A stretch of DNA of 33,690 nucleotides from a virus. The number at the start of each line of letters is the position of its first letter. Position 1 is the stretch's first letter. Of this stretch, positions 1 to 33,690 are shown piece by piece. Below the pieces are notes generated by a model, which searched no databases, was not told the DNA's origin, and worked only from the letters and a program-made list of their open reading frames with translations. The translations under genes and the position numbers were made by a program. The DNA lies in the IMG/VR virus record IMGVR_UViG_3300010883_000200, positions 1 through 33,690 of that record, one strand, 5' to 3'.

Positions 1-2475
1 AGCGCCCGTCATAGTCCCGCCAGCTTTAGGCAGGGCAGCGTCAGCAGTAGTGCCTTGGGCGGCTGTGGCATAGTCAGAGGAGCTAAATGCCTTGACCTGA
101 GCTAAGTTAGTGACCTCACTGTCCATCAGTGCGCCAGCAGCGGTTACGTTAGTTGCGTCAGTAACGTCGGCAGATGCCTCAATACCATCTAGCTTAGTAC
201 CGTCTGTAGCGACATCACGTCCATCTACAGTGCCAGTGATAGAGATATTACCTGTAACTGACAGATTGCCAGTACTACCATCGCCAGATATTTGAAGGTA
301 ACGTGCATCAGACTGTGTGCTAGTATAGTGATCTGCTAGTACGAATGTACCGTAAGCTACAATGTCTACTGTATCATTAACTGCTGCACCTGTAGAAAGT
401 GTAATATTTGTACCAGAAGTAGCAGTGAAGTCAGTACCAGCAATAAGCTTTACACCGTTAAGGTACGCATCTACATAACCAGTATCATATGTTGCAGCAA
501 AGACAGTCTGACCTGCTGTAGCAGTATATGTCTGACGATCTGATGTACCATTCACAGATGAGCCAGCAGCTTGCCAGCCACCTGAACCATAAACGTACAT
601 GATTGCCGTTGTACTGTTGAAATAGAGCGCCCCAATAACCAAAGCATCACCGTCATTGTCTACTGTAGGTGCAGAAGACTTAGCGCCAAGGTATCTATCA
701 TCAAATGCATCAAATGAGGCAGCGGCGTTAGTCTCACTGGTAGCTGCTGCGCTTGCTGAGTTAGATGCGTTAGTTGCACTTGTTGCAGCATTGGTTTCTG
801 AGGTAGCAGCGTTTGTTGCAGATGTTGCGGCGACAGTAGCCGAACCTAAGATGCCATCTACATATGTCTTAGAAGTTGCATCGTTTGCGTCCACAGGAGC
901 AGCAAGGCCAGTAACTTTATTGGAACCCATTGCTAGGTTGCCAGACATCGTATCGCCTGATTTAGCTACACGGGTATCACGTTGTGCGTCTGTGTAGGCT
1001 TTAGTGGAAGCATCCTGTGCCGCTGTAGGATCAGTAACACCAGTTACTTTATTGGCACCCATAGCAATGGCACCAGACATTGTACCACCAGCTAGTGGAA
1101 GCTTAGTAGCAATGCTGTTAGTTACTGTGGTGCTGAAGGCTGCGTCATCGCCAAGGGCTGCAGCCAGTTCGTTTAATGTATCAAGCGTACCGGGGGCAGA
1201 AGCTACAAGGTTAGAGATACCTGTGTCTACATAGGCTTTAGTGGCTGCATCCTGTGCATTAGTGGGATCAGTAAGGTTAGTGATCGTGGCTGTAGTACCA
1301 GCATTCATATTTAACGTACCGTCGATGGTCACGTTATTGAATGTAGATGTACCAGCTGAAGTTACGTTACCTGTCAGATCACCAGTTACATTGCCCGTTA
1401 TCGCACCAGTTACGTTACCAGTTACATTACCAGTTACGTTGCCTGTAAGAGCGCCTGTGACGCCACCAGAAGCCGTTACAGTGGTGAATGCACCGGAAGA
1501 AGCAGTTGTTGCCCCGACAGTAGCCCCATCAATAGCTCCACCATTAATATCAACAGAAGCTAGTGTAGCTTGCCCTGTTGTAGACACAGTGGTAAAGCTA
1601 CCAGCTGCGGGTGTAGAAGCACCAATAGTAGTTCCGTCTATGGCACCAGCATTAATATCTACAGTAGAAAGAGTAGATGTACCTGTGGCTGATAGTGCAG
1701 TGAAGGCACCAGTAGATGCGCTATTAGCACCAATAGTAGCGCCATCTACAGTACCGCCATTAATATCGGCAGTAGCAGCTGTAAGGCTTGTGTTGGCTGT
1801 AAGGGTAGTAAATGTACCAGCAGCAGGAGTAGCGTTACCAATTACTGAGTTATCAATAGTACCTGAGTTAATGTCACCAGATGTAATAACTGTTGTACCT
1901 GTAGCAGATAGGTCAACTGCATCAAGGTCAGCAAAGGTAGATGTACCAGAGGACGTTACATTACCAGTTAGATTACCTGTAACATTACCTGTTACGTTAC
2001 CAGTGAGGTTGCCTGTGATATTAGCTACGACACCAGCTGGAGCAGTGATAACCCCAGTTACGTTAAGTGTACCAGCTATTGTAGCATTCTCGTGAACAGC
2101 CAGTGTGTCAATGTAGCCAATACCGTCAATGTACAGGTCTTTAAACTCTGCACCAGACGCCCCAAGGTCAATGTCATTATCTGTAATAGGGCGTAATACA
2201 CCATCTCGAACACTGATTTGCTGAACAGGTACACCAGATACTTCAACGTAGAAGTCTACTGTATTGGAGCCTGTATTAACCTGTACTTTGTTATTAGCAT
2301 CTACGTCTGCGATAAGAGGAACGTAGCCACCTTCACCTGTACTGGCATCATGCTTGTGACCACCAGATGCAGCGAATGCATCACGTAGAGCATTATACTC
2401 AGCGTTGATTGGAGCAGCCCGTAGCGTTGCGGTGGGGATGATGTCTGCTGTAGATTGTCTTGTATAACCTGCCAC
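1..2475 (-). CDS. Repetitive tail fiber protein, 3' end outside window
   Basis: An open frame of 825 codons runs from a GTG start (MAGYTRQSTADII) to the left edge without a stop, so the C-terminus is missing. The start is set by an AGGAG site 8-12 bases upstream and by lying 3 bases after the hub gene's stop. The product is low-complexity and rich in Gly, Thr, Ala and Val. It has GN(V/L)TGN runs, four tandem DINGG-type repeats, two GGTMSG(A/N)(I/L)AMG(A/S)NKVTG units and a LDGIEASADVTDATNV block. These are familiar tail-fiber building blocks in marine phages. The likely role is host receptor contact as a beta-rich trimeric fiber. Function is inferred from repeat style and from position at the end of the virion operon. 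The receptor-binding tip is not in the window. Confidence 0.85.
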   Translation of the reverse strand, partial: MAGYTRQSTADIIPTATLRAAPINAEYNALRDAFAASGGHKHDASTGEGGYVPLIADVDANNKVQVNTGSNTVDFYVEVSGVPVQQISVRDGVLRPITDNDIDLGASGAEFKDLYIDGIGYIDTLAVHENATIAGTLNVTGVITAPAGVVANITGNLTGNVTGNVTGNLTGNVTSSGTSTFADLDAVDLSATGTTVITSGDINSGTIDNSVIGNATPAAGTFTTLTANTSLTAATADINGGTVDGATIGANSASTGAFTALSATGTSTLSTVDINAGAIDGTTIGASTPAAGSFTTVSTTGQATLASVDINGGAIDGATVGATTASSGAFTTVTASGGVTGALTGNVTGNVTGNVTGAITGNVTGDLTGNVTSAGTSTFNNVTIDGTLNMNAGTTATITNLTDPTNAQDAATKAYVDTGISNLVASAPGTLDTLNELAAALGDDAAFSTTVTNSIATKLPLAGGTMSGAIAMGANKVTGVTDPTAAQDASTKAYTDAQRDTRVAKSGDTMSGNLAMGSNKVTGLAAPVDANDATSKTYVDGILGSATVAATSATNAATSETNAATSATNASNSASAAATSETNAAASFDAFDDRYLGAKSSAPTVDNDGDALVIGALYFNSTTAIMYVYGSGGWQAAGSSVNGTSDRQTYTATAGQTVFAATYDTGYVDAYLNGVKLIAGTDFTATSGTNITLSTGAAVNDTVDIVAYGTFVLADHYTSTQSDARYLQISGDGSTGNLSVTGNISITGTVDGRDVATDGTKLDGIEASADVTDATNVTAAGALMDSEVTNLAQVKAFSSSDYATAAQGTTADAALPKAGGTMTGA
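1465..1879 (-). repeat. Four tandem ~36-residue repeats in the tail fiber
   Basis: Within the fiber, units starting DINSGTIDNSVIG, DINGGTVDGATIG, DINAGAIDGTTIG and DINGGAIDGATVG follow each other. Each continues with a P/S-A-A/S-x-G-x-F-T segment. The DNA copies are diverged, so the repeat is at protein level. It is flanked on both sides by GNVTGN runs, suggesting a modular shaft that can lengthen or shorten by recombination. Confidence 0.8.
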
Positions 2476-2478
2476 GGT

Positions 2479-4017
2479 TTATCTCCTGTCTGCTATGCCA
2501 TAAGTAAGCGTAATGGCTTGAATAGTATGGCTTGCACTTTGATTGTTAGTAACATAACTGATAGAAACCGATTTACCAGAGCCTGATATGCTTGTTTGCT
2601 TCTTAGGGGACGGATTACCATCATAGATGTCACCAGAACCGTAGATAGCTGTGCCGTATAGTGCAGCTGCACCTTGTGTAGAAAAGTCATAGGTTGTAGG
2701 GTTGTTAGTATTAATGTCATCATAGTCATATGAGACACCTACAAATACTTCTGTAGTACCTTCTGACTTCATGTATGTGTTAATGTCGTAGATGTTTTTA
2801 CGTACCTCAGGGTCTTCCATGTAGTAGTAGGGTGTTTGATATAGGCTAAATATATCCCCTCCTGCAAAAGAAACACCACGTTCCTGCCTATGAACTTTAC
2901 CTGCGGTATCCCCATGTATCACATGTTCAAACTGCCCAATGTAACCACTAGCTACACAGTTAGCTTCTATGCCAATAAGCTGGCTGTACTCAAAAATACT
3001 CTGCTTACCTTGGCTCTTACGAATAGCACCAATAAGGGAGAGAGATGAATCATTCTTAAAGAAGAACCGGAACTGAGACTTTTTTTGTATTACTGCAATA
3101 CTAACATCTGAGACTTCCTCAGACAAGTAGTACCTGTCAAAAATGTCTTGAATCTCTTTAGATACGGGGGCAAGTTCAACGTCACCAATGCGGTCAGTGC
3201 CAGAAATAGGACGAATACCGTCTGGCCCCAAGAAGAGTAGATCACCACCAAACTCTACTACGGAGTCAGGGGCAACACAACCAAGGTTAGATGTTACACT
3301 CTGTAACTGAAAATCAGCTATGCTATTGCCTACAAGCTTCTTAATACTGTTCGCACCAAAGATGTATAACTCATTACGAAACCTTTTGATGGCTGTTATC
3401 TTGTAGCCTACGTTGATAACACCTGAACCATTGGCTGGGCTAAAGTCTACAGCATTTAAAGGGGCGCTGAAGTGAAGTATCTGTGTATCTGCAGAGTCTC
3501 CTGCTAGAAATACATGAGAAGCAAACTCTTCTGAATACTTTGGGTTAGTAGGAGCATTTGCATGAGTAAGAGCGGTATAAGTAGTGCCATCATAAACAGC
3601 TGCAGGATTAACACCATCAGTTAGAAGCATACTCTCCGATGACCAGTTATAATTAATAAACCGTACACGAGAAACGTTTGTCATGTTAGGTGTACCAGCG
3701 GATGTCACTGCATCCCAGCTAGTCGTACTGTTATTCCACTTGTGTAGATAGTTATACCCAGAAGAAGGTTTCCTGCAAGCAAAAATACCATCATTTATAT
3801 TAGCATTTACATTAACACCAAGAATAGAGCCTGTACCTGCGACAGTACCATAGTCATTAAGGTATCCACTAATGCGCCGATAGCCACCAGAAAGAGATGG
3901 CTCGTAGTTAATCATACGTATAGCGCTGCCACTCATAGCAGATGCCTGCGTGAGAGGGTCTACGTTAGTTACAAGACCACCTGCACAAACTGTAAGGTGA
4001 GTTTTTAGGTTATCCAT
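2479..4017 (-). CDS. Tail hub / nozzle-like structural protein
   Basis: This is a 512-residue protein with no membrane segment. It looks beta-rich, with repeated blade-like segments such as YKITAIKRFRNELYIFG and VEFGGDLLFLGPDGIRP (residues about 205-270). That resembles the beta-propeller tail-hub proteins (P22 gp10-like / T7 gp12-like) of short-tailed phages. It begins immediately after the stop of the tail-adaptor gene and is followed by the fiber. This is the order adaptor, hub, fiber expected for a short tail that plugs the portal vertex. The exact family is not proven by sequence alone. Confidence 0.7.
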   Translation of the reverse strand: MDNLKTHLTVCAGGLVTNVDPLTQASAMSGSAIRMINYEPSLSGGYRRISGYLNDYGTVAGTGSILGVNVNANINDGIFACRKPSSGYNYLHKWNNSTTSWDAVTSAGTPNMTNVSRVRFINYNWSSESMLLTDGVNPAAVYDGTTYTALTHANAPTNPKYSEEFASHVFLAGDSADTQILHFSAPLNAVDFSPANGSGVINVGYKITAIKRFRNELYIFGANSIKKLVGNSIADFQLQSVTSNLGCVAPDSVVEFGGDLLFLGPDGIRPISGTDRIGDVELAPVSKEIQDIFDRYYLSEEVSDVSIAVIQKKSQFRFFFKNDSSLSLIGAIRKSQGKQSIFEYSQLIGIEANCVASGYIGQFEHVIHGDTAGKVHRQERGVSFAGGDIFSLYQTPYYYMEDPEVRKNIYDINTYMKSEGTTEVFVGVSYDYDDINTNNPTTYDFSTQGAAALYGTAIYGSGDIYDGNPSPKKQTSISGSGKSVSISYVTNNQSASHTIQAITLTYGIADRR

Positions 4018-4734
4018 TTAGAAGAAGCTTTTCTTAGGTGCGGTAGAACTCTGAAAGCCACCAGTTACAGTGGAGTATAGTTGGGTAGGACTATCAACAA
4101 TTAACCTACGCATGGACTTAATGCCTTTTGTAAACTTATCTTGATGGATGTTAGCAGACTGTTCGTTAGAGCGGAAACGCATCATGTACATCATAGCACC
4201 ATCAATAAGGATATGCTTAAACCTAGAAGGTATAACACACACGTCATCAGCAAGTGATAAGTCTTCTGGGTATTTCCAGTAACGATACTCAATGCTATAT
4301 GTTTTGTCAGGAAGGGGTGTAATACCAAACTTATCTTCCTGTGTTTTATAGACGCATGTAGGAAGATTGTATCCTGCTTCACCGCTGCTATCATCACTAG
4401 CACGGTAAGATTGAAGATACATTTCATATGTTAGTACGGGTAGCGGCGAAGGGGTTGATCCATCCAGAGACTTGAGGTAAAAGGTTTCCCAATCTACCTT
4501 AGAGAAGTCTGCAGGGAAGTCATAAGTTCCTGTGCCTACTGTTAATGCTTGTGTATATGTAACTATCGTGAAGGGCCACTCTTGGGCCTCTTGCAGTATC
4601 TCACGTACTGATGAGTTTATAGCATCCTTAGCTATGGCTTGGATGTTTCTTACTGTATCAAAGTCGGTAGTGTTAATACTAACCTCGTTAAGCCTACGAA
4701 GCAAATCATTTACTAATGTAATATAAGTAGCCAT
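4018..4734 (-). CDS. Tail adaptor / head-tail connector protein
   Basis: A 238-residue protein starting MATYITLVNDLLRRLNEV, the helical N-terminus typical of gp4/gp11-type tail adaptors (P22 gp4, T7 gp11). Other family-like features are the segments EAQEWPFTIVTY (about 48-59) and IEYRYWKYPEDLS (about 143-155). It sits between major capsid and hub genes; its stop abuts the hub start with no spacing. The expected role is a ring of subunits joining portal to tail hub. The family call rests on style, length and order, not on a catalytic motif. Confidence 0.72.
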   Translation of the reverse strand: MATYITLVNDLLRRLNEVSINTTDFDTVRNIQAIAKDAINSSVREILQEAQEWPFTIVTYTQALTVGTGTYDFPADFSKVDWETFYLKSLDGSTPSPLPVLTYEMYLQSYRASDDSSGEAGYNLPTCVYKTQEDKFGITPLPDKTYSIEYRYWKYPEDLSLADDVCVIPSRFKHILIDGAMMYMMRFRSNEQSANIHQDKFTKGIKSMRRLIVDSPTQLYSTVTGGFQSSTAPKKSFF

Positions 4735-4761
4735 TGTTGTATGCCTTAAGGTAAGAGGGAA

Positions 4762-4784
4762 GGGGCCAGCACTAGGCCAGCCCC
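4762..4784 (-). terminator. GC-rich hairpin after the capsid gene
   Basis: On the minus strand, GGGGC and GCCCC arms with extra G-U and G-C pairs make a 9-bp stem around a 5-base CTAGT loop. It lies 14 bases past the major-capsid stop and 28 bases before the adaptor start. The downstream run is TTCCCTCTT rather than a clean T tract, so it may be a partial terminator or an RNA-stabilising hairpin that raises capsid mRNA over tail mRNA. Confidence 0.55.
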
Positions 4785-4797
4785 GACTTTAGTTAGA

Positions 4798-5865
4798 TTA
4801 AGCAGCGTTATAGTGTGCTGTTACAAGAGCTTCTGGACGAAGAATCTTGCGACCATATAGATGCATACCACGAACAATGTCAGCAAAGCTGTCTGGGTCA
4901 CGGTAGTTCTCTACTTTGTTGATCTGCTCAGCAGAAGCGCAAGCTTCGTCTTGACCAGCAACAATCACGCCAAAGTTTACGTCCTGTGCCAAAGCCCCAG
5001 AAGTTCCGGCGCCTGAGCCCTTCTTAGGAAGATTATTGGACACATAAACACGGAAGCCGTGCAGGTTGTTCAATACCAAGCCGTTCATAAGGCCTGTACC
5101 ACCGAAGTCGGCATTCATTACGCGAGAATCCTCGTCTTTGAGCATCTCAATAAACACCGGGTCAAGAACGACATAACGCCCACGAGAGTCCACATTAGCT
5201 GTGTCCATCTGACGTGCCATACGTGCAAGAACAGTCAAAGGAGAAACAGTCGCTGTAGACAACGCTGTTGCGCCTGGAAGACGTGGAGCAAGAGGAATGG
5301 AATCGCCATTAGCATAAGCTGTTGAAGCGGAGTCAGCTGTACCCAACGAACCGAAGTCAGTTGCGTCCAAGTGGTTTGCAGTAAACAATTCACCAGTTAA
5401 AGAACCAGCTGTTGCGTGCTGTGCATCACCAGAAGTGGAAGTGATGAAAGCGCCTGCAGTAGTGTGACCTGACAGGTAAGACAAGCAGTCTTGGTCCATT
5501 GCGTCAGCCATCTTATAGGCTGCACGATTTGCTGCCAAAGATGAGAAGTCTACGTTTGCGAATTGATCTTCAATGTCATCCATTTTGAAAGCAAAGTAGT
5601 TGGCTTTGTCGATGGTCAAAGAGAAGTCAGTGTCGTCAAGTTTCTCTACTGAGATACCTGTGTGACGTTGCAGAGCGTTAACAGTTACGTCTGGCTCTTT
5701 CTGGATGCGAACTGTGTCGCCTTGGTTAGCAATCTCACCAAAGTAAGAGTTGTTTGTGATTGCGTTAGTGATGGCAGATTTGCGTAGAGCAATCTGTGCC
5801 TGCTTGGAATAAATAACTGGGGACCAGCTACCGTTAAAGCCGCCTGATGCGGAAGTAATAGCCAT
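4798..5865 (-). CDS. Major capsid protein
   Basis: A 355-residue protein starting MAITSASGGFNGSWSPVIYS, with an HK97/P22-coat-like composition: N-terminal helix (SKQAQIALRKSAITNAITN), a beta strand region IANQGDTVRIQKEPDV (about 47-62), FKMDDIEDQFAN (about 93-104), and a late LNNLHGFRVYVSNNLP strand (about 261-276). It lies downstream of the scaffold gene and upstream of the adaptor. A strong ribosome site (GAAAGGATTTTCTC) precedes the ATG. The 238-bp gap upstream carries a hairpin, and a hairpin follows the gene, consistent with high independent expression of the shell protein. Confidence 0.88.
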   Translation of the reverse strand: MAITSASGGFNGSWSPVIYSKQAQIALRKSAITNAITNNSYFGEIANQGDTVRIQKEPDVTVNALQRHTGISVEKLDDTDFSLTIDKANYFAFKMDDIEDQFANVDFSSLAANRAAYKMADAMDQDCLSYLSGHTTAGAFITSTSGDAQHATAGSLTGELFTANHLDATDFGSLGTADSASTAYANGDSIPLAPRLPGATALSTATVSPLTVLARMARQMDTANVDSRGRYVVLDPVFIEMLKDEDSRVMNADFGGTGLMNGLVLNNLHGFRVYVSNNLPKKGSGAGTSGALAQDVNFGVIVAGQDEACASAEQINKVENYRDPDSFADIVRGMHLYGRKILRPEALVTAHYNAA

Positions 5866-6032
5866 GAGAAAATCCTTTCAAAGATATGTGGCTTAGGGGA
5901 TAGACACTACATATTCACTGAAAAGAGGCTCTTCTTATTAGGGTAGTCAGCGTTGCTCTTAGGATTGCCACCCTTGGAGCGCTGGGCCTATAATTGGAGG
6001 TAGTTCTTTTATGTGGGAGTGCTTAGTTAAAA

Positions 6033-6069
6033 GCATGTACAAAGGGTTATCACCTAACAATGTACATGC
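6033..6069 (-). promoter_or_regulatory. Inverted repeat between scaffold and capsid genes
   Basis: GCATGTACA at 6061-6069 (read on the minus strand) pairs perfectly with TGTACATGC at 6033-6041: 9 bp with a 19-base loop, followed by TTTT. It is in the only sizeable gap of the head operon (5866-6103), just after the scaffold stop. It could be a weak intrinsic terminator, an RNA-processing site or a protein-binding site. A TTGACA-like hexamer at 6097-6102 may belong to a capsid promoter, but no good -10 was found. Confidence 0.5.
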
Positions 6070-6103
6070 CTATAGTTTTATCTACTAATCAAGGAATGTC
6101 AAA

Positions 6104-7042
6104 CTATTTCTTTGACATATCGTAAATAAACTTGCCTTTACGTTGAGCGTCTATAATCTCGTCTTGACGCTTCTCGTATTCTTTAATAGACATCTTCGCT
6201 ACCTGTGATTCTCTGAGGTAGGTTGAAGAGTCATTTGCATCTACTACGGTGCGTTTACCTTTAACTGAGGTAGCTGCATCCTTATCAGCAGTAGAGGTAA
6301 CTTTCTTTGTCTTGATGCCGTTATCTGACTTATACAGATCTAGTACACGTGCAATAGACTTAACATCATCTACATTCTCATATAGTGCATCCTGTACCAC
6401 TTTAGGCTGTGTCTCTGCCCACTTGTGGAAGGCGTCATCAGAGCGTATCTGTGCAAAGTCGGGGTGCATAGACATAAGCTCTGCTTCGGACTTCTCTCTA
6501 CGAGCCTGTGTGCGTAACTTCTCAATCTCTTTAAGGCGACTATCTAGCTCAGAGGAGCGTTCATTAGCTTTTTTATCAGCAATAGCTTCTACCATACCAG
6601 CAACATCTGGGTACTTCTTAGCCCAAGCTTCTACTTCATCTTCTGACTTAGGTAGTACAAGCTCATTCTTTGATGCTGCATCAAGTTGAGATGTGAGTTT
6701 ATCCAGCTGTGCTTGGAACTCTTTCTCTTTCTCTTGAGTGTGCCGCCGTAGATCACCATAACGCTTCTTGAAGTTCTTTTCCTCTGCACTTAGATCTTCA
6801 TCTTGTGCTTCGGCTTTTGGTTCTTCTTCTTGTTCGGAACTACTCTCTGCCTGAACACTGGGTTCGACAGGCTCCGTGCTATCGGGTTCCTCTTGGGTGG
6901 TTTCTTCAGCTTCTTCATCTGCTGCCTCTGTAACTACCCCCGCTTCTTTGAGTAGGGCTTTTAGTTCCTCTTCATCCCGCATAACACGGTTTGTATTTCG
7001 TTGGTGTGACGCAGAATCAGTCTGCAGTTGGGCTTCCGACAT
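6104..7042 (-). CDS. Capsid scaffolding protein
   Basis: A 312-residue, highly charged protein directly upstream of the capsid gene. Residues about 40-90 are a Glu/Asp/Ser/Pro-rich disordered stretch. Residues about 90-190 are heptad-like and coiled (KKRYGDLRRHTQEKEKEF and following). The C-terminus is basic and Ser-rich, ending DMSKK, as expected for a scaffold tail that binds coat protein. It has a good ribosome site (AAGGAGAAAAAC). No protease gene is adjacent, so scaffold may leave the procapsid intact, as in P22. Function is inferred from composition and position. Confidence 0.8.
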   Translation of the reverse strand: MSEAQLQTDSASHQRNTNRVMRDEEELKALLKEAGVVTEAADEEAEETTQEEPDSTEPVEPSVQAESSSEQEEEPKAEAQDEDLSAEEKNFKKRYGDLRRHTQEKEKEFQAQLDKLTSQLDAASKNELVLPKSEDEVEAWAKKYPDVAGMVEAIADKKANERSSELDSRLKEIEKLRTQARREKSEAELMSMHPDFAQIRSDDAFHKWAETQPKVVQDALYENVDDVKSIARVLDLYKSDNGIKTKKVTSTADKDAATSVKGKRTVVDANDSSTYLRESQVAKMSIKEYEKRQDEIIDAQRKGKFIYDMSKK

Positions 7043-7063
7043 GTTTTTCTCCTTATGTTGGGG

Positions 7064-7077
7064 CCAGCCGTAGCTGG
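7064..7077 (-). promoter_or_regulatory. UACG-tetraloop hairpin in the scaffold leader
   Basis: On the minus strand CCAGC-TACG-GCTGG forms a 5-bp stem closed by C(UACG)G, a UNCG-type tetraloop of exceptional stability in RNA. It lies about 22 bases before the scaffold ATG, just upstream of the ribosome site. It may mark a processed or protected 5' end, or tune translation. Confidence 0.45.
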
Positions 7078-7130
7078 GTAGCCTTATAGTTATATGGGTA
7101 GTCTTGTAGTGTTACTTGTAGACCCTCTTA

Positions 7131-9527
7131 TTATTTTCCACTGTTACCAAGATACTGTTTTTTCTTTTTAGTAGAGGGTGACCAATTACCACCGCCAGCT
7201 GGGCCAGAGGCTCCAACACCAGACCCTGTAGCGGAAGGGGTTCTTGCTACGGGTCTTGCATCAGCTATAGGTGTTGATGAGCTATATCCTAGATTTGGGC
7301 TACTGCCGCCAGTGTAGCTACCGCCATTGTTGTTATCGTTATTATCTACTATAGGTGCAACAGTAGTTGCTACTGCAGCAGCTGGAGGTGTATTGTTATC
7401 ATTGCTGGTGCTATTCATAATACCTGGCTCAAGAACCGCACCTGTCACGTCATCTACAAGTTGACCATTCCTGTAAGACTTGCCATCTTTTGCAGTGAAC
7501 ATATTAGCTATGCTCTCTGATAGGCTGTTACCTTTATATGTATCCCCGTCAAACAAGTTAGCCAAGTTCTTTATTTCTGGCTTGTCATTACCGTTTTCAT
7601 CTTTACCTTGCATTTGGTATTGAATCTGCGTTAGTTTAATCCTTTGCGTTTCACCAATGTCAGGGTTATCAAGCTGAGATTGTATACCTTTAAGCATAGC
7701 GTTACTTTGTAACTTCATCATACCTTTTATACCTAGTCCCATCAAGGGGCCACCAACCAATGTAGCTAAACCAGTAAATACTGTACTACCCGTACCCGTC
7801 ATTTGTCCCATTACTTCTTGGAACTTTTCAGGAGTACCTTCATCTGGGTTTGCCCAATCAATAGATTCAGGGGGTTCTTGTGAATCATCTCCACCAGTAT
7901 AAGTACCTCTATCTTCACTTAATTGAGAGGAAGAGGGTGCAGTAGTACCTGTAGAAGCAGAAGTAGCAACCTGTTCAGCTACTTGTTCTGCAACAGCTGC
8001 TTCAGGAGTGTAACCTGCAGGAATAGGGGAAATAGGTGAACCATTCATAAACTGTATGTATTGCTTTTGACCATCAGGGCCAATGTAGGTACGAATCTCA
8101 AAGCCACCACCAATGCTGCTATAAGGATTAAAACCACCTGCAGCATAACCAGAAATGTAACCACCCTTATTCATCATAGGCTGTTCTGGCTCTCCATCGT
8201 CAACCATCTGTAGTTCTGATACATCAAAGGGTAACTCATCGCCACCCATTTCCATACCACTAACAGGCTCACCACCTACACGACCATTAGCTTCCATCTG
8301 AGCAAAGCCTTGTTTAGCTTCAGCACGAATGTCCTCAAAGAACTTAACACCAAAGAAGCGTACTACATCAGCAGGTACAACATACTCACCTTCACTCAGT
8401 TGAGCAGGAATATCATCTCGTACTTCTTCTGGCATAGAACCTACTGGCACTTCATTGCCTGACACTGGGTCTACATCTTCTGCTAAGCCACCTAGTGCGA
8501 AGGCCTGTCTTGTTTGATCATCCATTACTATTCCGCCTTCGTTGAAGTTTTGTGTAGGTAGCTTATGTACTGTAACACCAGCTGCACCCAGCTTATTGTT
8601 GGTTACTGCAAAGCCATCTCCCAGTGTGTCTGTTATGTAGGATCTAAGCTCAGGCTGTGTAAAGCCTTTTTGATAAGTATCTGAAGAGGTTATAATAGAC
8701 ATAGGTTCTGGGCCAGCTTTACCCTTAGCAGCCATTACATCCCTACCACGTGTAGTTATAACGGCCCTACCATTAGGCTCAAGTATACGTCCAATATCCT
8801 GTACAATAGTGTCTCTAACATCTCTTGGTACTACGTTTAGTACGTTTAGATTAGTAACTTTACTATACGAGTTTGATGGTATGTCAGAAGGGTTGCTGAA
8901 GTCAGGCGTAAAGTCAGCCTTAGGAAAAGGTTCATACGTATCAAAGCCAAGCTCTTTCTTTGACAGGCCTAAGCCTGCACCAAAGTCTAGCGTTTTACCT
9001 TCTCCTGATAGCTCAGTTAGTAGTGTATCCGCTTTCTTGTAAGTAGGAAGGGTTCCTGATATTTGCGTTTTAGCGGAGTTTTCAGCAGGAGGTAGCTCTA
9101 TTTCTTTAGGCTTTAACTTAACATTGCCAAGACCAGAACCCATAGCATTAGGGTCAACCTCTACACGCTTGGCTACATCAAATACTTCCTTAGCACCCTT
9201 CCTAATAGCCTTAGCAGCTATATCACCTACACCGGGAATAAGCCCTATAAGTGCAGCACCGCCCAGCGCACCCGCTAAGTAGTAGTTAGGTTCATCTTTC
9301 TGTAGTTCATCATAGACTTCTCTAGCTGCCATAGCGTCACCAACAATAGGTGTCATCTCAGCAACAAAGGTAGCAGCATCCTTAAGGGTAAAGTCTACGC
9401 TGTTTCTCTGGTCAGTAAAAACTTTAAGCTCAGCCTGTGCTGCCTTCTGTTCTTCTTTAGACTGTAGGGAGCCGCTGTTCATAGAAGAACGTAGAGCTTC
9501 TTCCATTTGGTTATCTATATCAGCCAT
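7131..9527 (-). CDS. Large virion-associated protein with SAM-methyltransferase domain
   Basis: A 798-residue protein encoded between portal and scaffold. Order of parts: (1) residues about 50-120, a Gly/Ala-rich, membrane-prone segment (EMTPIVGDAMAAREVYDEL, then LIPGVGDIAAKAI). (2) Residues about 160-325, a Rossmann methyltransferase-like domain with SAM motif TLDFGAGLG (179-187), an acidic YEPFP second strand, NLNVLNVVP (227-235) and ILEPNGRAVITTRGRD. (3) Residues about 330-420, the MPEEVRDDIPAQLSEGEYVV module shared by many marine phage virion proteins. (4) A long disordered Gly/Ser/Thr/Asn-rich tail ending with basic KKKKQYLG. This fits a packaged, possibly injected, polyvalent-type protein. 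Substrate unknown. It overlaps the preceding 62-residue gene by 8 bases. Confidence 0.7.
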   Translation of the reverse strand: MADIDNQMEEALRSSMNSGSLQSKEEQKAAQAELKVFTDQRNSVDFTLKDAATFVAEMTPIVGDAMAAREVYDELQKDEPNYYLAGALGGAALIGLIPGVGDIAAKAIRKGAKEVFDVAKRVEVDPNAMGSGLGNVKLKPKEIELPPAENSAKTQISGTLPTYKKADTLLTELSGEGKTLDFGAGLGLSKKELGFDTYEPFPKADFTPDFSNPSDIPSNSYSKVTNLNVLNVVPRDVRDTIVQDIGRILEPNGRAVITTRGRDVMAAKGKAGPEPMSIITSSDTYQKGFTQPELRSYITDTLGDGFAVTNNKLGAAGVTVHKLPTQNFNEGGIVMDDQTRQAFALGGLAEDVDPVSGNEVPVGSMPEEVRDDIPAQLSEGEYVVPADVVRFFGVKFFEDIRAEAKQGFAQMEANGRVGGEPVSGMEMGGDELPFDVSELQMVDDGEPEQPMMNKGGYISGYAAGGFNPYSSIGGGFEIRTYIGPDGQKQYIQFMNGSPISPIPAGYTPEAAVAEQVAEQVATSASTGTTAPSSSQLSEDRGTYTGGDDSQEPPESIDWANPDEGTPEKFQEVMGQMTGTGSTVFTGLATLVGGPLMGLGIKGMMKLQSNAMLKGIQSQLDNPDIGETQRIKLTQIQYQMQGKDENGNDKPEIKNLANLFDGDTYKGNSLSESIANMFTAKDGKSYRNGQLVDDVTGAVLEPGIMNSTSNDNNTPPAAAVATTVAPIVDNNDNNNGGSYTGGSSPNLGYSSSTPIADARPVARTPSATGSGVGASGPAGGGNWSPSTKKKKQYLGNSGK

Positions 9528-9708
9528 TCACTTTGTCCCTCAAGTACTTCAAGTTACGGTATGCTGAGATCTTACCTTGAGCGCGATACACTTCTACAGG
9601 ATCAGATATGTTCTCAATACTCTTGTGTTGCTGTGAGATGCACTCATCTAACTCTTGAGTAAATGCATCCCATAGTTCTTTATCGTTTACTAGCTTCTTA
9701 AGCGACAT
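9520..9708 (-). CDS. Small conserved phage protein between portal and virion protein
   Basis: A 62-residue, charged, probably helical protein (MSLKKLVNDKELWDAFTQEL...). The ATG at 9708 overlaps the portal gene's last codons; a GTG two codons earlier (9714) is possible but less likely. It overlaps the following 798-residue gene by 8 bases. This tight coupling within the packaging operon suggests a head-assembly helper or small structural protein. No recognisable motif. Confidence 0.7.
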   Translation of the reverse strand: MSLKKLVNDKELWDAFTQELDECISQQHKSIENISDPVEVYRAQGKISAYRNLKYLRDKVNG

Positions 9709-11830
9709 TACCACTGAACCCTTGTTCGCCCGGAGTTGGTGCTGTACCTATGCCCATCTGAGCACCGCCGCTTCCTGTAGTGTCCTGTACACCTGCTGGG
9801 CCTTGTCCTTGTGGCGCTGGGCCACCTTGGGGCATTGGAACGCCTTCAGGGCCTGTAGGGGCCGGAGGTGGCGTCTGGAAGCCTTTGAGGATCTCAGCTT
9901 GGATAGCAGCATCCTGCATAGAGTTAGTAACCTTATCGGGATCAAGATCCATAGACTTAGCAATCTCACGAATGATGTAGTCCATCTTAGCAAAGGGAGC
10001 TAATACTGGGTTCTGTGCTACTTGCAGGAACTGCATTAATCGTTGTGAGCGTACTTCATTAGCCATAAGGCTCTCTGTACCGGATGCGCGAACTTCTAAG
10101 TCACCACGAATAGACTCATCAAAGTCAAACTGCATGTTAAATGCAAAGAATGCCTTACCCATTGGTCGTATAAGATAGTCATCAACGTTCTTAACTACTG
10201 CACGGATACTACCATTAGCAGCAGACATAAGCATACTAATACCAGAAGCAGTACGTCCAACACCACTGACTCCCGTTTGACCATGAGCAAAACTAGGGAA
10301 ACCAGTAGACTCATCAGCAAGTACTCGTGCTTTATCAAAGAGTTGCATGTTTTCTTGGGCTACGTTGGGGAACTTGGTGCCAAAGATTGCTTGACCCGGG
10401 GCACCCCCTTGACGCCTAAACACTTTTCCCGGGTACACACTTAAGTCCTGTCCAGGAACAAGGTTAGTCTCATCTACTTCAATAATGAGGTTACCAGATA
10501 GAGCAGCATTGTCAATAGCCATACGCATAAAGCCATTCATCAAGGTCTGCGTGTCATCCATGTTCTCAGCAATGCCGATACCAAAGAAGCTGTAAGGGTT
10601 ATGCTCATAAGGTACTGCATAGTATGGGATACGTGCTGGTTTAAATGGATTGAGTACAAAACGTAATACTTCTCCATTACATGTCCAGATGTTACAGTTA
10701 AGCTCATCTAAGTCTTTATACTCACGAGGTATCTTAACACCATGCTCTTCAAGAATGTCTACATCTACAAAACCCCAGAACTCCAACACTTCCCAGCGCT
10801 CTGACTCAGGAGTAGCTTCATCATCTTCCATAGCCATTTCCCAGTGCTTCTGCACATAGTCAGGGCCTTTGGAGATAGCAGTGTCCATAGCATCTTTCAT
10901 GAAGTATGGACGGTTTTTAAGGCCACGAAGTTGTGTGCGTGACATCTTATGGCGTTCAATAATGTACTCTGCGTCATCCATAGAAGCAGCTTCTGGATCA
11001 GGGTAGAAGTTCCAGCATGATACGTGATTTGTTTGTGGTACTGTTTTAACGATAGGTGAATACTCACCATCTTCATCCCAGTTAGGATACTCTTTATCTA
11101 CAGCAAAGGGGCCTTTCATGACACCTGTTCCAAGTAGAGCCATCTCAAAGGCCATAGAACGTAGATGCACAGATGCACCGGATTCGTCTAGCTGGTCATG
11201 GATCTTCTTTTCCATCTTTTTAGCTGCAATCAATGCAGGATGAAATGTAACTGTGCTTGGTGTAGTACCGTCACCCTCAATTAGCTTATCACTAACAGGG
11301 CCTAGTTTACCTGACAGAGGGCCTAAACGTGCAGATAGGTCATTAAGTGTCTCACCCGGCAATAGCTTAGTGTCAGGGCCTATAAGATAAGGTCTAGGAG
11401 CAGGTTGTTGTGTCACAGCTTTAAGTGCATCACCAGCAGCGGCAGCATTAGGGTCAATGTTAATGTGTACTGACTCTGCTACTCCATCTGGAAGTACAGA
11501 AGGGTCAACCGTCATAGGGAACTTGTTGTTACCGAATAGTACATCTGTAATAGAACCATAAGCAGCAAGTGTCTTGGTTTTAGTTACCTTAACAAACACA
11601 CGAGACTTCTCAGTGTCAGTAAACTTTACGCTAGAGCTATAGAGGCCACGATAGTTGCGGTATGCTTTAAGCCAACGCTCTTCATCTGAACGCCGTGAGT
11701 CTTCAGAACGTGTGAACCGTGATTGAACAAAAGAAACAACACTAGAGGCTTCTTCAAAGATACTATCCTTGGTATCCTCTGCTGCTGTTACATCGTCTGT
11801 CTCAAACGAAAGGTCGTTAATCTCTGCCAT
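9698..11830 (-). CDS. Portal protein
   Basis: A 710-residue protein immediately after the large terminase (12-bp gap) with portal-like features. The N-terminal half contains YRNYRGLYSSS (about 57-67) and FVKVTKTKTLAAYGSITDVLFG (about 78-99). A middle region reads MALLGTGVMKGPF (about 225-237) and then CWNFYPDPEAASMDDAEYI, the D-rich portal strand. SFFGIGIAENMDDTQTLMNGF (about 415-435) is the long helix that lines the channel. The C-terminus is Pro/Gly/Gln-rich. Length fits P22/HMO-2011-type portals. It is expected to form the dodecameric ring at one vertex through which DNA is packaged. Confidence 0.87.
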   Translation of the reverse strand: MAEINDLSFETDDVTAAEDTKDSIFEEASSVVSFVQSRFTRSEDSRRSDEERWLKAYRNYRGLYSSSVKFTDTEKSRVFVKVTKTKTLAAYGSITDVLFGNNKFPMTVDPSVLPDGVAESVHINIDPNAAAAGDALKAVTQQPAPRPYLIGPDTKLLPGETLNDLSARLGPLSGKLGPVSDKLIEGDGTTPSTVTFHPALIAAKKMEKKIHDQLDESGASVHLRSMAFEMALLGTGVMKGPFAVDKEYPNWDEDGEYSPIVKTVPQTNHVSCWNFYPDPEAASMDDAEYIIERHKMSRTQLRGLKNRPYFMKDAMDTAISKGPDYVQKHWEMAMEDDEATPESERWEVLEFWGFVDVDILEEHGVKIPREYKDLDELNCNIWTCNGEVLRFVLNPFKPARIPYYAVPYEHNPYSFFGIGIAENMDDTQTLMNGFMRMAIDNAALSGNLIIEVDETNLVPGQDLSVYPGKVFRRQGGAPGQAIFGTKFPNVAQENMQLFDKARVLADESTGFPSFAHGQTGVSGVGRTASGISMLMSAANGSIRAVVKNVDDYLIRPMGKAFFAFNMQFDFDESIRGDLEVRASGTESLMANEVRSQRLMQFLQVAQNPVLAPFAKMDYIIREIAKSMDLDPDKVTNSMQDAAIQAEILKGFQTPPPAPTGPEGVPMPQGGPAPQGQGPAGVQDTTGSGGAQMGIGTAPTPGEQGFSGNVA

Positions 11831-11842
11831 GTTCTTTCTTCC

Positions 11843-13423
11843 TTAATAGCCGAAGCTTGGGTCTGCTGCTTGGAAACCTGAGCGTTGTTTTGCTGGGTTG
11901 AAATCCCATATGCTGCTGCGTGGTCTTGTCATAATGCCGTAACGTAGAGCGTCATACAAGTGATCCTCTGCGTTAGTATCAACATCCTCTGGGTTTCTCT
12001 TGTCCAGTGGGATGCTAGGTAATTGTGCAATGGTGTTTGTACAGTTGTCCATAAAAACAATGCGAGGCTTCTTAGTAAACTCATCTACTTGTAAGCGTCT
12101 GTGTATTTCGTTCTTACCTGCTACACGTGAGCCTCTTGAACGATCTGAGGGACGCCAGCGGCACCCCTTGTGGATCATTTGTTCAGCCAGTGAAGGCCCA
12201 GTATCACCACGATTGTGCCAGAGGGAGCTATCAAGTACTCCATAACGTATGCCACCATCATTTGCTTCAGCTTGAAGTATCAAATCAGCAAGGTCAGAAG
12301 CAGTAACTTTAGAGTTATACATCTCACGATATACGATTAGTTGTTCATCAGGGCTTACAGCAAACCAGATAACACCAGTGTAAGAGCCATACCCGTAATC
12401 ACAAGCGCGAAACCTTGTCCAAGACTCAGGGATGTCGAAGCGTTCAATGACGTGTATCTTGCGATCAAACTCTGGAAAAGCGGCACCCTCATTAACATCC
12501 CAGTTACCTTCAAGTAGCTGCTTACGCTGATGCTCTGGCAGAGAGAGAAGCATCGCTTCATAGTCGCCAGATTCAGCCAAGTACGGATTATCAAATAGAG
12601 AGGCAGGAATAAAGCGTCTCTTAAATAGAGGCTGGCCTTCTTTACTATGACCTTTAGGGAACCTAATCGTTTCACCAGATTCGACATGTGTGGCCCAGAA
12701 CGCTTTACTAGCAATTCCAGGGTCGATAAACATTTTCTTAACCCAACTATGTCCGTTTCCTCCGGGGTTTGTAGTGGCTCTCATGTAGAGGCCAAGTTCA
12801 TTAGAGTGTGCAGATCTCAAGCGAGATCTCATATAATCCCAAGCGTAAGGGCTAGACCATTGTGTAAGTTCGTCAAAGCCAATCCAGTTAAAGGCCTGAC
12901 CTTGATAGCGGGTAACGTCTGTATCCTTATCCAGATAAGACATCCATAGGCGACCTCCTTGAGGAGAAGTCCATTGCGACTTACGCTCTGACCATTTGAT
13001 ACCGGGTACTGCACGAGGGTATAGCTCCTGTGATTTCTGTATAAGTTCCCTTAGTTCTTCTGTAGTATGTCGTACAAGCAATCCTGAGAAGTGAGGATGG
13101 TTTAATCCGTGTAGAGGGTCAGCAAGCATAGCGTATGATTTACCACCACCAGCTGAACCGCCGTATAACACTTCACGCTCTGATGCACTCAGGAAGTCTG
13201 TCTGTGGGCCGGGATTCGGCTTGAAGACAACCTCTTGTGCAAACTCTACGTCAAAGTCATCAGCCTTAGCTGTAGCAGGTACTGAATGCTTTTCTTCAAT
13301 CTTCGCGGATACTGTAGCTTCCGACACGACCTTCTTCAAGCTTTTCGATCTGCGTGAGCGTTTCTTGGAGCCTTCTGGCAAGCTTGCGTTTAATTGCAGC
13401 TGATGTCTTACGTTTTTGCTCAA
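11843..13423 (-). CDS. terL: Terminase large subunit
   Basis: ATPase-nuclease that packages DNA through the portal. Numbered from a TTG at 13423 the protein has 526 residues: Walker A GGSAGGGKS (88-96), Walker B IGFDELTQW (181-189), coupling motif TTNPGGNGHSW (217-227), and an RNase H-like nuclease with DYGYG (D342), VLDSS (D398) and EDHLYDALRYG (D487, D491). The start is uncertain. The TTG overlaps the preceding HTH gene by 128 bp and has only a weak ribosome site. In-frame TTG (13339) and GTG (13327) codons are alternatives, and residues 1-65 carry no family motif. Confidence 0.93.
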   Translation of the reverse strand: MSKNVRHQLQLNASLPEGSKKRSRRSKSLKKVVSEATVSAKIEEKHSVPATAKADDFDVEFAQEVVFKPNPGPQTDFLSASEREVLYGGSAGGGKSYAMLADPLHGLNHPHFSGLLVRHTTEELRELIQKSQELYPRAVPGIKWSERKSQWTSPQGGRLWMSYLDKDTDVTRYQGQAFNWIGFDELTQWSSPYAWDYMRSRLRSAHSNELGLYMRATTNPGGNGHSWVKKMFIDPGIASKAFWATHVESGETIRFPKGHSKEGQPLFKRRFIPASLFDNPYLAESGDYEAMLLSLPEHQRKQLLEGNWDVNEGAAFPEFDRKIHVIERFDIPESWTRFRACDYGYGSYTGVIWFAVSPDEQLIVYREMYNSKVTASDLADLILQAEANDGGIRYGVLDSSLWHNRGDTGPSLAEQMIHKGCRWRPSDRSRGSRVAGKNEIHRRLQVDEFTKKPRIVFMDNCTNTIAQLPSIPLDKRNPEDVDTNAEDHLYDALRYGIMTRPRSSIWDFNPAKQRSGFQAADPSFGY

Positions 13424-13718
13424 CTTTTACTCTCTTATGCAATCCCATGTGTGAGATGTAACGTCCTGTAGTCTTACTTAACCATTGTGATACTTCACGG
13501 TAAGAGTACTGCTTTAAGTGACGCTTGGCAAGCTCTAATGCTTCTAACTCTTCAGGAATAGGCTCTAAGAGCTTTTCATCTTCTGGGTGTATTCTGTAAC
13601 CAAAGGGTACTTGCCTTAAAGTAACACGAGCTATTACGTGCCACTCTTTCTGTTTACCCTTAAAAGGCTTTGGTAGTTCCCAAAACCCTAAGTCTCTATC
13701 ATAATCATATCTAGGCAA
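13296..13718 (-). CDS. HTH protein next to the terminase, likely packaging-related
   Basis: A 140-residue basic protein: MPRYDYDRDLGFWELPKPF at the start, VTLRQVPFGYRIHPED (about 32-47), then KQYSYREVSQWLSKTTGRY (about 69-87), a helix-turn-helix-like stretch followed by a Lys/Arg-rich coiled C-terminus. Similar short proteins precede the large terminase in marine podovirus-like phages. It could be the DNA-recognising small terminase or a partner of the 123-residue protein encoded upstream. The 3' end overlaps the annotated terL start by 128 bp in another frame. Confidence 0.7.
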   Translation of the reverse strand: MPRYDYDRDLGFWELPKPFKGKQKEWHVIARVTLRQVPFGYRIHPEDEKLLEPIPEELEALELAKRHLKQYSYREVSQWLSKTTGRYISHMGLHKRVKVEQKRKTSAAIKRKLARRLQETLTQIEKLEEGRVGSYSIRED

Positions 13719-13720
13719 AG

Positions 13721-14092
13721 TTACTCGTTATTACCTTCTTTTGGTGGCAGATAAAAGATACCACCCCCATTAGAAGTAACATCTACTTTATCCACCTTAC
13801 CAAGTCCTGCACGATCAAGCAAGTCCTTAGCTGCAGCCATCTTCTCTTTTATGCCTAACTCAGTAGGATCAGACAAAGCACCAACAAGAGCCATAACAGC
13901 CTTTGGTGCAGAGCGTGAGAAGTAAGAGCGTGTAGCGTCTGCAATCTCATCCTTAAGAGCTTCAACAATTAAACGTGTAGGAGTGTTCTCACTATATCCA
14001 GCAAGGCGTTTAGCTAATACAACGTCACCACCAGCATCGTCAAACAATACTTCTAGGAACTTCTGTTGGTTTTCTGTGAGGCTACGTGCCAT
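13721..14092 (-). CDS. Terminase small subunit-like protein
   Basis: A 123-residue protein starting MARSLTENQQKFLEVLFDDA with AGG-type spacing and AGYSENTPTR (about 31-40), the pattern of small-terminase helix-turn-helix domains (LTxxQxxFL ... A..AGYS). A helical middle (KAVMALVGALSDP, KMAAAKDLLDRAGL) follows. It lies two bases before the HTH gene and two genes before terL. Expected role: recognise phage DNA ends or pac sites and load the large subunit. Which of the two small proteins is the true small terminase is unresolved. Confidence 0.7.
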   Translation of the reverse strand: MARSLTENQQKFLEVLFDDAGGDVVLAKRLAGYSENTPTRLIVEALKDEIADATRSYFSRSAPKAVMALVGALSDPTELGIKEKMAAAKDLLDRAGLGKVDKVDVTSNGGGIFYLPPKEGNNE

Positions 14093-14102
14093 AGTATATT
14101 CC

Positions 14103-14651
14103 TTATAGTGGATTATCGACTAGTTCATCATACGCTTTCCAGATGTCATCGACTTCTGTCTTTAGCGTATCAAGAGTATTACCTAGTCCATCTGTAATAG
14201 TTGTAGCCTTATCCACCTGACTACGCAAGTCTAAAAGCACTTTCTGCTGTTCAAGGATCTGAGACATGTTTGTAGATAACTGTGCAAGCTTCTGGTTTAG
14301 ACCACGTACATCATTGTCTAGGATAGCTTGCTCTAGAGTTTGAATACGAGATGTAAGTCTTGCTTCTAGTGAGCCTATATCTGACCCTAAGTTAGTATTG
14401 ACCTCAGTAAGGTTGCGCTGGGCTGTAGTCTCAACAGAAGTAACACGAGTGGTTAGTGCTCCTGCTTTAACATCAAAGGATGCAGACTTCTCTACAACCT
14501 CTGCAATACCAGCCTCAACTCCATAGAAGCGTTGTACTGTATCATAAGACCAGTACACACCACCTGCAACAGAAGAAAGAACTGGAAGTGCTACTGCAAC
14601 CATCCAGCCCTTAATGTTGTAACCACCAATACTAAAACCTATGTCCATCAT
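14103..14651 (-). CDS. Membrane-anchored coiled-coil protein
   Basis: A 182-residue protein with one transmembrane segment near the N-terminus (WMVAVALPVLSSVAGGVYW, about 16-34), then a long heptad-rich stretch (about 60-175) ending DELVDNPL. The ATG overlaps the stop of the upstream exported-protein gene (ATGATGA). The topology, one anchor plus a coiled coil, resembles inner-membrane spanins and some small holin-like proteins. No lysis motif is present, so a lysis role is only a possibility. Confidence 0.65.
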   Translation of the reverse strand: MMDIGFSIGGYNIKGWMVAVALPVLSSVAGGVYWSYDTVQRFYGVEAGIAEVVEKSASFDVKAGALTTRVTSVETTAQRNLTEVNTNLGSDIGSLEARLTSRIQTLEQAILDNDVRGLNQKLAQLSTNMSQILEQQKVLLDLRSQVDKATTITDGLGNTLDTLKTEVDDIWKAYDELVDNPL

Positions 14652-15478
14652 TGTGTTGGATATCCACCATACTCGTTAATGTATTCACCTGCAGCATAAA
14701 GATCAGCTGCGTTCTTCATCTCAGGAGTTAAGTAACCCTGCCAACCAGAGTTGAACCCAGAGTCAGCCCACGTAATTACAAACTCATCAATGTTTTGTGT
14801 ATAAGTAATAGCTGTGTAGCTACCAACCATAAAGTTACCCTGAGTAGCATAGCTATCAATGCTTGCTGTCAGTTCATTATTATTAGCTGCAGCCATAAAA
14901 GCACCAGCCTGTTGTGCAAACTTTTCTACAGCAACTATAGATTCGTTGTAGTCATTAACTTCTTTAGCATCAATGCTATATCCATCTGTGTCTAGCATAC
15001 CCTGTAGGGCTACCTGCTCAGGCTTTGTATCTGCCTCACTTGCAATGGATGCAACTTCTACAGCAACCATGATAACAGAAGAGGCTGCAGTTAAGTTGTC
15101 TACTGCTGTGTTGAGGCTATTCATATTAGCTGCATGTTCCTGCATGAACAGCTGCTCTGCTGTGGTAGCAATAGCGTAGTCATGAGTAAGTACAAGATCT
15201 CTAGCGTCTAGGTACATGCCTAACTCATCTACAGTAATTAGTCCATCAGCCATAGCTGCATCTGTAACAACACCACCAATAGCAGCATAACCTACAGCAC
15301 CTACAGTACGAACACCACTGTCTAAGATACGGGCTTGTATGTCACCAATAGAAGCAATGAGATAGTCAATCTTTTCTTGACCCGTCATTGTGTTAGGATC
15401 AGTCGCCTGTGCGCTTACTGCTGCGGAAACGCTGACTAAGGCTGAGCTTAGGAGCAGTGTCTTCAATAGCGTCTTCAT
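14648..15478 (-). CDS. Exported protein of unknown function
   Basis: A 276-residue protein with a clear Sec signal peptide: KTLLKTLLLSSALVSVSA followed by AVSA-QA (cleavage about residue 23). The mature part is mildly acidic, Ala/Thr-rich and probably helical, with a Tyr/Gly-rich end (QGYLTPEMKNAADLYAAGEY). Only one Met-rich segment stands out and no enzyme motif is seen. A good GAGAGGAA ribosome site supports this ATG. The first 80 bp lie inside the 3' end of the upstream gene in another frame. Confidence 0.75.
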   Translation of the reverse strand: MKTLLKTLLLSSALVSVSAAVSAQATDPNTMTGQEKIDYLIASIGDIQARILDSGVRTVGAVGYAAIGGVVTDAAMADGLITVDELGMYLDARDLVLTHDYAIATTAEQLFMQEHAANMNSLNTAVDNLTAASSVIMVAVEVASIASEADTKPEQVALQGMLDTDGYSIDAKEVNDYNESIVAVEKFAQQAGAFMAAANNNELTASIDSYATQGNFMVGSYTAITYTQNIDEFVITWADSGFNSGWQGYLTPEMKNAADLYAAGEYINEYGGYPTQ

Positions 15479-16112
15479 CTGTGTATTCCTCTCCCACCCG
15501 TAAAAGGGTATCCCAAAACTTTATGTCTAGAATATAACCAACTATGTAAAGCGCTGGGCTATCTCTGTACTTTTGTATAGCTGCTCTCCCCATGAGCAAC
15601 TTACCTGTCTTACTGTCATTAATGGGACAGGGTGTATTCGCTAACATCATACTACGAAATACAACTGGATCTTGGCAGAGAATACTAATAGCTGATACCT
15701 GAAGGCCTAGTCCACCAACTTGCTGTGGTGCTCCTAATAGCCTAGCATTCTTACGTCTGTTACAAGACTCATCCTGTATAGCTCCACCTGAGCTAAAACC
15801 AAACATTGTAACCTGAATACCTGTAGTAAGAGGCATCAAGCAACTGTCATTACCACCAGCACCCATAATAGTAGGTGCTATTGCACTCATTACAGGGGCA
15901 GCACTGCCAGCACCAGTAGCGTTGTAGTTGTTAGTAGTGGCACTCTCTAAGTTGTTACTGTCTACTGTAGAGTTATCGTAACCATTAGAGAAGTCCCCAA
16001 CAACATCACCAGCTACTGCAATCCTCACCAATAACATTACGAAGATCAGGGTCGCTACACATAAGCTGTACGGCTGCTTTATCTTGACCAATGTATGATA
16101 AGGTTTGTGCAT
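15399..16112 (-). CDS. Exported cysteine-containing protein of unknown function
   Basis: A 237-residue protein with an N-terminal signal peptide: basic MHKPYHTLVKIKQ, then hydrophobic LCVATLIFVMLLVRIAVAG (cleavage about 34). The mature part has an Asn/Ser/Thr-rich start. Its Cys-bearing core includes GNDSCLMP (about 88), DESCNRRK (about 114), ISILCQDPVVF (about 147) and NTPCPINDS (about 163), which could form disulfides in the periplasm. Similar proteins occur in other marine podovirus-like phages, without known role. It overlaps its upstream neighbour by 107 bp and its downstream neighbour by 80 bp. Confidence 0.65.
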   Translation of the reverse strand: MHKPYHTLVKIKQPYSLCVATLIFVMLLVRIAVAGDVVGDFSNGYDNSTVDSNNLESATTNNYNATGAGSAAPVMSAIAPTIMGAGGNDSCLMPLTTGIQVTMFGFSSGGAIQDESCNRRKNARLLGAPQQVGGLGLQVSAISILCQDPVVFRSMMLANTPCPINDSKTGKLLMGRAAIQKYRDSPALYIVGYILDIKFWDTLLRVGEEYTDEDAIEDTAPKLSLSQRFRSSKRTGD

Positions 16113-16260
16113 CTAAGTTCCGCTGACATTTCTTATTATCTTTAGGGCAGGACATAGGTAGCACTATTGAGGAAGTACTACAACTAATAGTTATACTCCC
16201 CAATAGTAATAATGCAAGAGTTTTCTTACTTACTGTAAAAACGCTGTTTAATCTCTCCAC
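16006..16260 (-). CDS. Small lipoprotein-like protein
   Basis: An 84-residue frame with a GTG start. It has a basic N-terminus, a hydrophobic LALLLLGSITIS segment and a Cys at residue 27, which resembles a lipoprotein signal although the lipobox (TIS-C) is not ideal. Three more Cys follow (SCPKD, KKCQRN, LMCSDPD) and a fifth lies near the end. The start overlaps the DUF1127 gene by 35 bp and lacks a clear ribosome site. The 3' half is nested within the start of the next exported protein. Short outer-membrane lipoproteins with overlapping genes can be o-spanins, but the partner order here is not typical. Confidence 0.5.
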   Translation of the reverse strand: MERLNSVFTVSKKTLALLLLGSITISCSTSSIVLPMSCPKDNKKCQRNLDAQTLSYIGQDKAAVQLMCSDPDLRNVIGEDCSSW

Positions 16261-16453
16261 GAGTAATACCCATGTCCTTAAGGTCTTTGTCGCTCAGGTT
16301 GTTAATCAACCAGAAGTCTGCTCTAAGTTGTTGTGCTTTAGAAATAGAAGCACCTAAGTCTGAGAAGAACTTAAATAGTGCTTTGAATAGGGTCTTAACT
16401 ATCTTTGTAGTTTTAACTCTAAACTTGCTGTGGTAGTTATATACTAGTTCCAT
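16226..16453 (-). CDS. DUF1127 family small protein
   Basis: A 75-residue basic protein. The C-terminal motif NNLSDKDLKDMGITRGEI (about 51-68) is the classic DUF1127 signature (LsDxxLxDiGitRgxi), a family of small Arg/Lys-rich proteins abundant in Alphaproteobacteria. Some members bind RNA and affect mRNA or sRNA turnover and stress or nutrient responses. The N-terminal half (KTTKIVKTLFKALFKFF) is amphipathic and basic. Preceded by a 92-bp gap with palindromes, so it may have its own promoter. Its presence in a phage suggests host capture and a role in modulating host RNA. Confidence 0.85.
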   Translation of the reverse strand: MELVYNYHSKFRVKTTKIVKTLFKALFKFFSDLGASISKAQQLRADFWLINNLSDKDLKDMGITRGEIKQRFYSK

Positions 16454-16464
16454 TGTGGATCTCC

Positions 16465-16511
16465 ATGTGTGTTATGTCTTTGTTAGACTCACACATAGTT
16501 ATATCTATAAC
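16465..16511 (-). promoter_or_regulatory. Hairpin and palindrome upstream of the DUF1127 gene
   Basis: ATGTGTG (16465-16471) pairs with CACACAT (16490-16496), extended inside by GTC/GAC. Next to it is a perfect 6-2-6 palindrome GTTATA-TC-TATAAC (16498-16511). They fill most of the 92-bp gap before the gene. Either could be an operator or part of a promoter; no convincing -35/-10 pair was found. Confidence 0.4.
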
Positions 16512-16545
16512 GTACTAGTTTACCTCATCTAAGTTTGCATACCCG

Positions 16546-16905
16546 CTACCCAATAGGCACAAACGTTTCTGTAACTGTAATGATAGTATCAATATGACCA
16601 GCGGTTGTAGGCTGTACCTGTATCTTATCTCCAGGTTGTAGCACTAGGTCTATATTGTTAAAGCTTATGTAGTCATTAGCGCCTAAACTCTTACCACTCA
16701 AGAAGTGAGAAGTATAAGTATCAGCAGCAACATACCACTCAACGTCTACAGAGTTAGTACTACCCCCACCATTAACTACATGAATGAAGGTACACTCTGC
16801 TACACAGTTAGGAGGACAAGTATATATAACTTCAACAGCGTTGGTACTGTTGTGACCATACACAGACTTCATCCGTGATGGCTTGCCCTGATTAACTATA
16901 GACAT
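16546..16905 (-). CDS. Small beta-rich protein, possible virion decoration
   Basis: A 119-residue protein with alternating hydrophobic strands (VEVIYTCPPNCVAECTFIHV, then VDVEWYVAAD and DLVLQPGDKIQVQ). It resembles short Ig-like or jelly-roll structural proteins of marine phages; the LxPGDxIxV turn is common in them. Three Cys sit close together (TCPPNCVAEC). Its start overlaps the stop of the upstream 103-residue gene by one base. Role inferred, not shown. Confidence 0.55.
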   Translation of the reverse strand: MSIVNQGKPSRMKSVYGHNSTNAVEVIYTCPPNCVAECTFIHVVNGGGSTNSVDVEWYVAADTYTSHFLSGKSLGANDYISFNNIDLVLQPGDKIQVQPTTAGHIDTIITVTETFVPIG

Positions 16906-17216
16906 TACTCGTCAACCCATGCTTCATTTTCAGGAGTACTAGGATCATCCTTAACGTAGTGACCTTTATCAGTACGAGCACGCTTCTTGCCCTTAGGTGC
17001 TATAACCTTCTTAGTAACCTTAGCAAGCTTAGACAGTAGAGGCGCTTCATCCTGTTCAATACAGATAGCTGTAACGTTAGGGTCTTTACTCTGTACGTTG
17101 CCATAGTTGTCTTCACCAGCTGATTGGTTGCCCATAGAGTCCCATACGTAGCCATACTCATCTACACGGTAGCCTGCAGCCTCTAAGGCAGTCTGATACT
17201 TCTGATAGTACTTCAT
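16905..17216 (-). CDS. Hypothetical phage protein with basic tail
   Basis: A 103-residue protein, acidic and Tyr-rich at the N-terminus (MKYYQKYQTALEAAGYRVDE), with a basic linker (KKVIAPKGKKRARTDKGHYV) and an acidic end DDPSTPENEAWVDE. The KGHYVKDDPSTPxNEAW ending is a recurrent C-terminal module in marine phages. Function unknown. It is translationally coupled to the following 119-residue gene. Confidence 0.65.
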   Translation of the reverse strand: MKYYQKYQTALEAAGYRVDEYGYVWDSMGNQSAGEDNYGNVQSKDPNVTAICIEQDEAPLLSKLAKVTKKVIAPKGKKRARTDKGHYVKDDPSTPENEAWVDE

Positions 17217-17219
17217 GTT

Positions 17220-17288
17220 CTATTTACCCTTCTTGGTAGTGTCGTCCTTACACGTACACTTTCCATCATTGCATTGCTTACAACTCAT
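17220..17288 (-). CDS. 22-residue cysteine-rich peptide
   Basis: MSCKQCNDGKCTCKDDTTKK plus GK. The ATG overlaps the previous gene's TGA (ATGA), the same coupling used throughout this cluster. Four Cys in CxxC...CxC spacing could bind one metal. No strong ribosome site of its own, so expression would rely on coupling. Confidence 0.45.
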   Translation of the reverse strand: MSCKQCNDGKCTCKDDTTKKGK

Positions 17289-17440
17289 TTCTTTACTGCT
17301 TTCTTTAAGTCTTTAAGATGTACAAGTTTCTTAGAGGAGCTACTCATTTTAGCACCCGTCATGAGCTTTCCATCAGGATGCTTGTGGGTCTTACCTGTCC
17401 ACTCTTTACCGTCTGCAGTGTAATGCTTTACGCCCTTCAT
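17285..17440 (-). CDS. 51-residue basic phage protein
   Basis: MKGVKHYTADGKEWTGKTHK at the start, then HPDGKLMTGAKMSSSSKK and a Lys-rich end. The H-x-DGKLMTGAKM segment is recurrent in small basic proteins of marine phages. The ATG overlaps the upstream stop (ATGA) and its TGA overlaps the next ATG. Role unknown; the basic composition suggests nucleic-acid or virion association. Confidence 0.65.
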   Translation of the reverse strand: MKGVKHYTADGKEWTGKTHKHPDGKLMTGAKMSSSSKKLVHLKDLKKAVKK

Positions 17441-17586
17441 GGTTTCTTTTTAACCTTTGCTGTCTTAGATGCTGCCTTAAAGTTAGCTGCAGTAGGGGCA
17501 CCCATGCTTCCGGGCTTACGCATTGTTTCTTTGCTACCAGCTGCAATACGAGCTTTCTTAGCGTGTATGTTTTTATATAGAGACAT
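17437..17586 (-). CDS. 49-residue basic phage protein
   Basis: MSLYKNIHAKKARIAAGSKE, then TMRKPGSMGAPTAANFKAAS and a Lys-rich end. The SLYKNIHAKKxRIAAGS start and MRKPGxxGAPTA middle are widely shared among small proteins of cyanophages and related marine phages. AGGAAG ribosome site before the ATG. Stop overlaps the next start by 4 bases. Function unknown. Confidence 0.75.
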   Translation of the reverse strand: MSLYKNIHAKKARIAAGSKETMRKPGSMGAPTAANFKAASKTAKVKKKP

Positions 17587-17588
17587 AC

Positions 17589-17759
17589 TTACTTCCTTAA
17601 ACTTGGAGGGCATTGCATCTCAGGCCATACCCAGTGACGTTCTATACTAAACTGATTAGTAGGGTGCTGATACTTGCACACCTTAACATACGTAGATGGT
17701 GGCTGACCTTGGAAGTACACCATAGCAAAACCTACATGTACAAGTAACCAAGTTACCAC
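17589..17759 (-). CDS. Small membrane-type peptide, GTG start
   Basis: A 56-residue frame that fills the gap exactly between two coupled genes. Its GTG lies inside the stop region of the 92-residue gene and its TAA ends 2 bases before the next ATG. The N-terminus is hydrophobic (VVTWLLVHVGFAMVYF), then a polar part with two Cys. An in-frame ATG at codon 13 would remove the hydrophobic segment. The fit to the gene spacing is the main evidence. Confidence 0.5.
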   Translation of the reverse strand: MVTWLLVHVGFAMVYFQGQPPSTYVKVCKYQHPTNQFSIERHWVWPEMQCPPSLRK

Positions 17760-18031
17760 TTAACCTTGTCAGCCCAGTATGCTGCACTCATCTTACCCTT
17801 AGAGATATTCTTACCGTGCCTAGCCTTAAAGCTTTTACGCTTAGCCTTCATGCGGTCAGATTCACCCTCCTTGGGTTTACCTGCTGTGGAGGCTCCCTGC
17901 TCACCAAAGCGGATGAGCTTAATGGTGTCACCCTCCTTGGCAAGTACAGCGTGGGACTTATCCGGGTGCTTAGGTGTACGCTTTGGCTTGTTATAACCTG
18001 CAAATGTTTCACCCCTGTATTCTACTGTCAT
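17753..18031 (-). CDS. Conserved basic marine-phage protein
   Basis: A 92-residue protein with the highly recurrent pattern KxPxHPxKSHxVLxKEG...IRFGxQG and ending KSFKARHGKNISKGKMSAAY then WADKVKW. It is a common companion of a small HNH protein in marine phages and plasmids, encoded directly downstream of it here as well (4-base overlap). Biochemical role unknown; the Arg/Lys-rich second half suggests DNA binding. Confidence 0.8.
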   Translation of the reverse strand: MTVEYRGETFAGYNKPKRTPKHPDKSHAVLAKEGDTIKLIRFGEQGASTAGKPKEGESDRMKAKRKSFKARHGKNISKGKMSAAYWADKVKW

Positions 18032-18315
18032 GCCTTACCTGCGTTCTTGTTACGAGGATAGCTTCTGTTAGAGCTTGCAGACTGTACACGTAAGTTAGAC
18101 TTAGCATTGTTACGAGGATTACCGTCCTTATGATCAACATCCTTACCGTCACCCTTAGATACCATACCACCCTTTTCCATAGCATAACGTGCCTTCTTAC
18201 GAGCACGGTTGTCTGCCATACGCTTAGGGGACTTGTCGTACTTACCTTCACCACTCATGGTGTAGTTACGTTTAGCCTTAGTAGGCTTAGCGGGGGTCTT
18301 CTTTGGAGCTTTCAT
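18028..18315 (-). CDS. Small HNH-type endonuclease-like protein
   Basis: A 95-residue, very basic protein. The second half has DVDHKDGNPRNNAKSNLRV (59-77) followed by SSNRSYPRN, the DHxdgNpxNNxxxNLR core of HNH proteins. The first half is a Lys/Arg/Pro tail. It may help terminase cleavage as phage HNH proteins do, or act as a DNA-binding remnant. GGAAGAGG ribosome site supports the ATG; 29 bp overlap with the upstream gene. Confidence 0.72.
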   Translation of the reverse strand: MKAPKKTPAKPTKAKRNYTMSGEGKYDKSPKRMADNRARKKARYAMEKGGMVSKGDGKDVDHKDGNPRNNAKSNLRVQSASSNRSYPRNKNAGKA

Positions 18316-18565
18316 AGGGCCTCTTCCTATCAGGGTCTAATACGTCATGTCTGGTCAACATACCTTCAAGGTACATACAGCGCTCTACGTAATCTAAGGT
18401 CAACTCTTTATCAGGGAATACAGATCGTAGATGCTCTCTAACGTAGAACACGTCACTACGAGGGATATGTACACGTGAGAAAGCTCTAACATCATTAGTA
18501 GCTAATGCAGAGTAGAACTCTTCTAATACGGAATCGGATGCATATAGTTGTATGCGTTTAGACAT
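18287..18565 (-). CDS. Hypothetical phage protein, first of the leftward operon
   Basis: A 92-residue protein from the ATG (MSKRIQLYASDSVLEEF); a GTG four codons earlier (18577) is possible. It has helical, charged composition with VRAFSRVHIPRSDVFYVREH and ends DRKRPYESSKEDPR. No known motif. It is the first gene after the palindrome-repeat region, so that region is its probable promoter or control site. Confidence 0.6.
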   Translation of the reverse strand: MSKRIQLYASDSVLEEFYSALATNDVRAFSRVHIPRSDVFYVREHLRSVFPDKELTLDYVERCMYLEGMLTRHDVLDPDRKRPYESSKEDPR

Positions 18566-18577
18566 AAGAGTCAACAC

Positions 18578-19054
18578 TTTTATTACTTTAAGGGGGAAAA
18601 AGTGGTACGTGCCGCAAACTACATATGAGGAGAGTGAGGAGAGAGTAGCTACATAGAGTGAAGCACGTACCAGGTTGTTGTAACATTATTATTGTACTGA
18701 GGGAGGATGTTACAAGAACTAGTCTACTACATTAGAATATGGACTACAAGAGGCTATTGTTACTATTTTGTAATATAGAGTAGCTACTCTTCTTCTTATT
18801 ACTTGTATAGAGTTACTACTATAGAGTAGCTACTCTTCCTCTTCCACTGACCTTAATGTAACAACTCTTATATAGAGTAGCTACTCTTCTTATTTATTAC
18901 TTGTATTTAGTTATTACTAAGAATGTAGCTACTCTCTACTACTACTACGTAGTTATAGCTAAAGAAAGTACCCCCACAACCCCCTAAATGAATAATCGTA
19001 CACTTTATTCTACATTGTGATGTAATTGTAACATACTGTAACATTCCGTGATCA
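18578..19054. other. 477-bp non-coding region with palindrome array
   Basis: No credible gene. AT-rich with polypyrimidine runs. It lies between the leftward small-gene operon and the HNH gene's 3' end, and contains the GAGTAGCTACTC repeats listed separately, a TACTACGTAGTT near-palindrome (about 18942-18953) and a C-rich stretch (18970-18987). Probably promoter/operator DNA for the leftward late genes. Confidence 0.7.
18643..18934. repeat. Array of GAGTAGCTACTC palindromes, ~48-bp spacing
   Basis: Perfect 12-bp palindromes at 18778-18789, 18824-18835 and 18875-18886. Partial copies are at 18643-18652 and 18925-18934, with a weaker one near 18809-18820. Centres of the main copies are 46 and 51 bp apart. 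Each full copy is preceded by (T)ATA and followed by TTC(T/C)TCTT or TTCTTATTTA, so the true unit is about 50 bp. Such regular symmetric sites suggest binding by a dimeric regulator or a phage-specific promoter element. Confidence 0.75.
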
Positions 19055-19792
19055 CTATTTCCACCCATCATAAGTATTACTCTTAGAGATGTTCTCTTTA
19101 GCTCCAACTACACGTAAGTTCCAGGGAACGTGTAACCCACAGACGTTTTTGCCTTTTAGCGGTACTATATGATCTACGTGGTATTCCACACCTGTAGAGA
19201 CACTACGGTCACGCATACGCTCATATGTATCTACTATCTGTTGTTTCTGTTCAGTGGTTAGCCATTTAGGTGTAGCTTGCTTGCTGCGTCTATCGCGCAG
19301 TGCTTTTCTTTTCTTCTTTGCTTTTTTACCATTAGTTGTGCTTTCATAGTAGTTGTTATTAATACGTCTGCATGTCTTACACCAAGAGTAGGTTGTTTTA
19401 TAGGTACTACCGTCTTTACGTTTACGATTTCGTGTATGAAACCTAGCTAGTTCTAAATCTTTACTACACTTGCCACAGGTTTTAATATTGGCAATGAGAA
19501 AATCTATACGATCTTGCTCTGCTTTTTTGCATGCCTTAAAATATGCAGCATTCCACTTAGTTTTACCTAGCTCCTCTTTTTCTGCAGGAGAAAGCTTCGG
19601 TTTACGTACACTTTTTAGGTATTCCTCCCGTTTTAAGCCTGTTTTATAGGATTTTCTACTATTATATTCATTTATGTAGGATTTTCTACAGTCCTTACAC
19701 CTCCCTGTCGGAACCTGATCACCCTTAGTATTCCGTATTTTGTCGAACTCATGCAATTCTTTTGTTGCATTACATACTGTACAGCTTTTCAT
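19055..19792 (-). CDS. HNH endonuclease with two zinc-ribbon motifs
   Basis: A 245-residue basic protein. Zinc-type Cys pairs lie at C4/C7-C32/C35 and C106/C109-C138/C141. The C-terminal HNH nuclease domain has [13 protein letters not shown] (204-216; H205, D207, H208), WNLRVV (N225) and NISKSN (234-239). This is the layout of free-standing phage HNH or homing endonucleases. It has a strong AAAGGAGATACCT ribosome site and stands alone between two non-coding regions, consistent with a mobile, independently inserted gene. A TGATCAC site overlaps its stop region. Confidence 0.85.
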
Positions 19793-20112
19793 AGGTATCT
19801 CCTTTATTATATAGAGTTATACACTATGTATATGTATTTGTAAAGGGGTGTGTCACAAACTAAAAAACCACTTCTGTGTATTTGTAGGTGTACGTACTAC
19901 CCCACACCCCCCAGTGGTGCATGCGCGCCCCCTCTTTTATAAGGTACGATGAGGCTAGAGCCATATAAATAAGGGTTTTTGTATCGTCTCCCCTCCCCTG
20001 CCCTACAAATAAGCCTATACTATAATAGGTAAAGTATTGTTTTTGCTACATATTACAACTGATTGTTAGTCAGTAGTATTGCACAATAGGTTTCCGCCCT
20101 ACCCTATCCCCC

Positions 20113-20167
20113 TTGTGATCACAAAATGCCACCTAGCCGAGCAAGTACCCATAACAATGTGATCACA
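20113..20167. promoter_or_regulatory. Two TGTGATCACA operator-like palindromes
   Basis: Perfect 10-bp palindromes at 20114-20123 (12 bp with flanks, TTGTGATCACAA) and 20158-20167. Centres are 44 bp apart, about four helical turns, as expected for cooperative binding by a dimeric repressor or a CRP/FNR-like host regulator. A shorter GTGATCAC lies at 19048-19055. Confidence 0.55.
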
Positions 20168-20213
20168 ACTAATACCGCTCTATATGTGAGACTTGTTGAT
20201 GTAGCAATAACAT

Positions 20214-20257
20214 ATTCAAGTCCTGGAATGTATTACTATACATGCAACAACTTGAAT
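20214..20257. repeat. Symmetric nested inverted repeat (44 bp)
   Basis: Outer arms ATTCAAGT (20214-20221) and ACTTGAAT (20250-20257); inner arms ATGTAT (20228-20233) and ATACAT (20238-20243). Inner and outer arms share exactly one axis, with 6-base spacers on both sides and a TACT centre. The exact symmetry suggests a protein-binding site for a tetramer or two dimers, or a cruciform/hairpin. Confidence 0.6.
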
Positions 20258-20274
20258 GTGATACATCCTCCTAG

Positions 20275-20357
20275 TTGATAATGGTTCTCATATATTCCTG
20301 AGAGTGAAATCCAGCTAGAAAACCTCATTTCAGCGATTAGTTGCGAACCATTATCAA
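20275..20357. repeat. 13-bp inverted repeat with inner 6-bp repeat
   Basis: TTGATAATGGTTC (20275-20287) and GAACCATTATCAA (20345-20357) are perfect complements 57 bases apart. Inside are TGAAAT (20305-20310) and ATTTCA (20327-20332). It could be a replication-origin hairpin, a bidirectional terminator, or recombinase binding arms. It starts 17 bp after the nested dyad. Confidence 0.6.
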
Positions 20358-20519
20358 TCACACAGGCAATGTGCGGCGTTTCTAGTGGGGGGAAACTTTC
20401 TGCGACTTGCGACCTACTGGCCCCATGAAACATTCCAGCGGCTCTAAAACCAGCTTCTACGTTCATATTCAGCTTATTGCATATGGCTATCAATACGGTG
20501 ATAAATGGCCCCAAATAGA

Positions 20520-20579
20520 GCCTATATAAGTAGTGTAAAAAAGATGTGATTTTCCTGCCTATATAAGTAGTGTAAAAAA
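20520..20579. repeat. 23-bp direct repeat, two copies
   Basis: The 23-base unit beginning GCCTATATAAGTAGTG and ending in an A run occurs at 20520-20542 and 20557-20579, 37 bp apart and identical. AT-rich iteron-like units of this size occur at phage origins; on the minus strand the unit begins TTTTTTACACTAC. Purpose unknown. Confidence 0.65.
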
Positions 20580-20661
20580 CCATTGATGTTTTACATACTG
20601 GCACAAGCCATTGTGTCTTATTTGTCACTCAATTATTCTTATGGTAAAAACATGCATCTTT

Positions 20662-20690
20662 TTTACTTGCCAATCATTCCGATTTAATAT
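20662..20690 (+). promoter_or_regulatory. Possible sigma70-like promoter for the rightward genes
   Basis: TTTACT (20662-20667), exact 17-base spacer, TAATAT (20685-20690); each hexamer matches consensus at 4 of 6 positions. It points to the rightward operon and lies 110 bp before the structured-RNA candidate. Weak alone, supported mainly by position. Confidence 0.3.
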
Positions 20691-20799
20691 CTAAGTTGTT
20701 ACATCAAACAGGCAGTGAAGAGACTGACCACGTTATTTGAAAATAAATAGACTGAACCCACCTAGGCCAAGCGCCGATAATGGTAGTTAATACATTCAG

Positions 20800-20898
20800 T
20801 AGGGTAAGGGCGAAACATGCTACGGCATGCGCCAAAGAGACAAGAGGTTACGCAATAGACTGTTTCAGCAATGCGCTCGATCTTTAAAGCTTACCCTA
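20800..20898 (+). ncRNA. Structured leader RNA candidate (three-way-junction-like)
   Basis: A 9-bp outer stem TAGGGTAAG (20800-20808) with CTTACCCTA (20890-20898) encloses two arms. Arm one: GGCG/CGCC plus CATGC/GCATG separated by an AAA bulge and capped by TACG, a C(UACG)G tetraloop (20809-20833), stacked directly on the outer stem. Arm two: AAAGA (20834-20838) with TCTTT (20881-20885) and inner CGCA/TGCG (20851-20854, 20872-20875). It ends 31 bases before the first rightward gene's ATG. It could be a cis-regulatory leader or a free small RNA. No known class was recognised. Confidence 0.55.
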
Positions 20899-20929
20899 TC
20901 AATGTATCAACCAAGCCGGAGATAATAAA

Positions 20930-21139
20930 ATGAAAAACCTAATTGATGCCGTTAAAGCTTTTGCTTGTTCCAACTATGAAAAAGACGGTTGGGACATATT
21001 AGTTGAGTGTTATTCAGATGATGATATTGCTGAATTGATAGGCAATAGAAAAACAATAGATAGCGCGATAAAAGCTTGCCGCAAAGATGTAAAAGAGAGG
21101 GATAGTTGGCGCAAAGAAATAGAGGCAACAGCGTTTTAA
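20930..21139 (+). CDS. Small phage protein, first rightward gene
   Basis: A 69-residue, mostly helical, charged protein (MKNLIDAVKAFACSNYEKDG...). Contains YSDDDIAELIGNRKTIDSAI, reminiscent of small phage early proteins; no enzyme motif. CCGGAGATAATA ribosome site, repeated almost exactly before the gene at 21202. It sits directly after the leader RNA candidate, so any control by that RNA would act first on this gene. Confidence 0.7.
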   Translation: MKNLIDAVKAFACSNYEKDGWDILVECYSDDDIAELIGNRKTIDSAIKACRKDVKERDSWRKEIEATAF

Positions 21140-21183
21140 TATTAACGGTGACACTTTTAATAGTGTCACTTTATAATATTAAC
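21137..21183 (+). promoter_or_regulatory. Hairpin flanked by a direct repeat between two early genes
   Basis: GTGACACT (21148-21155) and AGTGTCAC (21162-21169) form a perfect 8-bp stem with a 6-base loop, followed by TTTATAATATT. It is bracketed by identical TAATATTAAC copies (21137-21146, 21174-21183). It may be an attenuating terminator or RNA-processing signal limiting expression of the downstream gene. Confidence 0.5.
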
Positions 21184-21201
21184 CCAACCGGAGATAATAC
21201 T

Positions 21202-21834
21202 ATGAAAGCCTTTACAATCAAACAAAACCCAAACCTTCCATCAACTATGGGATATGTCAAAAACATCCTTAAGACATACCGAATTGCAACTGTATCAGAT
21301 GTTGCGGATGGTGTGGAATGGTATGATAGAGCCAAGCGCATGGCGGCATGGGTTAGCTTAACGACTGGTGTTGATGAAAAATCAGTTATAGGCGTTTTTG
21401 CTGGCCTATCGCCTAACAATCGTTGGGAGCGCAATTGCAAGGATGGTTTGCGTATGTGTCAGGCATGGGTAAACGGTGAGACTTTGGATGATTTTAAGGT
21501 GTCATGTTACAATAAAATGAAACAGAAAGCTTGGTCCATTCTAGAGGATAACTTGACCGATGATGATGCTATCTTAACCCGTCTCAATGGGCAGAAAATA
21601 CGTTCATTCTACTCTAATATTCGTGGGCTAGATGAGGTGACTATCGATGGTCATGCGCTCAATATCGCAAGGGGCAAGCGCGAAGGCTTAACAAGTGACA
21701 AAACTAACATGGGGAAAAAGCAGTATCGTGAATTGCAAGCGGCATACGTAACGGCAGCTAAGCGCATAAAGATCAAGCCAAGCGAATTGCAAGCAATAAC
21801 TTGGACAACGTGGAAACGCATCCACAACATATAA
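21202..21834 (+). CDS. Conserved phage protein, HhH DNA-glycosylase-like pattern
   Basis: 210 residues from the ATG at 21202, chosen for its CCGGAGATAATA ribosome site; an earlier in-frame start at 21106 would overlap the previous gene. Features: GVFAGLSPNNRWERNCKDG (64-82), NGQKIRSFYSNI (129-140) and TIDGHALNIARG (147-158), ending ITWTTWKRIHNI. The G-x-K-I-x-x-F ... (V/T)-I-D-x-H sequence is reminiscent of helix-hairpin-helix DNA glycosylases, where a conserved D/H follows the hairpin. It could be a base-processing or DNA-binding protein. The family is recurrent in phages but its activity is unproven. Confidence 0.6.
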   Translation: MKAFTIKQNPNLPSTMGYVKNILKTYRIATVSDVADGVEWYDRAKRMAAWVSLTTGVDEKSVIGVFAGLSPNNRWERNCKDGLRMCQAWVNGETLDDFKVSCYNKMKQKAWSILEDNLTDDDAILTRLNGQKIRSFYSNIRGLDEVTIDGHALNIARGKREGLTSDKTNMGKKQYRELQAAYVTAAKRIKIKPSELQAITWTTWKRIHNI

Positions 21835-21844
21835 GGGGATTAAC

Positions 21845-22042
21845 ATGCTAATAATACAACGCGACTTCGGTTTTTTAGAGATCACCAAAGCGGGAGGCCT
21901 AACAGGCCAACGCAAGGTAATGATGATCAACGCAGAACGCGAAGAAATAACAGCCTTTAGAAAGGGGCAGCCTATCCAAACGGGTGGCTTTCTTGGTCAT
22001 CTAAATACTGAGGCACGCGACTTTCTAGAGGGCCGCTTCTAA
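21845..22042 (+). CDS. Hypothetical small protein
   Basis: A 65-residue protein (MLIIQRDFGFLEITKAGGL...) with an AAGGGGATTAAC ribosome site, 10 bases after the upstream gene. The early part could form a beta hairpin (FGFLEITKAGG, KVMMINAERE). No motif recognised. Confidence 0.6.
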   Translation: MLIIQRDFGFLEITKAGGLTGQRKVMMINAEREEITAFRKGQPIQTGGFLGHLNTEARDFLEGRF

Positions 22043-22052
22043 GCTTTAAAAG

Positions 22053-22072
22053 TACAGCCTTGAGGGGCTGTA
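22053..22072 (+). promoter_or_regulatory. Intercistronic hairpin
   Basis: TACAGCC (22053-22059) pairs with GGCTGTA (22066-22072), 7 bp with a 6-base loop, in the 64-bp gap after the 65-residue gene. No T tract follows, so RNA stability or processing is more likely than termination. Confidence 0.4.
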
Positions 22073-22106
22073 TCATTAAGGCACAACCAACAAAGGAGAA
22101 ACTATT

Positions 22107-22226
22107 ATGAAAACCATTAAAGAGATCATTAAGTTTTTTAAGGCTGTAAAACGTCACGCACCAAACATGCCCAAGAAAACACAGGCTATTCACGTGTGGG
22201 CTATAATTAAAGCCGATCTAAAATAA
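22107..22226 (+). CDS. 39-residue basic helical peptide
   Basis: Starts MKTIKEIIKFFKAVKRHA and ends HVWAIIKADLK. Strong AAAGGAGAAACTATT ribosome site. The N-terminal half is an amphipathic basic helix, which could bind membranes, nucleic acid or a host protein. Too short for assignment; kept because of the ribosome site and operon spacing. Confidence 0.55.
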   Translation: MKTIKEIIKFFKAVKRHAPNMPKKTQAIHVWAIIKADLK

Positions 22227-22238
22227 AGGAGCAATACG

Positions 22239-22442
22239 GTGACACATAACCTAGAACGCTATCACGCAGGCCGTGAAGCCGCCACAAAGTCTGCTGATGA
22301 CCCTAATTTTAATGTTGATGTGGCAATATCATCTTTTGACTATGACCCACCTGACAGCCCGTTTCAGCGTGGTTTTTTGCGGGGCTTATTAAAGTGTGGC
22401 TATGCCACAGTAACATCAAAATGGGATGGGGTATTAGTATGA
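22239..22442 (+). CDS. Hypothetical small protein, GTG start
   Basis: A 67-residue protein (MTHNLERYHAGREAATKSAD...), GTG start preceded by AAAGGAGCAATAC. Contains DYDPPDSPFQRGFLRGLL, a soluble, mixed-charge pattern. Its stop overlaps the next ATG (ATGA). Function unknown. Confidence 0.6.
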   Translation: MTHNLERYHAGREAATKSADDPNFNVDVAISSFDYDPPDSPFQRGFLRGLLKCGYATVTSKWDGVLV

Positions 22443-22582
22443 CAAATAAACCACAGGATTGGGAAATCATAGAACTATTCGACAGCACTAACTTGACGGT
22501 GCAACAGGTTGCTGATCATTTTGGGATCAGTACCAAAGAAGTAAAATCAACTCTAATGGCGCAGCCAGAATGGAACGACTAA
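22439..22582 (+). CDS. Small HTH-like protein
   Basis: A 47-residue protein from the coupled ATG at 22439 (a start at 22394 would overlap more). Residues about 19-39, LTVQQVADHFGISTKEVKSTL, match the spacing of a helix-turn-helix (QQVADHFGIS then recognition helix TKEVKSTL). It could be a small DNA-binding regulator or an anti-host protein. Few other regulators are visible in the window. Confidence 0.55.
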   Translation: MTNKPQDWEIIELFDSTNLTVQQVADHFGISTKEVKSTLMAQPEWND

Positions 22583-22806
22583 TGTTTATATGTATCGCAA
22601 CAAAGCCGCTTAATGATCGCACTGATGGTTTCCGCTTTAATCTGTGTGGCCTCAAAGGTCTAACACGTAAGCGCCAAAAGGTGCGGCGCTGGGGCTTAGA
22701 TAAGGGTAAAAGTATGCAGGCCGTGCACTTCGGCAAGCGCTCTATCTATATCGAAAAGAGTGCCAACAAAACCACAACGCGCCGTGTGCGCCACTTCGCA
22801 GGATAA
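22582..22806 (+). CDS. Hypothetical basic protein
   Basis: A 74-residue protein starting at the TAATG overlap (MFICIATKPLNDRTDGFRFN); an ATG at 22570 is also in frame. Arg/Lys-rich throughout (LTRKRQKVRRWGLDKGK, NKTTTRRVRH), suggesting nucleic-acid binding. No known family. Confidence 0.55.
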   Translation: MFICIATKPLNDRTDGFRFNLCGLKGLTRKRQKVRRWGLDKGKSMQAVHFGKRSIYIEKSANKTTTRRVRHFAG

Positions 22807-22811
22807 TCAAC

Positions 22812-23051
22812 ATGGAACGCTATTTCGTCAAATCAATGCGCCGCCTCACTCGCAGCGCCCAAGGCAACCCCCGCTTCAAGTTTATCGTGATAGATAGGGA
22901 GGGTGCAACGCGCACCCTTCACACAGAGGCAGATGCAGGCTGGGTCTATGCAATCACGCATGGCTGGGAAAATCGTATGATTGAGGCGTTCACCCGTGAG
23001 ACTAAAAAGGTTACGTTTATGACAGCCGCACAACTAGCAGAAAGGTTCTAG
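22812..23051 (+). CDS. Hypothetical protein
   Basis: A 79-residue protein (MERYFVKSMRRLTRSAQGNP...) with alternating strands (FKFIVIDREGATRTL) and a helical end (FMTAAQLAERF). Five bases separate it from the upstream stop. No motif recognised. Confidence 0.55.
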   Translation: MERYFVKSMRRLTRSAQGNPRFKFIVIDREGATRTLHTEADAGWVYAITHGWENRMIEAFTRETKKVTFMTAAQLAERF

Positions 23052-23055
23052 GGCC

Positions 23056-23199
23056 ATGCTTAGACTACACCTAACACGCACCACAGATGGCACAGCCTTG
23101 TGCTTTCATACGGTGAAAACCCTTCAAGAGGCTGACAAACATGCGGAAGCATATGCAGCCATGCAAAATATTACTGTAACAGTGGAGATTTTATCATGA
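23056..23199 (+). CDS. 47-residue hypothetical protein coupled to the methyltransferase
   Basis: MLRLHLTRTTDGTALCFHTV at the start, then a helix (KTLQEADKHAEAYAAMQ) and a strand (ITVTVEILS). Its TGA overlaps the methyltransferase ATG, so the two are translated together. Function unknown. Confidence 0.5.
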   Translation: MLRLHLTRTTDGTALCFHTVKTLQEADKHAEAYAAMQNITVTVEILS

Positions 23200-23924
23200 G
23201 CAAAGGTATCGTTTTGAGCCTGTACGACTTCACAGGCGAAGCACTAAAGCCATGGGCTGAAGCAGGTTACACTTGCTACGCCTTTGACATTCAACACCCT
23301 GTAGAGGGACATACAACAGACTTTTGGGGCTTGGGAAACATCCACTACCGCCACGCTGACCTGCATGATCAAGCTACACTAAACGCCATACAATCAGAGT
23401 TTGGTGATAAGCCTGTAGTATTCGGCATGGCTTTCCCTGTCTGTACTGACATGGCTGTAAGCGGTGCGGCACACTTCAAGCGCAAGGCAGAGGCCAACCC
23501 CTTCTTTCAGGCTGATGCAGTAGGACATGCAACGGCGGTGGCGCGTATGTTCAACGGCATGGCTATCCCTTACTTCATAGAGAACCCCGTGTCAGTGTTA
23601 GCTACCAAGTGGCGCAAGCCTGACTACAGTTTTCACCCCTATGAGTATGGCGGCTATATCCCTGACGATCAGGCAGAGCACCCACGTTGGCCTGAGTACA
23701 TTGCAGAACGTGATGCCTACCCCAAGAAGACATGCCTATGGACAGGCGGGGGCTTCAAGATGCCTTGGACTGATCCCGTAGCACCAGAGCAGGGCCACAG
23801 TAGGCAGCACCTAAAGCTTGGCGGTAAGTCACAGCGCACTAAAGATATACGCTCTGCCACACCCCGTGGCTTTGCTACAGCAGTATATGAGTTTAACAGT
23901 ATTGATGAAAAGGAGTATGCATAA
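23196..23924 (+). CDS. Orphan C5-cytosine DNA methyltransferase-like protein
   Basis: A 242-residue protein. Motif I-like start GIVLSLYDFTGEALKPWAEA (4-23), HADLHD (about 53), the catalytic-loop region GMAFPVCTDMAVSG (about 77-90, nucleophile Cys next to PV instead of the usual PPC/PCQ), and motif VI FIENPVSVLA (about 128-137). Then KKTCLWTGGG, which stands where motif VIII falls in this family. It is short for the family (usually over 300) and has no obvious separate target-recognition domain. Likely a phage protective methylase shielding DNA from host restriction. No restriction enzyme is adjacent. Confidence 0.78.
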   Translation: MSKGIVLSLYDFTGEALKPWAEAGYTCYAFDIQHPVEGHTTDFWGLGNIHYRHADLHDQATLNAIQSEFGDKPVVFGMAFPVCTDMAVSGAAHFKRKAEANPFFQADAVGHATAVARMFNGMAIPYFIENPVSVLATKWRKPDYSFHPYEYGGYIPDDQAEHPRWPEYIAERDAYPKKTCLWTGGGFKMPWTDPVAPEQGHSRQHLKLGGKSQRTKDIRSATPRGFATAVYEFNSIDEKEYA

Positions 23925-24115
23925 TGATTACTATCACACGCCGAAGCCCACTGACGGGCAGAACAAACACAATGCGCCTTGACCTATCGGAGGGTGCTTT
24001 ACATGCTTGGAATTGCGGTATGCTGGCACAGGATGCCATGCCTAACCTAAGCGCAGATGAACGTGAGTTTGTAATGACAGGCATCACACCCTATGAGTGG
24101 GAGGAGTATATCTAA
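23924..24115 (+). CDS. Conserved small phage protein
   Basis: A 63-residue protein starting MITITRRSPLTGRTNTMRLD and ending TADEREFxMTGITPxEW-like (here SADEREFVMTGITPYEWEEY). This pattern recurs in small proteins of many phages and plasmids, often early-expressed, with unknown role. Start by TAATG coupling to the methyltransferase gene, its stop by TAATG to the next. Confidence 0.72.
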   Translation: MITITRRSPLTGRTNTMRLDLSEGALHAWNCGMLAQDAMPNLSADEREFVMTGITPYEWEEYI

Positions 24116-24324
24116 TGGACATGGATAAATATTTTAGGCAGCTAGTAGGCTGCAAGATTGTAAGCTTTTACTTTCAGGAGGATGAATACGGTGCGAGAGA
24201 TTGGCCTGTGTTTATCATACAAAAGCCTAACAGTGAGGGGGGTGGTGAACTTATGGTTTCACTGTCTCAGGATGAGGAGGGCAACGGCGGTGGCTTTGCT
24301 TTCATAGAGGAGAACAAGGGATGA
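24115..24324 (+). CDS. Hypothetical small protein
   Basis: A 69-residue protein from the coupled ATG at 24115 (MDMDKYFRQLVGCKIVSFYF); an in-frame start at 24097 is less likely. Strand-rich core (CKIVSFYFQEDEYG, PVFIIQKPN) and a Gly-rich acidic end. Stop overlaps the next gene by 4 bases. Function unknown. Confidence 0.6.
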   Translation: MDMDKYFRQLVGCKIVSFYFQEDEYGARDWPVFIIQKPNSEGGGELMVSLSQDEEGNGGGFAFIEENKG

Positions 24325-24524
24325 AAACTCGTAAAGTTCAACTAAAAGTAACACGCACAGATACATGGTTCCCTGTTTATGAAGTACCAGCCGATATGGA
24401 TGACGATGCGGTTGAGACTTACATCAACAGTGAGGCCCCTGATGAAGTCTTTGACGAATACCATAACAAGTACACACTAGACACAGATACTTACTGCGAA
24501 GTAATGGATCATTTCTTACAGTAG
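24321..24524 (+). CDS. Hypothetical acidic protein
   Basis: A 67-residue acidic protein: MKTRKVQLKVTRTDTWFPVY then VPADMDDDAVETYINSEAPD. The basic strand followed by an acidic half is typical of small phage early proteins, some of which mimic DNA. No specific family recognised. Confidence 0.6.
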   Translation: MKTRKVQLKVTRTDTWFPVYEVPADMDDDAVETYINSEAPDEVFDEYHNKYTLDTDTYCEVMDHFLQ

Positions 24525-24536
24525 AGGAGAATATTA

Positions 24537-24779
24537 ATGTCTAACGAACCAGCACAGGCAGTGGTAATACCGCCACACATCTTTGTAGAGTTATATTCAA
24601 CTATTGCAGATGAAATGACTATGCACATATGTAACGCACGAGGGTTTGACATGTACCCACCAAACACAAAGGGTGATGATGTTAGCTACTCAGATGAAGC
24701 ACAAGAGATTTTCAACGGTCAATCCGACTATGCAGAGCAGATGTTAGAGCTTTGCGGTATCATCAAGGGAGATGAATAG
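24537..24779 (+). CDS. Hypothetical acidic protein
   Basis: An 80-residue protein with ribosome site AGAGGAGAATATTA. N-terminal PAQAVVIPPHIFVELYSTIA, then acidic and Met-rich helical segments. No recognised motif. Followed directly, with no gap, by the next ATG. Confidence 0.6.
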   Translation: MSNEPAQAVVIPPHIFVELYSTIADEMTMHICNARGFDMYPPNTKGDDVSYSDEAQEIFNGQSDYAEQMLELCGIIKGDE

Positions 24780-24959
24780 ATGTTACTTAGAGAGTTAACC
24801 AAGGCCCTAGCGGAGGGTAAGGATGTGCGCTGGGCTAGTGATGGCTACAAAGTGTGGTGGGATGGCAACATGATCTGTGCCATTTACGAGAATAACGGTT
24901 TTAATTGCGCTCTTACTTCAGGTGAGGTAGAGCAGTGTTACATCAAAGGAGAGAAGTAA
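24780..24959 (+). CDS. 59-residue hypothetical protein
   Basis: MLLRELTKALAEGKDVRWAS at the start, then DGYKVWWDGNMICAIYENNG and an acidic end. Two or three Trp, three Cys. The frame fills the space between two genes exactly (starts right after a stop, ends in a TAATG overlap), which is the main support. Confidence 0.55.
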   Translation: MLLRELTKALAEGKDVRWASDGYKVWWDGNMICAIYENNGFNCALTSGEVEQCYIKGEK

Positions 24960-25090
24960 TGGACAAGAAAACAAAAGCTAAGATTATTGCCATAATAGAG
25001 GAGCACGTAAAGGTTCCTAAAGGCATGGAAGACCATGTATGCGATACGCTGTATAAGGCATACGTAGAAGCTAGAGAGGAGATGAAGTAA
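24959..25090 (+). CDS. 43-residue helical protein
   Basis: MDKKTKAKIIAIIEEHVKVP at the start, then GMEDHVCDTLYKAYVEAREEMK. Probably all helical. TAATG couplings at both ends; ribosome site AAAGGAGAGAAG overlaps the upstream gene end. Function unknown. Confidence 0.55.
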   Translation: MDKKTKAKIIAIIEEHVKVPKGMEDHVCDTLYKAYVEAREEMK

Positions 25091-25350
25091 TGAAACGTAA
25101 CTACAGGACAGCATTCAATCAGCTAAAAAAGATTGGCGTTCCCGTCTATGAGGGTGGCTACAACGGTGATGATACCTTCCGCATCTCAGCAGAGGAAAAC
25201 TATGACACAGTGTGGGCTGACTACTACAGAGAGTTTGATGCAGGGCTGGATGACTTTGGTGTGAACCACAGGATCAACGACATCCTGTCTGACAATGGGC
25301 TGTATGCTGAGTGGGAAAACGGTGGAGTATTGGGAGTGTCAGAGCAATGA
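25090..25350 (+). CDS. Conserved hypothetical phage protein
   Basis: An 86-residue protein with the recurrent NYRTAFNQLKKIGVPVYE start, FRISAEENYDTVWADYY (about 31-47), FGVNHRINDILSDNGLYAEW and GVLGVSEQ ending. The same arrangement is seen in small proteins of phages and bacteria, with no known activity. ATGA overlap to the next gene. Confidence 0.7.
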   Translation: MKRNYRTAFNQLKKIGVPVYEGGYNGDDTFRISAEENYDTVWADYYREFDAGLDDFGVNHRINDILSDNGLYAEWENGGVLGVSEQ

Positions 25351-25556
25351 TACCAAGTAGAGCCTTGAAGGTATACAAAACAATCAGCAATTCTGAGTTC
25401 TATGTAACAACAGTGTTCACACCCTATGATGCAACCATTCTAATGGATCGCTTACTCAAAGAGGCAGGTGTGATGCAGGTACGCCTCAGAACAGCCAAGG
25501 GCCGTACACTCTTGACCAACACTCGCAGCCGTAAGGGGCCAAAGTATGCTAGATAA
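25347..25556 (+). CDS. Hypothetical basic protein
   Basis: A 69-residue protein from the coupled ATG at 25347 (MIPSRALKVYKTISNSEFYV). A start at 25311 is in frame but lies deep in the upstream gene. Basic C-terminus (TAKGRTLLTNTRSRKGPKYA). No recognised family. Confidence 0.6.
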   Translation: MIPSRALKVYKTISNSEFYVTTVFTPYDATILMDRLLKEAGVMQVRLRTAKGRTLLTNTRSRKGPKYAR

Positions 25557-25617
25557 ACTAATAACTATCTTTATCCTATGGCCCTTTATTGGTTTGCTTA
25601 TAGCCTATGCCTTTTGA
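25546..25617 (+). CDS. 23-residue membrane peptide
   Basis: MLDKLITIFILWPFIGLLIA plus YAF: essentially one transmembrane helix. The ATG overlaps the upstream gene end by 11 bases. Tiny membrane peptides occur in phages as host-membrane effectors, but this could also be chance. No strong ribosome site. Confidence 0.35.
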   Translation: MLDKLITIFILWPFIGLLIAYAF

Positions 25618-25744
25618 GGGACTACCCAATGAGGACGATCCGCACGATGACTGCACTCATTGGGCAGGTCACTTATCAAAAAAACAGAAAGGAGAAATAA
25701 AAGATGATACCAAAGAGCACAGACAGGCTAGAGAAGGTCTTTAA
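25607..25744 (+). CDS. 45-residue acidic peptide overlapping the integrase start
   Basis: MPFEGLPNEDDPHDDCTHWA then GHLSKKQKGEIKDDTKEH. It overlaps the membrane peptide by 11 bp and the integrase gene by 41 bp in another frame. It may be a coupling peptide or chance. It holds a 9-bp inverted repeat. Confidence 0.3.
   Translation: MPFEGLPNEDDPHDDCTHWAGHLSKKQKGEIKDDTKEHRQAREGL
25625..25664 (+). repeat. 9-bp inverted repeat upstream of the integrase
   Basis: CCCAATGAG (25625-25633) and CTCATTGGG (25656-25664), 22 bases apart, 40 bp before the integrase ATG. Possible RNA hairpin controlling integrase translation or an integrase/regulator binding site. Confidence 0.45.
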
Positions 25745-26615
25745 CTTCTACTTGCAGAGTGATGACTTCGCTAGGCTCAGCGGTAGCACTCAAACATCCT
25801 ACTACAATTACCTACAGAAAGTAGGAGACACTAAGGTTAGCGGTAAGATGCTAAAAAACTTCAGGGTAGGGGACATCAGAGCAAGCCACCTTAACACCGC
25901 CTATGAAGGGTGGGTCAAGATAGGGGTACGCACAGCCAACTACATGAAGGCAGCACTTAGCGTTGCTTGGAAGTATTCCCTGCGTAAGGACGTTATGACC
26001 CATGACCCTGTATCAATCATAAAGACACAAGCATCCACCACTAGGCGGGTGAAGTGGGAGAAGGAGCACATCAAGCAATTCCTGACTGTTGGTTACGGTG
26101 ATATCAAATGGAGAAGTATTACCCTGATTGTGCATATGGCTTATGATTGGGGCCAGCGTATAGGCGACATGAGAGTTCTTAAATGGGATAAGCTAGACCT
26201 GACACAGTGCCGCATGGACTTAACACAGTCTAAGCGAGGCGCAGAGGTGCACTTACCTATCAGTCCAGGATTGTGTAAAATGTTGCAACAGCAGAAGTCC
26301 GACTTTGGCTTCCAAGATTATGTAGCACCACGAGTTAAGCCACAGGCAGGGGCCTACACGCCCTACAATAAGGAGGAGATATCTCGTCTTATCAATGCGT
26401 TACTAGAAGAAGCTAAGCTACCATCAAAGCTAACAGCTATGGATTTACGCAGGACAGCCGTGACTGAGATGATGGAGGCGGGGGTTGACCTTGCTGGTAT
26501 CATGCAGGTAACAGGGCATAAGAACGTAGCCAGCATTAAGCCGTACATGGTCAATACATTCAGTGGGGCCAGTAAGGCTCTAGCAGCCAGAGGAAATGAT
26601 GATGAACATTCGTAA
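25704..26615 (+). CDS. int: Tyrosine recombinase / phage integrase
   Basis: A 303-residue protein with an N-terminal SAM-like core-binding domain (about 10-105) and a catalytic domain. Active-site set: R152 (WGQRIGD), K177 (QSKRG), D247 and R250 (MDLRRTA, where HxxR is usual), H272 (TGHKN) and Y281 (IKPYM). The first His of the family is replaced by Asp, a substitution seen in some members. Strong AAAGGAG ribosome site. It joins phage and host attachment sites for lysogeny. It lies within the replication operon and overlaps the primase start. No attP site was recognisable nearby. Confidence 0.9.
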   Translation: MIPKSTDRLEKVFNFYLQSDDFARLSGSTQTSYYNYLQKVGDTKVSGKMLKNFRVGDIRASHLNTAYEGWVKIGVRTANYMKAALSVAWKYSLRKDVMTHDPVSIIKTQASTTRRVKWEKEHIKQFLTVGYGDIKWRSITLIVHMAYDWGQRIGDMRVLKWDKLDLTQCRMDLTQSKRGAEVHLPISPGLCKMLQQQKSDFGFQDYVAPRVKPQAGAYTPYNKEEISRLINALLEEAKLPSKLTAMDLRRTAVTEMMEAGVDLAGIMQVTGHKNVASIKPYMVNTFSGASKALAARGNDDEHS

Positions 26616-27390
26616 GTATCTCGACAGCATGGACTTGCGTGATGATGAGTCGCGTAGGCTCAACTGTCCTGTATGCCATGCCAAGAATACTTTTACGGTA
26701 ACAAAGGAGATGGGCCAGATAAAGTACAACTGTTACAAGTTGGACTGTTCGATAGGCGGCTACCATCACACAGACATGACAGCAGCAGAGATCAAGCTAC
26801 TGTTATCTAATAGAGAAATACCAGTAGCACGAGAGGCAGAGACTATGGAGATACCGGAGTATGTTGTACAGCCCAGCACAGAGCACGATAAGTTCCATCA
26901 GTTTGTTGGACGCTGGGGTATCCAGAATACACGGCTACTGTATGACGTTAAGGATGAACGTGTTGTATTCCCTATTCACTACAAGGGCCGCATCATTGAC
27001 GCTAACGGTAGGTCAGTAGGCGGCAAGACACCTAAGTGGTATCGCTACACAGGCAAGGCTGACTACTACACGGTAGGGCAGGGCACTACTCTGCTTGTGG
27101 TTGAGGACTGTGTATCAGCTATAGTAGCCTATCAGGAGTTACCTAACGTGACAGCTATGGCTATCCTAGGTACATCACTAACAGCCAATCATATGGCTAA
27201 AATAGGTGAGTATGACAGGGTGATCGTGGCACTAGACCCTGATGCAGCACACAAGACGTTGCAGTTCAGCAGAGAGATAGCACTATGGACAGGCGCTAAA
27301 AGTACAGCCTTCCGCCTTGACGATGATATCAAATACAAGTTAAGTGGTGACTTGGATCGACTAAAGGAGATTATACAATGCGTACCTTAA
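26602..27390 (+). CDS. DNA primase (zinc finger + TOPRIM), gp4-like N-terminal half
   Basis: 262 residues from the third of three tandem ATGs (26596, 26599, 26602), the one best spaced from AGAGGAA. N-terminal zinc-binding domain CPVC ... CYKLDC. The TOPRIM catalytic fold has VVEDCVSAIVAYQE with the acidic residue, followed by AILGTSLTANHM and VIVALDPDAAHK (DxD). This corresponds to the primase half of T7 gp4, split from the helicase. It synthesises RNA primers for the lagging strand together with the helicase encoded 2 kb downstream. Confidence 0.85.
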   Translation: MNIRKYLDSMDLRDDESRRLNCPVCHAKNTFTVTKEMGQIKYNCYKLDCSIGGYHHTDMTAAEIKLLLSNREIPVAREAETMEIPEYVVQPSTEHDKFHQFVGRWGIQNTRLLYDVKDERVVFPIHYKGRIIDANGRSVGGKTPKWYRYTGKADYYTVGQGTTLLVVEDCVSAIVAYQELPNVTAMAILGTSLTANHMAKIGEYDRVIVALDPDAAHKTLQFSREIALWTGAKSTAFRLDDDIKYKLSGDLDRLKEIIQCVP

Positions 27391-27560
27391 AAGACTTTCT
27401 CAAAGAGATGGGCCTAGAAGGGGTAAACCCTAAGGACACAACACGTAAGCTGCATGAAGCCATAATGAAAGATATCATGGAGAGACATACTAAGCCTGAG
27501 TACATGAATCCAGGATTTTATATTGATCCACGAGATCACAACGGTGAGGTACCATTCTAA
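27378..27560 (+). CDS. Hypothetical protein
   Basis: A 60-residue protein (MRTLKDFLKEMGLEGVNPKD...) overlapping the primase end by 13 bases and the thyX start by one. Ends PGFYIDPRDHNGEVPF. Helical first half, no motif. Probably a small accessory of the replication module. Confidence 0.6.
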   Translation: MRTLKDFLKEMGLEGVNPKDTTRKLHEAIMKDIMERHTKPEYMNPGFYIDPRDHNGEVPF

Positions 27561-28261
27561 TGATAACAGCAACTTATATAGACCATATGGGCAGCGACTT
27601 ATCTGTAGCCAATGCAGCCCGTGTTAGCTTTGGTAAGACATCTGAGATGGAAGAGAATACTTGGGGGCCACCAACACTAAAAGCTAAAGATGCTAAGCTT
27701 ATCAACTACTTAGCTAGTCATGGTCATATCAGTCCATTCGGGCATTGCTTCGCATCTTTTCATGTTAAGGCACCTGTTTTTGTGGCAAGACAGTTGGTCA
27801 AGCATTCGTTTTTGCGGTGGAATGAAGTATCGAGGCGCTACGTCGATGATAAACCTGAGTTCTATGTGCCTGATGTGTGGCGTGGTCGTAGTGCTGATAA
27901 GAAACAGGGTTCTGATGGTATTGTAGACCTAGAGGATTGGAGTGATCGTGGCGGAGATTTCGAGAACATTACTGGAGAAGGCACCCTGATAGATTACCTA
28001 TGGATGAAAAAGCATTCTGATTTTGAGGCGTATGACTTACTTATCAAGGCAGGTGTAGCCCCCGAACAAGCACGTATGGTCTTACCACAAAGCACAATGA
28101 CTGAGTGGTACTGGTCAGGTAGCCTTGATGCCTTCGCACGTATGTGTAAACTTCGTTGCACCCATGACACACAGGCAGAGACACAGAAGGTAGCATGGGA
28201 CATTAGTTTAAAGATGGAAGAGTTATTCCCTGTATCATGGGTGGCATTGAGAGATGAGTAA
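27560..28261 (+). CDS. thyX: Flavin-dependent thymidylate synthase ThyX
   Basis: A 233-residue protein making dTMP from dUMP using FAD, NADPH and methylenetetrahydrofolate. Signature region [14 protein letters not shown] (81-94), corresponding to the RHRx7S motif; the usual R-H-R is K-H-S here, while the second half NExSRRY is intact. Other conserved parts: HISPFGH (56-62, FAD/substrate pocket), [15 protein letters not shown] (171-185) and QAETQKVAW. It fits the phage need for dTTP during replication. Overlaps its neighbour by 8 bases. Confidence 0.92.
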
Positions 28262-28469
28262 AATTTATGACCTAGAAGAGATGATCATGGACTGCTGGTC
28301 TGTTTGTAATGACCTTGGAGTAGTTCTCCGACAGGTAGGTGATGGTAACCGTGACCCTACACCTGATGAAATGATGAACACCCTGATGGGTATGCAACAG
28401 CTATACCATTGGAAGTTTGAGCAACTGTTCAACAAGTATGAGGATATACTAGAGGCACAGCGTAAGTGA
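28254..28469 (+). CDS. Conserved small helical phage protein
   Basis: A 71-residue protein ([20 protein letters not shown]...) with helical [20 protein letters not shown] end. Similar DLEExIMxCW proteins recur in marine phages next to replication genes. Overlaps thyX by 8 bases; function unknown. Confidence 0.68.
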
Positions 28470-28470
28470 C

Positions 28471-28513
28471 ACCACTGTATTAGTTAAGTGGTAATACTTG
28501 CCATTACTAATAC
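28471..28513 (+). promoter_or_regulatory. Two mutually exclusive hairpins in the only operon gap
   Basis: ACCACT (28471-28476) pairs with AGTGGT (28487-28492). GTATTAGT (28477-28484) pairs with ACTAATAC (28506-28513). GTAAT/ATTAC (28491-28495, 28503-28507) is a third option. The first two cannot form together, an attenuator-like layout. It lies in the 62-bp gap before the next gene. Confidence 0.45.
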
Positions 28514-28531
28514 CATAGTAGGAGATGATGA

Positions 28532-28693
28532 ATGACCAAGCGTATACCCATGAAGGGTGGTGACGAGTACGATGGACTTACTAAAGCACGTAGGTTTTTA
28601 CACTGGAAAGCTGGTCAGTTAAAGAAGATCAAACGTGCGTACAATAAAAGGTTCCGTAAGCATAGCAAGGATATAACAAATGACGGACAATGA
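28532..28693 (+). CDS. Conserved basic phage protein
   Basis: A 53-residue protein (MTKRIPMKGGDEYDGLTKAR), then RRFLHWKAGQLKKIKRAYNK and a basic end. This GGDEYDxLTKxRRFLHWK pattern is recurrent in small proteins of T7-like and marine phages. Overlaps the next gene by 14 bases. Likely DNA/RNA-binding; not proven. Confidence 0.7.
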   Translation: MTKRIPMKGGDEYDGLTKARRFLHWKAGQLKKIKRAYNKRFRKHSKDITNDGQ

Positions 28694-28856
28694 TTGGCCC
28701 TTAGAGGCAGACTTCACTGATGTAAGACCTATGACACCAGAAGAACGTAAGGCAGCACTAGATCGTGAGAAGGCTAACAACTTCATAGCCACATGTGTTA
28801 GTTGCGGTGGCCCATCAAAGAATATCTTCTGTGGTTTCTGTTTGGAGGAAGAATAA
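28680..28856 (+). CDS. Small zinc-ribbon protein
   Basis: A 58-residue protein with acidic N-terminus (MTDNDWPLEADFTDVRPMTP) and C-terminal CVSCGG ... CGFCLEEE, a four-Cys zinc ribbon. No own strong ribosome site; translation coupled by overlap. Possible role in transcription or nuclease control. Confidence 0.6.
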   Translation: MTDNDWPLEADFTDVRPMTPEERKAALDREKANNFIATCVSCGGPSKNIFCGFCLEEE

Positions 28857-28972
28857 TGGATAAACTATTATTGCTACGGCAACTACTTAAACAGGCAGGC
28901 ATAGAATATGTAGTCACCCGTGTTGAGGGTGGTACGGTGGCACACTTAAATGTTTATGTAGGAGATGAATAA
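28856..28972 (+). CDS. 38-residue hypothetical protein
   Basis: MDKLLLLRQLLKQAGIEYVV then TRVEGGTVAHLNVYVGDE. TAATG coupling on both ends and a helix-strand-strand pattern. Function unknown. Confidence 0.5.
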   Translation: MDKLLLLRQLLKQAGIEYVVTRVEGGTVAHLNVYVGDE

Positions 28973-29214
28973 TGTACACTGTAGAGTTTGAATCTGATGC
29001 AGCAGTAATCACTACACTAGATCAAAAGGATATGTTCGAGGATGTTGAGCTTGTTATAGGTGATGAAGGTGTAGTCTACATGCGACAGTGGGATGACTTT
29101 GAGAATGGTTTTCAGCTATTAGTCATGAGCCAACAGCAACTACTAGACCTTATGGCTGCTTACAACAGTACAGAAGGTGCCTACTACATTAAAATACAAA
29201 GGAAAAATAAATGA
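28972..29214 (+). CDS. Hypothetical acidic protein
   Basis: An 80-residue protein (MYTVEFESDAAVITTLDQKD...), strand-rich (VELVIGDEGVVYMRQW) with a helical middle and the end GAYYIKIQRKNK. Ribosome site GTAGGAGATGAATA overlaps the upstream gene end. No motif recognised. Confidence 0.62.
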   Translation: MYTVEFESDAAVITTLDQKDMFEDVELVIGDEGVVYMRQWDDFENGFQLLVMSQQQLLDLMAAYNSTEGAYYIKIQRKNK

Positions 29215-29423
29215 ATGAACTAGGGCAGGGCTTTTTTGGTGGCATCTTCCTTATGTATGTGTTAGCGTTACCTCTGCTTTATCACATGGTTGAACCTGAG
29301 GATGAGGAAGAAGATAACAGAGGCCCAATTAAGTTTGCTTTCATGTGGCCCATCGTGGCTTTGGAAGTTATATATAAGATTCTTGTAGGAGAGAAAGACG
29401 ATGATGGAACTAGCGCTAATTAA
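29211..29423 (+). CDS. Small membrane protein of the replication operon
   Basis: A 70-residue protein with two likely transmembrane segments (FFGGIFLMYVLALPLLYHMV about 8-27; IKFAFMWPIVALEVIYKILV about 40-59) separated by an acidic loop (EPEDEEEDNRG). The stop overlaps the helicase start. Similar two-helix proteins occur next to helicase genes in marine phages; it may tether replication to the membrane. Confidence 0.7.
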   Translation: MNELGQGFFGGIFLMYVLALPLLYHMVEPEDEEEDNRGPIKFAFMWPIVALEVIYKILVGEKDDDGTSAN

Positions 29424-30627
29424 GACGTTACTTAAACGTGACTTCTATGAACAACATAAGGGCATACGCTGCCCTGATAAGATCTTTACTAAGGACATAC
29501 GCAAGATCAAGCAGGCACTAGATGCTGCTATGAAAACGTATGAAGGGGATCTCAACACGTCTGACCTAGAGGCATTGTTCTATGCTCAGAACCAGACAAT
29601 GACTACAGCAACCAAGTCTGCCTATGAGGATCTCTTTCGTAAGATCGACAAAGAGAACACTATCAAAGAAGAGATAGCAACAGATGTTCTAGGCAAGATG
29701 TTCCAACAGTATGTAGGTGAACAGGTTGCTAACTTGGGCTTTGACTTTGTGAACGGCACACAGACTAGCCTTGAACCACTACGCCGCATGTTGGAGAACT
29801 ACAAAGATGACTTTACTCCTAATCTTCGCATTGAGTGGGACGACATTAGCATTGACACTCTACTCAGCGCCAACGATCTTCAGACGCAGTGGAAGTTCAA
29901 CATACCCAGCCTCCGTAGGAAGGTGGAAGGCGTTAGCGGCGGTCATCTGTTGCTGGTCGGCGCTAGGCCTAATACTGGCAAGACATCTTTCCACGCCTCT
30001 CTAATTGCAGGTGTAGGTGGCTGGGCACATCAGGGTGCCAAGTGTATTGTCCTGTGTAACGAGGAGGCATATGAGCGCGTAGGAGCACGGTATCTTAGTG
30101 CAGCCGCCAACATGTCAATGGATGAGGTTAAGGCTAACGTAGCCCTCGCACGTAGCCGCTATGAGCCTGTCAGGAAGAATATCCGCATCAAGGACAGCAC
30201 TAACAAAGATATGCAGTGGGTTGAGTCCATCGTTAAGCAGGAACGTCCAGACATTCTAATCCTGGATATGGGTGACAAGTTCGCAACCAAGAACAGCGAG
30301 AAGTCAGACGTGTATCTAAAGGATGCAGCTATCTATGCGCGTAACATTGCTAAGCAGTATGACTGTTGTGTTGTATGGATGTCACAGTTGAGTGCAGTAG
30401 CAGAGGGTAAGGTCTACGTTGATCAGTCAATGATGGAAGGCTCTAAGACAGGTAAAGCTGCTGAAGCTGACCTCATGGTGTTGATCTCTAAGAACCCTAT
30501 CGTTGAGGGTGCAGATGAAGAAGACACACAACGCCACTTGAATATAGCTAAGAACAAGCTTAAGGGTGGCTGGCATGGTGTTGTACACTGTGAGTTAGAC
30601 GGGGCGAGATCGCTATATCAAGCCTAG
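29401..30627 (+). CDS. Replicative DNA helicase (DnaB/gp4 C-terminal type)
   Basis: A 408-residue protein. The N-terminal 150 residues are helical; the RecA-type ATPase then has Walker A GARPNTGKT (187-195), an NEEA segment (220-223), Walker B PDILILDM (283-290), a sensor segment CVVWMSQLS (323-331), and GSKTGKAAEADLMV (347-360). It unwinds DNA ahead of the polymerase and recruits the primase. It lacks the zinc/TOPRIM domains, which are encoded separately at 26602. First ATG used (29401), with AGGAGAG site; ATG at 29404 is equivalent. Confidence 0.9.
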   Translation: MMELALIKTLLKRDFYEQHKGIRCPDKIFTKDIRKIKQALDAAMKTYEGDLNTSDLEALFYAQNQTMTTATKSAYEDLFRKIDKENTIKEEIATDVLGKMFQQYVGEQVANLGFDFVNGTQTSLEPLRRMLENYKDDFTPNLRIEWDDISIDTLLSANDLQTQWKFNIPSLRRKVEGVSGGHLLLVGARPNTGKTSFHASLIAGVGGWAHQGAKCIVLCNEEAYERVGARYLSAAANMSMDEVKANVALARSRYEPVRKNIRIKDSTNKDMQWVESIVKQERPDILILDMGDKFATKNSEKSDVYLKDAAIYARNIAKQYDCCVVWMSQLSAVAEGKVYVDQSMMEGSKTGKAAEADLMVLISKNPIVEGADEEDTQRHLNIAKNKLKGGWHGVVHCELDGARSLYQA

Positions 30628-30640
30628 AGGAGAGAGAAAC

Positions 30641-32689
30641 ATGAGACTTGTACTAGACGTTGAGAATACAACCAACAAGCGCAGGGAGAAACTGCACTTA
30701 GATCCCTATGAGGAGGGTAACTTTCTTGTACAGGTAGGTATGCAGAATGCAGATAACGATAAGGAGACACACTTAGTAACACTTGATCATGTCGAGAAGA
30801 AAGACACCAGTGGCGCTGGGCGTAAGCTAGTCCAGCAAGTGCTTGATGTTACTACTCTTTTGATTATGCACAATGCACAGCACGATCTCATGTGGTTGTG
30901 GGAGTGTGGCTTCAAGTATGATGGTGACATTTATGACACAATGCTTGCAGAGTACATTCTACTACGAGGCCAGAAGGAGCCAATCTCGTTGGGTGCCTGT
31001 GCTGAACGTAGGGAGCTAACCTCTCAGAAGGATGACACTCTTAAGCGTTACTTTAAGGAAGGATACAACACTAATGAGATACCTCTCAGTGAGCTTTGCT
31101 TTTATCTTAGGGCTGATCTCGACACAACTCGTGAGTTGTTCCACTCAATCGAAGCAGACTACGGTGAAAGTGAATCCGCCTCTCTCATTACAGTTAGAGA
31201 CGTTACCTTTAGAGCCTGTCAAACCCTTACTAGAATGTACATGTCTGGAATCAGGGTGGATAGGACAACCCTTGATGCAGTACGAGTAGAGTATGAGCGT
31301 GAGAAGGCAGACATAGAAGACAGGCTGCAACATAAGGTGCGTGAGATCATGGGTGATACACCTATCAATCTTAACTCACCAGAGCAGATGTCTCAGGTTG
31401 TGTTCTCTCGTAAGGTCAACAACAAAAAGGAATGGGTAGATCTGTTTGAATATGTACGTGACAAGAAAGAGTTTAAGCAGGCAGTTGATGCAAATAGTGT
31501 CATCCTCAAGCGCACTAAGGCATTCACCTGCCCTACATGCGAGGGTGTTGGTAAGACATTCAAGATCAAAAAGGATGGCACTAAGTTTGCTAGGCCTAAT
31601 AAGTGTATCGACTGCGAGGCAAGAGGCTATCAGTTAAAACCACTAAACCACATAGCTGGCTTGGGCTTTGGTGCTCCATCTAAGAAGTGGGTTAGTGCCA
31701 ATGGCTTCAGCACAGGGAAAGACAATCTTGATGTACTTATTGGAACAGCTAAAACAAATAGGATGGATGCTGCTGTTGAGTTTCTTACTGACCTTAAGCG
31801 CCTTTCTGCTGTTAGTAGCTATTTATCTAGTTTCGTTGAAGGTATCGAAACATATACTAAGTCAGACGGATTTCTGCACGTTGGACTTACCCAGCATATT
31901 ACTGCCACCGGACGTTTCAGTGGAAGAAATCCCAATATGCAGAACATGCCAAGGGGCGGAACATTCCCAGTAAAGAGGGTGTTTGTATCTCGTTGGGAGG
32001 GTGGCTACATCTGTGAGGCCGACTTTGCTCAGCTTGAGTTTCGTGCCGCAGCATTCCTTGCTCAAGATGAGCTTGCTATGGAAGAGATCCGCACAGGGTT
32101 TGACGTACACAGCTACACTGCAAAGGTTATCACTGATGCAGGTCAGCCAACTACCAGACAAGGGGCAAAAGAACATACCTTCGCACCCCTGTTCGGCGCT
32201 ACAGGCTATGGCAGAAGCAAGGCTGAAGAGGCCTACTACATTCACTTCACTGAGAAGTATAAGGGTGTAGCTGCGTGGCATAAGAACTTGGCTAACGAGG
32301 CAATCAGGTTTAACAAGATTACTAACGTATCAGGGCGACAGTATGCTTTCCCTGACGTAAAGCGCAACGCAAGAGGAGGAGTATCACACTTCACCATGAT
32401 CAAGAACTACCCAGTACAGGGGTTTGCGACAGGTGATGTGGTTCCTGCTGTGTTGATAGAAATGGAGAGAAGGTTGGATCATTTACAGTCATGCTTAGTG
32501 AACACAGTTCATGACTCAGTGGTTTTAGATATCCACCCAGAGGAGAAGGAGAAAGTGCTACAGATTATTAATGGAATGAACGAAGGTCTTAACACCTTAA
32601 TAGAAAAGGCTTACGGAGTAAAAATGAACGTACCACTACTATTAGAGTCAAAAATCGGTCCTAACTGGCTTGACGTAAAAGATGTGTAG
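30641..32689 (+). CDS. polA: Family A DNA polymerase with DnaJ-type zinc insert
   Basis: 682 residues. 3'-5' exonuclease motifs: DVENTT (6-11), MHNAQHDL (76-83), YLRADLDTT (155-163). Insert with CPTCEGVG (297-304) and CIDCEARGY (322-330), two CxxCxxxG units as in the DnaJ central domain; only half of the DnaJ Cys set. Polymerase motifs: A EADFAQLEFR (459-468), B RQGAKEHTFAPLFG (506-519) and C TVHDSVV (622-628; HDS where HDE is usual). The DnaJ insert is described for SAR116 phage HMO-2011 and relatives. The enzyme copies the phage genome with proofreading. Confidence 0.93.
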   Translation: MRLVLDVENTTNKRREKLHLDPYEEGNFLVQVGMQNADNDKETHLVTLDHVEKKDTSGAGRKLVQQVLDVTTLLIMHNAQHDLMWLWECGFKYDGDIYDTMLAEYILLRGQKEPISLGACAERRELTSQKDDTLKRYFKEGYNTNEIPLSELCFYLRADLDTTRELFHSIEADYGESESASLITVRDVTFRACQTLTRMYMSGIRVDRTTLDAVRVEYEREKADIEDRLQHKVREIMGDTPINLNSPEQMSQVVFSRKVNNKKEWVDLFEYVRDKKEFKQAVDANSVILKRTKAFTCPTCEGVGKTFKIKKDGTKFARPNKCIDCEARGYQLKPLNHIAGLGFGAPSKKWVSANGFSTGKDNLDVLIGTAKTNRMDAAVEFLTDLKRLSAVSSYLSSFVEGIETYTKSDGFLHVGLTQHITATGRFSGRNPNMQNMPRGGTFPVKRVFVSRWEGGYICEADFAQLEFRAAAFLAQDELAMEEIRTGFDVHSYTAKVITDAGQPTTRQGAKEHTFAPLFGATGYGRSKAEEAYYIHFTEKYKGVAAWHKNLANEAIRFNKITNVSGRQYAFPDVKRNARGGVSHFTMIKNYPVQGFATGDVVPAVLIEMERRLDHLQSCLVNTVHDSVVLDIHPEEKEKVLQIINGMNEGLNTLIEKAYGVKMNVPLLLESKIGPNWLDVKDV

Positions 32690-32730
32690 TGTATAACTAA
32701 GACTCTCTTAAAACATGTAAGGAAAAACAC

Positions 32731-33597
32731 ATGAGTACAGAACTATCAGTAACAGGTCATGAAGGCAAATCATTGGCAGAACTTATGGGGGTGTCAGCAC
32801 CTACCTCTAGTGGTCCAACGATTGCACGTCTGAACCTAGTACAGTCACCTATGATGGGTGAAATAGAAGTAAACGGCAAGAAGCTCCGCACTGAGGTGAT
32901 CGGTGTCGGTGCATTCAAGATCACTATGGGTGATGATACCTATTACGCAAACAGCGTTAAGTTACGGGTATTCACACAGCGTCAGCAGTGGCAGCGCTGG
33001 AACTCAGACACTAACGAGATGGAAAAGTCTGTCTTGGCTAACTCTGTCAACAGCGACTTGGCTGACAGTGTTGGTGGCTTTAACTTAGGTCGTCCATCTG
33101 GTTACATTGAGGATTGGAATGCTCTTCCAGATAAGACAAAGGACATCATCCGTAGTGTTAAACGTGTGAAGGTTGTTATGGGTGCACTTACAGTGGATTC
33201 CGTAATGAACGAAATGGGTGAGCCTGTTGTAGTAGAGATCAACAACATGCCTGTTATCTTTGACGTTAAAAACCGCGATAGTCTTAAGGCATTGGATAGT
33301 TCACTGTCTGCACTACACCGGAAGAACCTGCTACCTATCATGGCTAACTTAAGCGTTGATGGTGTTATAGGAGATCTACCAAACGGCAATCAGTATGCTT
33401 ACTTCAAGTCTGCTGTAGCTGATACGGTTGAACTCTCTGACGGGGATAATCAGACGCTCCAAGACTTCTTGGAACTGATCTCCTACATCAATACAAAGAT
33501 CATGGACCTGCATCATGAGCGGTCTGGTTCAAGTATGTCAAAGGAAGATACAGATCTTGTATCGTCTATCATTGATGTAGATGAGGCACCATTCTAA
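32731..33597 (+). CDS. Probable single-stranded DNA-binding protein
   Basis: A 288-residue protein next to the polymerase. It looks beta-rich in the middle (MGEIEVNGKKLRTEVIGV, DDTYYANSVKLRVFTQRQQW, then VKVVMGALTVD) and ends IIDVDEAPF, an acidic tail with terminal Phe. This is the interaction tail of SSB and T7 gp2.5 proteins that bind polymerase and helicase. The order helicase, polymerase, SSB-like fits a replisome operon. No OB-fold can be proven by eye. Ends one base into the next gene. Confidence 0.6.
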   Translation: MSTELSVTGHEGKSLAELMGVSAPTSSGPTIARLNLVQSPMMGEIEVNGKKLRTEVIGVGAFKITMGDDTYYANSVKLRVFTQRQQWQRWNSDTNEMEKSVLANSVNSDLADSVGGFNLGRPSGYIEDWNALPDKTKDIIRSVKRVKVVMGALTVDSVMNEMGEPVVVEINNMPVIFDVKNRDSLKALDSSLSALHRKNLLPIMANLSVDGVIGDLPNGNQYAYFKSAVADTVELSDGDNQTLQDFLELISYINTKIMDLHHERSGSSMSKEDTDLVSSIIDVDEAPF

Positions 33598-33690
33598 TGG
33601 AACACCCTGCAGAACTTAAAGTTTATAGCTTCTTTCAGAGGGCTGTTGCAGGGAAGACTTCATTCTCAGAGGAGGTGGCTGATAAGGTCG
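33597..33690 (+). CDS. Partial gene at right edge, unknown
   Basis: Only the first 31 codons are present (MEHPAELKVYSFFQRAVAGK, then TSFSEEVADKV). The ATG overlaps the SSB-like gene's stop by one base, showing operon continuity. Phage replication operons often continue with nuclease or recombination genes, but nothing here identifies this one. Confidence 0.55.
   Translation, partial: MEHPAELKVYSFFQRAVAGKTSFSEEVADKV

What the first reader, a model, noticed from the sequence alone, without database searches (positions are those of the whole stretch)
7131..9527. Virion-associated protein with an internal methyltransferase domain
Seen: a Rossmann-type SAM motif (TLDFGAGLG) with following strand and NLNVLNVVP motif, inserted between a Gly/Ala-rich membrane-prone segment and the module common to marine phage virion proteins. 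It lies between portal and scaffold genes, so it is probably packaged. Inference: a polyvalent-type protein delivered with the DNA, possibly methylating host or phage molecules early in infection.
Basis: partly seen in the sequence, partly recalled or inferred. Interest (0 to 1): 0.75.

Follow-up and report, generated by a model that had tools for sequence, protein, structure and literature searches.

The report
Methyltransferase cassette in phage head-gene protein
A marine phage carries, in a gene squeezed between its portal and head-assembly genes, a genuine methyltransferase domain of a little-described viral family that is swapped in and out of such proteins and is probably, though not provably from sequence, loaded into the virus particle and delivered to the host at infection.

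Summary
Window 7131-9527 encodes, on the minus strand, a 798-aa protein of an HMO-2011-type marine podovirus, directly downstream of the portal gene and upstream of the scaffold-like and capsid genes. Residues 145-322 are a class I SAM-dependent methyltransferase (MTase): AlphaFold pLDDT 93.9, Z 16.6 to METTL6:SAH, conserved SAM motifs, strong purifying selection. The domain belongs to an almost exclusively viral family: 340 IMG/VR stretches against 2 in 84,980 bacterial genomes. No Pfam, NCBIfam or PHROG model covers it specifically; the nearest named family is the DNA-phosphorothioation-associated putative MTase (TIGR04096). It behaves as an exchangeable cassette: after the portal in 33/33 loci with a recognisable portal, yet in only 2 of 14 isolate phages sharing the slot, with lower synonymous divergence than neighbouring genes and alignment breaks at its edge. 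Relatives fuse it to ADP-ribosyltransferase, lysozyme or cell-wall hydrolase domains, and in mycobacteriophage Myrna to a head-maturation-protease homologue. A packaged, injected polyvalent-type effector is the best reading, but presence in virions, activity and substrate are untested. It is not a DarB-type DNA adenine MTase. The 'module common to marine phage virion proteins' was found only in HMO-2011-type phages.

The parts
7131..9527 (-). Gene of the 798-aa cassette-bearing protein (slot protein)
   Evidence: ORF, ATG start, no internal stops; homologues of 377-1395 aa in the same slot of 14 HMO-2011-type records
9096..9527 (-). N-terminal module, res 1-144, with a Gly/Ala-rich hydrophobic stretch (res 82-105, window 9213-9284)
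   Evidence: Shared with CRP-212, CRP-207 and CRP-9, which carry no MTase (phmmer 7e-13 to 6e-17); best 19-residue hydropathy 1.63
8562..9095 (-). Class I SAM-dependent methyltransferase domain, res 145-322
   Evidence: AlphaFold pLDDT 93.9; PDB matches Z up to 16.6; family alignment of 27
8967..8993 (-). SAM motif I TLDFGAGLG, res 179-187
   Evidence: D181, G185, G187 invariant in 27 relatives
8826..8852 (-). Motif IV region NLNVLNVVP, res 226-234; not a [DNS]PP[YFW] DNA-MTase motif
   Evidence: N231 invariant, most of the rest nearly so
8658..8678 (-). Family signature TYQKGFT, res 284-290, after strand 5
   Evidence: Q286, K287, G288 invariant; TFQK/TYQK at the same place in most aligned TIGR04096-type MTases
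8238..8531 (-). HMO-2011-type core module (DPVSGNEVP...LSEGEYVVPADVV...), res 333-430
   Evidence: Found in the slot of all 14 HMO-2011-type records (in CRP-738 on the adjacent gene gp39), 1e-17 to 1e-41
7134..8237 (-). Variable C-terminal region, res 431-798
   Evidence: 24-35% identity to most relatives (62% in the closest), dN/dS 0.36-0.62
9520..9714 (-). Small ORF (64 aa) between portal and slot gene; a similar-sized gene is annotated there in most HMO-2011-type isolates
   Evidence: annotated tables
9698..11830 (-). Portal protein gene
   Evidence: PF23899 SU10_portal 94.3 bits, cut-off 30; 84% identical to CRP-207 portal
6104..7042 (-). Scaffold-like gene (by position)
   Evidence: phrog_13678, unknown function
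4798..5865 (-). Major capsid protein gene
   Evidence: PF25209 33 bits, cut-off 27; phrog_267 major head protein

Best explanation
The gene encodes a modular head-associated protein of an HMO-2011-type phage. It is made of a conserved core module, a shared N-terminal module and an exchangeable class I MTase cassette of an almost exclusively viral family. Most likely the protein is taken into the procapsid, next to portal and scaffold, and is ejected with the genome. The MTase then uses host SAM to methylate a host molecule (RNA or protein more likely than a DNA base) in the first minutes of infection, as a counter-defence or take-over step. Shown: domain, fold, conservation, location, cassette behaviour, fusions in relatives. 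Inferred: packaging, injection, catalysis, target and benefit.
For: Confident MTase fold with SAM motifs. Purifying selection on the MTase (dN/dS 0.04-0.14) against 0.24-0.62 in the N- and C-terminal regions. Directly after the portal in 33/33 loci with a recognisable portal and before the scaffold in 31/31. The same order portal-MTase protein-scaffold-capsid in a distantly related group, L055. Near-exclusively viral family: 340 stretches in IMG/VR, 2 in 84,980 bacterial genomes. Fusions above Pfam cut-offs with ART-PolyVal (L061), Phage_lysozyme (HTVC103P), Cell Wall Hydrolase (CRP-3) and PcfJ, the company described for polyvalent proteins (PMC5512222). In Myrna gp97 it follows a region homologous to annotated head maturation proteases, immediately before the minor capsid gene gp98 and the major head gene gp99. 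Cassette exchange: against L010, dS is 0.40 (N-module) and 0.52 (MTase) but 2.2 (core), 1.35 (portal), 1.75 (capsid), 2.4 (TerL); alignments of L012, L014 and L029 break at window 9092-9094, where the MTase begins.
Against: No virion proteomics for any member was found. The window protein has one recognised enzymatic domain, so 'polyvalent' rests on relatives. Some relatives sit elsewhere: HTVC103P gp52 lies about 28 kb from its portal, and L054/L064/L075 have no recognised head gene beside them. Stand-alone versions exist (L049, L057, L067, MJing1), so packaging is not a property of the domain as such. The window domain alone stays under Pfam cut-offs (18.1 against 27 bits).
Confidence: 0.6

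Rival explanations
1. The protein is a non-packaged assembly factor or late-expressed enzyme: the MTase acts in the producing cell, for example on a capsid or tail protein or on host translation late in infection, and its place among head genes only sets its timing.
For: Stand-alone copies in head-gene clusters (MJing1 near the portal-capsid region; L067-L070, 208 aa, just upstream of a portal). CRP-13 gp54 and CRP-345 gp61 are free, unrelated MTases in the same slot.
Against: Fusion in the same chain to lysozyme, cell-wall hydrolase and ART domains, which are entry-type activities, and to a head-maturation-protease homologue in Myrna; the HMO-2011 core module is always kept with the slot.
Confidence: 0.25
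2. The MTase protects incoming phage DNA from restriction, as proposed for DarB of phage P1.
For: DarB is a virion-packaged MTase polyvalent protein (PMC5512222). The nearest named family of the present domain is the DNA-phosphorothioation-associated putative MTase.
Against: Motif IV is NLNVLNVVP, not [DNS]PP[YFW]; there is no helicase, no target-recognition domain and no DNA C5-MTase cysteine motif in the conserved blocks. The best structural matches are RNA, lipid and small-molecule MTases.
Confidence: 0.1
3. The MTase domain is a degenerate leftover with a structural role only.
For: The window domain scores below Pfam cut-offs.
Against: SAM motifs are invariant across relatives down to 48% identity and dN/dS is lowest in this domain in most comparisons.
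Confidence: 0.04

Closest known systems
Polyvalent proteins of phages and conjugative elements (Iyer et al. 2017, PMC5512222)
   Same: Large modular phage proteins near late virion genes; relatives carrying the same MTase domain also carry ART-PolyVal, lysozyme or hydrolase domains
   Different: The MTase described in the passages read is an EcoKI/TaqI-like DNA adenine MTase with a helicase; the present one is a type-11-like class I MTase without a DNA-MTase motif
DNA phosphorothioation-associated putative methyltransferase (NCBIfam TIGR04096, dnd_rel_methyl)
   Same: Best NCBIfam match of the family (25 of 27 members, best 7.8e-08); profile comparison 99.4% over 169 columns with shared VLNV and T[FY]QK..xxEL motifs
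   Different: 15.7 bits in the window against a cut-off of 150; lacks the rest of the ~480-position family; sits in phage head clusters; generic MTases also align, more weakly on the whole but with overlapping scores
DarB of phage P1
   Same: MTase carried in the phage head and acting on entry (from PMC5512222)
   Different: Different MTase class, no helicase, no known antirestriction role
METTL6 and other class I RNA or small-molecule MTases
   Same: Fold, Z 13-17
   Different: 6-19% identity; many unrelated substrates lie close in Z, so no substrate can be read from this
Mycobacteriophage Myrna gp97
   Same: 47.6% identical MTase domain, encoded between gp96 and the capsid genes
   Different: N-terminus homologous to head maturation proteases; no HMO-2011 core module

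Membership tests
Class I SAM-dependent methyltransferases | Seven-strand Rossmann MTase fold | tested here: met
   pLDDT 93.9 model, VIA Z 16.6 to METTL6:SAH, 2.5 A over 173 residues
Class I SAM-dependent methyltransferases | Motif I GxGxG and acidic residue after strand 2 | tested here: met
   D181, G185, G187 and E199 invariant in 27 relatives
Class I SAM-dependent methyltransferases | Score above a curated family cut-off | tested here: inconclusive
   Window domain 18.1 bits against 27; relative L007 41.8 against 27 and 34.4 against 21.2
Class I SAM-dependent methyltransferases | Binds SAM and transfers methyl | not testable with these tools
   needs purified protein
Polyvalent proteins | Several unrelated enzymatic domains in one chain | tested here: inconclusive
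   Only the MTase is recognised in the window protein; relatives have two or more
Polyvalent proteins | Encoded among late virion genes | tested here: met
   portal - slot gene - scaffold - capsid, 33/33 and 31/31 loci
Polyvalent proteins | Present in the virion and delivered on entry | not testable with these tools
   no virion proteomics found
DarB-type DNA adenine MTase | NPP(Y/F) motif and fused SF2 helicase | tested here: not met
   Motif IV is NLNVLNVVP; no helicase hit
TIGR04096 dnd_rel_methyl | Score above the 150-bit cut-off over the ~480-position model | tested here: not met
   15.7 bits, positions 126-151 only
TIGR04096 dnd_rel_methyl | Homologous MTase domain with VLNV(I) and T(F/Y)QK motifs | tested here: met
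   hhalign 99.4%, 169 columns against 12 members and relatives

The most novel reading that the evidence does not exclude
A viral-only branch of the MTases that accompany DNA phosphorothioation (Dnd) systems has been taken over by phages, packaged in the head and injected to counter a nucleic-acid-based host defence, as one of several interchangeable warheads carried on a common head-targeting core.
Probability: 0.12. Interest if true: 0.8.

Novelty: new variant of a known kind. Interest (0 to 1): 0.55.

Why it matters
HMO-2011-type phages are described as a dominant, widely distributed marine group (PMC9038755), and that paper does not mention a methyltransferase in its main text. The slot looks like a cargo site for entry effectors. 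The MTase cassette gives a compact, well-conserved and expressible handle for testing which proteins such phages inject and what they modify, and it links phage cargo to an uncharacterised MTase that accompanies a bacterial defence system.

Tried and rejected
Pfam and PHROGs on the whole window protein gave no MTase hit; the domain had to be scanned alone and as a family. A phmmer search of PDB with the domain was weak, and the profile search was contaminated by leucine-rich-repeat designs matching the NLNVLN stretch; I discount these because the fold search is unambiguous. A full-length model failed (mean pLDDT 35.6 with a gappy 13-sequence alignment) and says nothing about the N-terminal, core and C-terminal parts. 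Myrna mass spectrometry was sought as direct evidence of packaging: the paper examined capsid proteins and does not mention gp97. DNA base methylation as the default function was rejected on motif IV. The ParB-like insert of L014 is only sub-threshold (18.1 against 26.3 bits) and is not claimed.

Full report
What is there. The gene at 7131-9527 is on the minus strand and encodes 798 aa. The left half of the window is a late-gene block read on the minus strand: terminase large subunit, portal, a 64-aa ORF, this gene, a scaffold-like gene, major capsid and adaptor. The portal is 84% identical to that of Roseobacter phage CRP-207. The right half has an integrase, ThyX, a DnaB-like helicase and a family A DNA polymerase with a weak DnaJ central-domain match. 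Together with the portal neighbours this places the window in the HMO-2011-type group.

The methyltransferase domain. Residues 145-322 were aligned with 26 relatives from other viral contigs; D181, G185, G187, E199, N231, R260, Q286, K287 and G288 are among the invariant positions. The model is confident and its best PDB matches are class I SAM-dependent MTases, first METTL6 with SAH. Twenty-four of 27 members hit Methyltransf_23, the window member below cut-off, and the distant member L007 passes the cut-offs. The Z values of many enzymes with different substrates are close, so the substrate cannot be read from the fold.

Relatives. Two scans of IMG/VR gave 78 and 340 confirmed stretches, while one scan of 84,980 bacterial and archaeal genomes gave 2, both on short contigs of metagenome-assembled genomes. 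These scans use peptide patterns and miss distant relatives. The closest named family is TIGR04096, the putative MTase associated with DNA phosphorothioation. Twelve such sequences, from two genomes and from plasmids, gave a profile match of 99.4% over 169 columns with shared VLNV and T[FY]QK motifs. Single generic MTases scored 2-44 against 34-68 for single members of this group, so the relation is the best available but not exclusive.

Modularity. The slot between portal and scaffold is occupied by proteins of 377 to 1395 aa in 14 HMO-2011-type records. All keep the core module (in CRP-738 on the separate gene gp39); only CRP-3 and CRP-738 carry the MTase. Other slot proteins carry a cell-wall hydrolase (CRP-2) or DUF7178 (CRP-212). 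Against L010 the N-module and MTase have dS 0.40 and 0.52, but core, portal, capsid and TerL have 2.2, 1.35, 1.75 and 2.4. DNA alignments of L012, L014 and L029 all break at window 9092-9094, where the MTase begins; L014, whose portal is 97% identical, has about 570 extra bases exactly there. This is the behaviour of an exchangeable cassette. Several of the larger dS values are near saturation, so their ratios are rough.

Packaging. The argument is by position and company: 33/33 loci with a recognisable portal have the gene directly after it and 31/31 with a scaffold have it before. Many of these loci are closely related contigs, so they are not independent. L055, from a distantly related group, has the same order with its own portal, scaffold and capsid. 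In Myrna gp97 the domain follows a region homologous to head maturation proteases and the gene precedes the minor capsid gene gp98 and the major head gene. Lysozyme, cell-wall hydrolase and ADP-ribosyltransferase partners fit an entry role. No virion proteomics was found, and some relatives lie away from head genes.

Mechanism and verdict. The best explanation is a packaged, injected, polyvalent-type protein whose MTase methylates a host target early; I put this at 0.6. A late-acting, non-packaged enzyme is the main rival (0.25). DNA-base methylation of the DarB kind is unlikely because motif IV is not of the DNA-MTase type and there is no helicase. As far as the libraries and papers searched here show, the MTase family has no model of its own and is not described in virion proteins; I could not read the supplement of the polyvalent-protein paper, so an earlier mention cannot be excluded.

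Noticed in passing
L181:5746-6441 (CRP-13 gp54) and L180:7204-7908 (CRP-345 gp61): Two isolate phages without the cassette have a separate gene for an unrelated class I MTase (Pfam Methyltransf_25, over cut-off) directly after the slot gene: methylation turns up twice at one locus from different families.
   Followed up: partly
L076:5410-6240 and 6360-8198: The MTase-bearing gene is split into two ORFs within the domain; frameshift, sequencing error or real fission was not resolved.
   Followed up: no
L054, L064, L071, L072: A different phage group fuses the same MTase to a C-terminal DUF6321 domain, well over the Pfam cut-off, away from recognised head genes in L054 and L064.
   Followed up: no
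L172:1736-3091 and L174:1706-3049: On two Streptomyces plasmids a TIGR04096-like MTase domain lies at the C-terminus of a ~450-aa protein, between a LysR regulator and a nucleoside triphosphate pyrophosphohydrolase gene.
   Followed up: no
window 25704-26615: A tyrosine-integrase gene (PF00589, 72 bits) near ThyX suggests that this phage may be able to lysogenise.
   Followed up: no
window 30641-32689: Family A DNA polymerase with a weak DnaJ central-domain match inside (17.5 bits, below cut-off).
   Followed up: no

Follow-up and report, generated by a model that had tools for sequence, protein, structure and literature searches.

The leader RNA that precedes the first rightward gene of a marine phage probably acts in cis as an antitermination element, which imitates the rRNA leader of the host and recruits Nus factors for the early operon. 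Its boxA and hairpin resemble the rRNA leader of Rhodobacterales, so the phage probably borrows the machinery of its host for long operons. The folded segment at 20800-20898, to which the earlier note had drawn attention, was found to be only the variable 3' domain of this leader of approximately 200 nt.

Early operon and layout of its leader

The window, namely the whole stretch of DNA analyzed here, is the 33.7-kb virus record IMGVR_UViG_3300010883_000200 of IMG/VR and derives from a marine phage. Its leftward genes are structural, and its rightward genes span 20930-33597, with more than 12.6 kb on the same strand behind the element. No tRNA or tmRNA gene was found in the window. The family A DNA polymerase carries a DnaJ-type Cys motif; it is 75% identical to the enzyme of Roseobacter phage CRP-603 and 57% identical to the HMO-2011 enzyme. 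From the gene content and the polymerase identity, the element is identified as the 5' leader of the early operon in an HMO-2011-like phage, the host of which is probably a member of Rhodobacterales. The features of the leader and the operon are as follows.

20667-20695, + strand: putative sigma70-type promoter (-35 TTGCCA at 20667-20672, 17-nt spacer, -10 TCTAAG at 20690-20695)
20711-20729, + strand: hairpin I, GGCAGU-GAAGAG-ACUGACC, directly 5' of boxA in the minimum free energy (MFE) structure
20731-20740, + strand: boxA CGTTATTTGA (family form YGYTNTTTGANA; host rRNA TGCTCTTTGACATTG)
20760-20784, + strand: hairpin II, ACC-[UA]-GGC-CAAGC-GCC-[GAUAAU]-GGU
20790-20907, + strand: domain III, the segment 20800-20898 plus an outer extension, closed by TAGGGTAAG/CTTACCCTA; variable fold
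20916-20925, + strand: ribosome-binding region of gene 1, GCCGGAGATA, seen in the sequence
20930-21139, + strand: gene 1 of the rightward operon, 69 aa, no Pfam family
21148-21169, + strand: weak hairpin between genes 1 and 2, GTGACACT-TTTAAT-AGTGTCAC then TTTATAAT, seen in the sequence
21202-33597, + strand: remaining early operon (DUF7178, tyrosine integrase, Toprim-like primase, ThyX, DnaB-like helicase, DNA polymerase A and others)

The promoter is treated as putative because the strict promoter scan did not list it and it was assigned by eye; transcription from it is predicted to start at about 20702. The arrangement TTGNNN-17-NNNNNN also occurs 5' of the element in L006, L007, L013 and other phage contigs. 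The sequence TTTGACA within the leader was also weighed as a second promoter, but was rejected because no consistently spaced -10 element accompanied it. Upstream of the leader, at 20519-20580, two copies of the direct repeat TATATAAGTAGTGTAAAAAA were observed, which are possibly promoter- or regulator-binding sites.

A string resembling the ribosome-binding region of gene 1, CAACCGGAGATAATA, precedes gene 2. The weak hairpin at 21148-21169 may possibly be a terminator or attenuator for antitermination to pass, or a processing site; the terminator scan listed this stem for the - strand only, and strong intrinsic terminators within the operon were not evident in that scan.

The fold of domain III was largely as the earlier note had described it. 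The 9-bp closing stem is perfect (TAGGGTAAG at 20800-20808 with CTTACCCTA at 20890-20898) and extends outward through ATACATT (20790-20796) paired with AATGTAT (20901-20907). The adjacent two-part stem with its tetraloop, GGCG..CATGC(UACG)GCATG..CGCC, is also present, and the distance of 31 nt between 20898 and the ATG at 20930 was confirmed. Chance is indeed a poor explanation of such nested pairing, since the MFE of 20790-20910 was -39.2 kcal/mol against a mean of -24.6 for shuffled sequences (z = -4.48), and 0 of 200 shuffles were as stable. The second arm is less certain: AAAGA (20834-20838) and TCTTT (20881-20885) are complementary as claimed, but the MFE structure pairs 20879-20885 with 20843-20849 and the centroid structure omits that helix. 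That 20800-20898 acts as a terminator or attenuator was rejected, as no U-run follows 20898 and the segment is absent from the terminator scan list. Domain III might insulate the core from the start codon or aid folding of the core, which is a guess.

The conserved core in phages

The search of the leader against 50,697 phage records by blastn gave no match. The IMG/VR contig L001 shares the leader as far as its own end, which lies inside domain III, and around the core it differs from the window in the loops of hairpins I and II and at bases that are unpaired in the model; the loop change is the only one in hairpin I. In L006, L007/L009 and L012 the similarity is confined to the upstream part, CACGTTATTTGA..CCTAGGC-loop-GCCGATAATGG, and domain III is a different one, with another fold. 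Domain III is therefore a variable module, and the conserved core lies upstream of it. Between L006 and L007/L012 the closing helix of the domain is kept with both arms changed (AAAGAGGAT/ATCCTCTTT versus CTAGG..AAGC/GCTT..CCTAG), so that compensatory change was seen at the level of the domain in relatives; the only close relative of the window, L001, ends inside domain III.

The family was gathered by a degenerate-pattern scan of IMG/VR and subsequent sorting of the matches. It comprises 48 distinct elements, all viral, including the window and the GenBank record of SIO1, of the form boxA YGYTNTTTG, about 14-36 nt, and the hairpin UA-GG..CC-GAUAAU. As boxA was part of the search pattern, its presence in 48/48 members is by design, and the invariance of UAGG and CCGATAAT is likewise by construction; the final set was, in addition, limited to matches with two outer pairs. 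Evidence independent of this selection nonetheless supports the structure. Where boxA is followed by ANMA, 22 of the 24 matches have two or more outer pairs, whereas the commonest value in the other matches was 0. In alignment A1 of 45 distinct phage hairpins II, 84.7% of the cells were paired when compared to 59.9% after shuffling, and the covariation score over all pairs was 0.608 against 0.155 for shuffled and at most 0.112 for slid alignments. The inner pair of columns 11-21, which lay outside the selection, was kept in 43/45 hairpins with 20 double changes, and the pair of columns 4-32 in 35/45 with 18 double changes.

Hairpins at the position of hairpin I showed a moderate tendency across the family (mean z = -1.5). 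In the window, GACTGAA/TTCAGT had been noticed by eye as a helix that encloses hairpin II, but such a helix is not general in the family (mean z = -0.1); it was clear in L124, L163 and L164, and seen by eye in L143 and L166.

Scanning 257 Gb of bacterial and archaeal contigs with a related, somewhat stricter pattern returned 11 matches, none of them convincing. Streptococcus prophages as carriers were dropped, as these matches look like chance or coding sequence. The element at the phage spacing is essentially viral.

Carriers fall into three groups: HMO-2011-like phages, Siovirus/Lentibacter phages, and large phages that have tRNA arrays. In SIO1 the element lies upstream of gp9; L013 corresponds to ICBM1 and L016 to ICBM2. 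These named carriers (SIO1, ICBM1/ICBM2) infect Rhodobacterales. In nine large-phage contigs (L129, L137, L159, L161, L167, L171, L176, L185 and L197) the element lies within or heads a tRNA array; the carrier contigs of large phages reach 317 kb. Most of the searched records contain one copy, and a second copy with GATGAT occurs in two. The first genes behind the element vary among phages, being a gene for a 69-aa protein, DUF7178, a gene for a 93-aa protein, or tRNAs.

The core pattern was absent from CRP-603, CRP-2, CRP-1, CRP-345, HMO-2011, DSS3P8 and CRP-738, and one poor match in DSS3_MAL1 was not accepted. The element is therefore not essential to the HMO-2011-like group, as CRP-603, CRP-2 and HMO-2011 lack it, and with CRP-1 and CRP-345 also lacking it, it comes and goes between relatives. 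DSS3P8 (L223) and DSS3_MAL1 (L224) are Ruegeria phage isolates with large tRNA arrays and no core pattern; tRNA-rich roseophages thus do not all carry the element.

In the large phages L129 (about 10950-11090), L161 (about 4060-4200), L197 and L137, a long arm pair CTCTGTTTTCACATGC.. / ..TGAAAACAGAG between the element and the first tRNA encloses a structured stretch, which has the look of a stalk for RNase III processing or of another RNA.

Similarity to the rRNA leaders of Rhodobacterales

Host leaders were taken from plasmid-borne rRNA operons chosen only by a 16S match. All six Rhodobacterales leaders with a boxA, which had not been selected for the hairpin, contain a UA/GAU[G/U]AU hairpin; a seventh leader, of Ketogulonicigenium, stands outside this count, having no boxA within the stretch compared. 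The order in these leaders is boxA (TGCTCTTTGACATTG), boxC (ATATGYGGGCGG) and then the hairpin. The individual forms are as follows.

Ruegeria: boxA TGCTCTTTGACATTGTT; hairpin CUC-UUA-GGAC..GUCC-GAUGAU-UGAG
Alloyangia: boxA CGCTCTTTGACATCG; hairpin CUUC-UA-GGGU..ACCC-GAUGAU-GAAG
Falsirhodobacter: hairpin CUGG-UA-GGGU..GCCC-GAUGAU-CCAG
Thioclava: hairpin CUCAC-UA-GGGU..GCCC-GAUGAU-GUGAG
Pseudosulfitobacter: hairpin CUCU-UA-GG..CC-GAUUAU-AGAG
Pseudorhodobacter: hairpin UCUC-UA-GA..UC-GAUGAU-GAGA

The motif was absent in 5/5 leaders from outside the order (Sinorhizobium, Azospirillum, Methylobacterium, Sphingobium and Burkholderia), and the hairpin that the E. coli leader has in this position is only loosely similar, its loop being different. 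About 18 further Rhodobacterales-type rRNA leaders were obtained by a pattern search of whole genomes. In the host alignment A2 (22 hairpins), 92.8% of the cells were paired when compared to 68.0% after shuffling, with covariation scores of 0.702 and 0.256, respectively.

The boxA of host rRNA (TGCTCTTTGACATTG) is matched by the phage family in YGYTNTTTGANATT. Several members (L125, L166) share YGCTCTTTGACATTGTTA with the host boxA, whereas the window shares only CGTTATTTGA, which differs from TGCTCTTTGA at three positions. A Firmicutes host for the large-phage group was considered and dropped, as the CTCTTTGAAAATTT-type boxA is also found in the Rhodobacterales-type rRNA leader G343.

As in bacterial rRNA antitermination leaders (boxB-boxA-boxC, rrnTAC; E. 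coli rrn), the phage element has a boxA with a promoter directly upstream and a long operon downstream, for stable RNA (rRNA) in the one case and for early genes in the other. It further shares with the Rhodobacterales leaders the hairpin with a UA/GAUNAU internal loop 3' of boxA, the loop being mostly GAUAAU in phages and GAUGAU or GAUUAU in host rRNA. Unlike these leaders, it is phage-borne and lacks boxC, 16S and the leader-trailer helix. No boxC (GYGGGCGG) was seen between boxA and the hairpin in the 48 phage sequences, and the distance between the two is about 14-36 nt in phages as against about 60-90 nt in rRNA leaders. The phage element is therefore not a copy of the whole leader and, boxC being missing, is likened to it in its working and not classed as an rRNA leader. 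Mimicry of the Rhodobacterales rRNA leader by the phage core is nevertheless well supported by these comparisons, and the likeness of the hairpin could reflect either descent from a host leader or convergence.

The earlier note had offered a new cis-regulatory element, a phage sRNA or a replication RNA, and had recognized no known class. The first proposal came near: 20800-20898 is very probably part of a cis-acting structured leader RNA, but the functional core at 20731-20784 lies upstream of it and had been missed. Rfam indeed gave no match in the window at gathering scores and only chance-level matches at relaxed scores (E<=10), and no Rfam family accounts for the element; the core is nonetheless recognizable as a boxA (rRNA/nut-type) antitermination leader. 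A free-standing riboswitch, sRNA or replication RNA with no Nus-related role, which would suit a strong fold belonging to no Rfam class, is extremely improbable, as the strong fold is the part that is not conserved, whereas what is conserved has its match in host rRNA leaders and is found in tRNA arrays as well. Nothing was found in support of an sRNA or a replication RNA.

Proposed antitermination and alternative functions

In rRNA operons and lambda nut sites, boxA binds NusB-S10 and starts the assembly of a modified polymerase (PMC6614801, PMC10250234). For the phage leader we infer, from sequence comparison, transcription from the promoter at 20667-20695, Nus binding, antitermination and a protein partner of the hairpin, which would place the element among the boxA-based antitermination leaders. 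Once the host polymerase has moved off the early promoter, boxA and the UA/GAUAAU hairpin would be exposed on the nascent RNA. BoxA would be expected to bind NusB-S10, and the hairpin would be read by whatever recognizes its counterpart in the rRNA leaders of the host. In this way the polymerase would be converted to the rRNA-type, Nus-modified form that resists Rho and pausing, and could read the whole early operon, perhaps with no phage antiterminator. Against this reading stand the repression that the boxA complex of E. coli can exert at suhB and the reported intrinsic resistance of rRNA to Rho (PMC5725501), as well as the scan of the operon, in which strong intrinsic terminators were not evident.

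An arrangement like that of lambda, with boxA and the hairpin as a boxB equivalent for a phage-encoded N-like protein in place of a host factor, is unlikely. The element does have the order of the lambda nut site, boxA then hairpin (PMC6614801), and, like it, follows an early promoter and heads an early operon. However, in place of a 15-nt boxB it has a hairpin with an internal loop, which host rRNA also has; as the host has the same hairpin, a host reader is simpler and a host factor is favored as its partner. The first genes after the element also differ between phages, and a non-exhaustive look at the adjacent genes revealed no conserved neighbor that could be an N-like gene.

In phage HK022, two put stem-loops bring about factor-independent antitermination. 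Put is not known to contain a boxA. The phage leader resembles put as a cis-acting structured RNA that starts an early transcript with no antiterminator gene adjacent, and differs from put in that boxA is a defining part of it. Put acts by RNA alone (PMC9378689).

The E. coli boxA complex can also repress, at suhB, and a boxA in a 5' UTR can thus act on an mRNA (PMC5725501). By analogy, a Nus complex on the phage leader might block translation of the first gene and favor Rho termination; boxA likewise lies within an mRNA leader here, and the leader ends shortly 5' of a start codon. We consider this reading very unlikely, as silencing its own whole early operon would be an odd purpose for a phage and the presence of the element in the tRNA arrays of nine contigs argues against a purely translational function. 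The suhB leader is repressed, unlike what is proposed here, and the UA/GAUAAU hairpin is not described for it.

Another function, namely that the Nus complex and the stems mainly aid RNA maturation (RNase III sites, tRNA excision) and not processivity, draws on work with rRNA. The Nus complex at rRNA chiefly aids rRNA folding (PMC5725501), and in E. coli the helices hA/hB of the leader have a role in 30S biogenesis (PMC10250234). In L129 the complementary arms CTCTGTTTTCA / TGAAAACAGAG lie before a tRNA gene. In the window and most podovirus-like members, however, the transcript is an mRNA with nothing obvious to mature, and maturation as the main function is quite improbable. As the phages keep boxA and the hairpin without 16S rRNA, a role in transcription is separable from a possible role in ribosome assembly, and this is directly testable.

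The antitermination reading can be widened, and we give the wider form about even chances. It holds that a movable rRNA-leader mimic is common to Rhodobacterales phages that are not related to one another (HMO-2011-like podoviruses, phages of the Siovirus type and large tRNA-rich phages), by which mimic host RNA polymerase is made rRNA-type processive on early and tRNA operons with no phage antiterminator protein, and that the UA/GAUNAU hairpin is an undescribed part of Rhodobacterales rRNA transcription complexes. The question addressed is how abundant marine phages with no RNA polymerase of their own read long early operons in Rho-bearing hosts. If true, a phage mimic of the host rRNA leader would answer it for several phage groups at once, and would draw attention to the hairpin of the Rhodobacterales rRNA leaders, which covaries and has a near-invariant internal loop. 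The literature found covers lambda N, put, rrnTAC and suhB; it included few subscription papers or preprints, so that its silence is not proof, and it contained no rRNA-leader-like boxA/hairpin element in roseophages and no UA/GAUNAU hairpin in Rhodobacterales. The phage boxA/UA-GAUAAU element thus appears to be undescribed.

Other leaders were observed in related phages. CRP-603 (L109), CRP-2 (L112), CRP-1 (L116) and CRP-345 (L118) have other conserved short leaders before the first gene, for example GTTACACAGATAGTTTAATATCTCTCCCTTTAGGGTGAGAGAGAT.. in CRP-1/CRP-345; as close relatives carry different conserved leaders, leader modules seem to be swapped. The leaders before DUF7178 genes in four further contigs (L042 at 5312, L048 at 3506, L059 at 734 and L060 at 81) have a near-identical boxA, AACGTTATTTGACA, with another hairpin or a truncated CTAGGGTACACCGATAGG replacing the UA/GAUAAU hairpin, and boxA may have been kept there while the hairpin was exchanged.
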